From: Gordonia namibiensis NBRC 108229
Lineage (GTDB): Bacteria; Actinomycetota; Actinomycetes; Mycobacteriales; Mycobacteriaceae
DNA length: 64,000 nt
NCBI RefSeq assembly: GCF_000298235.1
Contig: NZ_BAHE01000006.1
Location: 62,001-126,000, forward strand
Reading direction: 5' to 3'
Under the pieces are notes generated by a model. The model saw nothing but the letters and a program-made list of their open reading frames with translations. It made no database searches and had not been told where the DNA came from. A program made the translations under genes and the position numbers. This document shows positions 1 to 64,000 of the stretch, piece after piece (the stretch's first letter is position 1; each line of letters starts with the position of its first letter).

Positions 1-67
1 TCGTGTCCGGATCGGCACGACACGAGTGGCTCACGTCCGACCCCACAGACGGAAGCATGGTGCCGAC

Positions 68-721
68 ATGCCCCTGCGCCTGACGATCGCCGACGACGAC
101 GTCCTGCTCCGTGAAGGCCTCGCGAGTCTGCTCACGTCCGCAGGCATCGACGTGGTCGGGCAGGCGGGCGACGCCGACGGGTTGCTCGCGCTGGTGGCCG
201 AGCACCGCCCCGACATCGCGGTCGTCGACATCCGGATGCCCCCGACCCACACCGCCGAGGGCCTCGACGCCGCCCTGCGCATACGCCGCGAGTACCCCGA
301 CGTCGCGATCCTGCTGCTCTCCGCGCACGTCGACGTCGACCATGCGCTCGAACTGCTCGATGGCGGCCGCGGCGTGGGCTACCTGCTGAAAAGCCGCGTC
401 ACCGACGTCGCCGAGTTCGTCGAGACCGTGCGGCGGATCGCCGCCGGCGCGTCGGTGATGGACCCCGCGCTGGTGCAGGAACTCGTCGCCGCGCGGCGTC
501 GCAACGACCCGCTCGAACAGCTCAGCGCACGCGAACGCGAGGTGCTGACGCTGATGGCCGAGGGGTTGTCCAACGCGGGCATCGGACGTCGGTTGTGGAT
601 CACCGAGGGCACGGTCGAGAAACACGTCCGATCGATCCTGACCAAACTCGACCTCGCCGAGACCGCCGACGATCACCGCCGGGTCCGCGCGGTGATCCTG
701 TTCCTCGACGCCACAACCTGA
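68..721 (+). CDS. LuxR/NarL-family response regulator
   Basis: DNA-binding response regulator of a two-component system. The 217-residue product has an N-terminal receiver domain (about residues 1-125) with an acidic DDD pocket near residue 9, the phospho-acceptor Asp in VAVVDIRMPP and the conserved Lys in YLLKSR. A LuxR-type helix-turn-helix follows at about 155-210 (LSAREREVLTLMAEG). The ATG at 68 was chosen because the GTG at 26 would only add 14 residues ahead of the receiver fold. The gene ends 8 bases from the convergent receiver-only gene, and the kinase starting at 1121 is the likely partner. Target genes cannot be told from the sequence. The upstream promoter is cut off by the window edge. 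Confidence 0.9.
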   Translation: MPLRLTIADDDVLLREGLASLLTSAGIDVVGQAGDADGLLALVAEHRPDIAVVDIRMPPTHTAEGLDAALRIRREYPDVAILLLSAHVDVDHALELLDGGRGVGYLLKSRVTDVAEFVETVRRIAAGASVMDPALVQELVAARRRNDPLEQLSAREREVLTLMAEGLSNAGIGRRLWITEGTVEKHVRSILTKLDLAETADDHRRVRAVILFLDATT

Positions 722-729
722 CTGACTGT

Positions 730-1110
730 TCAGGGAGCAGTTGCGCCCAGCACCTCACGCACCCGGTCCGCGGACAACCCGAACTTCGGGACGAAGCCGA
801 CGGCAGCGCTGAGGTCGATCAGGTCGGCGAACTCCTCCTCGTCGTGGGTGGACACCAGCACCACCGCGGGCGCCGGATCGAGCCCCGAATCGTGAAGTGC
901 CTCGACGACGGTGAAACCGTTCTCCTCCCCCAGGTCGATGTCGACGAGGGCGACGTCAGGCCGGGTCGCTCGCGATTCGCGGACGGCGTCGTCGAGCGAC
1001 GAGGCCGTCCCGACCACCGTGATCCCACCGGCTTCGAGCGTTCCGCGCAGCGAAGCCCGGAAGTCGGCACTGTCGTCGACTATCAGGCAGCGCAGGCGGG
1101 TGGGTTCCAT
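730..1110 (-). CDS. Receiver-only response regulator
   Basis: Single-domain response regulator of 126 residues. It has the acidic pair in LIVDDS near residue 12, the phospho-acceptor Asp in VALVDIDLGEENG, a Ser/Thr in VVLVST and the conserved Lys in FVPKFG. There is no output domain after the receiver fold, so it would act by protein-protein contact or as a phosphate sink rather than by binding DNA. The ATG at 1110 is used; longer readings run into the oppositely oriented kinase gene. It is divergent from the kinase with only 10 bases between start codons and convergent with the LuxR-type regulator, so all three probably form one signalling unit. Confidence 0.85.
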   Translation of the reverse strand: MEPTRLRCLIVDDSADFRASLRGTLEAGGITVVGTASSLDDAVRESRATRPDVALVDIDLGEENGFTVVEALHDSGLDPAPAVVLVSTHDEEEFADLIDLSAAVGFVPKFGLSADRVREVLGATAP

Positions 1111-1120
1111 ACTGACTAGC

Positions 1121-2995
1121 GTGTCAGAGGCAGCAGGGCGAGGCATTCCCGCTAGCTGGAAGAACGACCGCGGTCCGCTGAGGGACCGGGTCGTCGCAGT
1201 GGTGCTCCGGCCGACGTCGCCGCCCTGGCAGTGGGGCGTGGCGACCGCGCTCGTGCTGATCGCCGTCGAGGTCGTCGTGGTGCAGCTCCTCAGGGAGATC
1301 TTCCCGGAGAACGCGTTCGGCGCCGTCTTCCTGTTCGGCGTGCTGGTGGTGTCCGCCCGTTGGGGCTTTCCCCTGGCGGTGGGCACCTCGGTGGCCAGTG
1401 CCGCGGCCTACGCGTGGTTCCACGCCAGCCAGAGCACCGACAGTGCCGCCCCCGCGGTCGTCGTCTTCCTCGTGCTCGCGCTGCTCACGAACGCTCTTGT
1501 CGGCCAGGCACGCCTGCACGCACTCGAATCCGACCAGCGTCGTCGCGAGGCGGATCTGTCCGCAGACCTCGCCCGCACCGTGCTGAGAGCCGCGGACCTG
1601 CCGGAGGCGTTGACCGCGGCGAGCATTCGTCTCACCGAGGTGCTCGACCTGCCGGCTCCGGGAGCAGTTCTCGCCGACCCCGGCGCGACGCCGGGCCCGG
1701 TCCTGCAGCACATCGCACTGCTGGACCGAGGACGATCGGTCGGTTCCCTGCTGGTGCCGGCCGACCTCGACCCCGCCGACCGGCGACGCGTCACGCGCAT
1801 GGTGCCCAGCCTCGAAGCACTCCTCGCCGCCGCTCTCGACCGCCAGGCGCTCAACGACCGGACCGTCACACTCGCCCGCCAGCAGGTGGCCCTGCGGCGG
1901 GTCGCCACCGCGGTCGCCTCACGCGCCGAACCCGGTGAGGTCTGCCGGATCGTCGCCGCCGAACTCGCCGACGAGCTGGGCGTCGAACACGTCACGGTCA
2001 TTCGATACGTCGACGACGCACAGTGCGAAGTCCTTGCCACGCGCGATGATTCGTCGGATCTGACCCTCGCCGTCGGCGAACGACTGTCCCTCGGCGGCAC
2101 CAACGTCTCCACCCTCGTCGCCGATACCGGACAGATGTCGGTCCTCGACTATTCGACGGCCAGCGGCCCCATCGCCGACCGACTCGAGCCCCGCGGCCTC
2201 CGTACCGGGGTGGGCGCTCCGATAACCGTCGACGAACGCCCCTGGGGCGCAGTCATCGTCGGTACCGCACATCGGTCCGTGCCGTCGGAGTTGCGTTTAC
2301 GACTCGTCGATTTCGCCGACCTGGTGGCGACGGCGATCTACAACAGTGAGGCGCGGGCGGCGCTGACCCGTTCACGCGCCCGCGTCATCGCCGCCGCCGA
2401 TCAGGCCCGACGCACGATCGAGCGCGACCTGCACGACGGTGCGCAACAACGCATCGTGTCCCTCGGACTCGACATCCGGGCCCTGCAGGCGACGGTTCCC
2501 GACGACCAGACCGAGGTGCGGGAGCGTCTCGACACCGTCGTCGACTCCCTTGCACACATCCACCGGGACCTTCAGGAGTTGTCCCGGGGAATCCATCCCG
2601 CGATCCTCTCCCGCGGCGGACTCGGGCCGGCATTGAAGACCTTGGCCAGGCGGTCGTCGGTGCCGGTGGTACTTCAGGCAACCGACCTCGGCCGGATGTC
2701 GAAGACGGTCGAGGTGACAGCGTATTACGTTGTGGCCGAATCGCTCACGAACACCGCGAAGTATGCCGAGGCGTCCGAGGTGGTCGTCTCGGCACACGTC
2801 GCCGAGGACACCCTGACACTGTTGGTGACCGACGACGGCATCGGCGGCGCCCTACCGGACAAGGGTTCCGGGCTCCTCGGTCTCCGCGACCGTGTGGAGG
2901 CGGTCGAGGGCGAACTCGTCATCGACAGCCCGCCGGGTGAGGGCACCACGGTGCGGGCGCGCATCCCGCTCACCGAGACCTCGACTACCGGCTAG
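1121..2995 (+). CDS. Sensor histidine kinase (DUF4118, GAF, HisKA_3)
   Basis: Membrane histidine kinase of 624 residues. The N-terminus carries three hydrophobic segments (about residues 30-50, 58-90 and 105-125) resembling the KdpD-type DUF4118 membrane module. A GAF-like sensor region spans about 250-410. The dimerisation/phospho-acceptor motif ERDLHDGAQQR places the His at about residue 438, and an HATPase_c domain closes the protein (N-box SLTNTAKYA, then DDGIGG and GLLGLRDR). This architecture pairs with NarL/LuxR-type regulators such as the one at 68-721. The GTG at 1121 is the first start clear of the divergent gene; GTG codons at 1199 and 1202 are alternatives that still keep the first membrane segment. 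Confidence 0.87.
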   Translation: MSEAAGRGIPASWKNDRGPLRDRVVAVVLRPTSPPWQWGVATALVLIAVEVVVVQLLREIFPENAFGAVFLFGVLVVSARWGFPLAVGTSVASAAAYAWFHASQSTDSAAPAVVVFLVLALLTNALVGQARLHALESDQRRREADLSADLARTVLRAADLPEALTAASIRLTEVLDLPAPGAVLADPGATPGPVLQHIALLDRGRSVGSLLVPADLDPADRRRVTRMVPSLEALLAAALDRQALNDRTVTLARQQVALRRVATAVASRAEPGEVCRIVAAELADELGVEHVTVIRYVDDAQCEVLATRDDSSDLTLAVGERLSLGGTNVSTLVADTGQMSVLDYSTASGPIADRLEPRGLRTGVGAPITVDERPWGAVIVGTAHRSVPSELRLRLVDFADLVATAIYNSEARAALTRSRARVIAAADQARRTIERDLHDGAQQRIVSLGLDIRALQATVPDDQTEVRERLDTVVDSLAHIHRDLQELSRGIHPAILSRGGLGPALKTLARRSSVPVVLQATDLGRMSKTVEVTAYYVVAESLTNTAKYAEASEVVVSAHVAEDTLTLLVTDDGIGGALPDKGSGLLGLRDRVEAVEGELVIDSPPGEGTTVRARIPLTETSTTG

Positions 2996-3114
2996 CCGGT
3001 AGAGGGGCCTCCCGCCAGCCTCCGGTCGGGTTGGCCGCCAGCATCGACGACATCGGCGTCGCATCGGACGAGTCTTGGGATCACCGAAACAAGCACTCAC
3101 CCAGGAGGAATCCG

Positions 3115-3936
3115 ATGCCGTACATCACCACCACCGACGGAACCGAGATCTACTACACGGAGCAGGGCAGCGGGCAGCCCGTGCTGCTCAGCCATGGCTG
3201 GCCGCTGTCGTCCGACGCCTGGCAGGTCGAGCTCAAGCTGCTCTCCGACGCGGGGTACCGGGCGATCGCCCACGACCGTCGCGGACACGGCCGGTCGACG
3301 AAGACCGCTGTCGGCCACGACATCGACACCTACGCCCGCGACCTCTCCGAACTCGTCGAGGCGCTCGATCTCCGTGACCTCGTGGTGGTCGGCCACTCCA
3401 CCGGCGGAGGCGAAGTGGTGCGGTACGCGGCGAAGTACGGCAGGGGTCGCGTCGTCAAGGTCATCACCGCAGGCGCCATCCCGCCGCTGATGCTCCAGAC
3501 CCCGGACAACCCGGAGGGAACTCCCATCGAGGCCTTCGACGAGATCCGCGCCGGTGTGCTGGCCGACCGGTCCCAGTTCTGGAAGGAACTCGCCGAGCCG
3601 TTCTACGGCGCGAACCGCGAGGGCGCCAACGTGTCCCAGGGCGCGAAGGACGACTTCTGGCGGCAGGGCATGATGGCCAACCTCTCCGCCGTCTACGACT
3701 GCGTCAAGGCGTTCTCCGAGACCGACCAGACCGAGGACCTGAAGGCGCTCGACGTGCCGATCTTCATCGCCCAGGGTGACGACGACCAGATCGTGCCGAT
3801 CGCGGCCGCCGCCGAGAAGGCGATCAAGCTGGTCGCCGACGGCACCCTGAAGGTGTACCCCGGTGCGCCTCACGGCATCTACGGCGACTATCAGCACGAG
3901 CTCGACTCCGACATCCTCAAGTTCATCGCCGGCTGA
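3115..3936 (+). CDS. Alpha/beta hydrolase, non-haem chloroperoxidase-like
   Basis: Alpha/beta-hydrolase of 273 residues in the cofactor-free haloperoxidase/esterase group. The nucleophile elbow VVGHSTGGGE puts Ser at residue 95. The acid is in FIAQGDDDQIV and the catalytic His in GAPHGIYGDY. The oxyanion region LLSHGWPLSS and the DRRGHGRS motif are also typical. The start is set by a strong AGGAGG at 3103-3108, seven bases before the ATG. In vivo activity is more likely ester or perester hydrolysis than halogenation, and the substrate is unknown. It lies in the same direction as the oxalate decarboxylase gene 30 bases downstream, so the two may be co-transcribed. Confidence 0.9.
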   Translation: MPYITTTDGTEIYYTEQGSGQPVLLSHGWPLSSDAWQVELKLLSDAGYRAIAHDRRGHGRSTKTAVGHDIDTYARDLSELVEALDLRDLVVVGHSTGGGEVVRYAAKYGRGRVVKVITAGAIPPLMLQTPDNPEGTPIEAFDEIRAGVLADRSQFWKELAEPFYGANREGANVSQGAKDDFWRQGMMANLSAVYDCVKAFSETDQTEDLKALDVPIFIAQGDDDQIVPIAAAAEKAIKLVADGTLKVYPGAPHGIYGDYQHELDSDILKFIAG

Positions 3937-3966
3937 GCCCGCCGCAGCCACCCCGGGAGCAGATCA

Positions 3967-5187
3967 ATGCATTCGCCGAACAACACCACCGCGAGCATCG
4001 GCCACGAGACCCCCACCGTCGGCAATCCGGACCTGCCACCGGAGGGCAGCATCAACACCGTCGACCACCCGCGCAGCACCGAGATGCGCGGTCCCCGGAA
4101 TTCGGCGATCGACAGCCAGTTCCCCGACCAGATGGACCCGCCCGCGACGGATGTCAGCACGCAGCCCTTCTTCTGGTCGTCGTTCAACATCTCGTCGCGG
4201 CGCATCCAGGCCGGCGGCTGGGCTCGCGAACTCACCCAGCAGGACTTCGCGATCTCCGACGAGATCGCCGGGGTCAACATGTATCTCGAGCCGGGCGGCA
4301 TCCGCGAACTGCACTGGCACCAGACCGCCGAGTGGGCCGTCATGACCCGCGGCAAGGTCCGTGTCACGACCCTCGGCAGGTCCGGCAAGCCCAGCGTCGA
4401 GGACGTCGAGGAAGGCGACCTCTGGTTCTTCCCCGCCGGCACGCCGCATTCACTGCAGGGCCTCGGGCCCGACGGCGGCGAGTTCGTCCTGGCCTTCGAC
4501 GACGGCGAGCAGTCGGAGAGCAACACGCTGCTGCTCACCGACTGGTTCGCGCACACCCCGCCGGAGGTGCTGGCCAAGAACTTCGGTGTCGCGCAAGAAG
4601 TCTTCGACGACATCCCGCTGCACAACCTGTGGATCTTCCCCGGCGACGAACCCGGCGATCTCGCGGCCGACCAGGACGCCGCCGGAGTCGAGTGGGGCGC
4701 GAGCGAACCGGTCATCTTCCGGTTGTCGCGGACCGAGCCGGTCGTCGAGAACAGCGGCGGCAGCATCCAGATCGCCGACAGCACCAACTTCCCGGTGTCG
4801 AACACGGTCGCGGCCGCACTGGTGAGCATCGAACCAGGGTCCATGCGCGAACTGCACTGGCATCCGAATGCCGACGAGTGGCAGTACTACCTGCGGGGCC
4901 AGGGCCGGATGACGGTGTTCAACACCGGCCCGCACGCCAACACCACCGACTTCCGGGCCGGCGACGTCGGCGTCGTCCGACGCAACTACGGCCACTATGT
5001 CGAGAACACCGGGGACGAGGTGCTGCAGTTCCTCGAGGTGTTCCGCGCCGAGAAGTACGAGGAGGTGTCACTGGCCCAGTGGCTGAGCCACGTCCCGCCG
5101 AAGCTGCTGGCGCAGCACCTCAACATCGACGAGGCGACCCTGGCCACGTTCCCGAGGGGTGCGCAGGGGATCACTCCCCTGCGGTGA
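3967..5187 (+). CDS. Oxalate decarboxylase (bicupin)
   Basis: Mn-dependent oxalate decarboxylase family protein of 406 residues, converting oxalate to formate and CO2. Two cupin domains are visible. The first has metal ligands in RELHWH (His116, His118), Glu122 and His161; the second has RELHWH (His297, His299), Glu304 and His343. Between the cupins, FDDGEQSESNTLLLTDW matches the flexible lid of bacterial OxdC; the lid Glu that favours decarboxylase over oxidase activity is present as SE184SN, slightly altered from the Bacillus SENS. No signal peptide is seen, so it should be cytoplasmic. It ends in a hairpin shared with the convergent hadAB gene. Confidence 0.9.
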   Translation: MHSPNNTTASIGHETPTVGNPDLPPEGSINTVDHPRSTEMRGPRNSAIDSQFPDQMDPPATDVSTQPFFWSSFNISSRRIQAGGWARELTQQDFAISDEIAGVNMYLEPGGIRELHWHQTAEWAVMTRGKVRVTTLGRSGKPSVEDVEEGDLWFFPAGTPHSLQGLGPDGGEFVLAFDDGEQSESNTLLLTDWFAHTPPEVLAKNFGVAQEVFDDIPLHNLWIFPGDEPGDLAADQDAAGVEWGASEPVIFRLSRTEPVVENSGGSIQIADSTNFPVSNTVAAALVSIEPGSMRELHWHPNADEWQYYLRGQGRMTVFNTGPHANTTDFRAGDVGVVRRNYGHYVENTGDEVLQFLEVFRAEKYEEVSLAQWLSHVPPKLLAQHLNIDEATLATFPRGAQGITPLR

Positions 5188-5189
5188 GG

Positions 5190-5247
5190 GAACAGATGGA
5201 ACGACGACGGCGACGACCACAATGGTCGTCGCCGTCGTTGTCTGTTC
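5190..5247. terminator. Bidirectional hairpin terminator between oxdC-like gene and hadAB
   Basis: A 15-bp perfect inverted repeat (5204-5218 with 5224-5238) with a 5-base loop is enclosed by a second matching pair, GAACAGA at 5190 and TCTGTTC at 5241. It lies between two convergent genes and can serve both. No clear T-run follows. Confidence 0.7.
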
Positions 5248-5253
5248 GGTGCG

Positions 5254-6351
5254 TCAGTTGAACTGGACGACCACGGTCGCGCGGCCGAAGATCCGGCGGT
5301 CGCCCTGCTTCGCGGTGATCGCGATGGTGCCGCGGCGGGTCTCCGGGTCGAGCGACTTGACCTTGCCGGTGAAGTCGACGGCGGCGCTGTCGTCGGCCGG
5401 GACGTACACGGGGCTGGTGAAGCGGACGCTGTACTCGCAGAAAGCGGCCGGGTCGCCGATGAACTCCGACACGAAGCTCGCGCCGAGGCCCATCGTCTGC
5501 ATGCCGTGGGCGACCACGTTGTCCATCCCGGCCGCGTTGATCACGTGGTCGGAGAAGTGGATCGGGTTCGGGTCGCCGGCGACGCCGGCATAGTTCGACA
5601 GGTTGCCGCGCGTGAGGAAATACCGCTTCGGCGACAGTTCCTGCCCGACGGACAGGGTGTCGAAGTTCACCGCGGCGTACGCGCCGGGACTCTGGGTCGG
5701 ATCGGGCAGGTCGTAGCGACCGGACTTGGCCTCGACGGTGTGCCCGGGATCGCCGATGGCGTCGATCTTGATCATCACGTGATCGAGGGAGGCCTCGAGC
5801 TCGGGGTCGACGTCCATGCCGGGGCGTGCGGCCAGCGAGGTCCAGGTGGTCATGACGGGCTCGTCGTGCTGGTTCCAGATGACGTTCTTGGTGACCATGA
5901 GGTCGATCATCTCGGGGCTGCTGACGTGGCGGAACGATTCGAGCGAGACGTCGCAGATCAGGCGGTCCCCGACCTTCATCGGCTGGTGGTAGACGAGCCG
6001 CTGGTCGGTCTGCATGATCTGCCACATGTCGTAGCCGGTGATGACGTCTTCGAAGAGCTTGCGCTGGGCGATGATGCCGAGCACGGAGACGTAGGTGGGT
6101 GCGGCGATCAGGGTCTCGTGGCCGTACTCGCGGGCGCCCTTCTCACTCCAGTGGGTGGGGTGCGCGTCCTGCACGGCCATCGCGTGCTTGCGGACCTCTT
6201 CGCGGCCGATCTCGTAGTAATCGTCGACGGTGTAGTGGAAGCCGACAAGCGACTGCGTGTGCGCGGCGATCTCCTCGGGGGTGAGCTTGGCGCCGCCGTT
6301 CTTCGACTCGGCGATCCGCTCCTGGAGGTCTGTTCCACTCGCGTCTGACAT
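5254..6351 (-). CDS. hadAB: Fused (3R)-hydroxyacyl-ACP dehydratase HadA/HadB
   Basis: Dehydratase of the FAS-II mycolic-acid elongation cycle, removing water from 3-hydroxyacyl-ACP. The 365-residue chain is two hotdog domains in one protein. The HadA-like half (about 30-180) has GREEVRKHAMAVQD, and the HadB-like half (about 225-365) carries the catalytic pair in AGDPNPIHF (Asp260, His265) and a C-terminus IAITAKQGDRRIFGRA close to mycobacterial HadB. In M. tuberculosis HadA and HadB are separate subunits encoded next to rpmG2 and tRNA-Thr/Met. The same neighbourhood is present here, which supports the assignment. The protein should be cytoplasmic. No HadC-like gene is adjacent. Confidence 0.9.
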   Translation of the reverse strand: MSDASGTDLQERIAESKNGGAKLTPEEIAAHTQSLVGFHYTVDDYYEIGREEVRKHAMAVQDAHPTHWSEKGAREYGHETLIAAPTYVSVLGIIAQRKLFEDVITGYDMWQIMQTDQRLVYHQPMKVGDRLICDVSLESFRHVSSPEMIDLMVTKNVIWNQHDEPVMTTWTSLAARPGMDVDPELEASLDHVMIKIDAIGDPGHTVEAKSGRYDLPDPTQSPGAYAAVNFDTLSVGQELSPKRYFLTRGNLSNYAGVAGDPNPIHFSDHVINAAGMDNVVAHGMQTMGLGASFVSEFIGDPAAFCEYSVRFTSPVYVPADDSAAVDFTGKVKSLDPETRRGTIAITAKQGDRRIFGRATVVVQFN

Positions 6352-6515
6352 CTGACTACTGCTCCCTTCGCATGACCGACCGGGAGGGGCCCGGACCGGA
6401 CTACGTGGGCCGAAAGTCGACGACCCACCCGCGCCGCGCTGCGCGTGTTGTCTCGATTGAGTTTATTGAGTTGTGCGAAACATCCTGCGCCGGGCGACCC
6501 CCTGGCCCGGTACAA

Positions 6516-6546
6516 GCAAAACGAGCTGCCTCTTCTCAGAGGCAGC
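6516..6546 (-). terminator. Intrinsic terminator downstream of rpmG
   Basis: A 9-bp perfect stem (6525-6533 with 6538-6546) with loop TCTC. Read on the minus strand it is followed by CGTTTTGC. It sits 43 bases past the rpmG stop and separates the ribosomal gene from hadAB. Confidence 0.8.
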
Positions 6547-6588
6547 CCGTGTGCTGGTTCTTGTACCGGAATCGCCGACTGACGTCGT

Positions 6589-6756
6589 TTAGCGCGATTC
6601 CTTGTGCGCCTGATGCTTGCCGCAGTTCGGGCAGAACTTCTTGATCTCGAGGCGATCGGGATCGTTGCGGCGGTTCTTCTTGGTGATGTAGTTACGGTGC
6701 TTGCACACCTCGCATGCCAAGGTGATCTTGGGGCGAACATCTGTTGAGGAGGCCAC
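6589..6756 (-). CDS. rpmG: 50S ribosomal protein L33
   Basis: Small ribosomal protein of the large subunit, 55 residues, the usual length for bacterial L33. It keeps the zinc-binding pairs CEVC and CPNC, so it is the C+ form, and the family signature [24 protein letters not shown] start at 6756 gives a normal L33 N-terminus; the longer open frame upstream runs towards the tRNA and is not used. Two tRNA genes lie just upstream on the same strand and hadAB downstream, the arrangement known around M. tuberculosis rpmG2. Confidence 0.95.
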
Positions 6757-6849
6757 TTGATTGCCTTCTTTCGAGTGGTACGTGGTCGGGTTCGGCAGTT
6801 CCCTCAGGGCTTGCGACCCTTGCGCTCGGTTCCGGTCGGACCCGATGTG

Positions 6850-6923
6850 TAGCGGTGGAGGGACTCGATCCCTCGACCTCACGATTATGAGTCGTGCGCT
6901 CTAACCAGCTGAGCTACACCGCC
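6850..6923 (-). tRNA. tRNA-Met (CAT), elongator
   Basis: The 74-base minus-strand cloverleaf has acceptor arms GGCGGTG/CACCGCT, D-arm GCTCAGCTGGTTAGAGC, anticodon loop CTCATAA and T-arm GAGGG/CCCTC. The anticodon stem is CACGA/TCGTG, lacking the three G-C pairs of an initiator tRNA, so this is elongator Met. CCA is not encoded. Confidence 0.95.
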
Positions 6924-6944
6924 CCGCGGACTTGTCGTCCAGCG

Positions 6945-7017
6945 AGCCCCCTGACGGAATCGAACCGTCGACCTTTTCCTTACCATGGAAACGCTCTGCC
7001 GACTGAGCTAAGGGGGC
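6945..7017 (-). tRNA. tRNA-Thr (GGT)
   Basis: The 73-base minus-strand cloverleaf has acceptor arms GCCCCCT/AGGGGGC, anticodon stem TTTCC/GGAAA enclosing loop ATGGTAA, and T-loop TTCGATT. The anticodon GGT reads threonine codons. It is 21 bases upstream of tRNA-Met in the same direction. CCA is not encoded. Confidence 0.95.
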
Positions 7018-7136
7018 GTGCCCCGGGCATTTCTGCTCGAGAGCCTTAACGAGGTTACACACTCATGTCCGTGCTAGACAAATCGCAGGTCAGAGACCCT
7101 CTGTCAGGCAGTTTTCATGAACGTTCACCACGTTCG

Positions 7137-7217
7137 TGGCAGGTATAGGATTCGAACCTATGTAGCTTGCGCGACGGATTTACAATCCGCTCCCTTTGGC
7201 CGCTCGGGCAACCTGCC
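7137..7217 (-). tRNA. tRNA-Tyr (GTA)
   Basis: An 81-base class II tRNA on the minus strand with acceptor arms GGCAGGT/ACCTGCC, anticodon loop TTGTAAA within stem GGA/TCC, a long variable arm and T-loop TTCGAAT. The anticodon GTA reads tyrosine. CCA is not encoded. Confidence 0.93.
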
Positions 7218-7353
7218 GTGCTGCTCCCACGGCCGCCGTGACGGTCGTTCGAACAACGCGGTGAAGAATACAACGAACCATACGTCCGCATGCAAACCGG
7301 CTGGTCAGCGGGGCAGTTTTGGCGGCTCCCGACCGGCCCCGACGCACCGCCAT

Positions 7354-7520
7354 CGGTTGAGCCACGCCCTTCTGTCGGTTGAGCCACGCCCTTCTGTCGG
7401 TTGAGCCACGCCCTTCTGTCGGTTGAGCCACGCCCTTCTGTCGGTTGAGCCACGCCCTTCTGTCGGTTGAGCCACGCCCTTCTGTCGGTTGAGCCACGCC
7501 CTTCTGTCGGTTGAGCCACG
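7354..7520. repeat. 22-bp tandem repeat, 7 full copies plus partial
   Basis: Seven head-to-tail identical 22-bp units beginning CGGTTGAGCCACG (7354-7507) end in a 13-base partial copy that runs into GTCGAAACC. There are no spacers. The start (GGTTGAG) and end (GTCGAAACC) match the edges of the 47-bp repeat family at 9184-9327, suggesting a shortened, amplified form of that dispersed repeat. The rest of the gene-free stretch 7218-7574 holds nothing else I can recognise. Confidence 0.9.
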
Positions 7521-7574
7521 TCGAAACCCCGCCACACCCCGGTCCACCTGAGGCGATGACATAACCTGTCGGAC

Positions 7575-8066
7575 ATGGCTGATTCATCGTTCGACGTGGT
7601 GAGCAAGGTCGACCGCCAGGAGGTCGACAACGCCCTCAACCAGGCTGCCAAGGAGCTGTCGCAGCGCTACGACTTCCGCGGCACCAACACCGGTATCGAG
7701 TGGTCCGGCGAGGAGACGATCGTGATCACCTCCGATGCCGAGGAGCGCGCACAGGCCGGTCTCGAGGTGTTCAAGGAGAAGCTGATCCGCCGCGACATCT
7801 CGCTGAAGGCATTCGACGCCGGCGAGGTCGTCGGGTCCGGCAAGACCTTCAAGATCAGCGGCAAGCTGGTCCAGGGCATCGACTCCGAGCACGCGAAGAA
7901 GATCTCGAAGAAGATCCGCGACGAGGGCCCGAAGGGCGTCAAGGCGCAGATCCAGGGCGACGAGCTGCGTGTCTCGAGCAAGAAGCGCGACGACCTCCAG
8001 GCCGTGATCTCCCTGCTCAAGGGCGAGGACTTCGGAATCGCCCTACAGTTCGTCAACTACCGCTGA
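7575..8066 (+). CDS. YajQ-family cyclic nucleotide/RNA-binding protein
   Basis: YajQ/UPF0234-family protein of 163 residues, the standard family length. It starts [19 protein letters not shown] and keeps the family motifs [12 protein letters not shown]-like turns and a C-terminal LQFVNYR. Members in other bacteria bind cyclic-di-GMP or nucleic acid; whether this one does is unknown, though a c-di-GMP cluster lies elsewhere in the window. It is cytoplasmic. A hairpin terminator begins 10 bases after the stop, so it appears monocistronic. Confidence 0.92.
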
Positions 8067-8075
8067 CCTCCACGA

Positions 8076-8117
8076 CTCTCATCCCCGCCCGCGATCCCAG
8101 CCGGGCGGGGATGAGAG
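8076..8117 (+). terminator. Hairpin terminator after YajQ-family gene
   Basis: A perfect 15-bp inverted repeat (8076-8090 with 8103-8117) around a 12-base loop, 10 bases after the YajQ-family stop codon. There is no strong T-run, as is common in high-GC actinobacteria. Confidence 0.75.
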
Positions 8118-8266
8118 CTCTTCACCCCCATCGAGCACGACGCCTGAGGACCATGGATGTGCAAGGTCGCACCACGGACCGTCGGAAACCGAAACGGACA
8201 TTGCGTCGTTTGACTGAATGAGGCGCCTTCATCCCCGGTTCGGCGCACGACAGACGAGGACCCCCG

Positions 8267-9124
8267 ATGCATCTCAACGGATTGAAGACCGCAGCCCTGC
8301 TGGGTGTGATGTCGGCGATCATCGTCGGAATCGGTGCGCTGTTCCAGAGCCCCCTGATCCTCTGGGGGTCGGTGATCGTCGCCGTGGGTATGAACGCCTA
8401 CGTGTACTTCAACAGCGCCAAGATGTCGCTGAAGGCGATGCACGCCCAGCCCGTCACCGAGCTGCAGGCACCCGTCATCTACCGGATCGTGCGCGAACTC
8501 GCCACGGCCGCCCACCAGCCGATGCCGGCGCTCTACATCTCCCCCACCGAGTCCCCCAATGCCTTCGCGACGGGCCGCAACCCGAAGAACGCCGCCGTGT
8601 GCTGCACGACCGGCATCCTGCAGCTGCTCGACGAGCGGGAGTTGCGCGCGGTCCTCGGCCACGAGCTGTCCCACGTCTACAACCGCGACATCCTGATCAG
8701 CTCTATCGCCGGCGCGATGGCCGCGGTCATCAGCGGCCTGGCCAACTTCGCGATGTTCATGGGCGCCTTCGGTGGCCGCGGGAACGGACCCAATCCGCTC
8801 GCGATGATCCTCGTCGCGTTCCTCGGACCCATCTCGGCAACGCTGGTGAAGATGGCGGTGTCGAGGTCACGCGAATTCCAGGCCGACGAGTCGGGCGCCG
8901 AGCTGACCGGTGATCCCCTGGCCCTCGCCTCCGCCCTGGCGAAGATCTCCGGCGGCGTCCAGGCCGCACCGCTGCCGCCGCAGCCCGACATCGCCGCGCA
9001 GTCGCACATGATGATCGAGAGCCCGTTCCGCGCCGGCGATCGCATGGCGAAGATGTTCTCCACCCACCCGCCGACCGCCGAACGCATCCGGCGGCTTCAG
9101 GAGATGGCCCGCAACGGGCGCTGA
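8267..9124 (+). CDS. htpX: Membrane zinc metalloprotease HtpX
   Basis: M48-family membrane protease of 285 residues, involved in quality control of membrane proteins. Two N-terminal membrane segments (about 8-26 and 30-49) precede the zinc site HELSH at 132-136. Further hydrophobic segments lie near 145-165 and 175-195, and the third-ligand region is [12 protein letters not shown]. The length matches actinobacterial HtpX. In M. tuberculosis htpX (Rv0563) is the neighbour of grcC1 (Rv0562), as here. A repeat cluster fills the space between the two convergent genes. Confidence 0.93.
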
Positions 9125-9125
9125 C

Positions 9126-9326
9126 CTCGATACGCGGCGTCCTCGCTTCGCTCGGTCGGCGCTACTCGGCCGACAGAACGGCCCTCCGCTGGTTGAGCAG
9201 GCAACGAGCGCAGCGAGGTGCCGTGTCGACCTCCGCTGGTTGAGCAGGCGACGAGCGCAGCGAGGAGCCGCGTCGCCCTCCGCTGGTTGAGCAGGCGACG
9301 AGCGCAGCGAAGAGCCGTGTCGAAAC
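9126..9326. repeat. Dispersed repeat cluster, three 47-bp tandem copies
   Basis: Between htpX and the convergent polyprenyl synthase gene lie three tandem 47-bp units, starting at 9184, 9231 and 9278. Each begins CTCCGCTGGTTGAGCAGG and contains ACGAGCGCAGCGA; the last ends GTCGAAACC. The units differ by a few bases. A related inverted segment (CTCGCTTCGCTCGG) lies just upstream at about 9140-9160. Similar sequence appears inside the permease gene at 58631-58782. Confidence 0.9.
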
Positions 9327-10343
9327 CTATCCGACGCGGTCGATGGTGTAGTCCACCAGCGACGAGAGCGCCTTGTGCGCCGGGGTCTCCGGCAACTCGG
9401 CGAGCATCGCATGGGCCTCGTCGGCGAAGCTCTGCAGCTTCGCACGTGCCGCGGCCATGCCGGCCGACGATTCGAGTAGCTCGAGGGCCTCGGCGACCTC
9501 GGCGTCGTCGGTGAGCGGCCGTGAACCGCCGTCCGGAGCGACGAGGAGTTCCCGCAGCCGCGCCGACGTGGCGTCGTCTCCGGTGAGTGCGTACAGCACC
9601 GGCAGGGTGTGGACGCCCTCGCGGAGGTCGGTCCCCGGGGTCTTGCCCGAGTCGACCGACACCGAGCTGATGTCGATGATGTCGTCGGACACCTGGAAGG
9701 CGACGCCCACGATGTCGCCGATCTTGGAGAGTCGTTCGATGTCGTCGGTGGTCGCGCCGGAGGCCATCGCTCCGAAGCGTGCGGCGGCCGCGATCAGCGA
9801 ACCGGTCTTCTCCCACACCACCTGCAGGTAGTGGTCGATGGGGTCCGCGCCGGGCTTCACGCCGACGGTCTCCCGCATCTGGCCGGTGACGAGTTCGGCG
9901 AAGGTCTCGGCGATGATGCGCACCGCCTCCGGACCCAGCGTCGACACCAGCCGCGAGGCGCGGGCGAACAGGAAGTCACCGGAGAGGATCGCGATGGAGT
10001 TCGTCCAGCGGGCGTTGGCGCTCGGGGCGCCGCGCCGCATGGAGGCCTCGTCCATGACGTCGTCGTGGTAGAGCGTCGCGAGGTGGATCATCTCGACGAC
10101 GGTAGCCGAGGTGATCACGTCCTCCGAGTCGGGACGCGGCCCGAACTGCGAGGCGAGGATCGCGAACATCGGCCGGAACCGCTTGCCGCCGGCCTTGGCC
10201 AGGTGGGTCGCGGCCTCGGTCATGACCTCGTCCCCGGACGAGAGCTCACCCAGCAGCAGGTCCTCGACCTTCTGCAAGGAGGAGCGCACCGTTTCGGCGA
10301 ACTCATCCGATACCAGGTCCAACCCGGCGAATGTGGACTTCAC
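9327..10343 (-). CDS. grcC: Polyprenyl diphosphate synthase (menaquinone side chain)
   Basis: Trans-isoprenyl diphosphate synthase of 338 residues. It carries both aspartate-rich motifs, DDVMD at 94-98 and DDIID at 220-224, the substrate-binding GGKRFRP at 52-58 and the MRRG following the first motif. It would build the long prenyl tail of menaquinone, and the neighbours menJ and menG support this role. M. tuberculosis GrcC1 (Rv0562) is the positional counterpart. Chain length cannot be read reliably from the sequence. The protein is cytoplasmic and divergent from menJ with about 120 bases between start codons. Confidence 0.92.
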   Translation of the reverse strand: MKSTFAGLDLVSDEFAETVRSSLQKVEDLLLGELSSGDEVMTEAATHLAKAGGKRFRPMFAILASQFGPRPDSEDVITSATVVEMIHLATLYHDDVMDEASMRRGAPSANARWTNSIAILSGDFLFARASRLVSTLGPEAVRIIAETFAELVTGQMRETVGVKPGADPIDHYLQVVWEKTGSLIAAAARFGAMASGATTDDIERLSKIGDIVGVAFQVSDDIIDISSVSVDSGKTPGTDLREGVHTLPVLYALTGDDATSARLRELLVAPDGGSRPLTDDAEVAEALELLESSAGMAAARAKLQSFADEAHAMLAELPETPAHKALSSLVDYTIDRVG

Positions 10344-10462
10344 AGCTACGCCGCCCCATCTCGTCTGATCCGGCTAATGTGTGTCGGCGGAGGCCCGAGT
10401 GTCCTCGTGACCCCACCTGCCTGCCGAGCCTATCCGGTCCGGGGTACGGACATACTGTTCGG

Positions 10463-11743
10463 GTGAGCCCTGAGAATTCGACGCCCCGGGATGCCTTCCC
10501 CGATCACGCCGACGTCTTGGTGGTCGGCGCGGGACCGGGCGGGTCGGCGGCCGCAGCACATGCCGCGACGGCCGGTCGAGACGTCGTCCTGGTCGACGCC
10601 GCGGTGTTCCCGCGCGACAAGACGTGCGGCGACGGCCTCACCCCGCGCGCCATCGCCGAACTCGACGCGCTCGGCCTCGGTTCGCTGGTGGCCGACCGGC
10701 CCCGCATCGACGGCCTGCTCCTCAACGGGTGGGGCGCGCGGCAGCAGGTCCGGTGGCCGTCGGGCCGCTTCCCCGCCTACGGCAGCGCGGTTGCACGGAC
10801 CGAGTTCGACGACGCGATCCGGGCGCACGCGGTGAGCAAGGGCGTCCGAATGGTGCAGGGCGCCAAGGCTATCGACGTGGCGATGGATGGCGACCGGGTC
10901 GGCGCGGTGACGTTCGCTGCCGGCGGCACCACCCACACCGTGCGCGTCGGCGACCTGATCGTCGCCGACGGGGTTCGCTCGGGACTCGGCAAAGCCCTTG
11001 GGCGCGAGTGGCATCGGGACACCGCCTACGGCGTCGCGGCGCGCGCCTATGCGCCCTCGGCCCGCGCCGACTCTCATTGGATGGGTTCACATCTGGAGTT
11101 GCGTGGCCCCGACGGCGAACTCCTACCCGGTTACGGCTGGGTGTTCCCGCTCGGCGGCGCCGACGGCGGGGCAGGTGGCGGACTCGTGAACGTCGGCGTG
11201 GGCGCGCTCGCGACCGCGAAACGACCGGCACACATGGCACTTCGCCCGATCCTCGAGCACTACGCCGCAATGGTTCACGACGAATGGGCACTCGGCGGAC
11301 CGCCGGTCCGCATTGCGTCGGCGCTGCTGCCGATGGGCGGTGCGGTGACCGGGGTCGCCGGCCGTAACTGGGTACTCATCGGCGACGCCGCCGCCTGTGT
11401 CAACCCGCTCAACGGCGAGGGCATCGACTACGCGATGGAGACCGCCCGGCTCGCCGTCGAACTCCTCGGCGCCGACGACTACACCGACCGCTGGCGCGAC
11501 ATCCTCGTCGGCCACTACGGGCTCGCGTTCTCCGCCGCCCGACGCCTCGCCGGACTCCTGACGATGCCGCAGACCGTGCCGACGCTCGGCCGCCCCGGCA
11601 TCCGGTCCCCGCAGCTGATGTCGATGGTCGTCCGGGTCATGGGCAACCTGATCACCGACGAGGACGCCGACCTCGTGGCGCGCGCCTGGCGGACCGTCGG
11701 CCGCATCTCCAGCCGTGTCGATCCGCGGCCGCCGTTCGCCTGA
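10463..11743 (+). CDS. menJ: Menaquinone reductase MenJ (geranylgeranyl reductase family)
   Basis: FAD-dependent reductase of 426 residues in the geranylgeranyl-reductase family. The FAD-binding GxGxxG appears as VVGAGPGGSAAA near residue 20, followed by the family motif FPRDKTCGDGLTPRA near 50. The second FAD motif is in LIGDAAACVNPLNGEGIDYAMET. In M. tuberculosis the positional counterpart Rv0561c (MenJ) saturates one isoprene unit of menaquinone. The GTG at 10463 is preferred over the start at 10331, which would overlap the divergent synthase gene and add a non-conserved leader. Confidence 0.88.
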   Translation: MSPENSTPRDAFPDHADVLVVGAGPGGSAAAAHAATAGRDVVLVDAAVFPRDKTCGDGLTPRAIAELDALGLGSLVADRPRIDGLLLNGWGARQQVRWPSGRFPAYGSAVARTEFDDAIRAHAVSKGVRMVQGAKAIDVAMDGDRVGAVTFAAGGTTHTVRVGDLIVADGVRSGLGKALGREWHRDTAYGVAARAYAPSARADSHWMGSHLELRGPDGELLPGYGWVFPLGGADGGAGGGLVNVGVGALATAKRPAHMALRPILEHYAAMVHDEWALGGPPVRIASALLPMGGAVTGVAGRNWVLIGDAAACVNPLNGEGIDYAMETARLAVELLGADDYTDRWRDILVGHYGLAFSAARRLAGLLTMPQTVPTLGRPGIRSPQLMSMVVRVMGNLITDEDADLVARAWRTVGRISSRVDPRPPFA

Positions 11744-11939
11744 CGCAGTGCTCCCGCGTATCCGATTCCTTCCCGCTGGCCCTACCTGACGAGCGCGAGG
11801 GAAACACGCACGCGGCAAATCTGCGACGTGTCCCAACCCTGGGTGCCCGATGAGACATCGGGGCGGTACTGTTCCAACAGTGTGGCGCCCACCACACCCG
11901 TGCAACAATCGAGACCACCGCCGACCCTGGAGATGGAAC

Positions 11940-12947
11940 ATGTCCACTGCATCCACTCTCGCCACCCGAGCCAAGCACGCCGTCCAGAATCGGGTGGCGC
12001 AGCGCTATCACCTGCGGGGCGACATCGATCGCGTGGACGCCGACAACGACCCCACCGCCATCTCCCGGGCGCTCGCCACCCAGGAGTTCCCCTGGGGCAT
12101 CACCCAGGCCCTGAGTTTCGCACTGTTCCGTACATACGCGGTGCCGTCGATCGGCGATCTGCTGTACAAGACGAGCCAGTTCACCGAGTCGACGCAGAAG
12201 CGCTACGACGACACGGTCCTCCTGCTCGACGCCCCGATCGAGCACGGCGTCGACAGCCCCCTGGGCCGCGCCGGCATCCGCCGCATCAACCAGATGCACG
12301 GTATGTACGACATCCCCAACAGTGACTTCCTCTACGTGCTCTCGACCTTCGTGGTGTGCCCGGTCGAGTGGGTCAACGCCTACGAGTGGCGCAAGCTCAC
12401 CAACCACGAGATCCGCGGCCTCACCAACTACTACCGCCGCGTCGGGCAGCTCATGGGAATCAAGGACATCCCGGAGACCTACGAGGGGTTCAAGCAGTTC
12501 TACGAGGATTACGAGACGGCCAACTTCGCCTTCAGCCCCGACGCCCTGGCCGTCGCGGACTCGACGCTCGACCTGCTGGGCACCTTCATGCCCTACAAGC
12601 TGCTCCCCCGCGCAGTGGTGCGCCGGATGTCGTTCGCGCTCATGGACGATCGCCTCCTCACCGCGTTCAGGTACCCGAAGCCGACCCTCGTCGAGCGCAT
12701 CCTGGTGCGCGGCGGTCTGAAGGCCCGTGGCCTCGCGATCCGGTTGTTCTTCCCACCGCGGACCGAGCCCCTGTTCGGCCGCCAGACCAAGCAGGTCCGC
12801 AGTTACCCCAACGGTTACCGCCTCGAGGAGCTCGGCACCTTCGGCCCGGGCTGCCCGGCACCCAAGGTCGAGAAGGCAAGCGCCGCCGGTTGTCCGGTGC
12901 CGCACGAGCTCCTCACCGAGGATGCCCAGCAGGTCACCGGTTCCTGA
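11940..12947 (+). CDS. MpaB/DUF2236-family oxygenase-like protein
   Basis: Protein of 335 residues resembling the DUF2236/MpaB (latex-clearing-protein-like) family of haem oxygenases. Family features seen are the early STQKRYDDTVLLL segment, the core INQMHGMYDIPNSDFLYVL with its conserved His, and STFVVCPVEWVNAYEWRKLT. Several helices follow and the tail holds two CP motifs. The start at 11940 has a GGAG 10 bases upstream. The substrate is unknown. It lies between menJ and menG, so a role in quinone or lipid oxidation is conceivable but not shown. Confidence 0.78.
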   Translation: MSTASTLATRAKHAVQNRVAQRYHLRGDIDRVDADNDPTAISRALATQEFPWGITQALSFALFRTYAVPSIGDLLYKTSQFTESTQKRYDDTVLLLDAPIEHGVDSPLGRAGIRRINQMHGMYDIPNSDFLYVLSTFVVCPVEWVNAYEWRKLTNHEIRGLTNYYRRVGQLMGIKDIPETYEGFKQFYEDYETANFAFSPDALAVADSTLDLLGTFMPYKLLPRAVVRRMSFALMDDRLLTAFRYPKPTLVERILVRGGLKARGLAIRLFFPPRTEPLFGRQTKQVRSYPNGYRLEELGTFGPGCPAPKVEKASAAGCPVPHELLTEDAQQVTGS

Positions 12948-12994
12948 CTCCGAAGTTGCGCGCGAGTTCATTCCGCCGCTGCGACGTCGGCCGG

Positions 12995-13702
12995 TCAGGC
13001 GCGGGCGGAGTGGATCGCGGCGATCCCTCCGGTCATGTTCTGCCAGCGCACGTGGTCGAAGCCGGCGTCGCGGATGAGGTCACCGAGGGCGAACTGGTCG
13101 GGCCAGGCCCGGATCGATTCCGCGAGATAGACATACGCGGCCGGGCTGCTGGAGACCTTGGTCGCGACCGCGGGCAGCGCCTTCATCAGGTACTCCATGT
13201 ACACGGTGCGGAACGGCTTGAGGGTCGGCGTGGAGAATTCGCAGATCACCAGGCGCCCACCGGGTTTCAGGACCCGACGCAGTTCGGCAAGGGCCTTGGG
13301 GACGTCGTTGACGTTGCGCAACCCGAAGGAGATGGTGGCCGCGTCGAAGGAGTTGTCGGCGAACGGGAGCGACAGCGCGTCGGCCGCGACCTTGGGTACG
13401 TGGCGGTGTGCGCCGGCCTTCAGCATGCCGAGTGAGAAGTCGGCGGCGACACAGTGCGCGCCCGACGAGGCGAGCTCGACGGTCGACACCGCGGTTCCCG
13501 CGGCGAGGTCGAGGACGATGTCACCGGGTCGCAGATCGAGCGCCTTGCGGGTCTTCTTGCGCCACCCACGATCCTGCCCGAAGGACAGCACGGTGTTGGT
13601 GATGTCGTAGCGGCGGGCGACGCCGTCGAACATGGCCGCGACCTCGGCCGGATCCTTCTCCAGACTTGCTCGCTGAGGTGGGTTCGCGCCCGTCGATGCC
13701 AT
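12995..13702 (-). CDS. menG: Demethylmenaquinone methyltransferase
   Basis: UbiE/MenG-type SAM-dependent C-methyltransferase of 235 residues, catalysing the last step of menaquinone synthesis. It has the SAM motif [15 protein letters not shown], motif II near [25 protein letters not shown] (a UbiE signature) and motif [18 protein letters not shown]. The ATG at 13702 gives the usual N-terminus with the family motif [18 protein letters not shown]; the longer open frame upstream overlaps the neighbouring glycosyltransferase in another frame. It is transcribed in the same direction as mgtA, whose stop is 44 bases upstream. Confidence 0.93.
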
Positions 13703-13746
13703 GGGAGTCAACCTACCGCCTGGTGCGCAACCAGCGATTCTCGGGC

Positions 13747-14901
13747 TCAGGCCGGCCGGTCGAACGCGGCCGCGACACCGGAGCCCGTCACCGACCGGTA
13801 GTGCCCGACGAGTTCGGCACACACCGCAGGCCACGTCCGTGTTCGCACCGCCTGGACGGCCGCCCGGGCGAAGGCGGCCCGCACCGCGTCGTCGTGCAGC
13901 GAGTCGACGATCGCGGGCAGGGTCTTGTCGAAGCGCGCGACCTCGAGCAGGTAGCCGGTGCGGAACGGTGTCACCAGGTCGCGTGGCCCACCGGAGTCGG
14001 GCGCGATGACCGGCAGGCCGCTGGACATCGCCTCCTGGATCGTCTGACAGAACGTCTCGTGTTCGCCGGGATGCGCAAAGACGTCGAAGGAGGCGTACGC
14101 ACGCGCCAGCGCCGCTCCCCGGAGTTCGCCGGTGAACACCGCGTCCGGCAGCGCCCGTTCGAGTCGGGCACGTTCGGGACCGTCGCCGACGACCACCAGC
14201 CGCACCCGCGGATTCCCCGACAGTCCCGCCAGCCGCTCGACATGTTTCTCCGGCGCCAGCCGACCTACGAACCCGCACACCAGCGCATCCTCGCGCCCGC
14301 GCAACCACTCGGCGCGCAGCGCACCGCTACGCCGATCGGGTGAAAACAGGTCGAGGTCGACGCCCCGGCCCCATCGCCGCAACCGCGGCACCCCGCGCGC
14401 GGTGAGAGCGTTCATCGTCTCGGTCGACGGGACCAGGGTCAGATCGCATATCTCGTGCAGCTTCCGGGTGTAGCGCCAGGCCGCCTTCTCGACCGCGCCC
14501 AGCCGGTAGGCGGAGGCGAACCCGGCGACGTCGGTCTGGAACACCGCGACCGTCGGCACACCCAGCGCCCGCGCCGCCGCGGCACCCGCAGCCCCCACCA
14601 CGAAGGGTGAGGCCAGGTGCACCACGTCGGGCGCGAAGTCGCGCAGCACCCGGTACAGCAGCGGCATCGGCACCCCGACCGGTAGGGACGTCACCCGCGG
14701 AACCCGTACGGCCGGCACCAGATGCACCGGGGTACGCCGACCGACAGTCCGTGGCGCCGAAGCACATCCCCGCGGAGTGTCCGGGGCGACGACGACCACC
14801 TCGTGGCCGGTGGACTCCAGATGGTCGACGACCCGCAGGACGGAGTTGACGACCCCGTTCATCTGCGGGAGGAAGCTCTCGGTGACGATCGCAACGCGCA
14901 T
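13747..14901 (-). CDS. mgtA: GT4-family mannosyltransferase MgtA-like
   Basis: Family 4 glycosyltransferase of 384 residues with the GT-B fold. The N-terminal domain starts [20 protein letters not shown]; the C-terminal nucleotide-sugar domain has [12 protein letters not shown] and the EX7E-type segment in [12 protein letters not shown]. The position between menG and an Rv0556-like gene equals M. tuberculosis mgtA (Rv0557), a GDP-mannose-dependent enzyme acting on glycolipid precursors of the lipomannan pathway. Substrate identity is inferred from position and similarity. The ATG at 14901 was chosen because it opens directly on the first beta strand. Confidence 0.88.
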
Positions 14902-15009
14902 ACCCCGACCCTGGGCGTCGGATCTGACCGGCAGCGGCGCAGCGCGTGACACGACGCGCAACGCCTGATGAATTCCCGGGGATCCGTGCCGCCGGTGCAC
15001 AGTGGACGT

Positions 15010-15627
15010 GTGCTCGACATCGACCTACTGCTGCTGAGCCGCTGGCTCACGCCGGTACACGACTTCCTCGTCCCCCGGGTCGGCGCCGGTGCCCGCATCG
15101 GCTTCATACCGACGGCGTCGTCGATCTACCCCGACCAGACCTGGCTCGACCTCGACCGCAGCAGCCTGCGCGATCAGGGATTCGAGGTCGTCGACGTCGA
15201 TCCGGAACTCGTCTCGGCGGCCACCTTCACCCGCGCGCTGAGCGAGATCGACGCGGTGTTCGTATCCGGCGGCAACGTCTTCCACCTGCTCGGCGCGCTC
15301 CGCCACGCGGGCGCCGACCGTCCTCTCGTCGACGCGGTCCGGCGCGGATTGCCCTACATCGGGGTCAGTGCCGGGGCGTGCGTCACCGGTCCCGACATCG
15401 CGCCGCTCGCGCTACTCGACGACCCGAGCGAGGCGGCACCCCTGACCTCGACCGTCGGCCTCGAACTCATCGACGTCACGGTCGTCCCGCATGCCGAGGG
15501 AACCGTCGGCGGACGCGGCCGGATCGATCGGACGCGGCAGGAGTTCGCCGACCGTCCGCTGCATTTCCTGCGCGACGACGAGGCACTCGTGATCTCCGGT
15601 GGGACCACGACGGTCATCGCGGGCTGA
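15010..15627 (+). CDS. Peptidase S51 (dipeptidase E-like) family protein
   Basis: Type 1 glutamine-amidotransferase-like protein of about 205 residues in the S51 peptidase group. FIPTAS near the start, VSGGNVFHLL and the nucleophile elbow GVSAGACVTGPD (catalytic Ser) are the family hallmarks; a His lies in VVPHAEG. Natural substrates of this branch are unknown. The GTG at 15010 opens directly on LDIDLLLLSRW, like other members. An ATG at 14968 and a GTG at 14995 in the same frame are alternatives. Its stop overlaps by 14 bases the end of the convergent membrane-protein gene. Confidence 0.82.
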   Translation: MLDIDLLLLSRWLTPVHDFLVPRVGAGARIGFIPTASSIYPDQTWLDLDRSSLRDQGFEVVDVDPELVSAATFTRALSEIDAVFVSGGNVFHLLGALRHAGADRPLVDAVRRGLPYIGVSAGACVTGPDIAPLALLDDPSEAAPLTSTVGLELIDVTVVPHAEGTVGGRGRIDRTRQEFADRPLHFLRDDEALVISGGTTTVIAG

Positions 15628-16156
15628 CGGATTCCTCGTCGGTAGCCTCGCCCGGGTGATCGGCGGTCGCCGGAGTGTCGGGCGCGTCTGCGTCGGAAGA
15701 GCCCGGTTCGGAGGAATCGGCGGTCTCCGCGGTCCGACGGTTACGGCGTCGGCTGAACTCCGCGACACCGACCATCAGCAGGCCGACGACCACCCAGCCG
15801 ACGACGGCGACGGACAGGCCCGGGATGATCGAGAGCATCGCGGTGCGCCCGGTCGGGCGCGCGAGATCCGGGTTGTAGGCGGCATATTCGACGCTGATCC
15901 GCTGTCCCTCGCTGAGCTCGGTGGGATAGAGCAGACCGAAGCGCGGACTGTGGAACGAGCCGTCGGGCGTCTGGAAGTCGACCGCGGCGTGCAGCGCATC
16001 CACCGAGACCACCTCGGCCATCACGGTGGCCTTGCTCGCCTCGATCGCGGAGTCGTTCTTGAAGCAACCGGCGACGAGCGAGAACGCCATCGCGGTGATG
16101 GTGATCCCGACGACGAGCAGCCCGAGCTGAACGCGTCGCTGGATCACCGGATTCAT
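15614..16156 (-). CDS. DUF3592-like membrane protein (Rv0556 counterpart)
   Basis: Membrane protein of 180 residues. It has a hydrophobic segment at about 10-30, an extracytoplasmic stretch of about 90 residues with the DUF3592-like pattern VEYAAYNPDLARPTGR, a second membrane segment at about 112-133 and an acidic, Ala/Asp/Pro-rich C-terminal tail. Its function is unknown. Its place between mgtA and menD equals M. tuberculosis Rv0556. It is 45 bases downstream of menD on the same strand, so co-transcription is likely. Confidence 0.8.
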   Translation of the reverse strand: MNPVIQRRVQLGLLVVGITITAMAFSLVAGCFKNDSAIEASKATVMAEVVSVDALHAAVDFQTPDGSFHSPRFGLLYPTELSEGQRISVEYAAYNPDLARPTGRTAMLSIIPGLSVAVVGWVVVGLLMVGVAEFSRRRNRRTAETADSSEPGSSDADAPDTPATADHPGEATDEESVSPR

Positions 16157-16201
16157 GGCGTTCAGGGTAACCGGCCGGGTACGGGACCGCCGTCGCGCGG
16201 T

Positions 16202-17890
16202 CTAGTCCGCCGACGCTTTCAGGCGCGCCGCGATCGCCGCGTGCACCGATCGCAACCGATCCCGATCGGTGGCGACCTCGATCACCTCGATGCCGCCGGC
16301 CGCCGGTTCCTCGGCGAGGACGGTGCGCAGTTCGTCGACGCCGACGCGCCGGTGCGGGATGTGGAAGCCCGCGCACATCGACGCGATGTCGGTGCGGTGC
16401 GGGGTTCCGAAGACGCGCTCGTAGGCGCCGGCGTACTGCCCGGCGTTGTAGCGCGGGTCGCCCTGTTCGAGCAGTCCGAAGATCCCGCCGCCGTCGTCGT
16501 TGGCCACGACGATCCGCAGCGAATCGGGCCTCGGCTCCCCGGGCCCGATGACCAGGCCGGTGGCGTCGTGGATGAAGGTCAGGTCACCCATCAGCGCGAT
16601 CGTGCGGGCGCCGGGACGTTCGTGGTCGAGGGCCAGCGCGGCACCGATGGCCGTCGAGTTGGTCCCGTCGATGCCGGCGACGCCACGGTTGGACAGGACG
16701 CGCACGCCTTCGGCGACCCGTCCGGCGAGTGCGATGTCGCGGATCGGGTTCGACGCCCCGACGACGAGCTGGTCGCCCGGCGCCATCGCAGCGCTGACAG
16801 CTCGCGCGACGTGCAGTCCGGTGGTCGGACCGGGTTCGTCGAGCTCGGCCTCGACTGCCCCGGCCACCCGCTCCTGGACGGCGGCGCACTCCTTGATCCA
16901 GTCCTCGCGCGGTTCGCCGACGACCTCGATGCGCGTACCGGTCGCGAAGACGTTGCCCGAGACGTCGGGCCAGCGCGGACCGGTGGTCAGCGCGTAGACC
17001 CGCACCTCGGGGTCGGCGAGCAGCCGCGAGACCCCGCGATGCAGCGTCGGACGGCCGCAGATGATCGCCTGCTTGGGACGTACCGAGTCGAGTGCGAGCG
17101 GGTGCAGCGGGGTCGCCGGATGGGGCGCGGTCGGTTCGGCGACCGTCGGCACGTCGGCGAGGGCGGGATGCTCACCCGAGCCGTGTCCGGACACCACGAC
17201 AGTGTCCAGCGACAGGTCGATGGGCAGCGGGACGTCGAGTTTGCCGACCGGTGCCTGCGTCCACGGCAGTCCGCCGGGACGTCCGGAGAACGACCCCAGG
17301 TCGTCGTCCCCGACCTCGTCCGGGTCGGGCACGAGCGGTTCCCGCAGCGGGATGTCGAACTGGACCGGGCCGGCGTTGCCGGTGCGGGCACCGCGCGCGG
17401 CGGCGAGCACACGACCGACGGCCGACCGCCACTGGCTGTTGGTGTCGAGGTCGCGCTCGGCGAGGCCGAGGCTGATCGCGGCGCGCACCTGGGTGCCGAA
17501 GAGACCGAACTGTTCGACGGTCTGGTTGGCGCCCGAACCGAGCAGCTCATACGGCCGGTTGGCGCTGATCACCACCAGCGGGACGCGGGCGTAGTTGGCC
17601 TCGAAGACAGCCGGACCCATGTTGGCCACGGCCGTGCCGCTGGTCATGACGATCGGCACCGGTTCCTTCGACGACACCGCGAGACCCAGCGCCAGGTAAC
17701 CCGCGGACCGCTCGTCGATGCGGACGTGCAGCCGCAGCCGGCCCGCCGCGTCGGCGGCGTGCAGGGCGAAGGCCAGCGGCGCGTTCCGGGACCCCGGGCA
17801 CAGTACGGCTTCCCGCACGCCGCCCCGGATCATCTCGTCGACGATGACCCGCGCCTGCAGCGTCGAGGGATTCGGAACCGGTCGATTCAT
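16202..17890 (-). CDS. menD: SEPHCHC synthase MenD
   Basis: Thiamine-diphosphate enzyme of 562 residues, condensing isochorismate with 2-oxoglutarate in menaquinone synthesis. The N-terminus has the family signature [16 protein letters not shown] and [15 protein letters not shown] with the catalytic Glu of the ThDP site. The C-terminal ThDP/Mg motif is seen as [14 protein letters not shown] followed by [16 protein letters not shown]. The length is typical. Cytoplasmic. It is divergent from the methyltransferase gene at 17952, with 61 bases between start codons. Confidence 0.95.
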
Positions 17891-17951
17891 TCCTCAAGCG
17901 TAGGGACTCGAACTCTCGCGGTGCGCCGGGGAGCGGCGTTACGCTGGTCAC

Positions 17952-18569
17952 GTGGGATTTTATGACGACCGCGTCGTCCCGCACCTGGTCCACGTCGCGT
18001 GCGGGATGTCGGCCCTGACACCACTGCGAGAGCGCACCTGCGCCCCGCTGAGCGGGCGGATGCTCGAGGTCGGTTTCGGCTCGGGCCTCAACGTCGGGCT
18101 GTATCCCGACACGGTCACCGAGGTCGCCGCGGTCGAACCCTCCGATGTTGGCTGGCGGATGGCCGCCGACCGGGTCGCGGGGTCCGCGGTACCGATCGAA
18201 CGCTCCGGACTCGACGGCCAGGAACTGCCGTTCGACGACGATTCCTTCGACGCCGCACTGTCGACGTTCACCCTGTGCACCATCCCCGACCTGGGCGCGG
18301 CCCTCGCCGAGATCCGCCGCGTGCTCCGGCCGGGCGGCACCCTGGCCTTCCTCGAACACGGACTCGCCCCCGACGAGAAGGTGCGCACGTGGCAGCGTCG
18401 GCTCGAGCCGATCCAGAAACGCATCGCCGGCGGGTGCCACCTCACCCGGGACGTCCGTGCCGAACTGACCACGGCCGGGTTCGCCCTCGGCACCGTCGAC
18501 TCGTTCTATCAACCGGGCGTCCCGAAACCCCATGGGGCACTGAGCCTGGGCACGGCGCAGCCCGCCTGA
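17952..18569 (+). CDS. Class I SAM-dependent methyltransferase
   Basis: Small methyltransferase of 205 residues with a Rossmann-type SAM domain. Motif I is LEVGFGSGLNVGLYP, the acidic end of strand 2 is AAVEPSD, motif II LPFDDDSFDAALSTFTLC and motif III RVLRPGGTLAFLEHG. The C-terminal GGCHLTRDVRAELTTAGF resembles UbiE-like and phospholipid N-methyltransferase-like proteins. The substrate cannot be named. GTG start at 17952; the start codons of this gene and menD lie 61 bases apart, so the promoters overlap. Confidence 0.85.
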   Translation: MGFYDDRVVPHLVHVACGMSALTPLRERTCAPLSGRMLEVGFGSGLNVGLYPDTVTEVAAVEPSDVGWRMAADRVAGSAVPIERSGLDGQELPFDDDSFDAALSTFTLCTIPDLGAALAEIRRVLRPGGTLAFLEHGLAPDEKVRTWQRRLEPIQKRIAGGCHLTRDVRAELTTAGFALGTVDSFYQPGVPKPHGALSLGTAQPA

Positions 18570-18632
18570 TCCCCGGCCGTCGGCCTCGCCCGCCCTCGGC
18601 ACCCGGCGAGGTGCTGCCCTACTGTGGGCACA

Positions 18633-19709
18633 ATGCGTCGCTGGACATTGCTGGCCCTCCTGACCGCGGCCGCGACGCTGATCCTCGAACTCTTCGACGT
18701 CGACGCGGCAGCCCTGTTCGCCGGTCTCGTCGTCGCCGGCCTGCTCGCGATCGCCGGTCGTGCACCCCGGCAACGCAACTCCCACGACGACCCCGACGCC
18801 CCCATCGTGCCGCGCTGGGCGTTCGTCTCGTCCCAGGGCGTGCTCGGCGTCTTCATCGGGACGATGGCCGACCCGGAGACGATCAGCGGCCTGGGATCGT
18901 CGTGGTTCCCGGTGCTGGTGATCGGGATCGCGACCCTCGCGATCTCCGTCGTCTGCGGCGCCCTCCTCGGATTGCATCGTGACGTCGACCCGCTGACCGG
19001 TTCGCTGGCCCTCGTGGCCGGCGGCGCCTCCGGGCTGGTCGCCCTCACCCGTGAGTTCGGCGGGGACGAACGGATGGTCGCGGTCATCCAGTACCTGCGC
19101 GTCGCTCTCGTCACCGTCACGATCCCGCTCGTCGCCTCCCTCGTCTTCGGGGCCGGCGAGAGCGCGGTCGAGGTGGTCCCGGCGTCGTGGACCGACCAGG
19201 CGTGGGGCCTGTTACTGCTCGTCGTGTGCCTGGGTGTCGGCATCCCCGTGGGACGTTTGCTACGCCTCCCCGCCGCCGGGTTGCTCGGCCCCCTCGCGAT
19301 CTCGACGGCGGCCGAACTCACCGGTGTCGCCGGCGACGCCGCGGTGTCCCCGATCCTGCTCACCGTCGCCTATGCGCTGATCGGGTGGCAGGCCGGACTC
19401 GGGTTCACCATGGAGCGTCTGCGAGCGATCGGCCGCGTCCTGCCGCATGCGCTGGCCCTGATCCTGGCCATCGGCCTCGGGTGCGCGCTGCTCGGTGTCG
19501 CGCTGTCGGCCTGGACCGGCGAGTCGATGTTCGACTGCTACCTCGCGACCACCCCGGGCGGCATCTACGCCGTCCTCGCGGCGGCCACCGGCGCGGGCGG
19601 CAATGTGGCCTACGTCGTCGCGGCGCAGATCCTGCGGGTGCTCCTCATGCTGTTCGTGGCACCGTTCGCCGCGCGTGCCGCCTCCCGGCGCAGTGGCCGC
19701 GCGAGGTAA
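18633..19709 (+). CDS. AbrB-family membrane protein
   Basis: Polytopic membrane protein of 358 residues with about ten hydrophobic segments, resembling the AbrB (ammonia monooxygenase regulator-like) duplication family. Two similar halves are visible, each ending in a Gly/Ala-rich segment; the second contains TPGGIYAVLAAATGAGGNVAYV, typical of the family. Transport of an unknown substrate is the usual guess for these proteins. The ATG at 18633 is preferred over the GTG at 18624. The neighbours give no firm clue to its role. Confidence 0.82.
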   Translation: MRRWTLLALLTAAATLILELFDVDAAALFAGLVVAGLLAIAGRAPRQRNSHDDPDAPIVPRWAFVSSQGVLGVFIGTMADPETISGLGSSWFPVLVIGIATLAISVVCGALLGLHRDVDPLTGSLALVAGGASGLVALTREFGGDERMVAVIQYLRVALVTVTIPLVASLVFGAGESAVEVVPASWTDQAWGLLLLVVCLGVGIPVGRLLRLPAAGLLGPLAISTAAELTGVAGDAAVSPILLTVAYALIGWQAGLGFTMERLRAIGRVLPHALALILAIGLGCALLGVALSAWTGESMFDCYLATTPGGIYAVLAAATGAGGNVAYVVAAQILRVLLMLFVAPFAARAASRRSGRAR

Positions 19710-19757
19710 CTGACTCTCCGGTCACATGTGACCCGCGTCCCACGTAAAGTCGGAGAG

Positions 19758-21065
19758 ATGAGCGGGGAATCGAACACCGAGACAAACTCCAACGACAACC
19801 AGTCCGCAGCCGGGTCGCACGGCCGCGAGTTCGACGTCGTCGTCTACGGCGCCACCGGCTTCGTCGGCGAGATCACTGCGCGGTACCTCGCCGACCACGC
19901 CCCGATCGGCACCAAGGTGGCGCTCGCCGGCCGCAACGAGTCCAAGCTGACCCAGGTCCGCGAACGACTACCGCTCCGCGCCCGGGACTGGCCGCTGATC
20001 GTGGCCGACTCCAACTCGCCCGCTGCGCTCGACGCGATGGTCGCCCGCACCCAGGTCGTCTGCACGACGGTCGGCCCCTACCTCAAGTACGGCGAGGCGC
20101 TCGTCGTCGCCGCGGCCACCGCCGGGACCGACTACGTCGACCTCACCGGCGAGGTCCCCTTCGTCCGCTACTCCATCGACAAGGCACACGACACCGCGGT
20201 CGCCTCGGGCTCGCGCATCGTCCACTCCTGCGGCTTCGACTCCGTCCCCTCCGACATCACCACCTACGCGCTCTACAAGAAGGTCGCCGAGGACGGTGCC
20301 GGCGAGATGACCGACACCACGCTCGTGGTGAAGTCGATGCGCGGCGGCCTCTCCGGCGGCACCATCGACTCGATGCGGGTCATCGCCGACGAGGCCAAGA
20401 ACTCTCAGGCCCGGCGCCTGATGCTCAACCCGCAGGCCCTCTCGGGCGGCCCCGGTGAGGTCCCCCGGGTCAGCCTGTCCGACGAACCGAGCGACCTGTC
20501 GATCATCAACGCCAAGAAGGTCGACCCGTCGCTGAGCGGCACGCTCGCCCCGTTCTTCATGGCCGCACACAACACCCGGATCGTCCGGCGGTCGAATGCG
20601 CTGCTGGACAACGCCTACGGGTCGAATTTCCACTACGCGGAGACGATGAACGTGGGCGGGGTCCCGGCCTTGTCGACCCTCGCCGCCGGCGCGGTGGCCG
20701 TGGGCACCGGTGCGTTCATGGGCGCCATGAGCTTCGGCCCCACCCGCCGCCTCCTCGACCGCGTCCTTCCGAAACCGGGCGACGGCCCCAGCGAGAAGTC
20801 CCGCAACAGTGGGTATTTCGTGGTCGAGACGTTCACCCGGACGACCACCGGCCGACGCTATCGCTCACAGATGCGCGCGCAGGGCGACCCCGGATACAAG
20901 GCGACCGCGGTGATGCTTGCCGAGAGCGCCCTGGCACTCGCGCTCGACCGCGACCGTCTGCCGGCCCGCACGGGCGTCCTGACGACCGCCGCGGCCATGG
21001 GCGACGCCCTCATCGATCGCCTCCGCGACGCCGGATTCACCATCGACGCAACCGAACTCGGTTGA
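19758..21065 (+). CDS. Saccharopine-dehydrogenase-like enoyl reductase family protein
   Basis: NAD(P)-binding protein of 435 residues. An N-terminal Rossmann motif VVYGATGFVGEITARYLADHAP (about residues 23-44) is followed by LAGRNESKL and the saccharopine-dehydrogenase-like core with CGFDSVPSD. This matches the mycobacterial group that includes Rv2449c and the trans-acting enoyl reductase Rv2953. An internal hydrophobic stretch near 300-325 could associate with the membrane. The lipid substrate is unknown. The start at 19758 has GGAGA just upstream. Confidence 0.85.
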   Translation: MSGESNTETNSNDNQSAAGSHGREFDVVVYGATGFVGEITARYLADHAPIGTKVALAGRNESKLTQVRERLPLRARDWPLIVADSNSPAALDAMVARTQVVCTTVGPYLKYGEALVVAAATAGTDYVDLTGEVPFVRYSIDKAHDTAVASGSRIVHSCGFDSVPSDITTYALYKKVAEDGAGEMTDTTLVVKSMRGGLSGGTIDSMRVIADEAKNSQARRLMLNPQALSGGPGEVPRVSLSDEPSDLSIINAKKVDPSLSGTLAPFFMAAHNTRIVRRSNALLDNAYGSNFHYAETMNVGGVPALSTLAAGAVAVGTGAFMGAMSFGPTRRLLDRVLPKPGDGPSEKSRNSGYFVVETFTRTTTGRRYRSQMRAQGDPGYKATAVMLAESALALALDRDRLPARTGVLTTAAAMGDALIDRLRDAGFTIDATELG

Positions 21066-21096
21066 GCCGAGGCGGCGGACACCGCCCGGAAATTCG

Positions 21097-21123
21097 TTAG
21101 CACTCTCTGCCCGAGAGTGCTAG
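21097..21123 (+). promoter_or_regulatory. CIRCE element (HrcA operator) upstream of hsp20
   Basis: TTAGCACTC, nine bases, GAGTGCTAG: the canonical CIRCE inverted repeat with one substitution at the last position. It lies 99 bases upstream of the Hsp20 start codon and its right end overlaps the predicted -35 box, the expected place for repression by HrcA. Confidence 0.9.
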
Positions 21124-21149
21124 ACGAGTGCGGAATCCGGTGCTATCTT
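21121..21149 (+). promoter_or_regulatory. Predicted sigma-A-type promoter of hsp20
   Basis: -35 TAGACG at 21121-21126, a 17-base spacer, and -10 TATCTT at 21144-21149 preceded by TG (extended -10). The -35 overlaps the CIRCE arm by three bases. The match to consensus is partial, and no start site has been mapped. Confidence 0.55.
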
Positions 21150-21222
21150 CGGTGTCAGTACAGCGTTGAGCTGCTCGCCGGACGAGTGGCGGGCAGCCTT
21201 GTTAGACAGGAGGTGAACTGCT

Positions 21223-21669
21223 GTGCTGCGTTTCGATCCGTTTTCCGACATGGATGCCTGGGCCCGGGGCATGCTGACCGGTTCGGTTGCCGGAACCGCG
21301 CGTACTCCCAAGTTCATGCCCTTGGACCTCTACAAGGTCGACGACCACTACATGCTCGTCGCCGACCTACCGGGCGCCGACCCGGGCTCGATCGACGTGA
21401 GCGTCGACAACGGCGTTCTCACGTTGTCCGCCCAGCGATCTGCCCCGTCCGACGAGGGCGTCGAGTGGCTGGCCAGCGAACGGTTCTCCGGAACCTATCG
21501 ACGCCAGCTCACCCTCGGTGACTCCATCGACAGTGCCGGCATCTCCGCCCGCTACGACAACGGCGTGCTCACCGTGACCATCCCGGTGGCCGAGAAGGCC
21601 AAGCCGCGCCGTATCGAGGTGGAAAGCATCAAACACCAGCAGGCGATCGAGACCGGGACTGCCTCGTAG
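21223..21669 (+). CDS. Hsp20/alpha-crystallin small heat-shock protein
   Basis: ATP-independent holdase chaperone of 148 residues. The alpha-crystallin domain runs from about 28 to 125 (LYKVDDHYMLVADLPGADPGSI ... GVLTVTIPVAEKAKPR), and the N-terminus LRFDPFSDMDAW is typical of bacterial small Hsps. A strong AGGAGGTGA eight bases before the GTG at 21223 fixes the start. The upstream CIRCE element predicts HrcA repression and heat induction. The gene is monocistronic, ending at a strong hairpin shared with the convergent EAL gene. Confidence 0.93.
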   Translation: MLRFDPFSDMDAWARGMLTGSVAGTARTPKFMPLDLYKVDDHYMLVADLPGADPGSIDVSVDNGVLTLSAQRSAPSDEGVEWLASERFSGTYRRQLTLGDSIDSAGISARYDNGVLTVTIPVAEKAKPRRIEVESIKHQQAIETGTAS

Positions 21670-21708
21670 TCCGAGAAACCCTCTCCCCGAACATCATCGG
21701 GAACGACA

Positions 21709-21750
21709 CCGACGGGCCGGTGCGCCGGCGACGGCGCGCCGGCCCGTCGG
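21709..21750. terminator. Bidirectional hairpin terminator between hsp20 and EAL gene
   Basis: A 19-bp stem with one G-T wobble (21709-21727 with 21732-21750) and a 4-base loop, placed between two convergent genes. Confidence 0.8.
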
Positions 21751-21802
21751 CGTCCCGGGCCCTGAGTCGTCCTCGGCCTTACGGTGCCATCGCCTCGACG
21801 GA

Positions 21803-23026
21803 CTACTGTCCCGTCCAGGAGGCCAGCGGTTCGGGCCGGCCGAAGAAGAATCCCTGCGCATAGTCGAACCCGAACTCCGTGAGCACTTCCAGCACATCGT
21901 CGCTCTCGATTCCCTCGGCCACCATCCGCAGCCCGGTGGCCGCTGCCATCTCCGAGATCGCCCGCACCACAGCACGATCGGAATGACTGTGAACCAGCTG
22001 GGCGATCAGGGTGCGATCGACCTTCAGGACATCGACGGGCAGATCACGGACGTAACGAAGGGCCGAGAAACCGGCGCCGAGGTCGTCGACGCAGATCGTG
22101 CACCCGAGGTCGTGCAGGCCGTTGACGGTGCGGGCCGCCGACGTCTCGAGCCGGATCACCTGATCCTCGCGGACCTCGATCCACACCCGAGACGGCTCGA
22201 CGTGGTGGTCACGGATCAGACCGTCGATGTAGCGGACGAGGCCCTCGTCGGAGAGCTGCTGTCCCGAGAGGTTGAGCGAGACGAAGGCCTCCTCCCCCGC
22301 CATCTCGGAGATGTCGCCGGCCAGATCCCGGATGGCCTCCCCGATGGCATGCCGTCCGATCGGCGCGAGCAGTGAAATACCCTCGGCGACTGCGAGGAAT
22401 GCATCGGGAGCGAGAACCCCGGATTCGGTGTGCCACCGCAGCAGCGACTCGTAGCCGACCACCCGACGGTCCGCCATCGCGACGATCGGCTGGTAGAAGA
22501 CCGAGAAGTCGCGCTCCACCGAACGGGTGAGCCAGGCCGCGAGGTCGACCTCCGCGCTGATCTGCCGCACCATGCCGGGGTGCGCGAACTCGACGTGCAC
22601 CCGCCGGGTGAGGGCGACGCACAGAGCGGCGTCGGCGTGCCGTACCAGGTCGGTCTCGTCGGAGACGGCGCGGAGATCCGCACTCACGGCGACGCCCATG
22701 CAGACGTCGAGGAAGGCGCTGCGGTCACCGTCGCTGACCGTGTGCGCACCGAGCTTGCGCCGGGCCGCGTCGATGAGCGCATCGTGGCCGCCGTCGTCCG
22801 CGGAGAGGGAGATCAGCCACTGCAGGTCCGACCGGCGTTCGAACCGGGCACGCGGACTGATCGGCATCAGGACCTGCTCGACGAACAACTCGGCGATCGA
22901 TACGGCGGACCGGTGCCCGTAGGCGACGACTGCGCGATGATAGGGGTCGACCGACACCGCGATCACCGTTGCGTCGCGGTTCAACGCTCCATCATCTATC
23001 TCGTCCGATCCCCCCGGCCGCGGCAT
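21803..23026 (-). CDS. EAL-domain cyclic-di-GMP phosphodiesterase
   Basis: Protein of about 407 residues with a GGDEF-like N-terminal half and a C-terminal EAL domain. The N-terminal half has no GG[D/E]EF motif and should be inactive. The EAL half keeps the residues needed for hydrolysis: Glu in GYESLLRW (ESL replaces EAL), Asn in LNLSGQQL, Glu in VWIEVRED, the Asp pair in CVDDLGAGFS, Lys in LKVDRTL, Glu in AEGIES and Gln in YAQGFFFG. It probably cleaves c-di-GMP to pGpG. There are no membrane segments. ATG at 23026 chosen; a TTG at 23161 would add 45 poorly conserved residues. Divergent from a GGDEF gene. Confidence 0.85.
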   Translation of the reverse strand: MPRPGGSDEIDDGALNRDATVIAVSVDPYHRAVVAYGHRSAVSIAELFVEQVLMPISPRARFERRSDLQWLISLSADDGGHDALIDAARRKLGAHTVSDGDRSAFLDVCMGVAVSADLRAVSDETDLVRHADAALCVALTRRVHVEFAHPGMVRQISAEVDLAAWLTRSVERDFSVFYQPIVAMADRRVVGYESLLRWHTESGVLAPDAFLAVAEGISLLAPIGRHAIGEAIRDLAGDISEMAGEEAFVSLNLSGQQLSDEGLVRYIDGLIRDHHVEPSRVWIEVREDQVIRLETSAARTVNGLHDLGCTICVDDLGAGFSALRYVRDLPVDVLKVDRTLIAQLVHSHSDRAVVRAISEMAAATGLRMVAEGIESDDVLEVLTEFGFDYAQGFFFGRPEPLASWTGQ

Positions 23027-23286
23027 GATCGCCACGTCCCGCCGTGGGCGAGACTCTACTCGCAGACCGCTCGGTTCGAGCGACGACCCGCGCGCCGAAT
23101 CACGCTCGAAGAACCGCGGATTCGGTCGGAGGATTTCGTCCGCGTCGAATGGTGTCGACAATCACGCCGGCGAGCACGCGCGACAGCCCGGCCGTAGAAT
23201 TCCGGGTCTCGGCATCCGCCGGCGCTGTTCGCCGGCACTCCTCCCTTTTTTCGAGATCTCGGCAAACAATTAGAAAGGCTACAAAA

Positions 23287-23366
23287 CCACTGCTAAGGTG
23301 GCTGCAAGTCCTGGGTGCGACGCCACTCAGGATTCGTTCGTTCCGGTTACGATTTTGTATTCGTAA
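23287..23366 (+). promoter_or_regulatory. Possible structured leader upstream of GGDEF gene
   Basis: Three consecutive inverted repeats: CCAC/GTGG (23287-23301), a 9-bp stem with one wobble (23309-23317 with 23324-23332) and TTACGA/TCGTAA (23347-23352 with 23361-23366). They lie in the gene-free 23027-23430 interval, on the strand of the GGDEF gene. The region is AT-richer than its surroundings. I do not recognise a known riboswitch consensus; this could be leader structure or operators. Confidence 0.3.
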
Positions 23367-23430
23367 AACCCATGTTCGGAGTATCCGTGACCGCGTGCGC
23401 GGTCATAGCGACGGAAAGCGGTCCCGGCGT

Positions 23431-24609
23431 ATGGCCTTGATCAGGAATGTGATGCGACGCTACGACGCGCGCTCCATGGCAACGCTGATCAGCACCGGTG
23501 GCGTTCTGCCGCTGCCTCTCATCGCTCTACTCGCGCCCCACACCATCAAGCCGGGCAAGATCATCGTCCTGATGGCCATCTGGTCGTTCATCGCCCTGAT
23601 CTTCGCCTTCACCGCCCTGCGTCGCCGGTTGACCGACCCGGAGTTCGCTGCCCTCGGCGGATTCGGCATCGCGGGCATCGGCGGCACATCGTTGATCCTC
23701 GCCGATCCCCTCACCGCAGCTCTGGTGCTGGCCATCGTGGCCGTCATCCCGGCGATCGGCGCGATCTCCGCCTCGCCGCGGCTCATCCTCTCCCACCTGG
23801 CGGTCGCCAGCGCCTGCGCAGCGCTGGTCCTCGCGATCCTCGCGGACTCCGTGCCCACCTTCCTGATCAGTTTCGGCGCGATGTTCGGCATCATCGTCGT
23901 GCCGGTCTTCCTCGTGGTGGCTCTCCGGAAATCGATGGAGGCCGTTCTCGACCAGCAGACCCGCCTCTGCGGGATCGACCCGCTGACCGGCCTGCTCAAC
24001 CGTCGCGGTTTCCTCATCCGGGCATCCCAGTTGCTGTCGGCCGCGCGATCCTCGACCGGATGGATCGGCATCCTGCTGCTCGACGTCGACCACTTCAAGC
24101 GGATCAACGACGAGTACGGGCACCTTGCCGGCGACGGCGTGCTGCTCTCCGCCGCGGCAGCCATCCGCGAACAAGCACCGGTCGGTTCCGAGGTCTGTCG
24201 TTACGGCGGCGAGGAGTTCCTCCTCTTCCACGTCGTCCGTGACAAGGAAGAGCTCTGGCGCAGCGCCGAACGTCTGCGTGCCGCCGTCGCCGCGACCGCA
24301 CCGGTGACGATCAGTGTGGGAGGTGTCTGCGCACCGCTGGTGTCCTCGCGGGACGGCAGCGCCCACTCGACCGATGACGTCATCGGCAACCTACTCGGCC
24401 GCGCCGACGAGTGCGTCTACCGGGCCAAGGAGAGCGGCCGCGACACCACGGTCATCGACACGATCGACCCGATCGTGTGGAACGACGGCACGCTGAGCGC
24501 CCACGCCGCGGAGGACCCGCCGGCATCGCCTCCGTCGGCGAGCCTGTACGAGGTCTTCTACCAGCGTCCCCCGGACTTCGTCGAGATGGAGACGCGGGGT
24601 AGGAGCTGA
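23431..24609 (+). CDS. Membrane diguanylate cyclase (GGDEF)
   Basis: Diguanylate cyclase of 392 residues, making c-di-GMP from two GTP. Six hydrophobic segments fill residues about 16-170, and a GGDEF domain occupies about 185-350 with LLLDVDHFKRINDEYGHLAGD and the active-site motif YGGEEF. The usual RxxD inhibitory site before it reads VGSE, so product inhibition is probably lost. The ATG at 23431 is preferred because the long upstream frame has no conserved features and lower coding character. It is divergent from the EAL gene and overlaps the next, convergent gene by 52 bases. Confidence 0.87.
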   Translation: MALIRNVMRRYDARSMATLISTGGVLPLPLIALLAPHTIKPGKIIVLMAIWSFIALIFAFTALRRRLTDPEFAALGGFGIAGIGGTSLILADPLTAALVLAIVAVIPAIGAISASPRLILSHLAVASACAALVLAILADSVPTFLISFGAMFGIIVVPVFLVVALRKSMEAVLDQQTRLCGIDPLTGLLNRRGFLIRASQLLSAARSSTGWIGILLLDVDHFKRINDEYGHLAGDGVLLSAAAAIREQAPVGSEVCRYGGEEFLLFHVVRDKEELWRSAERLRAAVAATAPVTISVGGVCAPLVSSRDGSAHSTDDVIGNLLGRADECVYRAKESGRDTTVIDTIDPIVWNDGTLSAHAAEDPPASPPSASLYEVFYQRPPDFVEMETRGRS

Positions 24610-25316
24610 GCCGCGCCCGCGGCCTGCAGGATGTCGGCTTCCATTCGCATCCGTCGCCACGTCTCGAGAGTGGTGTGTTCGCGGATGCGGGCACGATCCC
24701 ACCACATGAGGCGCGTGCGGTACCGCTCGTCGGGGAACGGGGTCGGCGGCACGGATTCGTCGACGCGCCCGCCGCCCGACTGCCAGCGCCGCAGAACGTG
24801 ATCGGCCGCGGTCGCCATCATGTGGTCGGTCCCCGACATCTCCATGATCACCAGACCCAACCGCGAGAGCTGCCCGGCCACCGACCTCGCGATCGGGGAA
24901 CGCTCATCCACCCAGGCGGTCTTGACCTCGACGATCCCACCGGCGAGGCGCGACTCGATGGCGTTCACCAGCTGCACCTGACCGGGCTGGCCGGCCCACT
25001 CGACCAGCGCATGCGACTGGGCCGCCGCACCGAACCTCGGCTGGACACGTAGGCCACCCCGGACCTGGTCGGTGTCGTCGAGGACCGCGAAGAACAGCGC
25101 CGTTCCCGCACCCGAGACGACCTCGTCGTAGTCGAGAGCGGCCGCACAGCCGTGCCGTTCGTAAGCGGCGGCGGCCCCGTTCAGATACCGATCCCACAAT
25201 GCGCTCTCACGGCCGGGTGCGGCCGCGACGACCGTGTACTCCGACCCTGCTTCCTCGGCGGTGCCACGCAGAACCCCCGTTCGCACCACCTCACCGGCGG
25301 TTCTCATCGTTTTCAT
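24558..25316 (-). CDS. Conserved hypothetical protein, possible acyltransferase fold
   Basis: Protein of 252 residues that I cannot assign with confidence. The central part (about 75-180: VRGGLRVQPRF, then IVEVKTAWVDE and a helix-rich stretch) is loosely like GNAT or LuxI-type acyltransferases. The C-terminal part has PPTPFPDERYRTRLMWWD. There are no membrane segments or signal peptide. It lies between a diguanylate cyclase and the ThiF/nitroreductase fusion, divergent from the latter, and its 3' end overlaps the cyclase gene by 52 bases. ATG at 25316, with another at 25307. A role tied to the fusion protein or to c-di-GMP is a guess from position. Confidence 0.6.
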   Translation of the reverse strand: MKTMRTAGEVVRTGVLRGTAEEAGSEYTVVAAAPGRESALWDRYLNGAAAAYERHGCAAALDYDEVVSGAGTALFFAVLDDTDQVRGGLRVQPRFGAAAQSHALVEWAGQPGQVQLVNAIESRLAGGIVEVKTAWVDERSPIARSVAGQLSRLGLVIMEMSGTDHMMATAADHVLRRWQSGGGRVDESVPPTPFPDERYRTRLMWWDRARIREHTTLETWRRMRMEADILQAAGAAQLLPRVSISTKSGGRW

Positions 25317-25488
25317 CGCAGGATTGCGCCTTCCGAAATGGAGGAATTGGTTGCAAGATCTCCCCTGACCCCGCGTGTAATGTTGCCACAAGAGCGTTTT
25401 TATGCAGGCTCACGAGCGCCGTTTCCTCCCGGATTCGGCACCTGTCGACCCGGTTGGCGACGCTCGGTCGAGTAGGCCACGATGAGGT

Positions 25489-27588
25489 ATGCCCTCCGTG
25501 CCGGCCACCACCGCCGTCCTGTACTCCGAGTCCGAAGTCCCCGATTCCCTGTTCGACGACGGCTCGCTCGACGTGACCGACCTGACGGCGCAGACCACCC
25601 GCGCACTCGCCGAGATCCTCCCACCGGTCGACCCGGCACTCCTGACCGAAAAACCCCGTTTCGCATACTTCCCGTGGCGAAAATCCCTGGTGAAAATCCC
25701 CGGTCCACTGTCATTTCGTCGTCTTCGCCTGGACCGCAACCGGCATAAGCTGACCGCCGCGGATCTCGATGCCGCGGCGAAACTGCGCATCGGTGTCGTC
25801 GGATTGAGCGTGGGTCACGCCATCGCCCTCACCCTGACGCTCGAGGGATTGGCCGGCGAATTACGCCTGGCCGATTTCGATGACCTCGAGCTGACCAATA
25901 TGAATCGAATTCCGGCGACATTGCTGGATATTGAGACGAACAAAGCCGTGGTCGCTTCTCGTCGGCTTTCTGAAATCGATCCCTATCTGACGACTTCGGT
26001 GTTCTCCGACGGCATCACCGCGGAGAACATCGACGAATTCCTCGATGGACTCGATCTCGTCGTCGAGGAATGCGATTCCTTCGACGTGAAGGTGCTGGTA
26101 CGGCACCGTTGCCGCGAGCTGGGCATCCCGGTGCTGATGGAGACGAGCGACGGCGGGACCCTCGACGTGGAGCGCTTCGACCTCGAGCCGGATCGCCCGT
26201 TGTTCCACGGCCTCGCGGGCGACCTCCGCATCGAGGACCTCGTGGGGCTCGACCGCGCGCATCTGACGCCGCTGGCCGTCAAGGTGCTCGAGCCGGCTCG
26301 GGTCACCGCGCCGATGGCCGCGTCGGCGATCGAGCTCGGTCACTCGGTCACCGCCTGGCCTCAGCTGGCCGGCGACGTCCTCCTCGGTGGGGCGACGGTC
26401 GCCGCCGCGGTCCGTCGCCTCGTCCAGGGCAGGCCGCTGCCGTCGGGACGCGTGCGCTTCGATCGCGACGCCTGGCTCGACGGCCTCACCGATCCCCTCG
26501 ACCGTGCACACGACAACGCCGGCACGGCCGACGAATCGACAGACCAGCTTCCGGTCGAGGAGATGTCCGACCTCGAGCTGATCACGTACGCGGCGAGCCG
26601 TGCCCCGTCGGCGGGCAATCAGCAGCCGTGGCAGATCATCGCCGACGACGACTCCGTGACCATCGTGCTGGACCGCTCCCGCACGTCGACGCTCGACATC
26701 GAGCATCGGGCCTCCGCGGTCGCGGTGGGTGCCGCCCTGCACAACGCCCGCGTGGCCGCGGCGAGTCGCGGCGTACTCGACGACCTCGAGGTAGTCGCGG
26801 ACGATCGGACGGTCCTCGGACGGGTGCGGCTCAAGGGTCTCGGTGCGGGCGTGCACGCACCCGAGTACGAGCGCGAACTCCGCACCCTGCTGGCGCGGGG
26901 CACTCGGCGTGGACCGGGAAACGGATCACCGCTGGACGACGACGATCTGATCCGTCTCGCCGACGTGGCCGACACCGAGATCACCCGGCTCGTACCGCTC
27001 ACCGACCGCATGCGGATCACGACCTTCGCCTCGATCGCCGACCGCTCCGACCGGGTGCGCTTCCTGACTCCGGAACTGCACCGCGAGATGTTCGCCGAAC
27101 TCACCGCCGACCCCGCGGACGGCGCGGGGATCGACATCGCCTCCCTCGACCTGCCGCCGGCCATGGCCGGGATGCTCGACGTGCTCCGCCGCGCCGATGT
27201 GATGTCCCTGCTCGACGAGTGGGGCGGTGGTGCCGCACTGGGTGCCGACGCGGCGGCACGGGTCACCTCGGCGTCGGGAATCCTGCTCCTGGTCCAGCGT
27301 GGACGGACACCGGCGGACTACCTGCGGGCCGGCCTCGTCGTCGAACAACTGTGGGCGGCCGCCGAACAACTCGGCTACGCCGTACACCCCGTGACCCCTG
27401 CGTTCCTCTATGCCCTCGACGACGCGACGGCTCGCTCTCTGTCGAGCAACCACGGCGACGTTCTCGCCGGTCTACGTCGTGAGATGGACGAGCTGTGTCC
27501 GGTCGCCGACGACGAGGCCGTCACCATCGTGCTCCGGGTGTCGAGGTCGGCGTCGCCGACGGTGCGCAGCCGTCGGCTCCCCGGCTGA
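25489..27588 (+). CDS. Rv1355c-like ThiF/nitroreductase fusion protein
   Basis: Two-domain protein of 699 residues. The first half (about 90-330) is an E1/ThiF-like Rossmann domain: VVGLSVGHAIALTL in place of GxGxxG, then LRLADFDDLELTNMNRI, the usual substrate-side motif. The second half (about 355-690) is a nitroreductase fold, opening with YAASRAPSAGNQQPW, an FMN-binding-type motif. M. tuberculosis Rv1355c (called MoeY) has the same layout and lies next to c-di-GMP genes Rv1354c and Rv1357c, as here. I see no obvious catalytic Cys or CxxC zinc pairs, so activity is uncertain. It is probably cytoplasmic. Confidence 0.82.
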   Translation: MPSVPATTAVLYSESEVPDSLFDDGSLDVTDLTAQTTRALAEILPPVDPALLTEKPRFAYFPWRKSLVKIPGPLSFRRLRLDRNRHKLTAADLDAAAKLRIGVVGLSVGHAIALTLTLEGLAGELRLADFDDLELTNMNRIPATLLDIETNKAVVASRRLSEIDPYLTTSVFSDGITAENIDEFLDGLDLVVEECDSFDVKVLVRHRCRELGIPVLMETSDGGTLDVERFDLEPDRPLFHGLAGDLRIEDLVGLDRAHLTPLAVKVLEPARVTAPMAASAIELGHSVTAWPQLAGDVLLGGATVAAAVRRLVQGRPLPSGRVRFDRDAWLDGLTDPLDRAHDNAGTADESTDQLPVEEMSDLELITYAASRAPSAGNQQPWQIIADDDSVTIVLDRSRTSTLDIEHRASAVAVGAALHNARVAAASRGVLDDLEVVADDRTVLGRVRLKGLGAGVHAPEYERELRTLLARGTRRGPGNGSPLDDDDLIRLADVADTEITRLVPLTDRMRITTFASIADRSDRVRFLTPELHREMFAELTADPADGAGIDIASLDLPPAMAGMLDVLRRADVMSLLDEWGGGAALGADAAARVTSASGILLLVQRGRTPADYLRAGLVVEQLWAAAEQLGYAVHPVTPAFLYALDDATARSLSSNHGDVLAGLRREMDELCPVADDEAVTIVLRVSRSASPTVRSRRLPG

Positions 27589-27611
27589 CCGAACCGGGTT
27601 CGACAGCCCGG

Positions 27612-28262
27612 CTAGGCCTGGCCGGGCTTGAGCTTGATGAACAGGGCGTCCATCTCGGCGCACAACCGGTCACCGTCGTGCATGGTGCCCTTGATGAAGA
27701 CCTTGCGGCCCTCGATCCTGTCCGCCCAGGCGCGCACCCGCAGCGGGGTGTTCAGCGGGGTGATCGAGCGGTACTGCACGTTCAGGTAGGCGGTGCGGCT
27801 GACGTGCTGGATCGCCACGGCCGAGGCGTAACCACCGAGGTCGTCGAAGGCGACGGCGACATGTCCGCCGTGTGCAGCGGCGTTGCCGCCGAGATGGAAG
27901 TCGCGGAAGACCAGTTCGGCGACGACTCCGTCTTCGGAGGCCTCGACGACCTCGTAGGGCGGAAGGGTGATGTTGCCGCGGGACGGCAGGTCGACGCGGG
28001 TACCGGCAGGCGAATGCCATTCGTCGATGCGAACCTTGGCCAGGCGCTCGTTGACCGCGCTGAGGTGCTCGATGAGTTCGTCGACGAGCTCGTCGTCGGG
28101 GCAGGCGTAGCGCGCGTTGTCCATCAGCAGACGGACCTGTTCGCTGAACTCGCCGTACCGCGGGCCGCCGCGCTCGGTGGTGATGGCCGCATGGGGCCGG
28201 AAACCACCCTCGTGCGGGTCTTCCTCGACGATCTCTACAGCACGGTCGTTCGCTTCACTCAC
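27612..28262 (-). CDS. PaaI-family hotdog thioesterase
   Basis: Acyl-CoA thioesterase-like protein of 216 residues. An N-terminal helical stretch is followed by a single hotdog domain (about 95-210) with the PaaI-type signature AAAHGGHVAVAFDDLGGYA, including the HGG turn and the acidic residue on the central helix, then TAYLNVQYRSITPLN. The substrate is unknown; the nearby menB raises the possibility of dihydroxynaphthoyl-CoA hydrolysis (a step lacking a gene here), but this is inference only. GTG start at 28262. It ends 23 bases from the convergent ThiF/nitroreductase gene. Confidence 0.85.
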   Translation of the reverse strand: MSEANDRAVEIVEEDPHEGGFRPHAAITTERGGPRYGEFSEQVRLLMDNARYACPDDELVDELIEHLSAVNERLAKVRIDEWHSPAGTRVDLPSRGNITLPPYEVVEASEDGVVAELVFRDFHLGGNAAAHGGHVAVAFDDLGGYASAVAIQHVSRTAYLNVQYRSITPLNTPLRVRAWADRIEGRKVFIKGTMHDGDRLCAEMDALFIKLKPGQA

Positions 28263-28287
28263 CGGTCAACCGTATAAGAAGACCGAT

Positions 28288-28539
28288 TCACGAGCCGGAC
28301 TGGTGCTCCCCCTGGCCACCCGGACGGTGCCGGTCGGAACGACGGTGCGAATCGAGGTCGACGCACACACCGTGGCGCACGAACCCCTGTGACGTACCGG
28401 GGACGAAGTCGGGGACTCCGCGCGGCCCGCGCTCCTTCTCGTCTCGAAGCCGTACCGCCCGCCCCACGATCACCGCGACCACCGCGGCGAGTACGCACCA
28501 GCCGGCCACTCCGACGACAATCCACCCCCAGGTGTCCAT
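28288..28539 (-). CDS. Small single-pass membrane protein
   Basis: Hypothetical protein of 83 residues. One hydrophobic segment (about 4-26, starting MDTWGWIVVGVAGW) is followed by a charged stretch RAVRLRDEKERGPRG and a His/Arg-rich tail. The ATG at 28539 is chosen over the longer frame at 28587. It is 25 bases upstream of the thioesterase gene on the same strand. No function can be given; that it is coding rests on the clear transmembrane pattern and spacing. Confidence 0.55.
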   Translation of the reverse strand: MDTWGWIVVGVAGWCVLAAVVAVIVGRAVRLRDEKERGPRGVPDFVPGTSQGFVRHGVCVDLDSHRRSDRHRPGGQGEHQSGS

Positions 28540-28701
28540 GGGTACATGTAAGCACTGCGAACTGGGAATTAGCTGAAAACCCCGCATCGTATACGGTTCG
28601 CGCGGAAACCGAACTCATCAGGACCTTTGATCCACTTCGGACGCCCGCGCACCCGGCGGACCGCCGTGAGCCCGGCCGTCTGTGATCACTACTCTGAGCG
28701 C

Positions 28702-29673
28702 ATGAGCGCGACCGACGACACCAAGACCGCCGACCAGCCGTTCGATCCGGCCCAGTGGACCCCGGTGCCCGGGTTCACCGACCTCACCGACATCACCTAC
28801 CACCGGCATGCAGGTGAGGGTCGCGAGAACGGCATCGTGCGGGTGGCCTTCGACCGACCGGAGGTCCGCAACGCCTTCCGCCCGCACACCGTCGACGAGC
28901 TCTACCGGGTGCTCGACCACGCCCGCCGCTCCCCCGATGTCGGCACGATCCTCCTGACCGGCAACGGCCCGAGCCCCAAGGACGGCGGGTGGGCCTTCTG
29001 CAGCGGCGGCGACCAGCGAATCCGCGGCCGTTCCGGGTACCAGTACGCGACCAGTCACGACACCGACGTCGTGGCCGCGGGCGCCGACTCCGTCGACGAG
29101 GCCCGGGTCAAGGCCGAGGGCGGACGACTCCACATCCTCGAGGTCCAGCGACTCATCCGCACCATGCCCAAGGTGGTCATCGCGGTGGTCAACGGATGGG
29201 CGGCCGGCGGCGGCCACTCACTGCACGTGGTGTGCGACCTGACCCTGGCCTCCGCCGAGCACGCCCGGTTCAAGCAGACCGACGCCGATGTGGGCTCCTT
29301 CGACGCCGGCTACGGCAGCGCCTACCTCGCCAAGCAGGTCGGACAGAAGTTCGCCCGCGAGATCTTCTTCCTCGGCGAGGCCTACGACGCGGAGACCATG
29401 CACCGCATGGGCGCGGTCAATCGCGTCGCCCCGCACGCCGAGCTGGAGAACACCGCCATCGAGTGGGCCCGCAAGATCAACGGCAAATCACCCACCGCAC
29501 AGCGCATGCTGAAGTTCGCCTTCAACCTCACCGACGACGGCCTCATGGGTCAGCAGGTGTTCGCCGGTGAGGCGACCCGCCTGGCCTACATGACCGACGA
29601 GGCCGTCGAGGGCCGGGATGCGTTCCTGGAGAAGCGCGATCCGCGCTGGGACGACTTCCCGTACTACTACTGA
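28702..29673 (+). CDS. menB: 1,4-dihydroxy-2-naphthoyl-CoA synthase MenB
   Basis: Crotonase-family enzyme of 323 residues, closing the naphthoate ring in menaquinone synthesis. Family signatures are present: FDRPEVRNAFRPHTVDEL, WAFCSGGDQRIRG forming the oxyanion pocket, NGWAAGGGHSLHVVCDLTLA and FKQTDADVGSFDAGYGSAYLA with the catalytic Asp/Tyr region. The C-terminal EKRDPRWDDFPYYY is typical of MenB. The ATG at 28702 is used, giving the length of mycobacterial MenB. It is cytoplasmic and convergent with the DUF4012 gene. Confidence 0.95.
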   Translation: MSATDDTKTADQPFDPAQWTPVPGFTDLTDITYHRHAGEGRENGIVRVAFDRPEVRNAFRPHTVDELYRVLDHARRSPDVGTILLTGNGPSPKDGGWAFCSGGDQRIRGRSGYQYATSHDTDVVAAGADSVDEARVKAEGGRLHILEVQRLIRTMPKVVIAVVNGWAAGGGHSLHVVCDLTLASAEHARFKQTDADVGSFDAGYGSAYLAKQVGQKFAREIFFLGEAYDAETMHRMGAVNRVAPHAELENTAIEWARKINGKSPTAQRMLKFAFNLTDDGLMGQQVFAGEATRLAYMTDEAVEGRDAFLEKRDPRWDDFPYYY

Positions 29674-29695
29674 CGCGGCCCGCACGCGGGCACGG

Positions 29696-31462
29696 TCACT
29701 CCCGCGGCCCGCACGCGGGCACGTCGACCGTGACGGTGGGGTCGTCGACCAGCGGCTGCACCGGGACCTCGGCTTCGCCCGTCGCCGCGGTCGGCTCGTC
29801 GATCTTCAACGTGATCGTGGTGCTCTGTCCCGGGGCGATACCGACCCGGGTCGAGTAGTAGGGCCGCCCGTGCAGGGTCTGTTCGACGTAGAAGGCACCG
29901 GCGTCGCCGAGGGTCATCTCCTTGAGCACCGCACCCTTGGTGGCGAGGAACTCCACGTTGGCGAGGTTCGTGCCCTTGTCCACGGCCAGTTCGGTGCCGA
30001 GGCCACCGGCGACGTAGTCGGTGAGTCCGGCGGTCTCGTCGAGGGTGTTGGTCAGCGTGACCGTGATCGTGCTCTGCCGGGTGTCGCCGCTGCAATCGCC
30101 TGAGGTGTAGTCGATCTCGCGACGGAGGTAGTAGTCGAGCTTGCTGCCCGACGCATTGCCGATCGCCACCTGCAGATACGGCGAGTCGGTGTCGGAGATC
30201 TGATGCCCGAGCTTGGTGGTCTCGAGGATCTCCTGTTCGGCGGGCGTGGTGCTGTAGACCATGATCCGGCGCTCGTGGACGCCGCGTCCGAGCGCCTCGA
30301 GCAGGTCCCGGGTGCTCCCGCCCGAGCTGATCAATTTCTTCACCACAGCCTGGGAGATGGACTGCAGGTACGCCTTTCGGGCCTCGTTGTCGTCGGCGAA
30401 CCGCTGGTACGAGGTCGACAGCGTGATGGATACGACGTTGTCGGCGGTGATCTTCTCCCCGCCGGGCAACGTCACCGGTCCGACGACCTCGAGGATGTAC
30501 TTCAGCGCGATCGGGTCGAGGGCGATGGCACCGTCGAGCTTCTGGCCGGTCTGGGCCCGCCAGTTGGCCAGCCAGATCTTCGCCGCATCGGGGAAATGAG
30601 CGCTGAGGTTCCCGTTCCGGAAGTCGGTGTAGGGCTTGTAATACGAGTAGACCGCGTCGTACTCGGGGCCCAGGTTGATCTTCGGCGTCGCCGGGTCGCG
30701 GAACTCCGAGTTGGCACCCAGTTCGGGAACCGTCACCCGTCCGCCGGTCGCGTTGAGCAGCCCGAAACCGCCGACGAGCCCGCCGGTTCCGCGGGACTCC
30801 GACGGTGTCTGGAAGGCCATGAAGTAGTTGCGCGGCCCCGAGGAGCCCAGCATCGGCGGGATCAGCTGGGCGGCGATGTCGGTGGCGACCAGGGTGGACT
30901 CGGCCGCGTCCACCTGCTCGGCGAGTTGGGTTCTCGCATCGGCGACGACGCCGAGCCAGCTCGGGTTGATCGACGCGACCTCGTCGGCCACCTCGGTCGA
31001 GCGTTCGGCGACCTTGGCGAGGTCGGGCTGCGCCTCACGTAACAGCTTGAGATTCACCGTGTTCCCGGTCCGGAGCTGATCCGGGTTCAGTACGCCGGCG
31101 AGGTCCGCGGCCGGGAGGAGCACGTCGGCGGACAGCGCCTCGACGGCGTCGCTCATCTGCTGCACCGACTTCAACGGCGATCCGATCCCCGGGATCGCGG
31201 CCACCGCCGACCACACGATGCCGTGGGACCGGTCGGAGGCGGCCCGAGCGCTGTCGGCGGCCGCAGCGGCGGCCTGCGAGGCGCCGGCCTGATCGCCGTC
31301 GAGCATCAGGGTCCGGGCCTGCGAGGCGTCGGATCGGACCGACTCGAGGTCGCCCTTCACCTTCAGTGCCGAGTACGCGAGCCAGACGACGACCGCGGCG
31401 AGGAGCACCACGATCAGGGCGAGAACCTGGACCGCCCGGTTTCCGGCGATACGGCGGATCAC
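29696..31462 (-). CDS. DUF4012 membrane-anchored protein
   Basis: Protein of 588 residues with one N-terminal transmembrane segment (about 11-32, VLALIVVLLAAVVVWLAYSAL) and a long extracytoplasmic part. An Ala/Ser/Asp-rich helical stretch at 40-75 precedes the DUF4012 core with NYFMAFQTPSESRGTGGLVGGFGLL and DAVYSYYKPYTDFRNGNLSAHFPDAAKIW. The family occurs in actinobacterial surface-polysaccharide and envelope loci, but its activity is unknown. The GTG at 31462 overlaps the phosphatase stop as GTGA, indicating translational coupling to that gene and thus to the NRPS upstream. Confidence 0.85.
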   Translation of the reverse strand: MIRRIAGNRAVQVLALIVVLLAAVVVWLAYSALKVKGDLESVRSDASQARTLMLDGDQAGASQAAAAAADSARAASDRSHGIVWSAVAAIPGIGSPLKSVQQMSDAVEALSADVLLPAADLAGVLNPDQLRTGNTVNLKLLREAQPDLAKVAERSTEVADEVASINPSWLGVVADARTQLAEQVDAAESTLVATDIAAQLIPPMLGSSGPRNYFMAFQTPSESRGTGGLVGGFGLLNATGGRVTVPELGANSEFRDPATPKINLGPEYDAVYSYYKPYTDFRNGNLSAHFPDAAKIWLANWRAQTGQKLDGAIALDPIALKYILEVVGPVTLPGGEKITADNVVSITLSTSYQRFADDNEARKAYLQSISQAVVKKLISSGGSTRDLLEALGRGVHERRIMVYSTTPAEQEILETTKLGHQISDTDSPYLQVAIGNASGSKLDYYLRREIDYTSGDCSGDTRQSTITVTLTNTLDETAGLTDYVAGGLGTELAVDKGTNLANVEFLATKGAVLKEMTLGDAGAFYVEQTLHGRPYYSTRVGIAPGQSTTITLKIDEPTAATGEAEVPVQPLVDDPTVTVDVPACGPRE

Positions 31463-32070
31463 CGGGTCTCCCCTGTCGTCTCGGTGAGGTGTTGTGCCGC
31501 CAGCCACTTCGCCACGGTCTCGACCTTCGGCTCGATCTCGCCGAACACGCGGTCGAAGTCCTCACGCGGACGGCCCATCGGGTCGACGATGTCGAGGAGC
31601 GGCGAGTTGGGATCGATACGTCCCCGCCCGCCCATGATCGCGGCGAGGGTGCCGTTCTCCGCCGGGGTCCCGGTCTCCGCGAGGGAGGCGAACTCGGTGA
31701 GGGTGAACACGCGCTTCCAGCGGGCGGGCGCCATTTGCTGGGCGGCCGCACGGTGCTCGCGGCTCATGCACAGCACGAGGTCGGCCTGCGTCAGCATGGG
31801 CGGACGCAGGTATCGGGACTCGAAACCCGATGCGTCGTAGCCGTGTTCGGCGAGAACCGCGGCGGAGTGCGGGTGGATCGGCTGACCGTTGAGCGCGCCG
31901 GTGCCGGCACTGCTCGACGTGACGGCGAGATCCGCCCCGTCGGCCCGCATGCGGTCGGCCAGTCCGGTCAGCACGCGTTCGCCGATCGGCGAGCGGCAGA
32001 TGTTGCCGGTGCAGACGAACAGGATCGACAGTCCTGTCGATGCCTCGTCCCGCTCGGATCCGGTCACCAT
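31459..32070 (-). CDS. Low-molecular-weight protein tyrosine phosphatase
   Basis: Phosphatase of 203 residues. The P-loop is FVCTGNICRSP with nucleophile Cys20 and Arg26, and the general-acid Asp is in LDIVDPMGRP. It is longer than the usual 150-residue family because of an insert and extra N-terminal residues. Related enzymes dephosphorylate tyrosine kinases of exopolysaccharide export. The ATG at 32070 overlaps the NRPS stop (TGA at 32064-32066) by seven bases, and its own stop overlaps the DUF4012 start, so the three genes form one translationally coupled unit. No tyrosine kinase gene is seen in the window. Confidence 0.9.
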   Translation of the reverse strand: MVTGSERDEASTGLSILFVCTGNICRSPIGERVLTGLADRMRADGADLAVTSSSAGTGALNGQPIHPHSAAVLAEHGYDASGFESRYLRPPMLTQADLVLCMSREHRAAAQQMAPARWKRVFTLTEFASLAETGTPAENGTLAAIMGGRGRIDPNSPLLDIVDPMGRPREDFDRVFGEIEPKVETVAKWLAAQHLTETTGETR

Positions 32071-35000
32071 TCCTCCTCGATTCTCCTGGCCAGCCGACGC
32101 ATCACGTCGGGGTCGCCCAATTGCGCGTGTGCCACTCCGGCGGGGATCACTTCCACCGCCGGAGTCTGTGTTCCGGCATCGGGCCGGACGGCCCGTGCCC
32201 AGCTCTCGGTGTCCGGATTGTCCTCGGCGGCAACGTAGATGACCTTACCCACGGGCACCGGACGAAGTTCGTAGGACCGCACCGCGGCGGCGAGGGTCCG
32301 GGAGCGATCCTCGAACCGCCGTAGTGCCTGCGGGTCGTGGCGCTCGGCCGCGGCTCGGAGCGGATGATCCTCGCCGAGCAGCTCCTCGTCGGCCCCCTCG
32401 TGCAGGTCGCCGGGAGGTCGGGAGTCGAGCACCATCAGCACGTCGACCTGCTCGCCGGCCTCGATGAGTTGCCGGCTCATCTCGTGCGCGATGACACCAC
32501 CGAGCGACCAGCCGACGAGACGGTAGGGCCCGGACGGCTGGCGGCTGCGAACCGCCGCGACGTGCAGGGCCGCGATCTCGGGGAGGCTTGCGGGCAGGTC
32601 ACGGTCGGCGACGACGAGTTCGGGCAGCTGGAGACCATATGCGGCAGTCGAATCCAGTGACGCGCCGAAGGCCCGGAACGGTTCGACGATCCCGGTGGCG
32701 GTGTGCACGCACCAGATCGTCGGGGCCCCGGACTCCGGAACGCCCGATTCGGTGCCATCCGTGCGCGACAGCGGCACGACGCGGTGGTCGACGCCGGTAC
32801 CCTCCCCCGTGGACGCGGCGTCGACGACGCGGGCCACCTCGGCCGGCGTGCGGTGGGTGAAGAGGTCTGCGACGTCCACGGTGACGGAGGTGCGTCGGGA
32901 GAGTTCGTCGCGCAGCTGTACCAGGGCCAGGGAGTTGCCGCCCAGGGCGAAGAAGTCGTCGTCCATGCCGACGCCGTGTTCGCCGAGGACCGTCCGGAAG
33001 GCGTCGCGAACGGTTGTCTCCGTGCGGGTCTCGGGTTCGCGGGTCGATTCCGACCAGGTCGGCTCGGGGAGTCGTCGCTGGTCGATCTTGCCCGCGCCAC
33101 TCAGCGGCAGTTCGGCCAGTTCGACGATCCGGGCGGGCACCATGTGCCGCGGCAGCAGGGCGCGGCAGACGTCGGCGAGGCGGTCGACGGACACCGGCGA
33201 GACCACATAGGAGACGAGCGCCGGCCCGGCCGGCCCGGGCCGCAGCACGGTCACCGAGCGATCGGCTCCGGCGCGCAGGAGAACGGCGTCGATCTCGGCG
33301 GGTTCGACGCGTTGTCCGCGGATCTTCATCTGACGGTCCGCGCGGCCCACATAGATCAGCTCGCCGGTTTCGCGATCCCATCGCACGAGGTCGCCCGTCC
33401 GGTAGCGTCGACGCCCGTCACTCCCGGCCACGAAGGTCGCGGCGGTCAGTGGCCGGTCGCCGAGATATCCACGGGCGACGCCGGTTCCGCTGACGTAGAG
33501 TTCGCCCACCACGCCGGGCGGTACGTGCCGCAGTCGGGTGTCGAGGACCTCGGCCCCGATCCCGGGCCGCGGATGCCCCAGCCGCACGGGCTCGCCCGGA
33601 CGGTAGGCGCTGGTGGACACCGTCACCGTCGTCTCGGTGGGACCGTAGATGTTGCGGACCTGCGCCCACTCCGCCCACGCCGACGCGAGGTCGGCCGGCA
33701 GCGCCTCGCCGCCGATGTAGACCAGTCGCAACGAGGAGATCGATTCCGGCTGCATGGTCCGCATCACCGACGGGGTCGCGGTGAACACGCTGACCCGGGT
33801 GCGGTCGAGGAAGCCGGCGAGGTCCCGTCCCCCGACGATCTCCGGCGGGACGACGACGAGCGTCGCGCCCGTGGCCAGCGGCAGCAGCAGGTCGTGGAAC
33901 GTCGCGTCGAATCCGGGGCTGATCGCCATCCCCACCCGGTCGCCGGATTCCACGTCGCCGAGCCCGGCGACACGATGCACGCCGCGATGGGTGACGCCGA
34001 CGATGTTGGGGGTGCCCGTGGTGCCCGATGTCGTGATGACATACGCCAGGGAGTCCGGTGAGACACGTGCAACCGGCTCCGAGGCGACGGGTTCGACCGG
34101 TTGCGTGGGGATGTCCTCCGGACCGATCGCCGTCGCCCGTGCTCCGGCGACCACGTGCTCGATGCGCGCCGCCGGGTAGGTGACGTCGACGGGGACACAC
34201 ACCCCGCCGATGCGGCTCACCGCCCAGATGGCGACCACCGATTCGATGGAGCGCGGGACGACCACCGCAACCGCGTCGCCCGCGTCGAGGCCGCGCGCAC
34301 GAAGGGCGCGTGCCGTCTCCGACACCCAGGCGTCGAGTTCGCGGTAGGTGAGGGATCGCGTGCCGTCGGTGATCGCCGGCCGATCGCCGTGCGTGGCCAC
34401 CGTCCCGGTGAACAAGTCGGCGAGCAGTGGTTCGGTCCCGGTCGGCGCGGCGGCATGCGCACGGCCGCTGAGGAATTCGCGTTCGGCCGCGGTGAGGGGT
34501 TCGACGGCGGCGATCCGACGTGCGGGGTCGCCGGTCACCGCGGCCACGGCCGCCACCAGACGCTCACCCAGTCCGCGGATCACGCTCTCGTCGAACAGAT
34601 CCCGCGCGTGATGGAGCTGCAGCCGCCAGTTGCTCCCGGACCGGACCGCGACGATGTGCACGTCGAACTCGCTGTGCGAATCCATCGCGGTATGCGGTGC
34701 GTCCGCGGTGACGGGGCCTGGCGCGACGCCGGTGGAGTCGACCACCGAGAAGGCGACCTGGACGAGCGGGTGACGTCCGGGGATGCGCGGCGGATCGACG
34801 AGTGCGACGACGTCGTCGAAGGCGATGGCCGCGTGGTCGAGAGCGGCGAGGTCCGTGTCGCGGACGGTCTCGATGAGGCCGCCGACCGTCATCCCGGCGG
34901 TCAGTCGCGTACGAAGGACCACCGTCGAGATCAGCATGCCGACCGTGCCCGCACTGTCCGCGTCGCGGCGCATCGAGGCCGGGGTCGCCACGGCGATGTC

Positions 35001-38000
35001 GTCGACGCCGGCCTGCGCCGCGAGGGCTAGTGCGGTCGCGGCGTGCAGGAGATGGAAGTCGCTGGCCTGTGCGCGGCGGGCGGCCGTCGAGATGGACCGG
35101 GCGACGGCCTCGTCAATCGGGAACTCGATCACCGAGGTACGGAGATCGCGGTCGGGCGGACGGTGGTCGGCGAGGTCGAGTTCCCCGCGGTAACCATCGA
35201 GGGCCTGCCGCCAGTAGTCGTGCAATTCGGCGCGTGAGCTCTGCTCCTCGGCGACCATCCGCCGCGCGAGGACGTCGAAGCCGACCGGTTCCCGGTCCAG
35301 GGACTCGCCGGCCAGGAGCCCGGCGAGTTCCCGTTCGACGATGGCTGCGGATTCGCCGTCCATCGCGATGTGGTGGGCGACGAGGACCACCGCGACCGGG
35401 GCGGTGTCGACGCCGTTCTCCGTCAGCAGCCAGATCCGCACGGGCGGTTCCCCGGCGAGATCGAAGGGAGTCGAGAACTCATCGGCGATGGCCGTGCCGG
35501 TGAGCGCGGTCGAGTCGAGGTGCCGTACCGGCGGCCGCCATCCGTCGACGACCCGCTGCCGCGGACCGTCGGGCGTGGCCAGGTAGCGGGTGCGCAGCGC
35601 GGTGTGCCGGTCGACGAGGGCGTCCAGTGCGGCGGTCACCTCGGCCGTCGTGAGTCCGGGCGGCACACCGACGGCGACGGGAACCGAGTAGATCGGGACC
35701 TGGCCCAACATCTGCGCGCCCACCCACATGCGGCGCTGCGTCGGTGCGAGTGGGATCTCCGTGACCCGGTCGTCCGGATCGTCGACCGCACGAGAATCGG
35801 CAAGGTCTTGCACGGCGTCGACGGCCGGCGTGGGAACCGCGACGGCGAGGCCGGCGGGTGTCGGGTGCTCGAACAGCACCCGCGTCGGCACCCGGACACC
35901 GAGGTGGCGGCCCAGGGCCGAGGTCACCCTGGTGGCCGACAGCGAGGTGCCGCCGAGAGCGAAGAAGTCGGCGGATTCCGCAATCGCGTCCACCGAGACC
36001 TCGAGCACCTCGGCCATGATCGCGCGAACCTGCGCGACGAGCTCCGGATCGGCGAGTTCTCGCTCGTACCGGGCGGATTCGCCGGAATCGCGCGTGGGGA
36101 TCTCGGGGGCATCCACGGTCGAGGCCACGACCGGGAACGGCTGCCCGACGTCGCCCACACCGAGCAGCAGGGTGGTGTAGTCGTCGAGCAGCAGCCGGGC
36201 CACCTCGTCCGGGACCTGCGCGGAGTGCACCAGGGTGACATGCAGTTCGTCGTCGCTCTCGGCGAGGACCACCTCGATGTCGTACTTCGCGTCGACCGTC
36301 GATGTCGCCTCGGTGACCAGCGAGGCCATTGCGCCTGCCAGAGGGACCTCGCCGGAGGCCTGCGGGACGACCTCCTGGCTCACGAGCAGCACCGAGATCA
36401 GCGGATCGCCGCCGTGCCGGGCCGCGGGCCGGACCGCCTGTACGACGTCCTCGTAGGGGATGTCGCTGTGCGCCAGCGCTGCGAGTGCGACGTCGCGGAC
36501 CTGTTCCACCGCTTCGCGAACCGGGGTGTCCGGGCGGAGTCGGGTGCGCAGCGCGACGGTGTTGACGAACATGCCCACGACCGACTCCCATTCGGGGGCG
36601 GAGCGTCCGTGCACCGGCACGCCGACCAGGACATCCCACTGTCCGGTCAGCTGACCGAGGGTCGCCGAGAGAGCTGCGTGCGCGACCTGGAAGACCGTGG
36701 CCGACAACGCCTTCGCGGTCTGATGGATCGCGGGGGACGGCACGGAGGCACCGATACGACCGGTGACGCCCGCGGCGCCGGGGTCGCGATGACCGGGCAA
36801 CCGGAGCGGTTCCGGCGCATCGGCGAGAGTATCTGTCCAGTAACGGATCTGGTGCGCGAAGAGGCTGTCGTGATCGGCGGCGTCTCCGAGGCGTTCGATC
36901 TGCCACTGGGTGAAGTCGGCGTAGGTGAACGCCTCGTCGGCGGCCACCGCCAGTCGCTCGCCGTCGTAGGCGCGCATCAGGTCGGCGAGCAGCACACGGA
37001 TGGACCAACCGTCGATGGCGATGTGGTGGAGGACCGCCGCGAGGTAGAGGTCGGTGTCGTCGGTGGCGTCGTCAGACGTCTCCACCTCGAAGACGGCCGC
37101 GCGGAATCCGGGCTCGTTCTCGAGGTCGAACGGTGTGCGCAAGTACTCCGTCACCTGCCGTCGGACCACGGCCTCGACGTCCTCGTCGCCGACCTCCACG
37201 AGATGGTGTGCCAGCACAGGGCTTCGGTGTTCGATCCGTCGCTGGATCGGTCCGGCCGGCGAATCCGGGTACACCGTGCGGAGCACGGGGTGCGCACCCA
37301 CGACCTCGTCGACGGCCTTGCGCAGTCGGGCGAGGTCGACGCGACCGCGGATCCGCATCACCACGGGAACGTGGTATGCGGTCGATGTCGGGTCGACGTG
37401 ATGGTGAATCCACATGCGCCGCTGCGGATATGCCAGTGGTAACGGGTCGGGAACGGGAAGTCGCGCCGGCGCCGGCAGCGGGGCCGCGACGGGTCCGGAG
37501 GTCGGTGAGACCAGGTCGTCGACGCGGCGGGCGAGTTCGGCCATCGTCCGAGCCTCGAACAGCAGACGAGCCGCGACGTCGACACCGGTGGACGCGGAGA
37601 GCCTCGAGGTGACCTGTGTCGCCGACAGGGAGGTGCCGCCGTCGGCGAAGAAGTCCGAATCGGCGTCGAAGCTCTCGATCGGGCGGTCGAGGACCTCCGC
37701 CCACACCGACGCGATGAGTAGTTCCGTCTCCCCCGCCGGGGCGCGGCCGGCCGTCGCCGAACCACGGACACCGGTCGCGCCGAAGTCCGGTGCGGGCAGG
37801 GAGGTCACGTCGATCTTGCCGTTGCGTCCGATCGGCAGGTCGTCGACCTCGACGAATACTCCGGGGATCATGGTGCGCGGCAGCACATGTGCCAGTTGCG
37901 GTGCCAGGTTGTCGGTGCGGATCTCGACACCGGGCTCGCCGATCACCCAGGAGACCAGCACCTTCTCGCCTGCTGCGGTGGCACGCGCCGCGGTGACGGA

Positions 38001-41000
38001 GGCGGCGATGCCGGGCAGCCGGGACAGCGCCGCATCGATCTCGCCGGGTTCGAGGCGCACACCGCGGATCTTGACCTGGTCGTCGGTCCGGCCGTGGATC
38101 ACGAAGGTGCCGTCGCCGCGCCGGTGGACCAGATCCCCGGTGCGGTACATCCGCTCCCCGTGCGGACCGGCGACGAAGGCGGTCGCGGTCGTGCGTGGGT
38201 CGCCGAGATATCCACGCGCCAGACAGTTCCCGGAGAGATAGAGCTCCCCCACGGTGTGGTCCGGAACAGGACGCAGCCTCGCGTCGAGGACGTGCATGGT
38301 CACACCGTCGAGCGGGCGCCCGATGTGCACCGCGCCTCTCGTGGGACCGGTGTAGCGCGCACTGCTGACCGCGACGGTCGCCTCGGTCGGACCGTATTCG
38401 TTGCTGATCGTCGCGGTGCGGGTCCACTCGCGGACGAGACCCGCACCGAGCGGTTCGCCGCCCACGGCGACGTGCCGGACGTGCGGCAGGTCGTCGGGTC
38501 GCAGGGTGGCCAGCACCGAGGGGGTGGTGAGCAGAACGGTCACCCCGGCGTCTGCGACGAGGTCGGCGAGTTCGTCGGCCGCGATGACATCCGGCGGGCA
38601 CATGATCAGCGTCGCGCCGGCGATCCGCGGCGGCAGAACACCCATCAGGTGGGCGTCGAAACCGGTTGCGTACGTGTGCAGTACACGGTCGCCGGAGGTC
38701 AGGTCCAACCGTCGGGCGGTGTCGCGGGCCCACCCGGCGAGACCACAGTGAGTGACCGCGACGCCCTTCGGCACGCCGGTCGTCCCGGAGGTGAAGGTGA
38801 TGTAGGCGACGTCGTCCGGCGTCACCGCCCGTACTCGTTCCGCGTCGTCGAAGGGCGGCACCACCGCGGGCAGCTCGGCGAACACCTCGTCGAGAGCGAG
38901 CACCTCGACATCGATTCCCCCGGTGCCGATGCCCCCTGTGCCGATGCCAGCCGGGCCGGTGTCACCGAGAGAGAGCACCAGCGCCGGTCGGCATCGGTCG
39001 AGGACGAGGTTCCGTCGTTCGGCCGGGTCGGCGGGGTCGATGTTGACGAAAGCCGCACCCGCGCGGGCGATCGCGGCGGTCGCGATCACCCCGAACACCG
39101 ACCTCGGGAGCAGTTCGACGACGACGTCGCCCGCACCGACACCCCGTGCGATGAGTACGCGCGCCAGATGGGTCGACAGTCGGTCGACGTCGTGGCCGGA
39201 GATCTCGGTGCCGAACCCCGGTACGCGGTGGCAGGAATCGACGACCGCAACATCGGACGAGGTTGCGGCGACGTATGAGGTGAACAGCGCGTCGAAGGTC
39301 TCCGGTTCGAACTCCGGGCTGATCACCTCTTCGTCCGCCGGGCTCATCAGGGTGAGAACCGGCTCGTCGGGGGCCAGCACGCCGCGTCGCAGGGTGTCGA
39401 CGACGAGGTCGCACAGCGCATTCAGGCGGTCCGCGGTGGCGACCGCGTCGGTGCAGGACATCGTCACGTGGAGTGCACCGTCGTGCCGGTACATCGAGAC
39501 GTCGATGCCGAAGAGCGGTATACCCAGGACGCCCGACGCCGCGCCTCCGGGCGGGGACTCGGTTTCCGCCCATTCGACGATCGCATCCGGCACCGCGCCG
39601 AAGGACACCTCGAACAACGGGGTTCCGGCACCGGCACGACCGGGGTCGGCGATGTCGGCGATCTCGGTGAGGGGCAGGTCGGCGTGGGCGAAGGCGCCCA
39701 GGTCCACCGAGGTCACTCGAGCCAGCAGATCGGCGAAGGAGAGTTCCGGGTCGATGGGCGTGTGGAGCGGCACCGCACGCGCGAACAAACCGGGCACACC
39801 GACGAGGCCGGGGTCGAGACGGCCGGACAGCGCGGTGCCGACGGTGACCACCCCGACACCCGACTGTGTCGACAGGACCGCGGCCAGCGCGGTGTGGGTG
39901 GCGATGAACGGTGTCGTCGACCGTGCCACGGTCAGCGCGTCGAGCGATGCGGTGACGGCCGAATCGAGGCGGCCCTGCACACGGTGCACGATCGTCTCCC
40001 CCGCGGGGGCAACGGATTCCGCCTGCAGGTTCATCTCGGGTAGGCGCAGCTGTTCGAGCGGTTGGTTGAACGCGTCCCGCCAGAACGCGGTGAGTTCCGC
40101 GCGCCTCGCGTCGAGCGTCTCGGCGCGCCACATGGAGTACCGCCGATAGTCGGTTCCGCTCGTGGGCAGCGTCGCACCGGCGAGGGCCGTGTCGAGTTCA
40201 CCGGCCAGGATCGCGAAGGATTCTCCGTCGGCGGCGATGTGGTGGATCACCCCGAGAAGCCAGGTGGTGCCGTCGATCTCGACGATCCGTACGCGCCACG
40301 GAAGCGAGGTGGCGAGGTCGATCGGCGTGGCCATCGAGGCGAGAACGGAAGTCACGTCCGGCCTCGGGCGGGCGTCGGGTCCGAGTTCCCGTTCCAGATG
40401 GTCGAGCACCCTGGCGTCGTCCCATCGATGTTGCACCGGGACCCCTTCTCGCAAAGGGAATACGGTGCACAGGGCGTCGTGTCGCGCCACAATCGCGGCA
40501 ACCGCGCGTCGCACGTCGACGGGGCTCGCGTCGATCGGCCAGGCCACCGGCAGGAGGTAGCCGGTGAACTCGGGCTCGGTCCGCCACCGCAACCACACGT
40601 CCATCTGTTCCGGTGTGAGCGGCAGATCCGCAGGGATGTCGACATCATCGGCAAGGAGGGACGCACGCGACGGAACGGGCGAGGTTCCCGGAGCGGCGAT
40701 CCGCGCCGCCAGTTCGGCGACGGTCGGATTCTCGAAGACGTCGGCCACCTCCACCCGGTAGCCCATCCCGGCGAGGGTGGCGGCCAGGCGTGCCGCCGAG
40801 AGCGAGGTGCCTCCGGCAGCGAAGAAGTTCGTGCCAGCGCCGAGAGGACCGGCGTCCTCACCGACGACCGCACGGATCGCCGACGCCACGGTCTCCTCGA
40901 CCGGGCCGAGGACCCGCCCGACCGGCGGGGCGGTGTCGGTGATGGTCGCGAAGAGTTTGTCGCGGTCGATCTTTCCGGTCCGGGTCATCGGCCAGCCGTC

Positions 41001-44000
41001 GACGATCGCGACGCGGGCCGGCACGGCGTGCCCCGGCAGACGTGCAGCGCAGGCTGCCAGGATCGCCGCCTCGTCGAGGTCATCGAGGACGTCGAAGTCG
41101 GCGAGGCCGTCCTCGGTCACGAAAGCCAGCAGTTGTTCATCGCCCGCCCGGCGACCCGGTCGTACCAGGACGCGTGCGTCGCCCACACCGGGAACGGCAC
41201 GCAGGGTCGAGACGACCTCGCCGAGTTCGACCCGGTGACCGCGGATCTGGACCTGGTCGTCGTTGCGACCGAGGTAGGCGAGGCGGCCGGGTGCGACCTC
41301 GCGGACGCGGTCGCCGGTGCGGTACATCCGCCGGCCGCTCCCCGACGGGTCGGCGACGAACCTTGTCGCGGTGAGGCCGGGAGCGTTGAGGTAGCCGAGT
41401 GCTACCTGTTCTCCGACGAGGTACAGCTCGCCGGCCGCACCGGTCGGCACCGGTCGCAGGCGCCGGTCCAGGACCATCCACCCGACGCCGTCGAACGGAG
41501 CACCGATGATGCTGCGTTCGTCGTCGGTGTCGACGTCGGCCGCGGTCAGCACCACGGTCGTCTCGGTGATGCCGTACATGTTGAGCAGCCGGGTGTTCGG
41601 GTGGTCGGCAGCCCATGCGCGCACAGTGTTCGGTGCGAGGGTCTCACCGCCGAAGACGACGGCCCGCAGGGACGGGAGCGCCGGTGGCACGGGAGTGGTT
41701 GCGAGGTCGACGATCCCGCTGAACGCGGTCGGGGTCTGCGAGAGGATCGTGATCCCGTGCCGCTCGATCGTCTCGGCGAGTGCCCGCGGGTCCCGGACCG
41801 TCGTCCGGTCGACCACGACGACGCTGCCGCCGGAGGCCAACGCACCGAGGATCTCCCACACCGAGAAGTCGAAGGCGTACGAGTGCACCCAGGCCCAGAC
41901 GTCTCGCGGGGAGGCGTCGATGAGGTCGAGTCCCGCCGCCATCAGCGCGGCCACGTTCTGTCGGGTCACCACCACGGCCTTCGGCAACCCGGTGGAGCCG
42001 GAGGTGTGGATGATGTAGGCGGCACCCGGGATCGGCTGCGCGCGTTGATGACCGGGCCCCTCCGACACCTCGAGCCGGCTGTCGACGATCGCGGCCGGGG
42101 CGGTCCCGGCCAGGATCAGGTCGACACGCGCCTGCGGGAGGTCCGGGTCGATCGGGACGTAGACCGCATCGGCCAGGAGGGTCGCGACGATCGCGACCAC
42201 GGTGTCGGCGCGACGGTCCATGAGCAGGGCCACGCGGTCGCCGGGGCGCAGACCGGAGGCCTGAAGACGCGTGGCGAGTGTGCGTGCCCGGTCGATGAGG
42301 GTTCGGTAGTCGAGGGTGACGTCGCCGTCGATGACCGCACGCGCCTCGGGATGCGCGTCGGCGTGGTGCAGGAGCGCCGGTATGGGATCGACGCAGGCGG
42401 TCCGGCGAGTACCCGGGTCGGTGGCAGTTCCCGGCGACAAGCAGTCGGCGACGGTCTGGTCGGGGGCCGCGGCCGCCAAGGCTGCGACGGCCTCGACGAA
42501 CCTGTCGAGGATTCGACGAGCCGCTGCCACGTCCACACGCCGCTCGGCAACCGTCAGAGAGACCGACAACCCGTTCCCGTCGTCGATCACGGTGAACTCC
42601 AGCGGGGTTCGGGCCTCGGGGGTCCGCAGGGTCTCGCCGCCGGCGAAGACCGTCCACGCGATGAGATCGGGTGAGGATGCGTGGAAGGCGAAGATGACGT
42701 CGGACAACCCGGTCGGCCCGGAATCCGCCAGCGAGACAGCGGTAGCGAGGTCGCGCCCGGTGACCGTGAGCGCGTGGGCGACAGCCGCCTCGCGGACACC
42801 GGTCACGCGCACCGGTACCGTCTCGACGAACATTCCGACCGGGCGGAGTTCCTCGCTGGTGAAGCGACCCGACACCGGCATCGACATCACGACGTCGTCG
42901 GAGTCGGTGAACTCGGCCAGGACCGCCGAGAGTGCCACGCACAGAATCGTATTGACGGTGGTGCTGTTCTCGCGAGCCTGCGCGGACGCGGCTTCGGTGA
43001 TCGCCCGGTCGACCCGTCGACTCTCGTGGACCGCCGGCCCGGCCGTGAGCCCAGGGCCCGCCGTATCGCTCACCGCGGGTTCGGGCAGGGCGAGACGTTC
43101 GGGCGCGTCCCTCAAGTACCGGGCCCAGAAGACCTCCGCCGCAGCAGTTGTCGCCGACGATCCGGCGGTTCGTGCGTCCAGGACCGCACTGAAGGCGACC
43201 GCCTCGGTCTCCCAGACGGGATCCGCGCCGGCTGCACGTGCGCGCACCGCATGCGCGAAATCCTCCAGCACGATGTGCAACGACCACTCGTCGACGGCGA
43301 TGTGGTGGGCGACGAGGACCAGCTCGACGGCCTCTCGCGTCTCGTCGAGCACCGCCCGCCACGGGACCTCGGTGCGCAGGTCGAACGGAGCGGACACCGC
43401 GAGATCGACACCCGCGGTGTCCAGGGTGGCACTGGTGATTGGCGCGGCAGCAGCTGATTCGACCGTACCGCGTACCTGCGCGACGGGTCCCCCGTCGACC
43501 TCTGGGTAGACGGTCCGCAAGGCCTCGTGCCGGATGGCCACGTCGATCAGCGCCGCCCGCGCCGCGTCGGCGGTGATCTCCTCGGCGAGTGTGAGCCGCA
43601 CCGGCAGGTGATAGACGGTCGCGCGTGGGGCAGCCCGGTTCAGGAGCCAGATCTCCTGCTGGGCTCGGGTCGGGCGATAGGAGATGGCACCGTCGGTGGA
43701 CGTCATCCGTCTCGGGGAGGCGGCCTCGATGACCGACGCGAGTTCGGCGAGCGTCGTCACCGTCGCCAGCTCGCGCATGTCGACGACCACGCGCAGAGTG
43801 CTCCCGAGGTGGGTCGCGAGTTGCATGAATCCCAGGGAGGTGGCGCCCAATCGGACGAGCTCGTCGTCCATCGACGGATTCCCGACCCCGAGTATCTCGG
43901 TCACCGCTTCGGCAACCGCCACCTCGGTGGGGGTGGCCGCCGCCCGGTGGCGGGTCTCCGCCTCGGGTGTCGCGGCGATCAGCCGCGCCGCCGCCCGCCG

Positions 44001-46832
44001 GTCGAGGTTTCCGGTCGGGTCCGTGGGCAGCTCGGCGAGGATCACGACGCGGCGGGGCCGGGTCGAGGCCGGCACCTCCTCGTCGACGCGCCGGCGGACC
44101 GCGGCCCGAACCCGTGAGCGGTCCGGATCGGCGGCGTCGCACACGATGCCGATGTCGAGGGCGTTCTCGGCCACCACCGACACCGCGTACCCAACCCCGG
44201 GAACCTGCCCTGCCGCCCGGTCGAGCGCCGCGAGATCGATGCGGACACCGTCGAGAGTGACGACATCCTCGGCGTGGTGGTCGACGACCAACATGCCCGT
44301 GCCCGGGTCGAAATGGCCGCGATCCCCGGTGTGGAGCATGGTGACGCCCGGCTCCCAGGGACACGCCACGAAGGCCGATGCGGTACGGACCGCGTCGCCG
44401 GCGATGGACGTCGCCACCTGCGGGCCGCTGACGTAGACGTCACCCGTGACCCCCACCGGGACCGGCCGTAGCAGCCGGTCGAGGATCGCGATCCCGGTGG
44501 CCGGACGCGGAGCGCCACTGGGCAGTCGGTGATCGACGGCTGCGTCGCGGCCGATCCGGCGGCTCGACGTCACCGGGCCGAACGCACCGCGCGGACAGTA
44601 CGGCGCGGACACCTCGCGACCGAAGGCGAGACGGACCAGCGCCGCCGGTGCGATGTCCCCGCCGACGACCAGCAGCGAGGTCATCGGCCCCTGCGCTCCG
44701 AGTCCGGGTACATCTCCCGGTGTGGCGATCACATGCGTGACGGCTGCGGTGTCGGGGCCGGGCACCACGAGTCGGAGGCCGTGCGCGGCCGCGGCGATGA
44801 TCTCCAGATGGGCCGCCGAGGATGCCGCGGGCGCACCGAAGAACAACCGGCCGTACTCGAGACCGGTTGCCGCGGAGTCGAACACGCCGTTCGTGAGCAG
44901 AGCGGCGAACGCACGCTGGGGCACCGCGAGTGTGCCCGGGCCGGAGCCGTTGTCGGTGATCGCGAGATGGCAGGCGATGTCACCCGGTGCGGGACGGGGC
45001 ACCGGCACCGCGGACGCCTCCAGGTGGTCCAGTTCGGCGAGGGTCAGAACACGCGGACCGGGAATCGACGCGACCGCTCCCTCGGACCCGGTGATGACGA
45101 GGACGGGACGCGTGGTCTGCATCAGTTCCGAGAAGCCGTCTCTCGGAGCGTGCGGGTCGAGCAGCAGGATGGCCGCCCCGCTCACCGCGACCGTCCACCA
45201 CGCGGTGAGCAGGTCTGCGCCCGGTGGGAGCGAAACGGCCACCGTCGTGCCGGGAACCGCACCGGCGGTACGGAGTCGCGCGGCGAGGTCGAGGGCGCGC
45301 CGGTGCAATTGCCCGAACGAGAGTTCAGGGACACGCGGCCCGTCGATGACCGGCGAATGTGCATGGCGCGCAACCGCGGACGCGAGCGCCTCGGGGACCG
45401 TCTGCGGACGGGACGTCACGGCCGGGCCGTTGACCACGGCAACCGGATTCGCCAATGGGAGATCGTCGATGCGGGTGTCCGGAGCGTGTAGCAGCGCGTC
45501 GGCGAACGTTCGCAGCATCGCGAGGAACTGTCGATGATGCTCGGCGACCTCGGCGTCGTCGTATCGTTTCGGGTTGGCCTCGACCCCGACCATGAGCACC
45601 GAGTCCCGCTCCTCGCCGGCGACCGGGAAGATGTTGACCGACAGGTCCTCGGCGGGACCGACCGTCACGACGTGGAAGGTGCCGCGCGCCTCGCCGCAGG
45701 GGAATTCCCGTTGGAAGAGCATCAGATTGAGCATCGGACCCGAACGTTCCTGTGCCGCCGTCCGACGCACTCGCCCGCTGGTCTCGTCGGCGGCGACGTC
45801 GGCCCAGATGTCCTCGCCGCGGTAGCGCTGGTGTCGCAGCGCGCCGAGAAGCGCCGCCTGCGTGGTGGCCAGCGCCTCGGTGACCGACGCCCCTCCCGCC
45901 ACGCCGGTGCGCAGGGGAACGACATTCGCGACCGGCATGGGGGTCGAGCGAAGCGCTGCGGTGGTCCGGGCGGCGACCGGGAACTGGAAGATCACCTCGT
46001 CACCGTCTGCGGCGGCCCGGGCCAGGTAGGCCGAGAACGCGGCGACGATGACGTTCGGCAGGATCGTCGAACGCTGCTCGGCCGCGCGCCGCAGAAGGTC
46101 CATCGTCCCGGTGTCGACCGGTGCGACGACCCGCCGCGAGACGGCTTCCGGTTCGCCGCGCCGGTGTGCGAGGGACGCGGGAATCCCCACCCCGGCCATG
46201 GCCTGTCGCCAGTGAGCCCGATCTGTCTCGAATCGTCGCGATGCGCGGTATTCGTCGTCGGCGCGTGCGGGCAGATCCAGGTCCACCGGTTTGGCGGGCG
46301 GGAGCTCGCCGCCGGTGACCGCCGCGTGGTACGCGGCGAGGGCCTCGACCATGCGGTCCTTGCCGCCGACACCGTCGGAGAGCATGTGATGTCCGCGGTT
46401 GTAGACGTAGAACTTCTCGTCACCGAGACGGAAGAGGCAGCCGCGCGCGGTGCGGTCGACGCGCGGATCCAGTGGGCGGGCGCAGTCCTCGCGCATGATC
46501 GCCTCGGCGGCCGCGTGGGGGTCAGGGCGATCCCGGAGATCGATTACGTCGGCCCAGTAATGCAGCGAGGGATCGTAGACGCCGACCAGTCCGTCGTCGG
46601 TGTCCTCGAAACGGATCTGCGTGAACTGGGCCCGACGCACCACCTCGCTCGTCACCCGGAGGAAGAGTTCGACGTCGATCGGCCCGTCGATCTCGACGTA
46701 TTGCGCGATGTTGATCGGCACCTCGGGCGCTGCCTGCTGGGTGAACCACAGGGCGCGCTGCGCGGCGTTGAGCCGGAATCGTCGAGCGATTCCGGCAGCG
46801 GGAGTCCCGGGGGGCGGGGTCGGGTGACTCAT
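32064..46832 (-). CDS. Five-module nonribosomal peptide synthetase with terminal thioesterase
   Basis: Multidomain synthetase of 4922 residues. Domains in order (approximate residues): C1 17-455 (HHMLSDG at 148), A1 470-945 (degenerate), T1 (Ser999), C2 1050-1480 (HHIAVDE at 1176, last Gly changed to Glu), A2 1490-1955 (TSGSTGLPKA, MYGITE, TGKIDR), T2 (Ser about 2008), C3 2075-2500 (HHIAADG), A3 2510-3010 (TSGTTGVPKG, EYGPTE, NGKID), T3 (about 3066), C4 3130-3560 (HHIAIDG), T4 (about 3628) with no A domain between, C5 3690-4110 (HHIAMDG), A5 4130-4590 (TSGTTGTPN, IYGPTE, AGKID), T5 (about 4630) and a TE 4695-4922 (GWSLGG, AHAQL). There is no epimerase, and no MbtH-like gene in the window. The leading C domain suggests lipo-initiation or an upstream partner. 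My manual reading of the A2 pocket is D-F-W-S-V-G-M-V-V, near threonine codes. The product is unknown. Confidence 0.95.
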   Translation of the reverse strand: MSHPTPPPGTPAAGIARRFRLNAAQRALWFTQQAAPEVPINIAQYVEIDGPIDVELFLRVTSEVVRRAQFTQIRFEDTDDGLVGVYDPSLHYWADVIDLRDRPDPHAAAEAIMREDCARPLDPRVDRTARGCLFRLGDEKFYVYNRGHHMLSDGVGGKDRMVEALAAYHAAVTGGELPPAKPVDLDLPARADDEYRASRRFETDRAHWRQAMAGVGIPASLAHRRGEPEAVSRRVVAPVDTGTMDLLRRAAEQRSTILPNVIVAAFSAYLARAAADGDEVIFQFPVAARTTAALRSTPMPVANVVPLRTGVAGGASVTEALATTQAALLGALRHQRYRGEDIWADVAADETSGRVRRTAAQERSGPMLNLMLFQREFPCGEARGTFHVVTVGPAEDLSVNIFPVAGEERDSVLMVGVEANPKRYDDAEVAEHHRQFLAMLRTFADALLHAPDTRIDDLPLANPVAVVNGPAVTSRPQTVPEALASAVARHAHSPVIDGPRVPELSFGQLHRRALDLAARLRTAGAVPGTTVAVSLPPGADLLTAWWTVAVSGAAILLLDPHAPRDGFSELMQTTRPVLVITGSEGAVASIPGPRVLTLAELDHLEASAVPVPRPAPGDIACHLAITDNGSGPGTLAVPQRAFAALLTNGVFDSAATGLEYGRLFFGAPAASSAAHLEIIAAAAHGLRLVVPGPDTAAVTHVIATPGDVPGLGAQGPMTSLLVVGGDIAPAALVRLAFGREVSAPYCPRGAFGPVTSSRRIGRDAAVDHRLPSGAPRPATGIAILDRLLRPVPVGVTGDVYVSGPQVATSIAGDAVRTASAFVACPWEPGVTMLHTGDRGHFDPGTGMLVVDHHAEDVVTLDGVRIDLAALDRAAGQVPGVGYAVSVVAENALDIGIVCDAADPDRSRVRAAVRRRVDEEVPASTRPRRVVILAELPTDPTGNLDRRAAARLIAATPEAETRHRAAATPTEVAVAEAVTEILGVGNPSMDDELVRLGATSLGFMQLATHLGSTLRVVVDMRELATVTTLAELASVIEAASPRRMTSTDGAISYRPTRAQQEIWLLNRAAPRATVYHLPVRLTLAEEITADAARAALIDVAIRHEALRTVYPEVDGGPVAQVRGTVESAAAAPITSATLDTAGVDLAVSAPFDLRTEVPWRAVLDETREAVELVLVAHHIAVDEWSLHIVLEDFAHAVRARAAGADPVWETEAVAFSAVLDARTAGSSATTAAAEVFWARYLRDAPERLALPEPAVSDTAGPGLTAGPAVHESRRVDRAITEAASAQARENSTTVNTILCVALSAVLAEFTDSDDVVMSMPVSGRFTSEELRPVGMFVETVPVRVTGVREAAVAHALTVTGRDLATAVSLADSGPTGLSDVIFAFHASSPDLIAWTVFAGGETLRTPEARTPLEFTVIDDGNGLSVSLTVAERRVDVAAARRILDRFVEAVAALAAAAPDQTVADCLSPGTATDPGTRRTACVDPIPALLHHADAHPEARAVIDGDVTLDYRTLIDRARTLATRLQASGLRPGDRVALLMDRRADTVVAIVATLLADAVYVPIDPDLPQARVDLILAGTAPAAIVDSRLEVSEGPGHQRAQPIPGAAYIIHTSGSTGLPKAVVVTRQNVAALMAAGLDLIDASPRDVWAWVHSYAFDFSVWEILGALASGGSVVVVDRTTVRDPRALAETIERHGITILSQTPTAFSGIVDLATTPVPPALPSLRAVVFGGETLAPNTVRAWAADHPNTRLLNMYGITETTVVLTAADVDTDDERSIIGAPFDGVGWMVLDRRLRPVPTGAAGELYLVGEQVALGYLNAPGLTATRFVADPSGSGRRMYRTGDRVREVAPGRLAYLGRNDDQVQIRGHRVELGEVVSTLRAVPGVGDARVLVRPGRRAGDEQLLAFVTEDGLADFDVLDDLDEAAILAACAARLPGHAVPARVAIVDGWPMTRTGKIDRDKLFATITDTAPPVGRVLGPVEETVASAIRAVVGEDAGPLGAGTNFFAAGGTSLSAARLAATLAGMGYRVEVADVFENPTVAELAARIAAPGTSPVPSRASLLADDVDIPADLPLTPEQMDVWLRWRTEPEFTGYLLPVAWPIDASPVDVRRAVAAIVARHDALCTVFPLREGVPVQHRWDDARVLDHLERELGPDARPRPDVTSVLASMATPIDLATSLPWRVRIVEIDGTTWLLGVIHHIAADGESFAILAGELDTALAGATLPTSGTDYRRYSMWRAETLDARRAELTAFWRDAFNQPLEQLRLPEMNLQAESVAPAGETIVHRVQGRLDSAVTASLDALTVARSTTPFIATHTALAAVLSTQSGVGVVTVGTALSGRLDPGLVGVPGLFARAVPLHTPIDPELSFADLLARVTSVDLGAFAHADLPLTEIADIADPGRAGAGTPLFEVSFGAVPDAIVEWAETESPPGGAASGVLGIPLFGIDVSMYRHDGALHVTMSCTDAVATADRLNALCDLVVDTLRRGVLAPDEPVLTLMSPADEEVISPEFEPETFDALFTSYVAATSSDVAVVDSCHRVPGFGTEISGHDVDRLSTHLARVLIARGVGAGDVVVELLPRSVFGVIATAAIARAGAAFVNIDPADPAERRNLVLDRCRPALVLSLGDTGPAGIGTGGIGTGGIDVEVLALDEVFAELPAVVPPFDDAERVRAVTPDDVAYITFTSGTTGVPKGVAVTHCGLAGWARDTARRLDLTSGDRVLHTYATGFDAHLMGVLPPRIAGATLIMCPPDVIAADELADLVADAGVTVLLTTPSVLATLRPDDLPHVRHVAVGGEPLGAGLVREWTRTATISNEYGPTEATVAVSSARYTGPTRGAVHIGRPLDGVTMHVLDARLRPVPDHTVGELYLSGNCLARGYLGDPRTTATAFVAGPHGERMYRTGDLVHRRGDGTFVIHGRTDDQVKIRGVRLEPGEIDAALSRLPGIAASVTAARATAAGEKVLVSWVIGEPGVEIRTDNLAPQLAHVLPRTMIPGVFVEVDDLPIGRNGKIDVTSLPAPDFGATGVRGSATAGRAPAGETELLIASVWAEVLDRPIESFDADSDFFADGGTSLSATQVTSRLSASTGVDVAARLLFEARTMAELARRVDDLVSPTSGPVAAPLPAPARLPVPDPLPLAYPQRRMWIHHHVDPTSTAYHVPVVMRIRGRVDLARLRKAVDEVVGAHPVLRTVYPDSPAGPIQRRIEHRSPVLAHHLVEVGDEDVEAVVRRQVTEYLRTPFDLENEPGFRAAVFEVETSDDATDDTDLYLAAVLHHIAIDGWSIRVLLADLMRAYDGERLAVAADEAFTYADFTQWQIERLGDAADHDSLFAHQIRYWTDTLADAPEPLRLPGHRDPGAAGVTGRIGASVPSPAIHQTAKALSATVFQVAHAALSATLGQLTGQWDVLVGVPVHGRSAPEWESVVGMFVNTVALRTRLRPDTPVREAVEQVRDVALAALAHSDIPYEDVVQAVRPAARHGGDPLISVLLVSQEVVPQASGEVPLAGAMASLVTEATSTVDAKYDIEVVLAESDDELHVTLVHSAQVPDEVARLLLDDYTTLLLGVGDVGQPFPVVASTVDAPEIPTRDSGESARYERELADPELVAQVRAIMAEVLEVSVDAIAESADFFALGGTSLSATRVTSALGRHLGVRVPTRVLFEHPTPAGLAVAVPTPAVDAVQDLADSRAVDDPDDRVTEIPLAPTQRRMWVGAQMLGQVPIYSVPVAVGVPPGLTTAEVTAALDALVDRHTALRTRYLATPDGPRQRVVDGWRPPVRHLDSTALTGTAIADEFSTPFDLAGEPPVRIWLLTENGVDTAPVAVVLVAHHIAMDGESAAIVERELAGLLAGESLDREPVGFDVLARRMVAEEQSSRAELHDYWRQALDGYRGELDLADHRPPDRDLRTSVIEFPIDEAVARSISTAARRAQASDFHLLHAATALALAAQAGVDDIAVATPASMRRDADSAGTVGMLISTVVLRTRLTAGMTVGGLIETVRDTDLAALDHAAIAFDDVVALVDPPRIPGRHPLVQVAFSVVDSTGVAPGPVTADAPHTAMDSHSEFDVHIVAVRSGSNWRLQLHHARDLFDESVIRGLGERLVAAVAAVTGDPARRIAAVEPLTAAEREFLSGRAHAAAPTGTEPLLADLFTGTVATHGDRPAITDGTRSLTYRELDAWVSETARALRARGLDAGDAVAVVVPRSIESVVAIWAVSRIGGVCVPVDVTYPAARIEHVVAGARATAIGPEDIPTQPVEPVASEPVARVSPDSLAYVITTSGTTGTPNIVGVTHRGVHRVAGLGDVESGDRVGMAISPGFDATFHDLLLPLATGATLVVVPPEIVGGRDLAGFLDRTRVSVFTATPSVMRTMQPESISSLRLVYIGGEALPADLASAWAEWAQVRNIYGPTETTVTVSTSAYRPGEPVRLGHPRPGIGAEVLDTRLRHVPPGVVGELYVSGTGVARGYLGDRPLTAATFVAGSDGRRRYRTGDLVRWDRETGELIYVGRADRQMKIRGQRVEPAEIDAVLLRAGADRSVTVLRPGPAGPALVSYVVSPVSVDRLADVCRALLPRHMVPARIVELAELPLSGAGKIDQRRLPEPTWSESTREPETRTETTVRDAFRTVLGEHGVGMDDDFFALGGNSLALVQLRDELSRRTSVTVDVADLFTHRTPAEVARVVDAASTGEGTGVDHRVVPLSRTDGTESGVPESGAPTIWCVHTATGIVEPFRAFGASLDSTAAYGLQLPELVVADRDLPASLPEIAALHVAAVRSRQPSGPYRLVGWSLGGVIAHEMSRQLIEAGEQVDVLMVLDSRPPGDLHEGADEELLGEDHPLRAAAERHDPQALRRFEDRSRTLAAAVRSYELRPVPVGKVIYVAAEDNPDTESWARAVRPDAGTQTPAVEVIPAGVAHAQLGDPDVMRRLARRIEEEW

Positions 46833-47989
46833 GGTCGACCCGCCAGGCGCTCACCCGGTCCGTGGGACCACGAGCTCATGGGGCACGCCGACCGTCTGAT
46901 CCCCCCGACCGTCGGTGCGCCTCCGCCACCGAATCTCCACACCCACGAATCCGCGACAACGAATCAGCGGATCCCAAATTCCCGGAACGGGATACGTGTC
47001 GCGAGAAAGGTGCGACATGAACGGATTCTCCGGGATGAAATCCTGCCCGCACCGAATTCTGCGCCGGCGGATCAGACGTGCCGGAATTCAACACGGTGGA
47101 ATTCAACGCCCTGCCTCACCACTCACCATGCGCCGTCCTCGTCACGTCCGACTGCTGTCACCTGTACGCCAGAACCCGCCGCATCCACGCGGCACATCGG
47201 ATTCCGTCGGCACCGTTTTCTCCAGCAGCCGCTGACCCCGGGACATCGTTGCCGATCACTGCCACCGGTGGAATCGTCCGAGCGTACGACCGCCCCTATG
47301 ACGGCGGTCACACCGACGTGTGCTGCGCGAATACCGTTCAGCGCCGCGCGGATACCAAGAGACTATGGGACGGGTCGGAGCCCCACAACTCGGGGGCACC
47401 GGTATCGAATGGGCGCCCCGTGAATGCCCGCGAATCCTCCGGTCGGCAATCAGGTGAGCAACGGGAAGGGAATTCACCGCTCCCCCGAATTCACTTTCTC
47501 GGATTCGTCGCGAACTGATTCGAAATTCGGGCAAAAATCTGTCATCCACTCGGAGGACACCGACCTACTCGACGTCTCAATGGTCGACCGGAACGGGTAC
47601 CGGACTCGAGAGCGATTCCACCACGCGGTGCGGAATGCGCCGCCCCCGGCGATTCGCATTCGCCTCGAGAATAGGGGCACCCTCTTTTCGCACCAGGTTG
47701 GCGTCGAGCAGAAAAAGCTCGCTCGTTCGACTGATTCACCATCTGCGGATGCACCCGATCGCGATATGCGACGCCAACCGCGCTCACACGCAAGGTTTGT
47801 GACGACCGCGCCTACGATGTGGACGTATCAGCCCGGCGCGCAACAGAATTGGAGACACCCACAGGAGACTCTGCGGATACCCGCACACCCGTCACCCCTG
47901 TCGCCGGGGTGCGGTCTACCCATACCGGAACGGCGGCCTCGGAAAGGCCGCCGTACCGGGTTGACTGAGATCCCTCGCGGGAGAGGCGA
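46833..47989. other. Gene-free 1.16-kb interval upstream of the NRPS
   Basis: No open frame here looks protein-coding: the candidates lack conserved motifs, membrane segments or sensible start sites. From about 46935 to 47800 the DNA is visibly richer in A+T than its neighbours and holds five GAATTC sites (47054, 47084, 47099, 47470, 47487). GGAATTCAAC is repeated 15 bases apart at 47083 and 47098. It must contain the NRPS promoter, and its end nearest the LLM gene holds a terminator-like hairpin. Confidence 0.6.
47930..47954 (-). terminator. Hairpin terminator downstream of LLM oxidoreductase gene
   Basis: A 10-bp perfect stem (47930-47939 with 47945-47954) with loop CGGAA, 36 bases past the stop of the minus-strand oxidoreductase gene. 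No T-run. Confidence 0.6.
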
Positions 47990-49054
47990 TCAGCCGTTGA
48001 AGATGTCGCGCAGCGCCTCGACCTCGGCCACCCGCTCGGAGTGCGTCGGCGCGGTGGGCGAGGCCAAGATGCAGGTGACGCCCGCCGCACGGAACGCGGC
48101 GACGCGCTCGGCGACCTCCGACTTGGAACCGATCAGCGACATGGCATTCACGAGGTCCTCGGGAACCGCCGCGGCGGCCTCGACCTTCTTGCCGTCGAGG
48201 TAGAGGTCCTGGATGAGCTTCGCCTCCTCGACGTATCCGTACCGGATGGCGAGCTGGTTGTAGAAGTTCTTGCCGCGGGCACCCATGCCGCCGATGTAGA
48301 GCGCGGCGTGGTGCCGGACGAGTTCCTTGGCGTTGCTGATCTGCTCGGCGTCGTCGGAGACCCGCGCGGTGGCCTGCACCACGATGCCCAACTCGCCCAG
48401 CGACGGGTCGCGCTTGGCCTTACCGGCGGCCAGGGACTCCCCGAAGGCGGCGTCGATCTGCTCCGGGTGGAACAGGATCGGCTGCAGCTCGTCGAACATC
48501 TCCGCGGCGAGCTCGATGTTCTTGGGGCCGATGGCGGCCAGCAGTAGCGGGATGTTGTCGCGGACCGGGTGGTTGATGATCTTCAGGGACTTGCCGAGTC
48601 CCGAACCGCCGTGCTCCTCGTCGAGCGGGAGGGTGTAGTGCTTGCCCTGGTAGTTCAGCTTCTCGCGGCGCCAGACCATGCGGCAGATCTCCGCGTGCTC
48701 ACGGGCGCGGCCCAGCGGGTAGTCGTACTTGACGCCGTGGAAGCCCTCGATGACCTGCGGTCCCGAAGCCCCGATGCCGAGCACCGCACGGCCGCCGCTG
48801 ATGTAGTCCAGACCGGCGGCGGTCATCGCGAGGTTGGTGGGGGTGCGCGAGTACATGGGCAGGATCGCGGTCTGCAGTTCCATCTTCTCGGTCTTCGCGG
48901 CGATGAAGCCGAGCTGCGAGACCGCGTCGAAGCTGTAGGCCTCCGGCACCGCGATCCGCTCGACACCCGCAGCCTCGAAGTCGGCGAGGTTGTTGATGGT
49001 CTCGCGGAAGTCGCCCGCGTAGTTGATCGGCATGCCCAGCTTCATCGATGTCAT
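47990..49054 (-). CDS. LLM-class F420-dependent oxidoreductase
   Basis: Luciferase-like monooxygenase-fold protein of 354 residues. It opens MKLGMPINYAGDFRETINNL, then VERIAVPEAYSFDAVSQLGFIAAKTEKMELQTAILPMYSRTP-type strand/helix repeats; the cofactor region is LGIGASGPQVIEGFHG and LLAAIGPKNIELAAE. Mycobacteriales members of this branch mostly use coenzyme F420. The substrate is unknown. The ATG at 49054 (MTSMKLG) is chosen; an ATG at 49093 and another at 49045 are alternatives. It is divergent from pitA. Confidence 0.87.
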   Translation of the reverse strand: MTSMKLGMPINYAGDFRETINNLADFEAAGVERIAVPEAYSFDAVSQLGFIAAKTEKMELQTAILPMYSRTPTNLAMTAAGLDYISGGRAVLGIGASGPQVIEGFHGVKYDYPLGRAREHAEICRMVWRREKLNYQGKHYTLPLDEEHGGSGLGKSLKIINHPVRDNIPLLLAAIGPKNIELAAEMFDELQPILFHPEQIDAAFGESLAAGKAKRDPSLGELGIVVQATARVSDDAEQISNAKELVRHHAALYIGGMGARGKNFYNQLAIRYGYVEEAKLIQDLYLDGKKVEAAAAVPEDLVNAMSLIGSKSEVAERVAAFRAAGVTCILASPTAPTHSERVAEVEALRDIFNG

Positions 49055-49240
49055 GGCGTCGGATTCTTCCACAGCGACCGTCGGTTTCACCATGGTCGGC
49101 CGAGCGTTCGATCGCCCCAGAAAGCGACGGACGACACACCGGCGCTGAACTGCGAAAACGTGTGCGACACGCCGAACAGACGAGCAAATCCCACGAAACC
49201 GTGCCGAGACGTTTAGGAAATTCGAAGCCCAGCCCTCATC

Positions 49241-50482
49241 ATGAAAACCATGAGCGGCGAAATGCTGATCCTGGTGCTGTTGGTGATCACGGCCCTCGGC
49301 TTCGATTTCACCAACGGCTTCCACGACACCGGCAACGCCATGGCAACGTCGATCGCCACCGGCGCTCTGAAACCGAAAGTTGCGGTCGGGCTCTCCGCCA
49401 TCCTCAACCTCGTAGGCGCCTTCCTCTCGGTCGAGGTCGCCGCCACCATCACCAAAGAAGTCCTCAACATCCAGCAGACCTCCGGCGCCGACGCCGGCGA
49501 GATCGTCGCAGGTATCACCCCGACGACCGCGCTGCTGATCATCTTCGCCGGACTCATCGGCGGCATCCTCTGGAACCTCTTCACCTGGCTCTTCGGCCTG
49601 CCGTCGAGTTCCTCACACGCCTTGTTCGGTGGGCTCATCGGTTCCGGGATCGCCGCCATCGGACTCTCCGGAGTGAACTGGCACGGAGTGTTCGGCAAGA
49701 TCATCGTGCCGGCACTCCTCGCCCCGGTGATCGCCTGCGTCGTCGCCGCATGCGGAACCTGGCTCGTGTTCACGATCACCCGTCACCTCGCCGAGAGCCG
49801 CAAGGAACAGGGCTTCCGATACGGCCAGATCGCCAGCGCCTCACTGGTCTCGCTCGCCCACGGCACCGGCGACGCACAGAAGACCATGGGCGTCATCGCG
49901 ATGGCCCTGATCGTCACCGGACATCTCGACGCCTCGACCGTCAGCCACGGACTCCCCCTGTGGATCGTCGCGAGCTGTGCCGCCGCGATCGCGGTCGGCA
50001 CCTATCTGGGCGGCTGGCGCATCATCCGCACCCTCGGAAAAGGCTTGGTGGAGATCAGCTCCCCGCAGGGCATGGCCGCCGAGGCCTCGTCCGCGGCGAT
50101 CATCCTGACCTCCAGCGCAGCCGGGATGGCACTGTCCACCACGCAGGTCGCCACCGGTTCGATCCTCGGCTCCGGGGTCGGCAGGCGCGGCGCACAGGTC
50201 CGCTGGGGTGTCGCCGGCCGGATGGCCGTGGCGTGGCTCACCACTCTTCCCGCCGCCGGACTCGTCGGCGCGGCGTCCTTCTACATCGCCCACCTACTCG
50301 GCAACGTCGCAGGCGCAGTGGCGATCTTCGGCCTCCTCGTCGCGGCGTCTGCCTACATGTACCGGCGCGCCCAGCAGAACAAGATCGACGCCGGCAACGT
50401 CAACGCCGACTGGGACGACACCACCGGCTCGGTGCTGCCGACCGATGCCGGGGCCACCCCGGACACCGCACGGTCCGTCTGA
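49241..50482 (+). CDS. pitA: PiT-family inorganic phosphate transporter
   Basis: Low-affinity phosphate/cation symporter of 413 residues in the inner membrane. The PiT signature is GFDFTNGFHDTGNAMATSIATGAL near the N-terminus, repeated in the second half as SLAHGTGDAQKTMGVIA. About ten hydrophobic segments are visible, including LFGLPSSSSHALFGGLIGSGIAA. It is the counterpart of M. tuberculosis pitA (Rv0545c), with the following three small genes and menE in the same order. ATG at 49241; a second ATG at 49250 is possible. Confidence 0.93.
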   Translation: MKTMSGEMLILVLLVITALGFDFTNGFHDTGNAMATSIATGALKPKVAVGLSAILNLVGAFLSVEVAATITKEVLNIQQTSGADAGEIVAGITPTTALLIIFAGLIGGILWNLFTWLFGLPSSSSHALFGGLIGSGIAAIGLSGVNWHGVFGKIIVPALLAPVIACVVAACGTWLVFTITRHLAESRKEQGFRYGQIASASLVSLAHGTGDAQKTMGVIAMALIVTGHLDASTVSHGLPLWIVASCAAAIAVGTYLGGWRIIRTLGKGLVEISSPQGMAAEASSAAIILTSSAAGMALSTTQVATGSILGSGVGRRGAQVRWGVAGRMAVAWLTTLPAAGLVGAASFYIAHLLGNVAGAVAIFGLLVAASAYMYRRAQQNKIDAGNVNADWDDTTGSVLPTDAGATPDTARSV

Positions 50483-50528
50483 TCGTCACGAGCCGACCAC
50501 AACACGACCACGAGAGGATCCAGCTGAG

Positions 50529-50807
50529 ATGGACATCGTCGAGGCGATCGCCAAGGTGCTGGTCGTCGGCCTGATCTTCGGCGCCGGGCTTCCCGCACTC
50601 TTCGCGGTCGGTCTCCGGGTGCACGAGCAGGGGTCCGACGAGGTCGTCGAGGGTTCGGTCGTCAAGGGCAACCCGGCGATGCGCGTGCTGAGCTACGCGA
50701 TCTTCGCCGTCGTCGCACTGGTCATCATCACCGCGATCCTGTGGATCACCCGGCAGACCCTCTACTTCCACACCGGCATCAAGCTCTTCCCGTTTGGTTA
50801 CAAGTGA
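50529..50807 (+). CDS. Small membrane protein (Rv0544c counterpart)
   Basis: Membrane protein of 92 residues with two hydrophobic segments (about 9-30 and 56-78) separated by a charged loop HEQGSDEVVEGSVVKGNP. The C-terminus ends RQTLYFHTGIKLFPFGYK. Length and place between pitA and a DUF3349 gene match M. tuberculosis Rv0544c. The start at 50529 lies 47 bases after the pitA stop, so the genes are probably co-transcribed; a link to phosphate transport is plausible but unproven. Confidence 0.82.
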   Translation: MDIVEAIAKVLVVGLIFGAGLPALFAVGLRVHEQGSDEVVEGSVVKGNPAMRVLSYAIFAVVALVIITAILWITRQTLYFHTGIKLFPFGYK

Positions 50808-50864
50808 CCCCCACCCGGGTACACAGCTGTCCCAGATAGGCAAGAGCCGGAGACGCGATCAGCC

Positions 50865-51173
50865 ATGAGCAGTGAAACCCCGCTCTTCGAATCCGTGATC
50901 AACTGGATTCGCAAGGGCTATCCCCGAGGTGTCTCGCGCACCGACTTCCCGCCCCTGATGGCGCTTCTCACGCGCGTGCTGACCGACGAGCAGGTCACCG
51001 CCGTCGCGATGCAACTGGTCAAGGAGTACGGCCCCCGGGAACCGGTGAGCGAACAGCAGATCCACGACGCCATCAAGCGGGTCACCAGCGCACCCCCGAC
51101 GGCGGAGGAGGTCAACCAGGTCGCCGGACGTCTCGCCGCGGTCGGCTGGCCACTGCTGCCCAGCCGCCCCTGA
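50865..51173 (+). CDS. DUF3349 domain protein (Rv0543c counterpart)
   Basis: Small helical protein of 102 residues, DUF3349 family. The pattern INWIRKGYPRGVSRTDFPPLMALL, then LTDEQVTAVAMQLV and VNQVAGRLAAVGWPL, is typical. Its function is unknown. A second, diverged copy of the same domain follows at 51305, suggesting local duplication; the M. tuberculosis counterpart region has Rv0543c at this place. ATG at 50865, 58 bases after the preceding gene. Confidence 0.88.
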   Translation: MSSETPLFESVINWIRKGYPRGVSRTDFPPLMALLTRVLTDEQVTAVAMQLVKEYGPREPVSEQQIHDAIKRVTSAPPTAEEVNQVAGRLAAVGWPLLPSRP

Positions 51174-51304
51174 CACAGCGCTGCGCCGACACCGAGGACC
51201 GACAGCAGCACATCGAAACCTACAATCACGCTGAGTGGGTACGCATCAGCGTGTCCGCACCACGCCGGACGCACCTGCGTCCCGTCGAAGAAAGGGGGTG
51301 AGGA

Positions 51305-51637
51305 GTGGACCGCCCACAGTTGCTCTACCGCATCATCGAATGGCTGCGCACCGGATATCCCGACGGCGTGCCGCAGGGCGACTACATCCCACTCGTCGCC
51401 CTCCTGCGCCGTCAGCTCAGCGAGGACGAGGTGCAGGAGGTGTCGTCGCGGCTGATCCGACAGTCGCCGCCGCCTCCCGAGCCGATCTCTCAGATCGACG
51501 CGGCCGTGGCCATCACCAAGGTCACCCGTGAGCTGCCGCACGAGGACGACATCGCCCGCGTGCGTCGTCACCTGGAATCGTCGGGCTGGCCGTTCGACGG
51601 CCCCGACCCGAACGACGCGAATCGGGACGAGTCCTGA
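51305..51637 (+). CDS. DUF3349 domain protein, second copy
   Basis: Paralogue of the gene just upstream, 110 residues. IIEWLRTGYPDGVPQGDYIPLVALL aligns with INWIRKGYPRGVSRTDFPPLMALL of the first copy, and the ends ARVRRHLESSGWPF and VAGRLAAVGWPL also agree. A strongly purine-rich AAAGGGGGTGAGGA precedes the GTG at 51305. Its stop codon TGA (51635-51637) overlaps a CTG that is the likely true start of menE. Its function is unknown; two divergent copies could form a heteromer. Confidence 0.85.
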   Translation: MDRPQLLYRIIEWLRTGYPDGVPQGDYIPLVALLRRQLSEDEVQEVSSRLIRQSPPPPEPISQIDAAVAITKVTRELPHEDDIARVRRHLESSGWPFDGPDPNDANRDES

Positions 51638-51678
51638 GAACTCTGCGCGCCCTGTCCCTTCCCGCTCGACCGGAGGTC

Positions 51679-52788
51679 GTGGACCGACGCGACGAGCTGC
51701 TCGCCGTGCTCGACGGTTCGGTCGCGATCGTCCCCACCCCCGAGGACGCCCGTGAGACAGCGCTTCTGAGCGACGCGCTGTCGGTGGGTGAGCCGATCGC
51801 CGACGATGTCTCGCTCGTGGTCTCCACGTCGGGGTCGACCGGGGTCCCCAAAGGGGCGCAGCACACCCCCACGACGCTGGCCGTATCGGCGCAGGCCACC
51901 GCGGACCGCCTCGGCGGACCCGGTAACTGGCTCCTGGCCCTCGCCCCGCATCACATCGCCGGCCTTCAGGTCCTGTTGCGGGCCTTCGCGTCCGGGCACA
52001 CCCCCACCGTCCTCGATCTGGCCGCCGGCTTCGACGCCGACGAGTTCGCCGACGCGCTCGACCGGCTGGACGGGCCCCGGCGCTACACGTCCCTCGTACC
52101 GACGCAGCTGATCAAGGTCCTCGACTCACCGCGCGCGACCACCGCATTGCGAGCCGCAGACGGACTACTCGTCGGCGGTGCGGCGACCCCCGCTCCCCTG
52201 CTGCGCCGGGCCGTCGACGAGGGGCTCCCCATCGTCCGCACCTACGGGATGAGCGAGACCGCGGGCGGTTGTGTCTACGACGGCATCCCGCTCGACGGTG
52301 TCTCCATCCACATCGCCGAACCGTCGCCCGACGGTGTGGGACGCGTCGTCCTCGGCGGCCCGATGGTGGCGCACGGGTACCGCAACCTTCCCGACCATCC
52401 CGCCTTCGCCGAGGCCGGTTGGTTCCGCACCGATGACCTCGGCCGCCTCGACGACGGCGTCCTGTCGATCGTCGGGCGTGCCGACGAGGCCATCTCCACA
52501 GGCGGACTCACCGTCGTACCGCAGGTGGTGGAGGCGGTGATCGTCGAGGACCCGGCGGTCGCCGAATGCGTCGTCGTCGGAATTCCCGACGACCGTCTCG
52601 GCGAAAAGGTCGTCGCGGTCGTCGTCGCACGACGCGGAGAATCACCCGACGCCAACCGGATTCGCGGATCCGTCGCGGAACGTCTCGGCCGGTACGCGGC
52701 GCCACGTGAGGTTCTCGAGATCGAAGAGCTGCCGCTGCGTGGGCCGGGTAAGCCCGATCGCCGCGAGCTGCGTCGACGCTTCTCGTAG
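51679..52788 (+). CDS. menE: o-Succinylbenzoate-CoA ligase MenE
   Basis: ANL-superfamily ligase activating o-succinylbenzoate in menaquinone synthesis, 369 residues from the GTG at 51679. The P-loop is VVSTSGSTGVPKGA, the aromatic/A5 motif RTYGMSETAGGCVYDG, A7 GWFRTDDLG, and the A10 Lys is in RGPGKPDRREL. Actinobacterial MenE is short, as here. The frame stays open upstream as RTLRALSLPARPEV, resembling the normal MenE N-terminus, and begins at a CTG (51634) overlapping the previous stop, so the true protein may be 15 residues longer. Its own stop lies within a palindromic repeat. Confidence 0.92.
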   Translation: MDRRDELLAVLDGSVAIVPTPEDARETALLSDALSVGEPIADDVSLVVSTSGSTGVPKGAQHTPTTLAVSAQATADRLGGPGNWLLALAPHHIAGLQVLLRAFASGHTPTVLDLAAGFDADEFADALDRLDGPRRYTSLVPTQLIKVLDSPRATTALRAADGLLVGGAATPAPLLRRAVDEGLPIVRTYGMSETAGGCVYDGIPLDGVSIHIAEPSPDGVGRVVLGGPMVAHGYRNLPDHPAFAEAGWFRTDDLGRLDDGVLSIVGRADEAISTGGLTVVPQVVEAVIVEDPAVAECVVVGIPDDRLGEKVVAVVVARRGESPDANRIRGSVAERLGRYAAPREVLEIEELPLRGPGKPDRRELRRRFS

Positions 52789-52831
52789 ATGTCGCGGATC
52801 GTGTCGGGCTGCACTACGTTTCGCGACATCT
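52786..52831. repeat. Palindromic repeat, copy 1 (flanks DUF559 gene)
   Basis: AGATGTCGCG (52787-52796) and its inverted copy CGCGACATCT (52822-52831) enclose 25 bases. The first 21 bases (from 52786) are identical to copy 2 at 53765, in the same orientation. The menE stop codon overlaps its left edge. Confidence 0.9.
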
Positions 52832-52835
52832 GGTC

Positions 52836-53615
52836 TCAAGCCGCGGCGCTGATCGCCTGACGGATCGTCGATACGACGTAGCCGGCCCGTTCCGTCAGGT
52901 CGGTCCAGGTGAAGTTGAGGACCGTCCAGCCGGCCGCGATCAGTGCGTTCCGTCGGGTGCGGTCGTGCTGGAACGTGTCGGCGTCCCGATGGAAGGCGAA
53001 GCCGTCGAGTTCCACCGCCACCATCTGCGCGATGAACGCGAGATCGATCTCGTACCCGCAGCTGGGATGGTTGGCGACCCAGCCGCCGATCCCCGCGTCG
53101 TCGAGGATCGACACCGCGAGACGCTCCGCCGCCGACCGTGCACCCGACTCCAGCAACTCGATCATCGGAGCCATCTCCGCCGCTCCGACACAGCGGTACC
53201 GGCGCCGGTACGCCTCCTCAAGACGTTCGACGCTGATCCGACGCTGTTGCAGCGCCGAATCCAGAACTCCCGCTCCCTGTTCGACGGCCCCTTCGAGCGC
53301 CGACAACGCGACCCCGGTGACCCGCAGATCTCCTCGGATGAGGACGTCTGCGTCGTCGAGGAACCGGTTGAGTATCCGTACGCCTTTGATCGGTGGGCCG
53401 TGCCGTCCGCGGGGTGCAGTGACGGTGATCGTCTCGGGCGGGTCGTCGACGATGCCATGCCACCAGGCCGCCGCCAGTCCCGACAGGGTCGCCGACGGCC
53501 CGACCGACAGTGTCGCGATCCTGGCGGTGGTCCGGTCGGTGACGGGATGGTCGGCGAGCCGGTACAGCCGGGGACGGACACCGACCCACTCCCCGGCGGA
53601 CAACCTCCGGCGCAC
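52836..53615 (-). CDS. DUF559 (Vsr-like nuclease) protein with AbiEi-type N-terminus, frameshifted
   Basis: Protein of 259 residues from the GTG at 53615. The first half resembles AbiEi-type antitoxin/winged-helix proteins (GEWVGVRPRLYRLADHP, LSGLAAAWWHGI). The C-terminal half (about 165-255) is DUF559, a very-short-patch-repair-like nuclease fold with GYEIDLAFIAQMVAVELDGFAFH and HDRTRRNALIAAGWTVLNFTWTDL, keeping the Asp and Glu of the PD-(D/E)xK-like core. The usual N-terminal helix-turn-helix is present upstream but one base out of frame (see 53616-53710), so the gene is broken or translated from an internal start. It is bracketed by two palindromic repeats. Confidence 0.75.
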   Translation of the reverse strand: MRRRLSAGEWVGVRPRLYRLADHPVTDRTTARIATLSVGPSATLSGLAAAWWHGIVDDPPETITVTAPRGRHGPPIKGVRILNRFLDDADVLIRGDLRVTGVALSALEGAVEQGAGVLDSALQQRRISVERLEEAYRRRYRCVGAAEMAPMIELLESGARSAAERLAVSILDDAGIGGWVANHPSCGYEIDLAFIAQMVAVELDGFAFHRDADTFQHDRTRRNALIAAGWTVLNFTWTDLTERAGYVVSTIRQAISAAA

Positions 53616-53710
53616 GCCGAGCGATCGAATCCGTGCTCACGTGCCTCGGCAGCAGTGATGACACCGTCGTGTTCGAGGGCAAGGGCTCGTAGTTTCGGCG
53701 GGGTTCGCAC
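53616..53710 (-). pseudogene. Out-of-frame N-terminal part of the DUF559 gene
   Basis: From a GTG at 53710 the minus strand reads RTPPKLRALALEHDGVITAA then EAREHGFDRSA, the normal start of AbiEi/DUF559 proteins. It then loses the frame. Insertion of one G in the GGCGTGCGC context near 53616 would restore SAVRRRLSAGEW and join it to the downstream frame. Confidence 0.7.
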
Positions 53711-53764
53711 CTTGATTAGACGTATTCGCAGGTCGGTGCGGTTCCGGCCAATTGTGTCTGCGTG

Positions 53765-53809
53765 TAGATGTCGCGGATCGTGTCGCGCGCCGAACGGTGC
53801 GCGACATCT
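53765..53809. repeat. Palindromic repeat, copy 2 (flanks DUF559 gene)
   Basis: AGATGTCGCG (53766-53775) and CGCGACATCT (53800-53809) enclose 24 bases. It shares its first 21 bases with copy 1 and has the same orientation. It lies 45 bases upstream of the menA start. Confidence 0.9.
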
Positions 53810-53853
53810 GATGGGGTGGTCGGCGGACATCCGACGCGTGGCAGGATCGATCC

Positions 53854-54726
53854 GTGGCAACCGCATCGCAGTGGATTCAGGGCGCACGCCCGAGGACTCT
53901 CCCCAACGCCGTGGCACCCGTCGTGGCCGGCGTCGGAGCGGCGCTCCATCACGGCGGGATCTCGTGGTGGAAGGCCGTGCTCGCGCTGGCCGTGGCGATG
54001 GCGTTCATCATCGGCGTGAACTTCGCGAACGACTACTCCGACGGCGTGCGCGGCACCGACGATGACCGAGTCGGCCCGCTGCGCCTCGTCGGCTCCGGCG
54101 TGGCGTCGCCGGGTTCGGTGAAGGCGGCAGCGTTCATCTGCTTCGGCATCGGCGCGGTGTGCGGCCTCGTGCTGGCGATCGCGACGGCCTGGTGGCTGGT
54201 CGTCGTGGGCGCGGTCTGCATCGCGGGCGCCTGGTTCTACACCGGCGGCAAGCGGCCCTACGGCTACGCCGGGTGGGGCGAGGTCGCGGTGTTCGTGTTC
54301 TTCGGACTGGTCGCGGTGCTCGGTACCCAGTTCGTGGTGTCGGACCGCGTCGACCTGGTCGGCCTCGCCTGTGCCGTGGGCGTGGGCGCGGTCTCGTGCA
54401 GTGTGCTGGTCGTCAACAACCTCCGCGACATCCCGACCGACACCGAGAGCGGCAAGATCACCCTCGCAGTTCGGCTCGGCGATGCCCGCACCCGAATCCT
54501 GTTCGCTGTGTTGCTCATGACCCCGCTCGTGATGAGCGTGGCGCTGGCCTTCGCGACCCCGTGGGGGCTCGTCGGGCTGCTGACCTTCCCGCTGCTGTGG
54601 CAGGCGTACACGCCGGTCCGCACCGGGGCACAGGGCCCGGCGCTCATCCCGTCGATCGGGACGACCGGCAAGGCGATGCTTGCATGGGCGGTCGTCACCG
54701 CGGTGGCGTTGGCGCTGACCTCTTAG
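53854..54726 (+). CDS. menA: 1,4-Dihydroxy-2-naphthoate polyprenyltransferase MenA
   Basis: UbiA-family membrane prenyltransferase of 290 residues, attaching the prenyl tail to dihydroxynaphthoate. The first Asp-rich motif is [17 protein letters not shown] and the second is in [16 protein letters not shown]. About eight to nine hydrophobic segments follow the usual pattern. It starts with [17 protein letters not shown], typical of MenA. GTG at 53854. It ends at a strong hairpin shared with the convergent Clp-N gene. Confidence 0.95.
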
Positions 54727-54731
54727 AAACG

Positions 54732-54777
54732 ACGACGACCCCGCCTCCGGAATCGGTTCCGGGGGCGGGGTCGTCGT
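54732..54777. terminator. Bidirectional terminator between menA and Clp-N gene
   Basis: A 14-bp perfect stem (54732-54745 with 54764-54777) is extended inward by a wobble and six more pairs (CCGGAA/TTCCGG) around loop TCGG, followed by TTG. It lies between convergent stops. Confidence 0.9.
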
Positions 54778-54785
54778 TTGTGGGG

Positions 54786-55664
54786 TCACACCTCGGCGTC
54801 GACCTCGGGCAGGCTCGCCCAGACGGCCGCCTTGAGTTCATCTGCGGTGGTGGCTGATTCGATCAGCGTCTTCGACGCGTCGTCGGCGGCGTCGATGATG
54901 CCGAGCAGCAGGTACTCGGCACGTAGCCGCCGGTCGCCCCGTTCGCGTGCGATCTCGACTGCTCGGGCGAACACCGCGCGGGTGTCCGGGGCGAACCGAG
55001 GCCGGTTACCCCGTCCGCGCGGACCCCGACGACCACGACCCGGCTCCCAGGGACCTTCGCCACCAGGGCCGAAGGGTCCGCCGGGACCGAACGGTCCGGG
55101 CCCGAAACCGCCGGGGCCGAAGCCCCCCGGGCCCTCAGGACCGAATCCCGGGCCGAAACCTTCCGGCCCGCAGTCGGGGCGGGGTCCGCGAGCACGATGC
55201 GGTCCGTGACCGTGTCCATGCCGGCGTCCGTGGCCTCGGCCGCGTCCGCGACCTCCGTCGGGACCTCCGCGTCGTCCCGGCCCGCGTTCGGGGCGTTCGC
55301 CCCAACCGTCGGACAGGTCCTCACCGAAGCGCCCGCGGACGGCTTCGCGCACCTTGTCGAGGTCGATCCCGATGCTCCGCAGAGCTTCTCGGTCCTCCTC
55401 GTAGCGCCGGGCCGCCGACTCGTCGTCGGTGTCGGCCGCGTCCGCCTGGTCTGCGTGCTCCTCGTGGTACTTGCGAACCACTTCTCGCGCCGTGGCCAGG
55501 GTCAGCCCCTGATCGGCCAGGATCGAGAACAGCGGGCTCCGGGCGTTGCAGAGCATGCCCAGGATCAGATGATCGTTTCCCAGTTGCCGATGTCCGAGGT
55601 CGGCGGCCTCCTGCGTGGCGAAGGCCAGCAGCATCTTGTCATCACGAGTGATTCGTTCAAACAT
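54786..55664 (-). CDS. Clp N-terminal-repeat protein with Gly/His/Pro-rich insert
   Basis: Protein of 292 residues with Clp_N (ClpC-type adaptor-binding) repeats but no ATPase module. The first repeat is at about 1-70 (FERITRDDKMLLAFATQEA ... GNDHLILGML) with an associated helix at 90-115, and the second at about 224-285 (FAPDTRAVFARAVEIA ... AEYLLLGIID). Between them residues 118-222 are low-complexity: an Arg/Gly/His stretch followed by GFGPGGFGPGPFGPGG-type repeats. Such proteins may act as adaptors or decoys for Clp proteases. GAAGGAGAC precedes the ATG at 55664. The start overlaps the end of the upstream helix-turn-helix gene by 8 bases, so the pair is one operon. Confidence 0.85.
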   Translation of the reverse strand: MFERITRDDKMLLAFATQEAADLGHRQLGNDHLILGMLCNARSPLFSILADQGLTLATAREVVRKYHEEHADQADAADTDDESAARRYEEDREALRSIGIDLDKVREAVRGRFGEDLSDGWGERPERGPGRRGGPDGGRGRGRGHGRRHGHGHGPHRARGPRPDCGPEGFGPGFGPEGPGGFGPGGFGPGPFGPGGPFGPGGEGPWEPGRGRRGPRGRGNRPRFAPDTRAVFARAVEIARERGDRRLRAEYLLLGIIDAADDASKTLIESATTADELKAAVWASLPEVDAEV

Positions 55665-55938
55665 CTTTGTCTCCTTCGGGTCCGCCCTCGCGGACCTCAC
55701 GTTGTGAGTGCTTCTGATGCACGGCCTGCCGGCTGATCTGCAGTACTTCTGCGATCGATTGCCAGCTCCAGCCATTGGCGCGAGCGTTGGCGACCTGTAC
55801 TTCTTCGAGTCGGTCGGCCAGCGTGCGCAGCGCCCGAACCGCTGCCAGGCCCTTCGCTGGGTCGCTGCTCGCGGCATCTCCTGCGAGGTCAGGACCCTGG
55901 GCGTCGTCCGGCGTTTCGGTCTTCTGGTCGTCGTGCAT
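55657..55938 (-). CDS. Small helix-turn-helix protein, partner of Clp-N gene
   Basis: Protein of 93 residues. An acidic N-terminus is followed by a helix at about 30-58 (VRALRTLADRLEEVQVANARAN) and a helix-turn-helix WSWQSIAEVLQISRQAVHQKHS at about 57-78. It probably binds DNA and could regulate its own operon through the inverted repeat over its promoter. The ATG at 55938 has no ribosome-binding site; the predicted transcript begins at or near it, suggesting leaderless translation. It overlaps the Clp-N gene start. Confidence 0.8.
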   Translation of the reverse strand: MHDDQKTETPDDAQGPDLAGDAASSDPAKGLAAVRALRTLADRLEEVQVANARANGWSWQSIAEVLQISRQAVHQKHSQREVREGGPEGDKDV

Positions 55939-55944
55939 GTTGTC

Positions 55945-55987
55945 AGGTTATGTTGACATCGGGCAGCTTGTCAAGAATTATTGACAA
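55945..55987 (-). promoter_or_regulatory. Promoter and operator of the HTH/Clp-N operon
   Basis: On the minus strand: -35 TTGACA (55974-55969), an 18-base spacer, -10 TAACCT (55950-55945), then seven bases to the ATG. A palindrome TTGTCAA, six bases, TTGACAA (55968-55987) covers the -35, a likely operator. Confidence 0.65.
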
Positions 55988-56015
55988 ACCCAGCCGACGC
56001 CCGCCCCCATCTGAG

Positions 56016-56062
56016 TAAAAGTCGAGGCAGTTTGATCCGCCGACCGGGTCAAACTGCCTCGA
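56016..56062 (-). terminator. Terminator of the ABC exporter operon
   Basis: A perfect 14-bp stem (56022-56035 with 56049-56062) with a 13-base loop. On the minus strand it is followed by CTTTTACTC. It lies 22 bases after the permease stop. Confidence 0.88.
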
Positions 56063-56083
56063 GAAAAATTGGGCCGCCTGCGG

Positions 56084-58792
56084 CTACTCGTTCAGGATCG
56101 ACTCGCTGATGTTCATCCGCGCCGCGCGCACGGCCGGCAGGAACGCGCCCACCAGGCACAGCGCCACCGCGATCGCGACGAACATCGCCGCCGATGGCCG
56201 CGGCGAATAGATCACGGTCAACGAGGTTGTGACGCTGAGGATGCGGTCGCTCAGCAGGTGCATCAGCGCGCCGAGGATCACCCCGACCAGGGCTCCGACG
56301 ACGGCGACCGCGGCGGCCTCGGCAAGCACCATGCGAGAGATGAACTTTCGGGACGCTCCCATCGCACGGAGCACACCCAACTCACGACGGCGCTCGATCA
56401 CCGAGAGCAGCAGGGTGTTCAGCAGCGCGATGGCCGCGGCGCCGGCCACGATCCACTGGATGGCCACCGTGAACGAACCCGCCTGCTGGACGGTCGCCTG
56501 CGTGGCGGCGAGCGCCTCGGCACCGGTGTAGACGCTGATGGGTTTGTTGCCGGTGGTCGGGACATCCGCGACCAGCGTCTCGAGTGCCTGCTGCACCTGT
56601 TCGGGATCGGCGTCGCGGGCGGTGATCACCTGCAGGTAGGTGTCGCCCTCACGTCCGAACCACTCCCCCAACTGCTTCTGCGACAACGCGGCGACCCCGG
56701 AGTCCACGGACACGTAGTCGACGGTGTCCCGGACGACAACGTCGTGCGGGCCGGTCGGCGTCGCCAGCGTCACCGTGTCCCCGACACCCACATCGAGCAC
56801 GCGCGCAAGCACATTCGACAACAGGATGCCGTTCCCGGCGAGCACCTGCTCGACCGACTCCGGCGTCGCCTTCCGCATGAACGGTGCGCGCGAACCCGGT
56901 TCCAGGCCCTGCACATTCGCCCGGCTCTCGCCGATGTTGACCGCGGCCCACTGACCGCCGACGACCTCGGTCACGCCGGGCACCTTCGCGGCCTCGCCGC
57001 GGATCGATGGCGGCAGGATCGGGCCCAGCGGCAGGCTCGCCGCCGAGGACGACGACACGTAGAAGTCCGGGTCGCCCAGTCCGTCCAGCGACTTCGACAT
57101 CGACGACACCAGGTTGTCCAGCGCGCCCGACGTTCCCATGCCCACCGCGATCGCGACGGCCACGGTCATGAGTGTCGCCCACGCCCGACGCGGCGCGCGC
57201 TCGGTGTTGACCGACGCGAGCTGACCCGGTCCGCGGAACCAGCGGGCGACCCGAACGACCAGCCACGTCAACGGGTTCGACAACGCGAAGCACACCAGCA
57301 GGGCGCCCACGAGATAGACGACACCGGCCAGGATCGCGGGTCGACCGGGCACCGTCGCGACGATCACCCACGACGCGATCAACCCGGCGACCCCCACGAT
57401 CCCGGCGATCACGACGACCGGTCCGTGGCGCTTCGACGCGTCGGACACCTCGACGGGAGCCATCGCCTCCACCGGCGACACCGAGAACACCGACCGCGCG
57501 GCCAGCGATGTGGCAGCGACACAGGCGATCACACACGCGAGGACCGCGACCACCGGCGCGTACCCCGGCAGGTGATAGTTGATGACCGTGCCCACCGTGT
57601 CGGGTGGCGGGTCGGGCAGACTCGCGATCACCGCCCGGCCGGCGAGGATTCCGAGCGGGATTCCGATCACGCCGCCGACCAGACCCATCAGTGCGGCCTC
57701 GCCCAGCATGTCGCCGACGAGGTGGGATCGTCTGGCGCCCAACGCCCGGATCATGGCGAGGGAACCGCGTCGCGACGCCACCGCCATGTTCATGGTGTTG
57801 AAGACCAGGAACGCGGCGATCACCAGGGACACCAGCGAGACGAGCAGCGTCGCGTCGCGCGTCACCGAACTCGCGACCTCGGCCTGTTTGGCGCGGAAGT
57901 CCGGGTCGACGACCACCGCACGGCCGTCGACGATCTCCTCGACCTGCTTGCGCACCGACCCGACGTCGACGCCCGGTTCGGTGACGATGAGGATCGAATC
58001 GAGCCGCCCTTCCAGCCCGACGAGTCGCTGCGCGAGGTCCAGGTACGCGAACAGAAACCGGCCGTTGTTGAGTCCGGCGGCCTGCTCGTTGTCGACGACC
58101 TCCAGCACCTCAACATCGATGCCGTTGACCGTCAACTGCTGCCCGACGTCGAGTCCGAGTCCCGGTCCGACGAAGACACCGTTGCGCAGTCGGTCGAAGT
58201 CGATCGACTCGGAGTTCTCCTGTTGGACGGCGGATCGCAGACTCCCCGACAGAGAAGTGACACGCTGGTCCGAGCCGATGAGCGGGATCGCCGACTCGTT
58301 GACGACCACCGACCCGCGGATCATCGGCACCACCGCCTTCGCCCCGTCGACGTCGCGGCGGATCTGGCCGGCCAACGACTGGTCGACGCCGCTGTCGGCG
58401 ATCGCCGCGACCTCGAGATCGGCCGAACCGGAGATCGCATTGTTGAACGCGCGCACCGACTCCGACGTCGAACCGAAGGTTCCCAGAACCGCGATGAGCA
58501 GTGCTGAGGAGACGATCACCACCGCCAGCGAGGTGAAGAGACGCAGCCGGTGGGTGCGGATCTCTCGGATGTTGAGCAGTCGGATACGGGTGAAGCCGGC
58601 GAGCAGGGCTTCGACACGCCTCCTCGCTCCGCTCGTCGGCTGCTCAGCCGGCGGGGGGACACGTCCTGCGCCGCTCGTCGGCTGCTCAGCCGGCGGGGGG
58701 ACACGTCCTGCGCCGCTCGTCGGCTGCTCAACCGGCGGGGGGACACGTCCTGCGCCGCTCGTCGGCTGCTCAGCCGGCGGGGTGTCGCTCAC
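56084..58792 (-). CDS. FtsX-like ABC transporter permease
   Basis: Membrane permease of 902 residues from a MacB/LolE-like exporter. After a repetitive N-terminal leader (residues about 1-55, repeats of AEQPTSGAGRVPPP) come an anchor segment (about 83-105), a long extracytoplasmic domain, a central bundle of FtsX-type and linking membrane segments (about 315-560), a second extracytoplasmic domain and a final FtsX bundle (about 770-895) containing ERRRELGVLRAMGASRKFISRMVLAE. It is probably involved in lipid or peptide export or lipoprotein handling. The GTG at 58792 overlaps the ATPase stop as GTGA. The repetitive leader derives from a dispersed DNA repeat. Confidence 0.9.
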   Translation of the reverse strand: MSDTPPAEQPTSGAGRVPPPVEQPTSGAGRVPPPAEQPTSGAGRVPPPAEQPTSGARRRVEALLAGFTRIRLLNIREIRTHRLRLFTSLAVVIVSSALLIAVLGTFGSTSESVRAFNNAISGSADLEVAAIADSGVDQSLAGQIRRDVDGAKAVVPMIRGSVVVNESAIPLIGSDQRVTSLSGSLRSAVQQENSESIDFDRLRNGVFVGPGLGLDVGQQLTVNGIDVEVLEVVDNEQAAGLNNGRFLFAYLDLAQRLVGLEGRLDSILIVTEPGVDVGSVRKQVEEIVDGRAVVVDPDFRAKQAEVASSVTRDATLLVSLVSLVIAAFLVFNTMNMAVASRRGSLAMIRALGARRSHLVGDMLGEAALMGLVGGVIGIPLGILAGRAVIASLPDPPPDTVGTVINYHLPGYAPVVAVLACVIACVAATSLAARSVFSVSPVEAMAPVEVSDASKRHGPVVVIAGIVGVAGLIASWVIVATVPGRPAILAGVVYLVGALLVCFALSNPLTWLVVRVARWFRGPGQLASVNTERAPRRAWATLMTVAVAIAVGMGTSGALDNLVSSMSKSLDGLGDPDFYVSSSSAASLPLGPILPPSIRGEAAKVPGVTEVVGGQWAAVNIGESRANVQGLEPGSRAPFMRKATPESVEQVLAGNGILLSNVLARVLDVGVGDTVTLATPTGPHDVVVRDTVDYVSVDSGVAALSQKQLGEWFGREGDTYLQVITARDADPEQVQQALETLVADVPTTGNKPISVYTGAEALAATQATVQQAGSFTVAIQWIVAGAAAIALLNTLLLSVIERRRELGVLRAMGASRKFISRMVLAEAAAVAVVGALVGVILGALMHLLSDRILSVTTSLTVIYSPRPSAAMFVAIAVALCLVGAFLPAVRAARMNISESILNE
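58631..58782. repeat. 42-bp tandem repeat inside the permease gene
   Basis: Four copies (58631, 58673, 58715 and a shorter one at 58757) of a 42-bp unit beginning GCTCGTCGGCTGCTCAGCCG encode 14-residue repeats in the protein leader. The sequence just before and within copy 1 matches, in reverse orientation, the 47-bp dispersed repeat of 9184-9327 with few differences. Confidence 0.9.
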
Positions 58793-59481
58793 TCCGCGAT
58801 CTTCCCGTCGCGCACCGTGATCGTGGTGTCGGCGAACGCGGCCGCCTTGGGATCGTGGGTCACCATGACCACCAGCCGATCCGGCGCGGCGTGCGCGACG
58901 TCGGCGAGCAACTCCAGCACCGATTCCCCGGTCTTGGAGTCGAGGTTGCCGGTGGGTTCGTCGGCGAGCAGGATCGTCGGGTCCATGATGAGCGAACGGG
59001 CGATGGCCACGCGCTGCATCTGCCCGCCGGACAGTTCCGACGGCCGGTGGTCGACGCGGTCGCCGAGTCCGACCTGTTCGAGCAGTTCGACGGCACGCGG
59101 CTTGGCCTTGCGCAGCGACTGGTTGTCGAGCAGCCGTGGCAGCGCGACATTCTCCCACGCCGACATGGTCGGGACGAGATTGAAGAACTGGAAGACGAAG
59201 CCGACGCGGTGACGCCGGAAGGCCGACGCGGCGGTGTCGTCGAGCGCACCGAGATCGATTCCGTCGATGGAGATCCGGCCGGATGTCGGGGTGTCGAGGG
59301 CGCCGAGGATGTGCAGCAGCGTGGACTTACCCGCGCCGGACGGACCGACGATCGACGCGAACTGTCCCCCGTCGATGTTCAGATTCAGTCCGTCGAGGGC
59401 GCGGACGCGTTCCTCACCCATCTGGTACTCACGCACCAGGTCGACGGCCTCGACGAGTGGACGCACGGTTTCGGTCGGCAC
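58789..59481 (-). CDS. ABC transporter ATP-binding protein (LolD/MacB type)
   Basis: ATPase subunit of 230 residues. Walker A is GPSGAGKST, the Q-loop lies in FVFQFFNLVPTMSAWENV, the signature is ELSGGQMQR, Walker B ILLADEPTGNLDS and the switch His is in MVTHDP. The FFNL(V)P segment and the ADEPTGNLDS variant are typical of the LolD/MacB/FtsE group, matching the FtsX-like permease it overlaps by four bases. GTG at 59481; the longer frame upstream overlaps the neighbouring gene and has no conserved sequence. Confidence 0.92.
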   Translation of the reverse strand: MPTETVRPLVEAVDLVREYQMGEERVRALDGLNLNIDGGQFASIVGPSGAGKSTLLHILGALDTPTSGRISIDGIDLGALDDTAASAFRRHRVGFVFQFFNLVPTMSAWENVALPRLLDNQSLRKAKPRAVELLEQVGLGDRVDHRPSELSGGQMQRVAIARSLIMDPTILLADEPTGNLDSKTGESVLELLADVAHAAPDRLVVMVTHDPKAAAFADTTITVRDGKIAE

Positions 59482-59521
59482 CCCCCGGATGGTAGCCCAC
59501 CGGGTCGGTGCCGCCCGGGGC

Positions 59522-60643
59522 TCAAGCCGTCCAGCGTCCCGTCGCGAGGAACTCGTCAAGGATCGCGTTCGCCGGGTCCAGATCGAAAGACTGTGCGCCG
59601 ATCCACTTCTCGTCGAAGTAGGTGTTGGCGTAGCGGTCACCCGGATCGCAGAGCAGCGTCACGATGCTGCCCGCCCGGCGATCGGCGACCATCTCCGCGA
59701 CGAGGGAGAACGCACCCCACATGTTGGTGCCGGTCGACCCGCCGACGCGGCGCCCCAACATCTCCGACACCCGGTGCGTGGTGGCGATCGAGGCCTCGTC
59801 GGGAACGCCGATCATCCGGTCGATGACCTGGGAGATGAACGACGGCTCGACCCGCGGGCGGCCGATTCCCTCGATGCGCGAACCGACCTCGCCCGTGAGC
59901 GCTCCATCGGCGGTCTCGTAGGCCGGAAGGAACACCGAGTTCTCCGGGTCGACGACGGCGAGCCAGGTGTCGTGCCGCCGGTACCGCACGTAGCGGCCGA
60001 GCGTCGCCGACGTGCCACCGGTGCCGGCGCCCACCACGATCCACGTCGGGATCGGATGCTCCTCGTCGGCCATCTGCGCGAAGATCGACTCGGCGATGTT
60101 GTTGTTGCCACGCCAGTCGGTGGCACGCTCGGCCATCGTGAACTGGTCGATGAAGTGGCCGCCCAGCTCGGCCTCGAGGCGCAACGCCTCGGTGTAGACC
60201 TCGCCGGGATGTTCGACGAAATGGCAACGGCCGCCGTGGCGTTCGATCAGCGCGGTTTTCGCCGGCGACGTACTCGACGTCATCACGGCGATGAACGGCA
60301 CCCCGATGAGCTCGGCGAAGTAGGCCTCGCTGACGGCCGTCGAACCCGACGACGCCTCGATGACGGGCGTCCCCTCGGTGACCCAGCCGTTGCAGATCGC
60401 GTAGAGGAACAGCGACCGCGCCAGGCGGTGCTTGAGCGATCCGGTCGGATGCGTCGACTCGTCTTTCAGGTACAGGTCGACGCCGGCGTCACCGTCGGGA
60501 CCGGACCATCGCGACCACGCGGGCAGCGGAACCCGCAGCAGGTGCGTGTCGGCGCTGCGTCGGGCGTCGGCCTCGATCAGCCGTACCGCGTTCTGCGCCC
60601 AGGCACGGTCCGCCCGATGGTCGACGACCCGCGTCGGCCTCAT
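59522..60643 (-). CDS. PLP-dependent cysteine synthase-family enzyme (Cds1-like)
   Basis: Fold-type II PLP enzyme of 373 residues. The PLP Lys is in [11 protein letters not shown], the substrate-binding loop is [11 protein letters not shown] and the phosphate-binding loop [12 protein letters not shown]. Sequence around [13 protein letters not shown] and [16 protein letters not shown] resembles the mycobacterial L-cysteine desulfhydrase Cds1 (Rv3684) rather than CysK, so sulfide release from cysteine is the likelier reaction. It is cytoplasmic. It lies 40 bases upstream of the ABC exporter genes on the same strand. Confidence 0.83.
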
Positions 60644-60668
60644 GCGGGACGTCCCATCCGGAACGACC

Positions 60669-60995
60669 TCACTTGTCCCCGCGCAGGCGCGACTGGAGGT
60701 CGTCGTGGCGGGCCCGACGATCGGCCTCGATCGCGGCGATCTCGCCGTTGACCTTCAGCCGGAGCGACTTGAACAGGTACATGCCCAGCGGGAGCGCGAT
60801 CAGCACGCCGAAGACGGCGGCGACGAGGAACGGCACGTCGACGCCCACGAGCTTGCCGCCGAACAGGATGACGGCGGCGATGACGACGACGAGCAGCATG
60901 CGCGCGACGGTGTAACCGAACAGGGCGAGCGCCAGGGTCGCGGGGCGGCCACTGGGCGGAGGTGTACCGGGGGCAGGGTCATGCGCTTCACTCAC
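60669..60995 (-). CDS. DUF4229 membrane protein
   Basis: Membrane protein of 108 residues with two hydrophobic segments (about 25-46 and 54-75) and a basic C-terminal helix ([23 protein letters not shown]). The GTG at 60995 gives the N-terminus [15 protein letters not shown]; the longer upstream frame lacks conserved sequence. It fits the DUF4229 family of small actinobacterial membrane proteins found near cytochrome c maturation genes. Function unknown. Confidence 0.8.
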
Positions 60996-61183
60996 CCTCT
61001 CAGGGTACTTGCCTCCTTCAAAGGACCTGCAGGTCGTGGGCCTTTGCCCGCTCTTTACCTGCCGCTGAAGGTTCGAGTACCTGGGCGATTTGCGTGTATT
61101 CATGTAGAACGCGTCCATCAAGTGCCGGGCCGATTCGCCAAACCGCGGCGCACCGACAGGGCACCATCGTTTCAGGGGGAAAC

Positions 61184-61405
61184 GTGACCAGCATCGAAAC
61201 CACCGCCTCCACCTACATCACCCCGGGACTCGCCAGCCAGCACACCCTGACCCCCGGTCAGGTGGCGGCAATGTTCAACGTGAATCCCAAGACCGTCGCA
61301 CGCTGGGCCAGCTCGGGCATCCTCGGCTCCATCCGCACCCCGGGCGGCCATCGACGCTTCCGCGAAGAAGACGTGGTCGCGCTGCTGAACCGTCGTACGC
61401 ACTAG
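61184..61405 (+). CDS. BldC-like MerR-type DNA-binding protein
   Basis: DNA-binding protein of 73 residues with a single MerR/excisionase-type winged helix: LTPGQVAAMFNVNPKTVARWASSGILGSIRTPGGHRRFREEDV. This is nearly the whole of BldC, the small developmental regulator of Streptomyces, which binds direct repeats cooperatively; M. tuberculosis Rv0500A is of the same group. GTG at 61184 preceded by CAGGGGGAA. Divergent from the DUF4229 gene with about 190 bases between, leaving room for regulatory sites. Confidence 0.88.
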   Translation: MTSIETTASTYITPGLASQHTLTPGQVAAMFNVNPKTVARWASSGILGSIRTPGGHRRFREEDVVALLNRRTH

Positions 61406-61478
61406 GCGGGTCGGCCCATCGAGCGACCTCGACCGGCCGCCAGACGAACTGACGTACGCTGGTTGACGGGAGGTTGCC

Positions 61479-61697
61479 ATGACTTATCTGTTCGCCGTTC
61501 TCGGTCTGCTCGCCATCGGTTTCCTGATGTGGCGTGCATTCGGACCGCAATCGGACGGCGGCGGCGACGCCCCCTCGCCCGGCGGCCGTCGCCGCCGCTC
61601 ACGCGGTCCGGTGGGCCCCGATGACGACCCCGATTTCCTCCGTGACCTGGACAACCGCACCCGTGGACCCAAGGGCGGCGAGGCCGACGAACTCTGA
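61479..61697 (+). CDS. Small single-pass membrane protein
   Basis: Protein of 72 residues. One N-terminal hydrophobic segment (TYLFAVLGLLAIGFLMWRAFG) is followed by a Gly/Arg-rich basic stretch and an acidic C-terminus PDDDPDFLRDLDNRTR. GGGAGG lies 7 bases before the ATG at 61479. The pattern is common in actinobacteria, and no function is known. It is 73 bases downstream of the BldC-like gene in the same direction. Confidence 0.75.
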   Translation: MTYLFAVLGLLAIGFLMWRAFGPQSDGGGDAPSPGGRRRRSRGPVGPDDDPDFLRDLDNRTRGPKGGEADEL

Positions 61698-61784
61698 CGC
61701 CCCGCCGTTTGGCGTCTCGGTTCGTATACGAAAACCTGAGACTCGCTTCAGAAGTCGCACCGGAACATACCCGAGGGTAGGGTA

Positions 61785-62333
61785 ATGTCCTTCTCGTCAT
61801 CGACTCCACGTTGGAAGATCCGAGAGAAGGCGCCGTTGAACCCGGGACGATCTCCGCACGGGGCGTCGACCGACGACGACCTGAGTTTCGCCGACAAGAT
61901 CGGCCACCTCTTCGAGCACAGCCGTGACGAGAACGGGATCCGCTACACCGGCAAGAAGATCGCCGAGAAGGCGAACCGGTTGGGTTACTCGCTGTCGGAC
62001 GCGTACATCTCGCAGCTCCGCACCGGCAAGGCGCGTACTCCCTCGTTCCGCACGGTCGAGGCCATCGCCCGCGCCTTCGACGTCAGCGTCACCTATTTCC
62101 TCTCCAACCCCGACGAGGATCTCGAGCGCGTCAGACAGCAGCAGAACTACGTCGAGATGCTCGAGGTCACCGGCAGCCACCTGGCCGGCATCGACCTCGG
62201 CTCACTCTGCCCGGAGACCATCGACGCCCTCATCGACCTGCTGAAGCTGGTCAAGGCACAGGCGCAGGCGAAGCAGTCCGAGGGACCGGACCAAGCCGAA
62301 TCACCCGACGCGACAGCGCGTCTCCCAGAGTAG
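61785..62333 (+). CDS. EspR-like XRE-family regulator
   Basis: Helix-turn-helix regulator of 182 residues. The XRE domain lies at about 35-110: FADKIGHLFEHSRDE, GKKIAEKANRLGYSLSDAYISQLRTGKARTPSFRTVEAIARAF and VTYFLSNPDED. A C-terminal helical segment follows (about 118-165). This layout, including YISQLRTG, resembles mycobacterial EspR, a dimeric nucleoid-associated regulator, though the N-terminal 30 residues are extra. The ATG at 61785 is the only good start close to the domain. Targets are unknown. Confidence 0.83.
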   Translation: MSFSSSTPRWKIREKAPLNPGRSPHGASTDDDLSFADKIGHLFEHSRDENGIRYTGKKIAEKANRLGYSLSDAYISQLRTGKARTPSFRTVEAIARAFDVSVTYFLSNPDEDLERVRQQQNYVEMLEVTGSHLAGIDLGSLCPETIDALIDLLKLVKAQAQAKQSEGPDQAESPDATARLPE

Positions 62334-62357
62334 GGTCACGAGCCCTTCGAGGCTCCT

Positions 62358-62432
62358 CGCTATCGCTCGTCGCACCTCAGGGAGCGAGGATGGCCCCCGC
62401 CGCTATCGCTCGTCGCACCTCGGGGAGCGAGG
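62358..62432. repeat. Two copies of a 32-bp dispersed repeat
   Basis: Units at 62358-62389 and 62401-62432 begin CGCTATCGCTCGTCGCACCT and end GGGAGCGAGG, differing at one base. Each contains an inverted CTCGCT/AGCGAG pair. They fill the space between convergent genes and resemble the 47-bp family in part. Confidence 0.85.
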
Positions 62433-62437
62433 GGCGA

Positions 62438-63454
62438 TCAGAGACCGGCGTACGAGTGCAGGCCCGAGACGACCAGGTTGATGATGAACAGGTTGAACAG
62501 CATCGCCACGAAGCCGGCGACGTTGATCCAGGCCGCGGCGGTGTTGCGCCAGCCGGCGGTTGCGCGGGCGTGCAGGTAGGCCGCGTAGATCACCCACGCG
62601 ATGAACGACACCGTCTCCTTGGGGTCCCAGCCCCAGAATCGGCCCCACGCCGCTTCGGCCCAGATGGCACCGCAGATCACGCCGAGGCCGAAGAGCGGGA
62701 AGCCGACGACGACGGTTTTGTAGGCGAGGCGGTCCAGGTTCTCGGCGGCCGGGATGTGATCGAGAATGCGGCGCAGTGCGCCACCCACTCCCGGGCGAGC
62801 GGTGGATGTCGCGTCGTCGTCGGGGTTCGACGCCCAGCGCATCTTCATGAGGTACAGGATGCTGGCGACGCCGGAGACCATGAGGATGCCCGAGGACACC
62901 GAGATGATCGAGACGTGCACGGCCAGCCAGTACGACTTGAGGGCGGGCACGACGGGCGCGGCCTGGGTGTAGAGCCAGCGGCCGGCGATGAACATCAGCA
63001 GGACGACCGGAAGCAGCACGAACGAGAGCAGCGGACGGTGCTCGGGCTTGCGCAGGATGACCAGCGCCGCGATCACGCCCGCGGCACAGGTCATCGAGAC
63101 GAACTCGTACATGTTGCCCCACGGCACACGGTCGGTCGCCATGGCGCGCAGCACGATCGACGCGAGGTGCGCGACGAGCCCGACGATCACGACGGGCAGG
63201 CCCATGTTGCCGAGCTTGTCCCCGAAGGTCCGCTTCGCCGGGCCGGCGACGCGTCCCGGCATCCGGACGTCGTCGGAACCCGTGGTGGCACCGGCGGCGA
63301 CGAGTTCCCGCTCCTCGAGCTTGCGGCCGCGAACCGCCGCGAGCGCACCGAAGAACAGGAACGCGGCGACCACGTACACGGCCATCGCGGTGCCGAACAG
63401 CAGGTCGGAGTAGCGCGCCAGCGTCTCGTCCACCTGGACGGTGCCGTTGTTCAT
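62438..63454 (-). CDS. ccsB: Cytochrome c biogenesis protein CcsB (ResC/CcsA type)
   Basis: Membrane protein of system II cytochrome c maturation, 338 residues, which with ResB moves haem across the membrane and attaches it to apocytochrome. The haem-handling WWD motif is WAEAAWGRFWGWDPKE at 265-280, and flanking His residues occur in hydrophobic loops (AVHVSIISVSSG, YLHARAT). About eight membrane segments are visible. M. tuberculosis Rv0529 is the counterpart. It lies 21 bases downstream of resB on the same strand. Confidence 0.93.
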   Translation of the reverse strand: MNNGTVQVDETLARYSDLLFGTAMAVYVVAAFLFFGALAAVRGRKLEERELVAAGATTGSDDVRMPGRVAGPAKRTFGDKLGNMGLPVVIVGLVAHLASIVLRAMATDRVPWGNMYEFVSMTCAAGVIAALVILRKPEHRPLLSFVLLPVVLLMFIAGRWLYTQAAPVVPALKSYWLAVHVSIISVSSGILMVSGVASILYLMKMRWASNPDDDATSTARPGVGGALRRILDHIPAAENLDRLAYKTVVVGFPLFGLGVICGAIWAEAAWGRFWGWDPKETVSFIAWVIYAAYLHARATAGWRNTAAAWINVAGFVAMLFNLFIINLVVSGLHSYAGL

Positions 63455-63475
63455 CAGAGTTCCTTTCGCCGGCGC

Positions 63476-64000
63476 CTAGAGTCGCCGGGTCGTGCGCCGC
63501 GAGGTGGATGCGTCCGCGTCGTCGGCGACGAGTGCCGCCGCCTGGTCTTCGAATCCCTCACCCCAGCCGGCCTGATCGGTACGGGCCAGACCGGCAATCT
63601 CTACTACAGTACGTCGTTTTCCATCGAGCGGTTCCGTGCCGGCCGGGTCCCGGCTGCCGTCCGGCCCCGTGGTGACCGGTGCCGGGACGAGCCGCGCCCA
63701 GATGCGACGGCGGCGGATCAGCAGCGAGACCAGCAGGCCACCGAGCATCACGACCGCGCTGACCAGCACCCAGATCTGCGCCGGGTCGTGGGAGACCTGC
63801 ACCGACACCCACCGCTTGTATCCGTCGAAGGTGACGGTGGTGCCGTCGGCGATGGTGTGGCTCTGGCCGACGCTCAGGTTCACCTGCGCCTGCCGCTGGA
63901 GTCGGCCCTGCTCGACGAGGTCCTGGTCGAGGGAGTAGACGTTCTGTGGTTTGCCGGTGTCGAGACCGGTGTCGCCCTTGTAGACCCGGATCGCGACGGC
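63476..64000 (-). CDS. resB: ResB-like cytochrome c biogenesis protein, C-terminal part
   Basis: Partial gene; its 5' end lies beyond the window. The visible 174 residues start in the extracytoplasmic domain (AVAIRVYKGDTGLDTGKPQN, then VNLSVGQSHTIADGTTVTFDG), continue into the last membrane segment (PAQIWVLVSAVVMLGGLLVSLLI, RRRR stop-transfer) and end with a cytoplasmic tail. ResB works with CcsB in haem delivery. The frame is open to the last base, and the internal ATG-like start at 63883 is not the true start. Confidence 0.88.
   Translation of the reverse strand, partial: AVAIRVYKGDTGLDTGKPQNVYSLDQDLVEQGRLQRQAQVNLSVGQSHTIADGTTVTFDGYKRWVSVQVSHDPAQIWVLVSAVVMLGGLLVSLLIRRRRIWARLVPAPVTTGPDGSRDPAGTEPLDGKRRTVVEIAGLARTDQAGWGEGFEDQAAALVADDADASTSRRTTRRL

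Follow-up and report, generated by a model that had tools for sequence, protein, structure and literature searches.

A probable starter-type non-ribosomal peptide synthetase of Gordonia is genetically linked to exopolysaccharide phosphoregulation and a DUF4012 protein

The 4922-residue non-ribosomal peptide synthetase (NRPS) encoded in the window, the whole 64-kb stretch of Gordonia namibiensis DNA analysed here, is probably the peptide-making arm of an exopolysaccharide (EPS)/envelope system and not a free-standing secondary-metabolite gene; its product would be a short, probably N-acylated peptide. The original prediction had called this NRPS an orphan with no epimerase, MbtH-like gene, transporter or tailoring oxygenase next to it. 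Orphan status is not supported: the gene overlaps those of a low-molecular-weight protein-tyrosine phosphatase (LMW-PTP, hereafter PTP) and a DUF4012 protein, and it has ties to EPS genes in Gordonia, Williamsia and Rhodococcus. The two overlapping downstream genes had been missed, and with them the meaning of the NRPS changes. Comparison of gene neighbourhoods supports a functional NRPS-EPS link well. What is new is the setting, a conserved genetic union, as read from the genomes, between an NRPS, an LCP-like protein and the phosphoregulation of EPS. A cryptic NRPS that had looked like an orphan thereby becomes part of a testable surface system.

Results

Domain architecture of the synthetase

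Read from the minus strand, the NRPS gene is one open reading frame (ORF) with an ATG start and zero internal stops (Table 1). Pfam recognised five Condensation and five AMP-binding stretches, five PP-binding domains and one Thioesterase domain, and a profile search built from the NRPS's own domains found four adenylation (A) domains; the fifth AMP-binding stretch is presumably one A domain split in two. Together, the two methods give the order C-A-T-C-A-T-C-A-T-C-T-C-A-T-TE, in which motif reading found HHxxxD intact in 5/5 condensation (C) domains and the serine intact in 5/5 carrier (T) domains. Neither method found a sixth, epimerase (E)-type C-like domain. The composition of the chain (five C, four A-like, five carrier domains and a type I thioesterase, TE), its order with an aberrant first A domain (A1*) and the absence of an epimerase had all been foreseen correctly. 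The chain has the C/A/T modules with active-site motifs and the release domain of a type I modular NRPS, with A1 dead and module 4 devoid of an A domain. Solved-structure matches of the TE include the EntF TE.

The same order is common to 17 Gordonia chains, the window's included (15 encoded by single ORFs, 2 split over two ORFs), and four further Gordonia chains show it with one extra module; we consider such an order to lie far beyond chance. The orthologous NRPSs of genomes G034 and G015 are split in two ORFs, through either a true break or an assembly error.

Table 1. Positions of the NRPS, its domains and its overlapping partners in the window.
Feature	Position	Strand	Evidence
NRPS CDS, C-A*-T-C-A-T-C-A-T-C-T-C-A-T-TE	32064..46832	-	ORF, Pfam, profile search
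C1, starter-type condensation domain, HHMLSDG intact	45510..46781	-	structure-database matches, motif, dN/dS, tree
A1*, full-length catalytically dead adenylation domain (A3, Asp235, A8, A10 Lys lost)	43983..45383	-	motif, dN/dS
T1, Ser retained beside dead own A domain	43719..43931	-	motif
C2, HHIAVDEWS (Glu at Gly position of HHxxxDG, as in 17 dead-A1 chains)	42444..43682	-	motif
A2, intact, code DFWSVGMVVK, one residue off a Thr-listed code	40953..42374	-	motif, code
T2	40689..40901	-	profile search, motif
C3	39366..40628	-	profile search, motif
A3, intact, code DAMLAGEVAK	37794..39284	-	motif
T3	37518..37730	-	profile search, motif
C4 of A-less module, elongation-type	36153..37442	-	profile search, motif, structure matches
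T4 of A-less module, Ser retained	35826..36038	-	profile search, motif
C5	34506..35756	-	profile search, motif
A5, intact, code DAHTYGIVTK	33066..34412	-	motif
T5	32814..33026	-	profile search, motif
TE, type I thioesterase, GWSLGG nucleophile motif, Asp and His motifs retained	32067..32747	-	Pfam, motif, solved matches
PTP, Wzb-like, 203 aa	31459..32070	-	PF01451, P-loop VCTGNICRS, DPMGRP
DUF4012 protein, apparent N-terminal membrane helix, LCP-like core	29696..31462	-	PF13196, model

The first condensation domain looks starter-type

The best solved matches of C1 were ObiF1, 7c1h and its kin (titled 'NRPS modules'), CDA synthetase I and EntF, all of which we take to be acyl- or aryl-accepting first C domains; 7c1h is presumably the starter C domain of RzmA (rhizomide), and the C domains of EntF and ObiF1 presumably accept aryl groups. 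For the control domain C4, the leading matches were 5u89, Txo2, tyrocidine synthetase 3 and others, and ObiF1, 7c1h and CDA ranked far below them. A C-domain phylogeny, as suggested in the original prediction, was run as a quick tree of 110 C domains; C1 joined the 28 first-position C domains, which clustered together with an SH-aLRT of 100 (the grouping is by position, the tree holding no reference row of known subtype). Within this cluster, the DUF4012-linked C1s of Gordonia and other genera formed one group of 20 rows (SH-aLRT 95); the other eight first C domains are all from Gordonia, five being first by coordinates and three by assumption. Structure matches, C4 control and tree all agree with the earlier remark that the chain starts with a C domain as in lipopeptide synthetases, and C1 looks starter-type. 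We read the NRPS as a starter-C, lipopeptide-type synthetase with an odd but conserved module pattern, which likely makes a lipopeptide or acyl-peptide. Among the scanned neighbours, no acyl ligase was recognised except menE.

Internal C domains of Williamsia grouped with those of Gordonia position by position at C3 to C5, which suggests that the C-T-C-A-T-TE ending is older than the divergence of the two genera.

A dead adenylation domain beside a live carrier

The suspected degeneracy of A1 was confirmed by motif reading: the A3 P-loop motif, Asp235, the A8 motif and the A10 Lys are all gone, and A2, A3 and A5 retain all four. Twenty-two chains could be read from 21 of the 22 NRPS-positive Gordonia genomes, two of them from G031 and none from G030, whose locus was covered in part. 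Seventeen chains have a dead A1; the five with an intact one are those of G033, G045 and G037 and the two of G031. The T1 serine and the HHxxxDG motif of C1 are each retained in 22/22. C2 reads HHxxxDE in all 17 dead-A1 chains and in 0/5 of the others; as these 17 form one lineage, this possibly reflects one event.

Across seven species pairs, which are not mutually independent, dN/dS ranged over 0.25-0.37 for A1*, 0.09-0.18 for C1 and 0.07-0.33 for T1. C1 gave the lowest value among C and A domains in five of the seven pairs, A1* lay above C1 in all seven and above T1 in five, and the identity of A1* was the lowest of all domains, or tied lowest, in six. Being well below 1 but higher than in C1, the A1* ratio indicates a domain that is constrained, though less than C1, a pattern as expected of a structural remnant within a module still used. 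The simple view of module 1 as vestigial was rejected in light of these C1 and A1* values and the T1 serine kept in every chain.

The A-less penultimate module is present in 21/21 chains covering that part. In G033, it is the last A domain, not A1, that looks lost. T1 and T4, which lack working A domains, would receive their residues from an A domain elsewhere, acting either in cis or in trans, by analogy with fungal siderophore synthetases, which load A-less modules via another A domain.

The A2 code differs by one residue from DFWSVGMVHK, listed under Thr; since the same code group is also linked to other moieties in the source passage, the assignment of Thr to A2 is tentative. A literature search on the A3 and A5 codes, DAMLAGEVAK and DAHTYGIVTK, found no paper. 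Between the NRPSs of G003 and G056, dS is 0.03-0.12 for C1 to A2 and 0.32-0.50 for T2 to TE, which suggests between-species recombination inside the gene. With A1 intact, decayed or truncated and T1 kept, the Gordonia NRPSs provide a natural series useful for the question of carrier loading.

A phosphatase and a DUF4012 protein are encoded by overlapping genes

The ATG start of the PTP gene overlaps the NRPS end by 7 nt, and its stop overlaps the likely GTG start of the DUF4012 gene by 4 nt (the DUF4012 ORF extends to 31507); together, the overlaps give the apparent layout of a translationally coupled three-gene operon. The PTP has the attributes of an LMW-PTP, with a PF01451 match, the CX5R P-loop VCTGNICRS and the DP loop DPMGRP, and the P-loop is intact in all PTPs read.

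PF13196 is the sole Pfam match of the DUF4012 protein, which by Pfam does not fall into the LytR-CpsA-Psr (LCP) family. Its modelled core nevertheless resembles LCP polymer ligases, with weak E-values. The model was built from 59 sequences and replaced a poor first one (8 sequences, pLDDT 66.6). LCP-like chains dominate the rows that match the core, again at weak E-values, and in one match list 7 of the first 30 rows lay off the LCP-like part. Named records with 82-95% identical DUF4012 proteins are all from Gordonia, including G. alkanivorans and G. amicalis. G031 (L077:7568-10000) and G011 encode PTP and DUF4012 as a single fusion protein of 810-881 aa.

Upstream of the NRPS, about 1.15 kb (46833-47989) hold no convincing gene and lie in a stretch of lower G+C, possibly a long regulatory region; Rfam gave no match there, its only matches being three tRNAs. 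Elsewhere in the window, an ORF with a ThiF and a weak nitroreductase match (25489-27588) adjoins a GGDEF protein gene (23044-24609). The 64-kb window yielded no MbtH gene; the window genome has three, all on another contig. In G000, two near-adjacent MbtH genes with equal scores (G000:C49:180942-181501) lie on the contig of another NRPS cluster.

Some orthologous loci lie among exopolysaccharide genes

We compared stretches from 24 other Gordonia genomes. In G018, genes on one strand begin with a priming sugar transferase (PF02397), a UDP-glucose dehydrogenase, nucleotide-sugar epimerase/dehydratases and glycosyltransferases, and continue with hexapeptide acyltransferases, a Wzx-like flippase, a GDSL protein, a Wzz/BY-kinase, the NRPS, PTP, DUF4012 and an esterase. 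The flippase scores just under the Pfam cut-off, and a Wzy-like gene lies nearby on the opposite strand. The NRPS orthologue thus sits within a Wzx/Wzy EPS locus in G018, and the features of such a locus are found in part in others. G040 shows the same gene families as far as its contig end. G031 and G030 each carry a pair of related NRPSs at short distance within a single EPS locus, and every one of these NRPSs is accompanied by a DUF4012 of its own; in G031, EPS genes lie between the two, which have six modules apiece. In G053 and G020, DUF4012 and PTP occur within a polysaccharide gene cluster, with the NRPS absent.

In the window lineage (11 genomes), the NRPS-PTP-DUF4012 trio lies by menB. 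Three of the 11 (G005, G056 and G015) carry glycosyltransferase and GDP-mannose-dehydratase genes and a partial priming transferase upstream of the NRPS. A close BY-kinase EPS operon lies 143-164 kb from the trio in the six genomes with both on one contig. In the window genome, the priming transferase and BY-kinase are on other contigs than the NRPS, and no EPS genes were recognised beside the trio. Each genome of the lineage has one DUF4012, and no second DUF4012 or close PTP was found near the distant BY-kinase in the G034 and G055 regions or on the window genome's priming-transferase and BY-kinase contigs; the phosphatase of this kinase thus appears to travel with the NRPS. A P-loop and a Tyr-rich tail were seen in each of the seven BY-kinases read, among them that of the window genome.

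Co-occurrence in Gordonia and recurrence in other genera

The Gordonia set comprised 59 genomes, the window's included. Among the matches listed, 22 of the 59 have an NRPS orthologue, recognised by DUF4012-linked C1 relatives of at least 44% identity; the next C1 matches listed, at most 40% identical and from genomes without the set, were taken as paralogues. DUF4012 occurs in 26/59 (the 22 NRPS-positive genomes, G020, G027, G053 and, as broken pieces, G028), a close PTP (at least 45% identity) in 25/59 (the same 22, G020, G053 and a broken one in G028), and a close BY-kinase (E below 1e-70) in 22/59 (21 NRPS-positive genomes, not G045, plus G020). The kinase cut was chosen afterwards; the next best genome scores 4e-39, so the cut sits in a wide gap. 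Co-occurrence of the set gives a Fisher p of ~1e-13, with related species counted without phylogenetic correction. In G028, a broken NRPS C-terminus lies with PTP and DUF4012 remnants by menB (L089/L111, ~82% identity); this genome also lacks the close BY-kinase, which suggests joint loss of the set.

Beyond Gordonia, DUF4012 was found in 129 of 301 family-level genomes and 15 of 31 genera. Twenty DUF4012 loci were sampled from 14 non-Gordonia genera, hand-picked for spread; 13 (eight genera) have an NRPS beside or overlapping DUF4012, and seven have none in the stretch. Seven of the 13, from six genera, were enlarged. In every one of them, a BY-kinase lies at most 2 kb from the NRPS, as measured between stop-to-stop ORFs, and the stretch includes a PTP with 36-51% identity; six also have a priming transferase of at least 50% identity. 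NRPS-DUF4012 adjacency thus spans nine genera (Gordonia and eight of the 14 sampled), with a BY-kinase beside the NRPS in the six others enlarged. The pair is also present in named Williamsia muralis records. In genera beyond Williamsia, module number and order of the NRPSs differ.

The menB-pitA interval

The original prediction had described the NRPS as inserted in an otherwise conserved men/respiratory gene block, and the men/pitA setting proved right. The menB-pitA interval is 19.6 kb here (window 29674-49240). Of the 35 NRPS-negative Gordonia in which menB and pitA share a contig, 26 have an interval below 6 kb, eight one of 6-45 kb and one an interval of 203 kb. Among the 17 NRPS-positive genomes in which they share a contig, three likewise fall below 6 kb, so that the NRPS lies outside the interval there. 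The comparison leaves out 7/59 genomes, in which the genes are on different contigs or pitA was not found. We regard the interval as a hot spot. The reading as an inserted island was nevertheless set aside, for several Gordonia carry EPS genes near menE and pitA, and the trio may be what stayed there.

Discussion

In the pathway that we propose, C1 would cap the T1-bound residue with an acyl (or aryl) group, four more residues would be added, residue 2 perhaps being Thr, and the TE would release a short N-capped peptide without D-residues from a cis epimerase domain. Through a presumed PTP-kinase interaction, the phosphatase would reset the BY-kinase as pacemaker of EPS polymerisation and export; DUF4012, in turn, would retain or attach the polymer at the envelope. 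Made together with the EPS, the peptide would act in the same surface layer, either as an EPS-associated lipopeptide or bound to the EPS.

The strongest competitor, which we think somewhat unlikely, is a free secreted lipopeptide (a surfactant or antibiotic), an ordinary acyl-pentapeptide whose link with EPS reflects shared regulation of surface growth. The starter-type C1, the type I TE and the window trio with no EPS gene recognised beside it would all be expected of such a product. However, such a product explains neither why the gene overlaps those of a Wzb-like phosphatase and DUF4012 nor why it recurs inside EPS operons and next to a BY-kinase in other genera. Moreover, neither a dedicated exporter nor a resistance gene could be recognised in the neighbourhood scanned; pitA, which lies 2.4 kb upstream of the NRPS, is part of the conserved block.

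A covalent conjugate is rather unlikely. Here the TE or a later enzyme would put the acyl-peptide on a repeat-unit sugar, or the peptide would be a lipid anchor, and DUF4012 would ligate the conjugate to the envelope. The tight linkage of the NRPS, PTP, DUF4012 and BY-kinase genes is consistent with this, as are the apparently LCP-like fold of the DUF4012 model (weak E-values) and the fatty acids that part of a 2026 review describes as ester-bonded to Rhodococcus EPS (PMC12786566). Yet the passages of the EPS literature consulted mention no peptide, no transferase dedicated to attachment was identified, and the reading is purely inferential. A further formulation, likewise rather unlikely, is that a hybrid pathway not described so far is common to Gordonia, Williamsia and Rhodococcus; in this pathway, an N-acylated NRPS peptide would be attached to, or would anchor, a Wzx/Wzy EPS, with an LCP-like DUF4012 enzyme performing the last ligation under BY-kinase/phosphatase control; if true, a non-ribosomal peptide would be a building part of a surface polymer.

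Passive clustering, with the menB-pitA hot spot gathering surface and secondary-metabolism genes that share no functional link, could draw on the nine NRPS-negative genomes with enlarged intervals (eight of 6-45 kb, one of 203 kb) and is nonetheless improbable: the trio accompanies the BY-kinase even where the EPS operon is 143-164 kb off (six genomes) and in other genera, the NRPS lies outside the interval in 3/17 NRPS-positive genomes, and NRPS, PTP and DUF4012 are broken together in G028. A siderophore synthetase, for which the resemblance of C1 to EntF and ObiF1 and of the TE to that of EntF would speak, is highly improbable: the partners are EPS-type, and the neighbouring genes scanned include none recognised as serving iron uptake, DHB supply or hydroxamate formation.

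We therefore retain the NRPS as the probable peptide-making arm of an EPS/envelope system. The occurrence of this trio among slime-making genes in related soil bacteria points to a small, probably fat-capped peptide made as a component of the surface coat. A 2022 survey of Gordonia metabolism counts NRPS clusters, and the word 'exopolysaccharide' is absent from its main text (PMC9680422). The parts consulted of a 2025 study of Rhodococcus EPS report no EPS-specific clusters and polysaccharide genes not associated with biosynthetic clusters, and NRPS clusters that show a weak similarity of saccharide type appear in its Table 3 (PMC12298843); our observations bear on that claimed non-association. 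No description of an NRPS-EPS link was recognised in the literature searched, most subscription journals being outside reach, and a search on LCP, nonribosomal peptide and exopolysaccharide gave no paper. The locus also offers a lead for DUF4012, which is mentioned by just three papers in the literature searched.

Comparison with known systems

Set beside the window system by description, mycobacterial glycopeptidolipid (GPL) systems are alike in an NRPS-made surface acyl-peptide with glycosyltransferases; GPLs are small glycolipids, not Wzy polymers. Compared with the LCP phosphotransferases (Cps2A, TagT/U/V, LcpA), DUF4012 lacks a Pfam LCP match and has long extra helical and beta regions. 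The EPS locus of B. longum 105-A lists a DUF4012 gene between the priming transferase and wzz, and differs in that the portion of its table consulted contains no NRPS (PMC5412050).

The lipopeptide NRPSs CDA synthetase I and RzmA share with the window NRPS an N-terminal starter-type C domain, modular C-A-T organisation and a C-terminal type I TE. In contrast to them, the window NRPS has a dead A1 with a live T1 and an A-less penultimate module, and its gene overlaps those of a Wzb-like phosphatase and DUF4012, not acyl ligase, transporter or tailoring genes. Wzx/Wzy EPS and capsule loci are alike in the priming transferase, UDP-glucose dehydrogenase, glycosyltransferases and Wzx-like and Wzy-like proteins encoded around the orthologous NRPS, and also in the Wzz/BY-kinase with its Tyr-rich tail and the LMW-PTP. 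Unlike them, the Gordonia loci hold a large NRPS, and in the window lineage the phosphatase stays with the NRPS and the kinase is encoded elsewhere.
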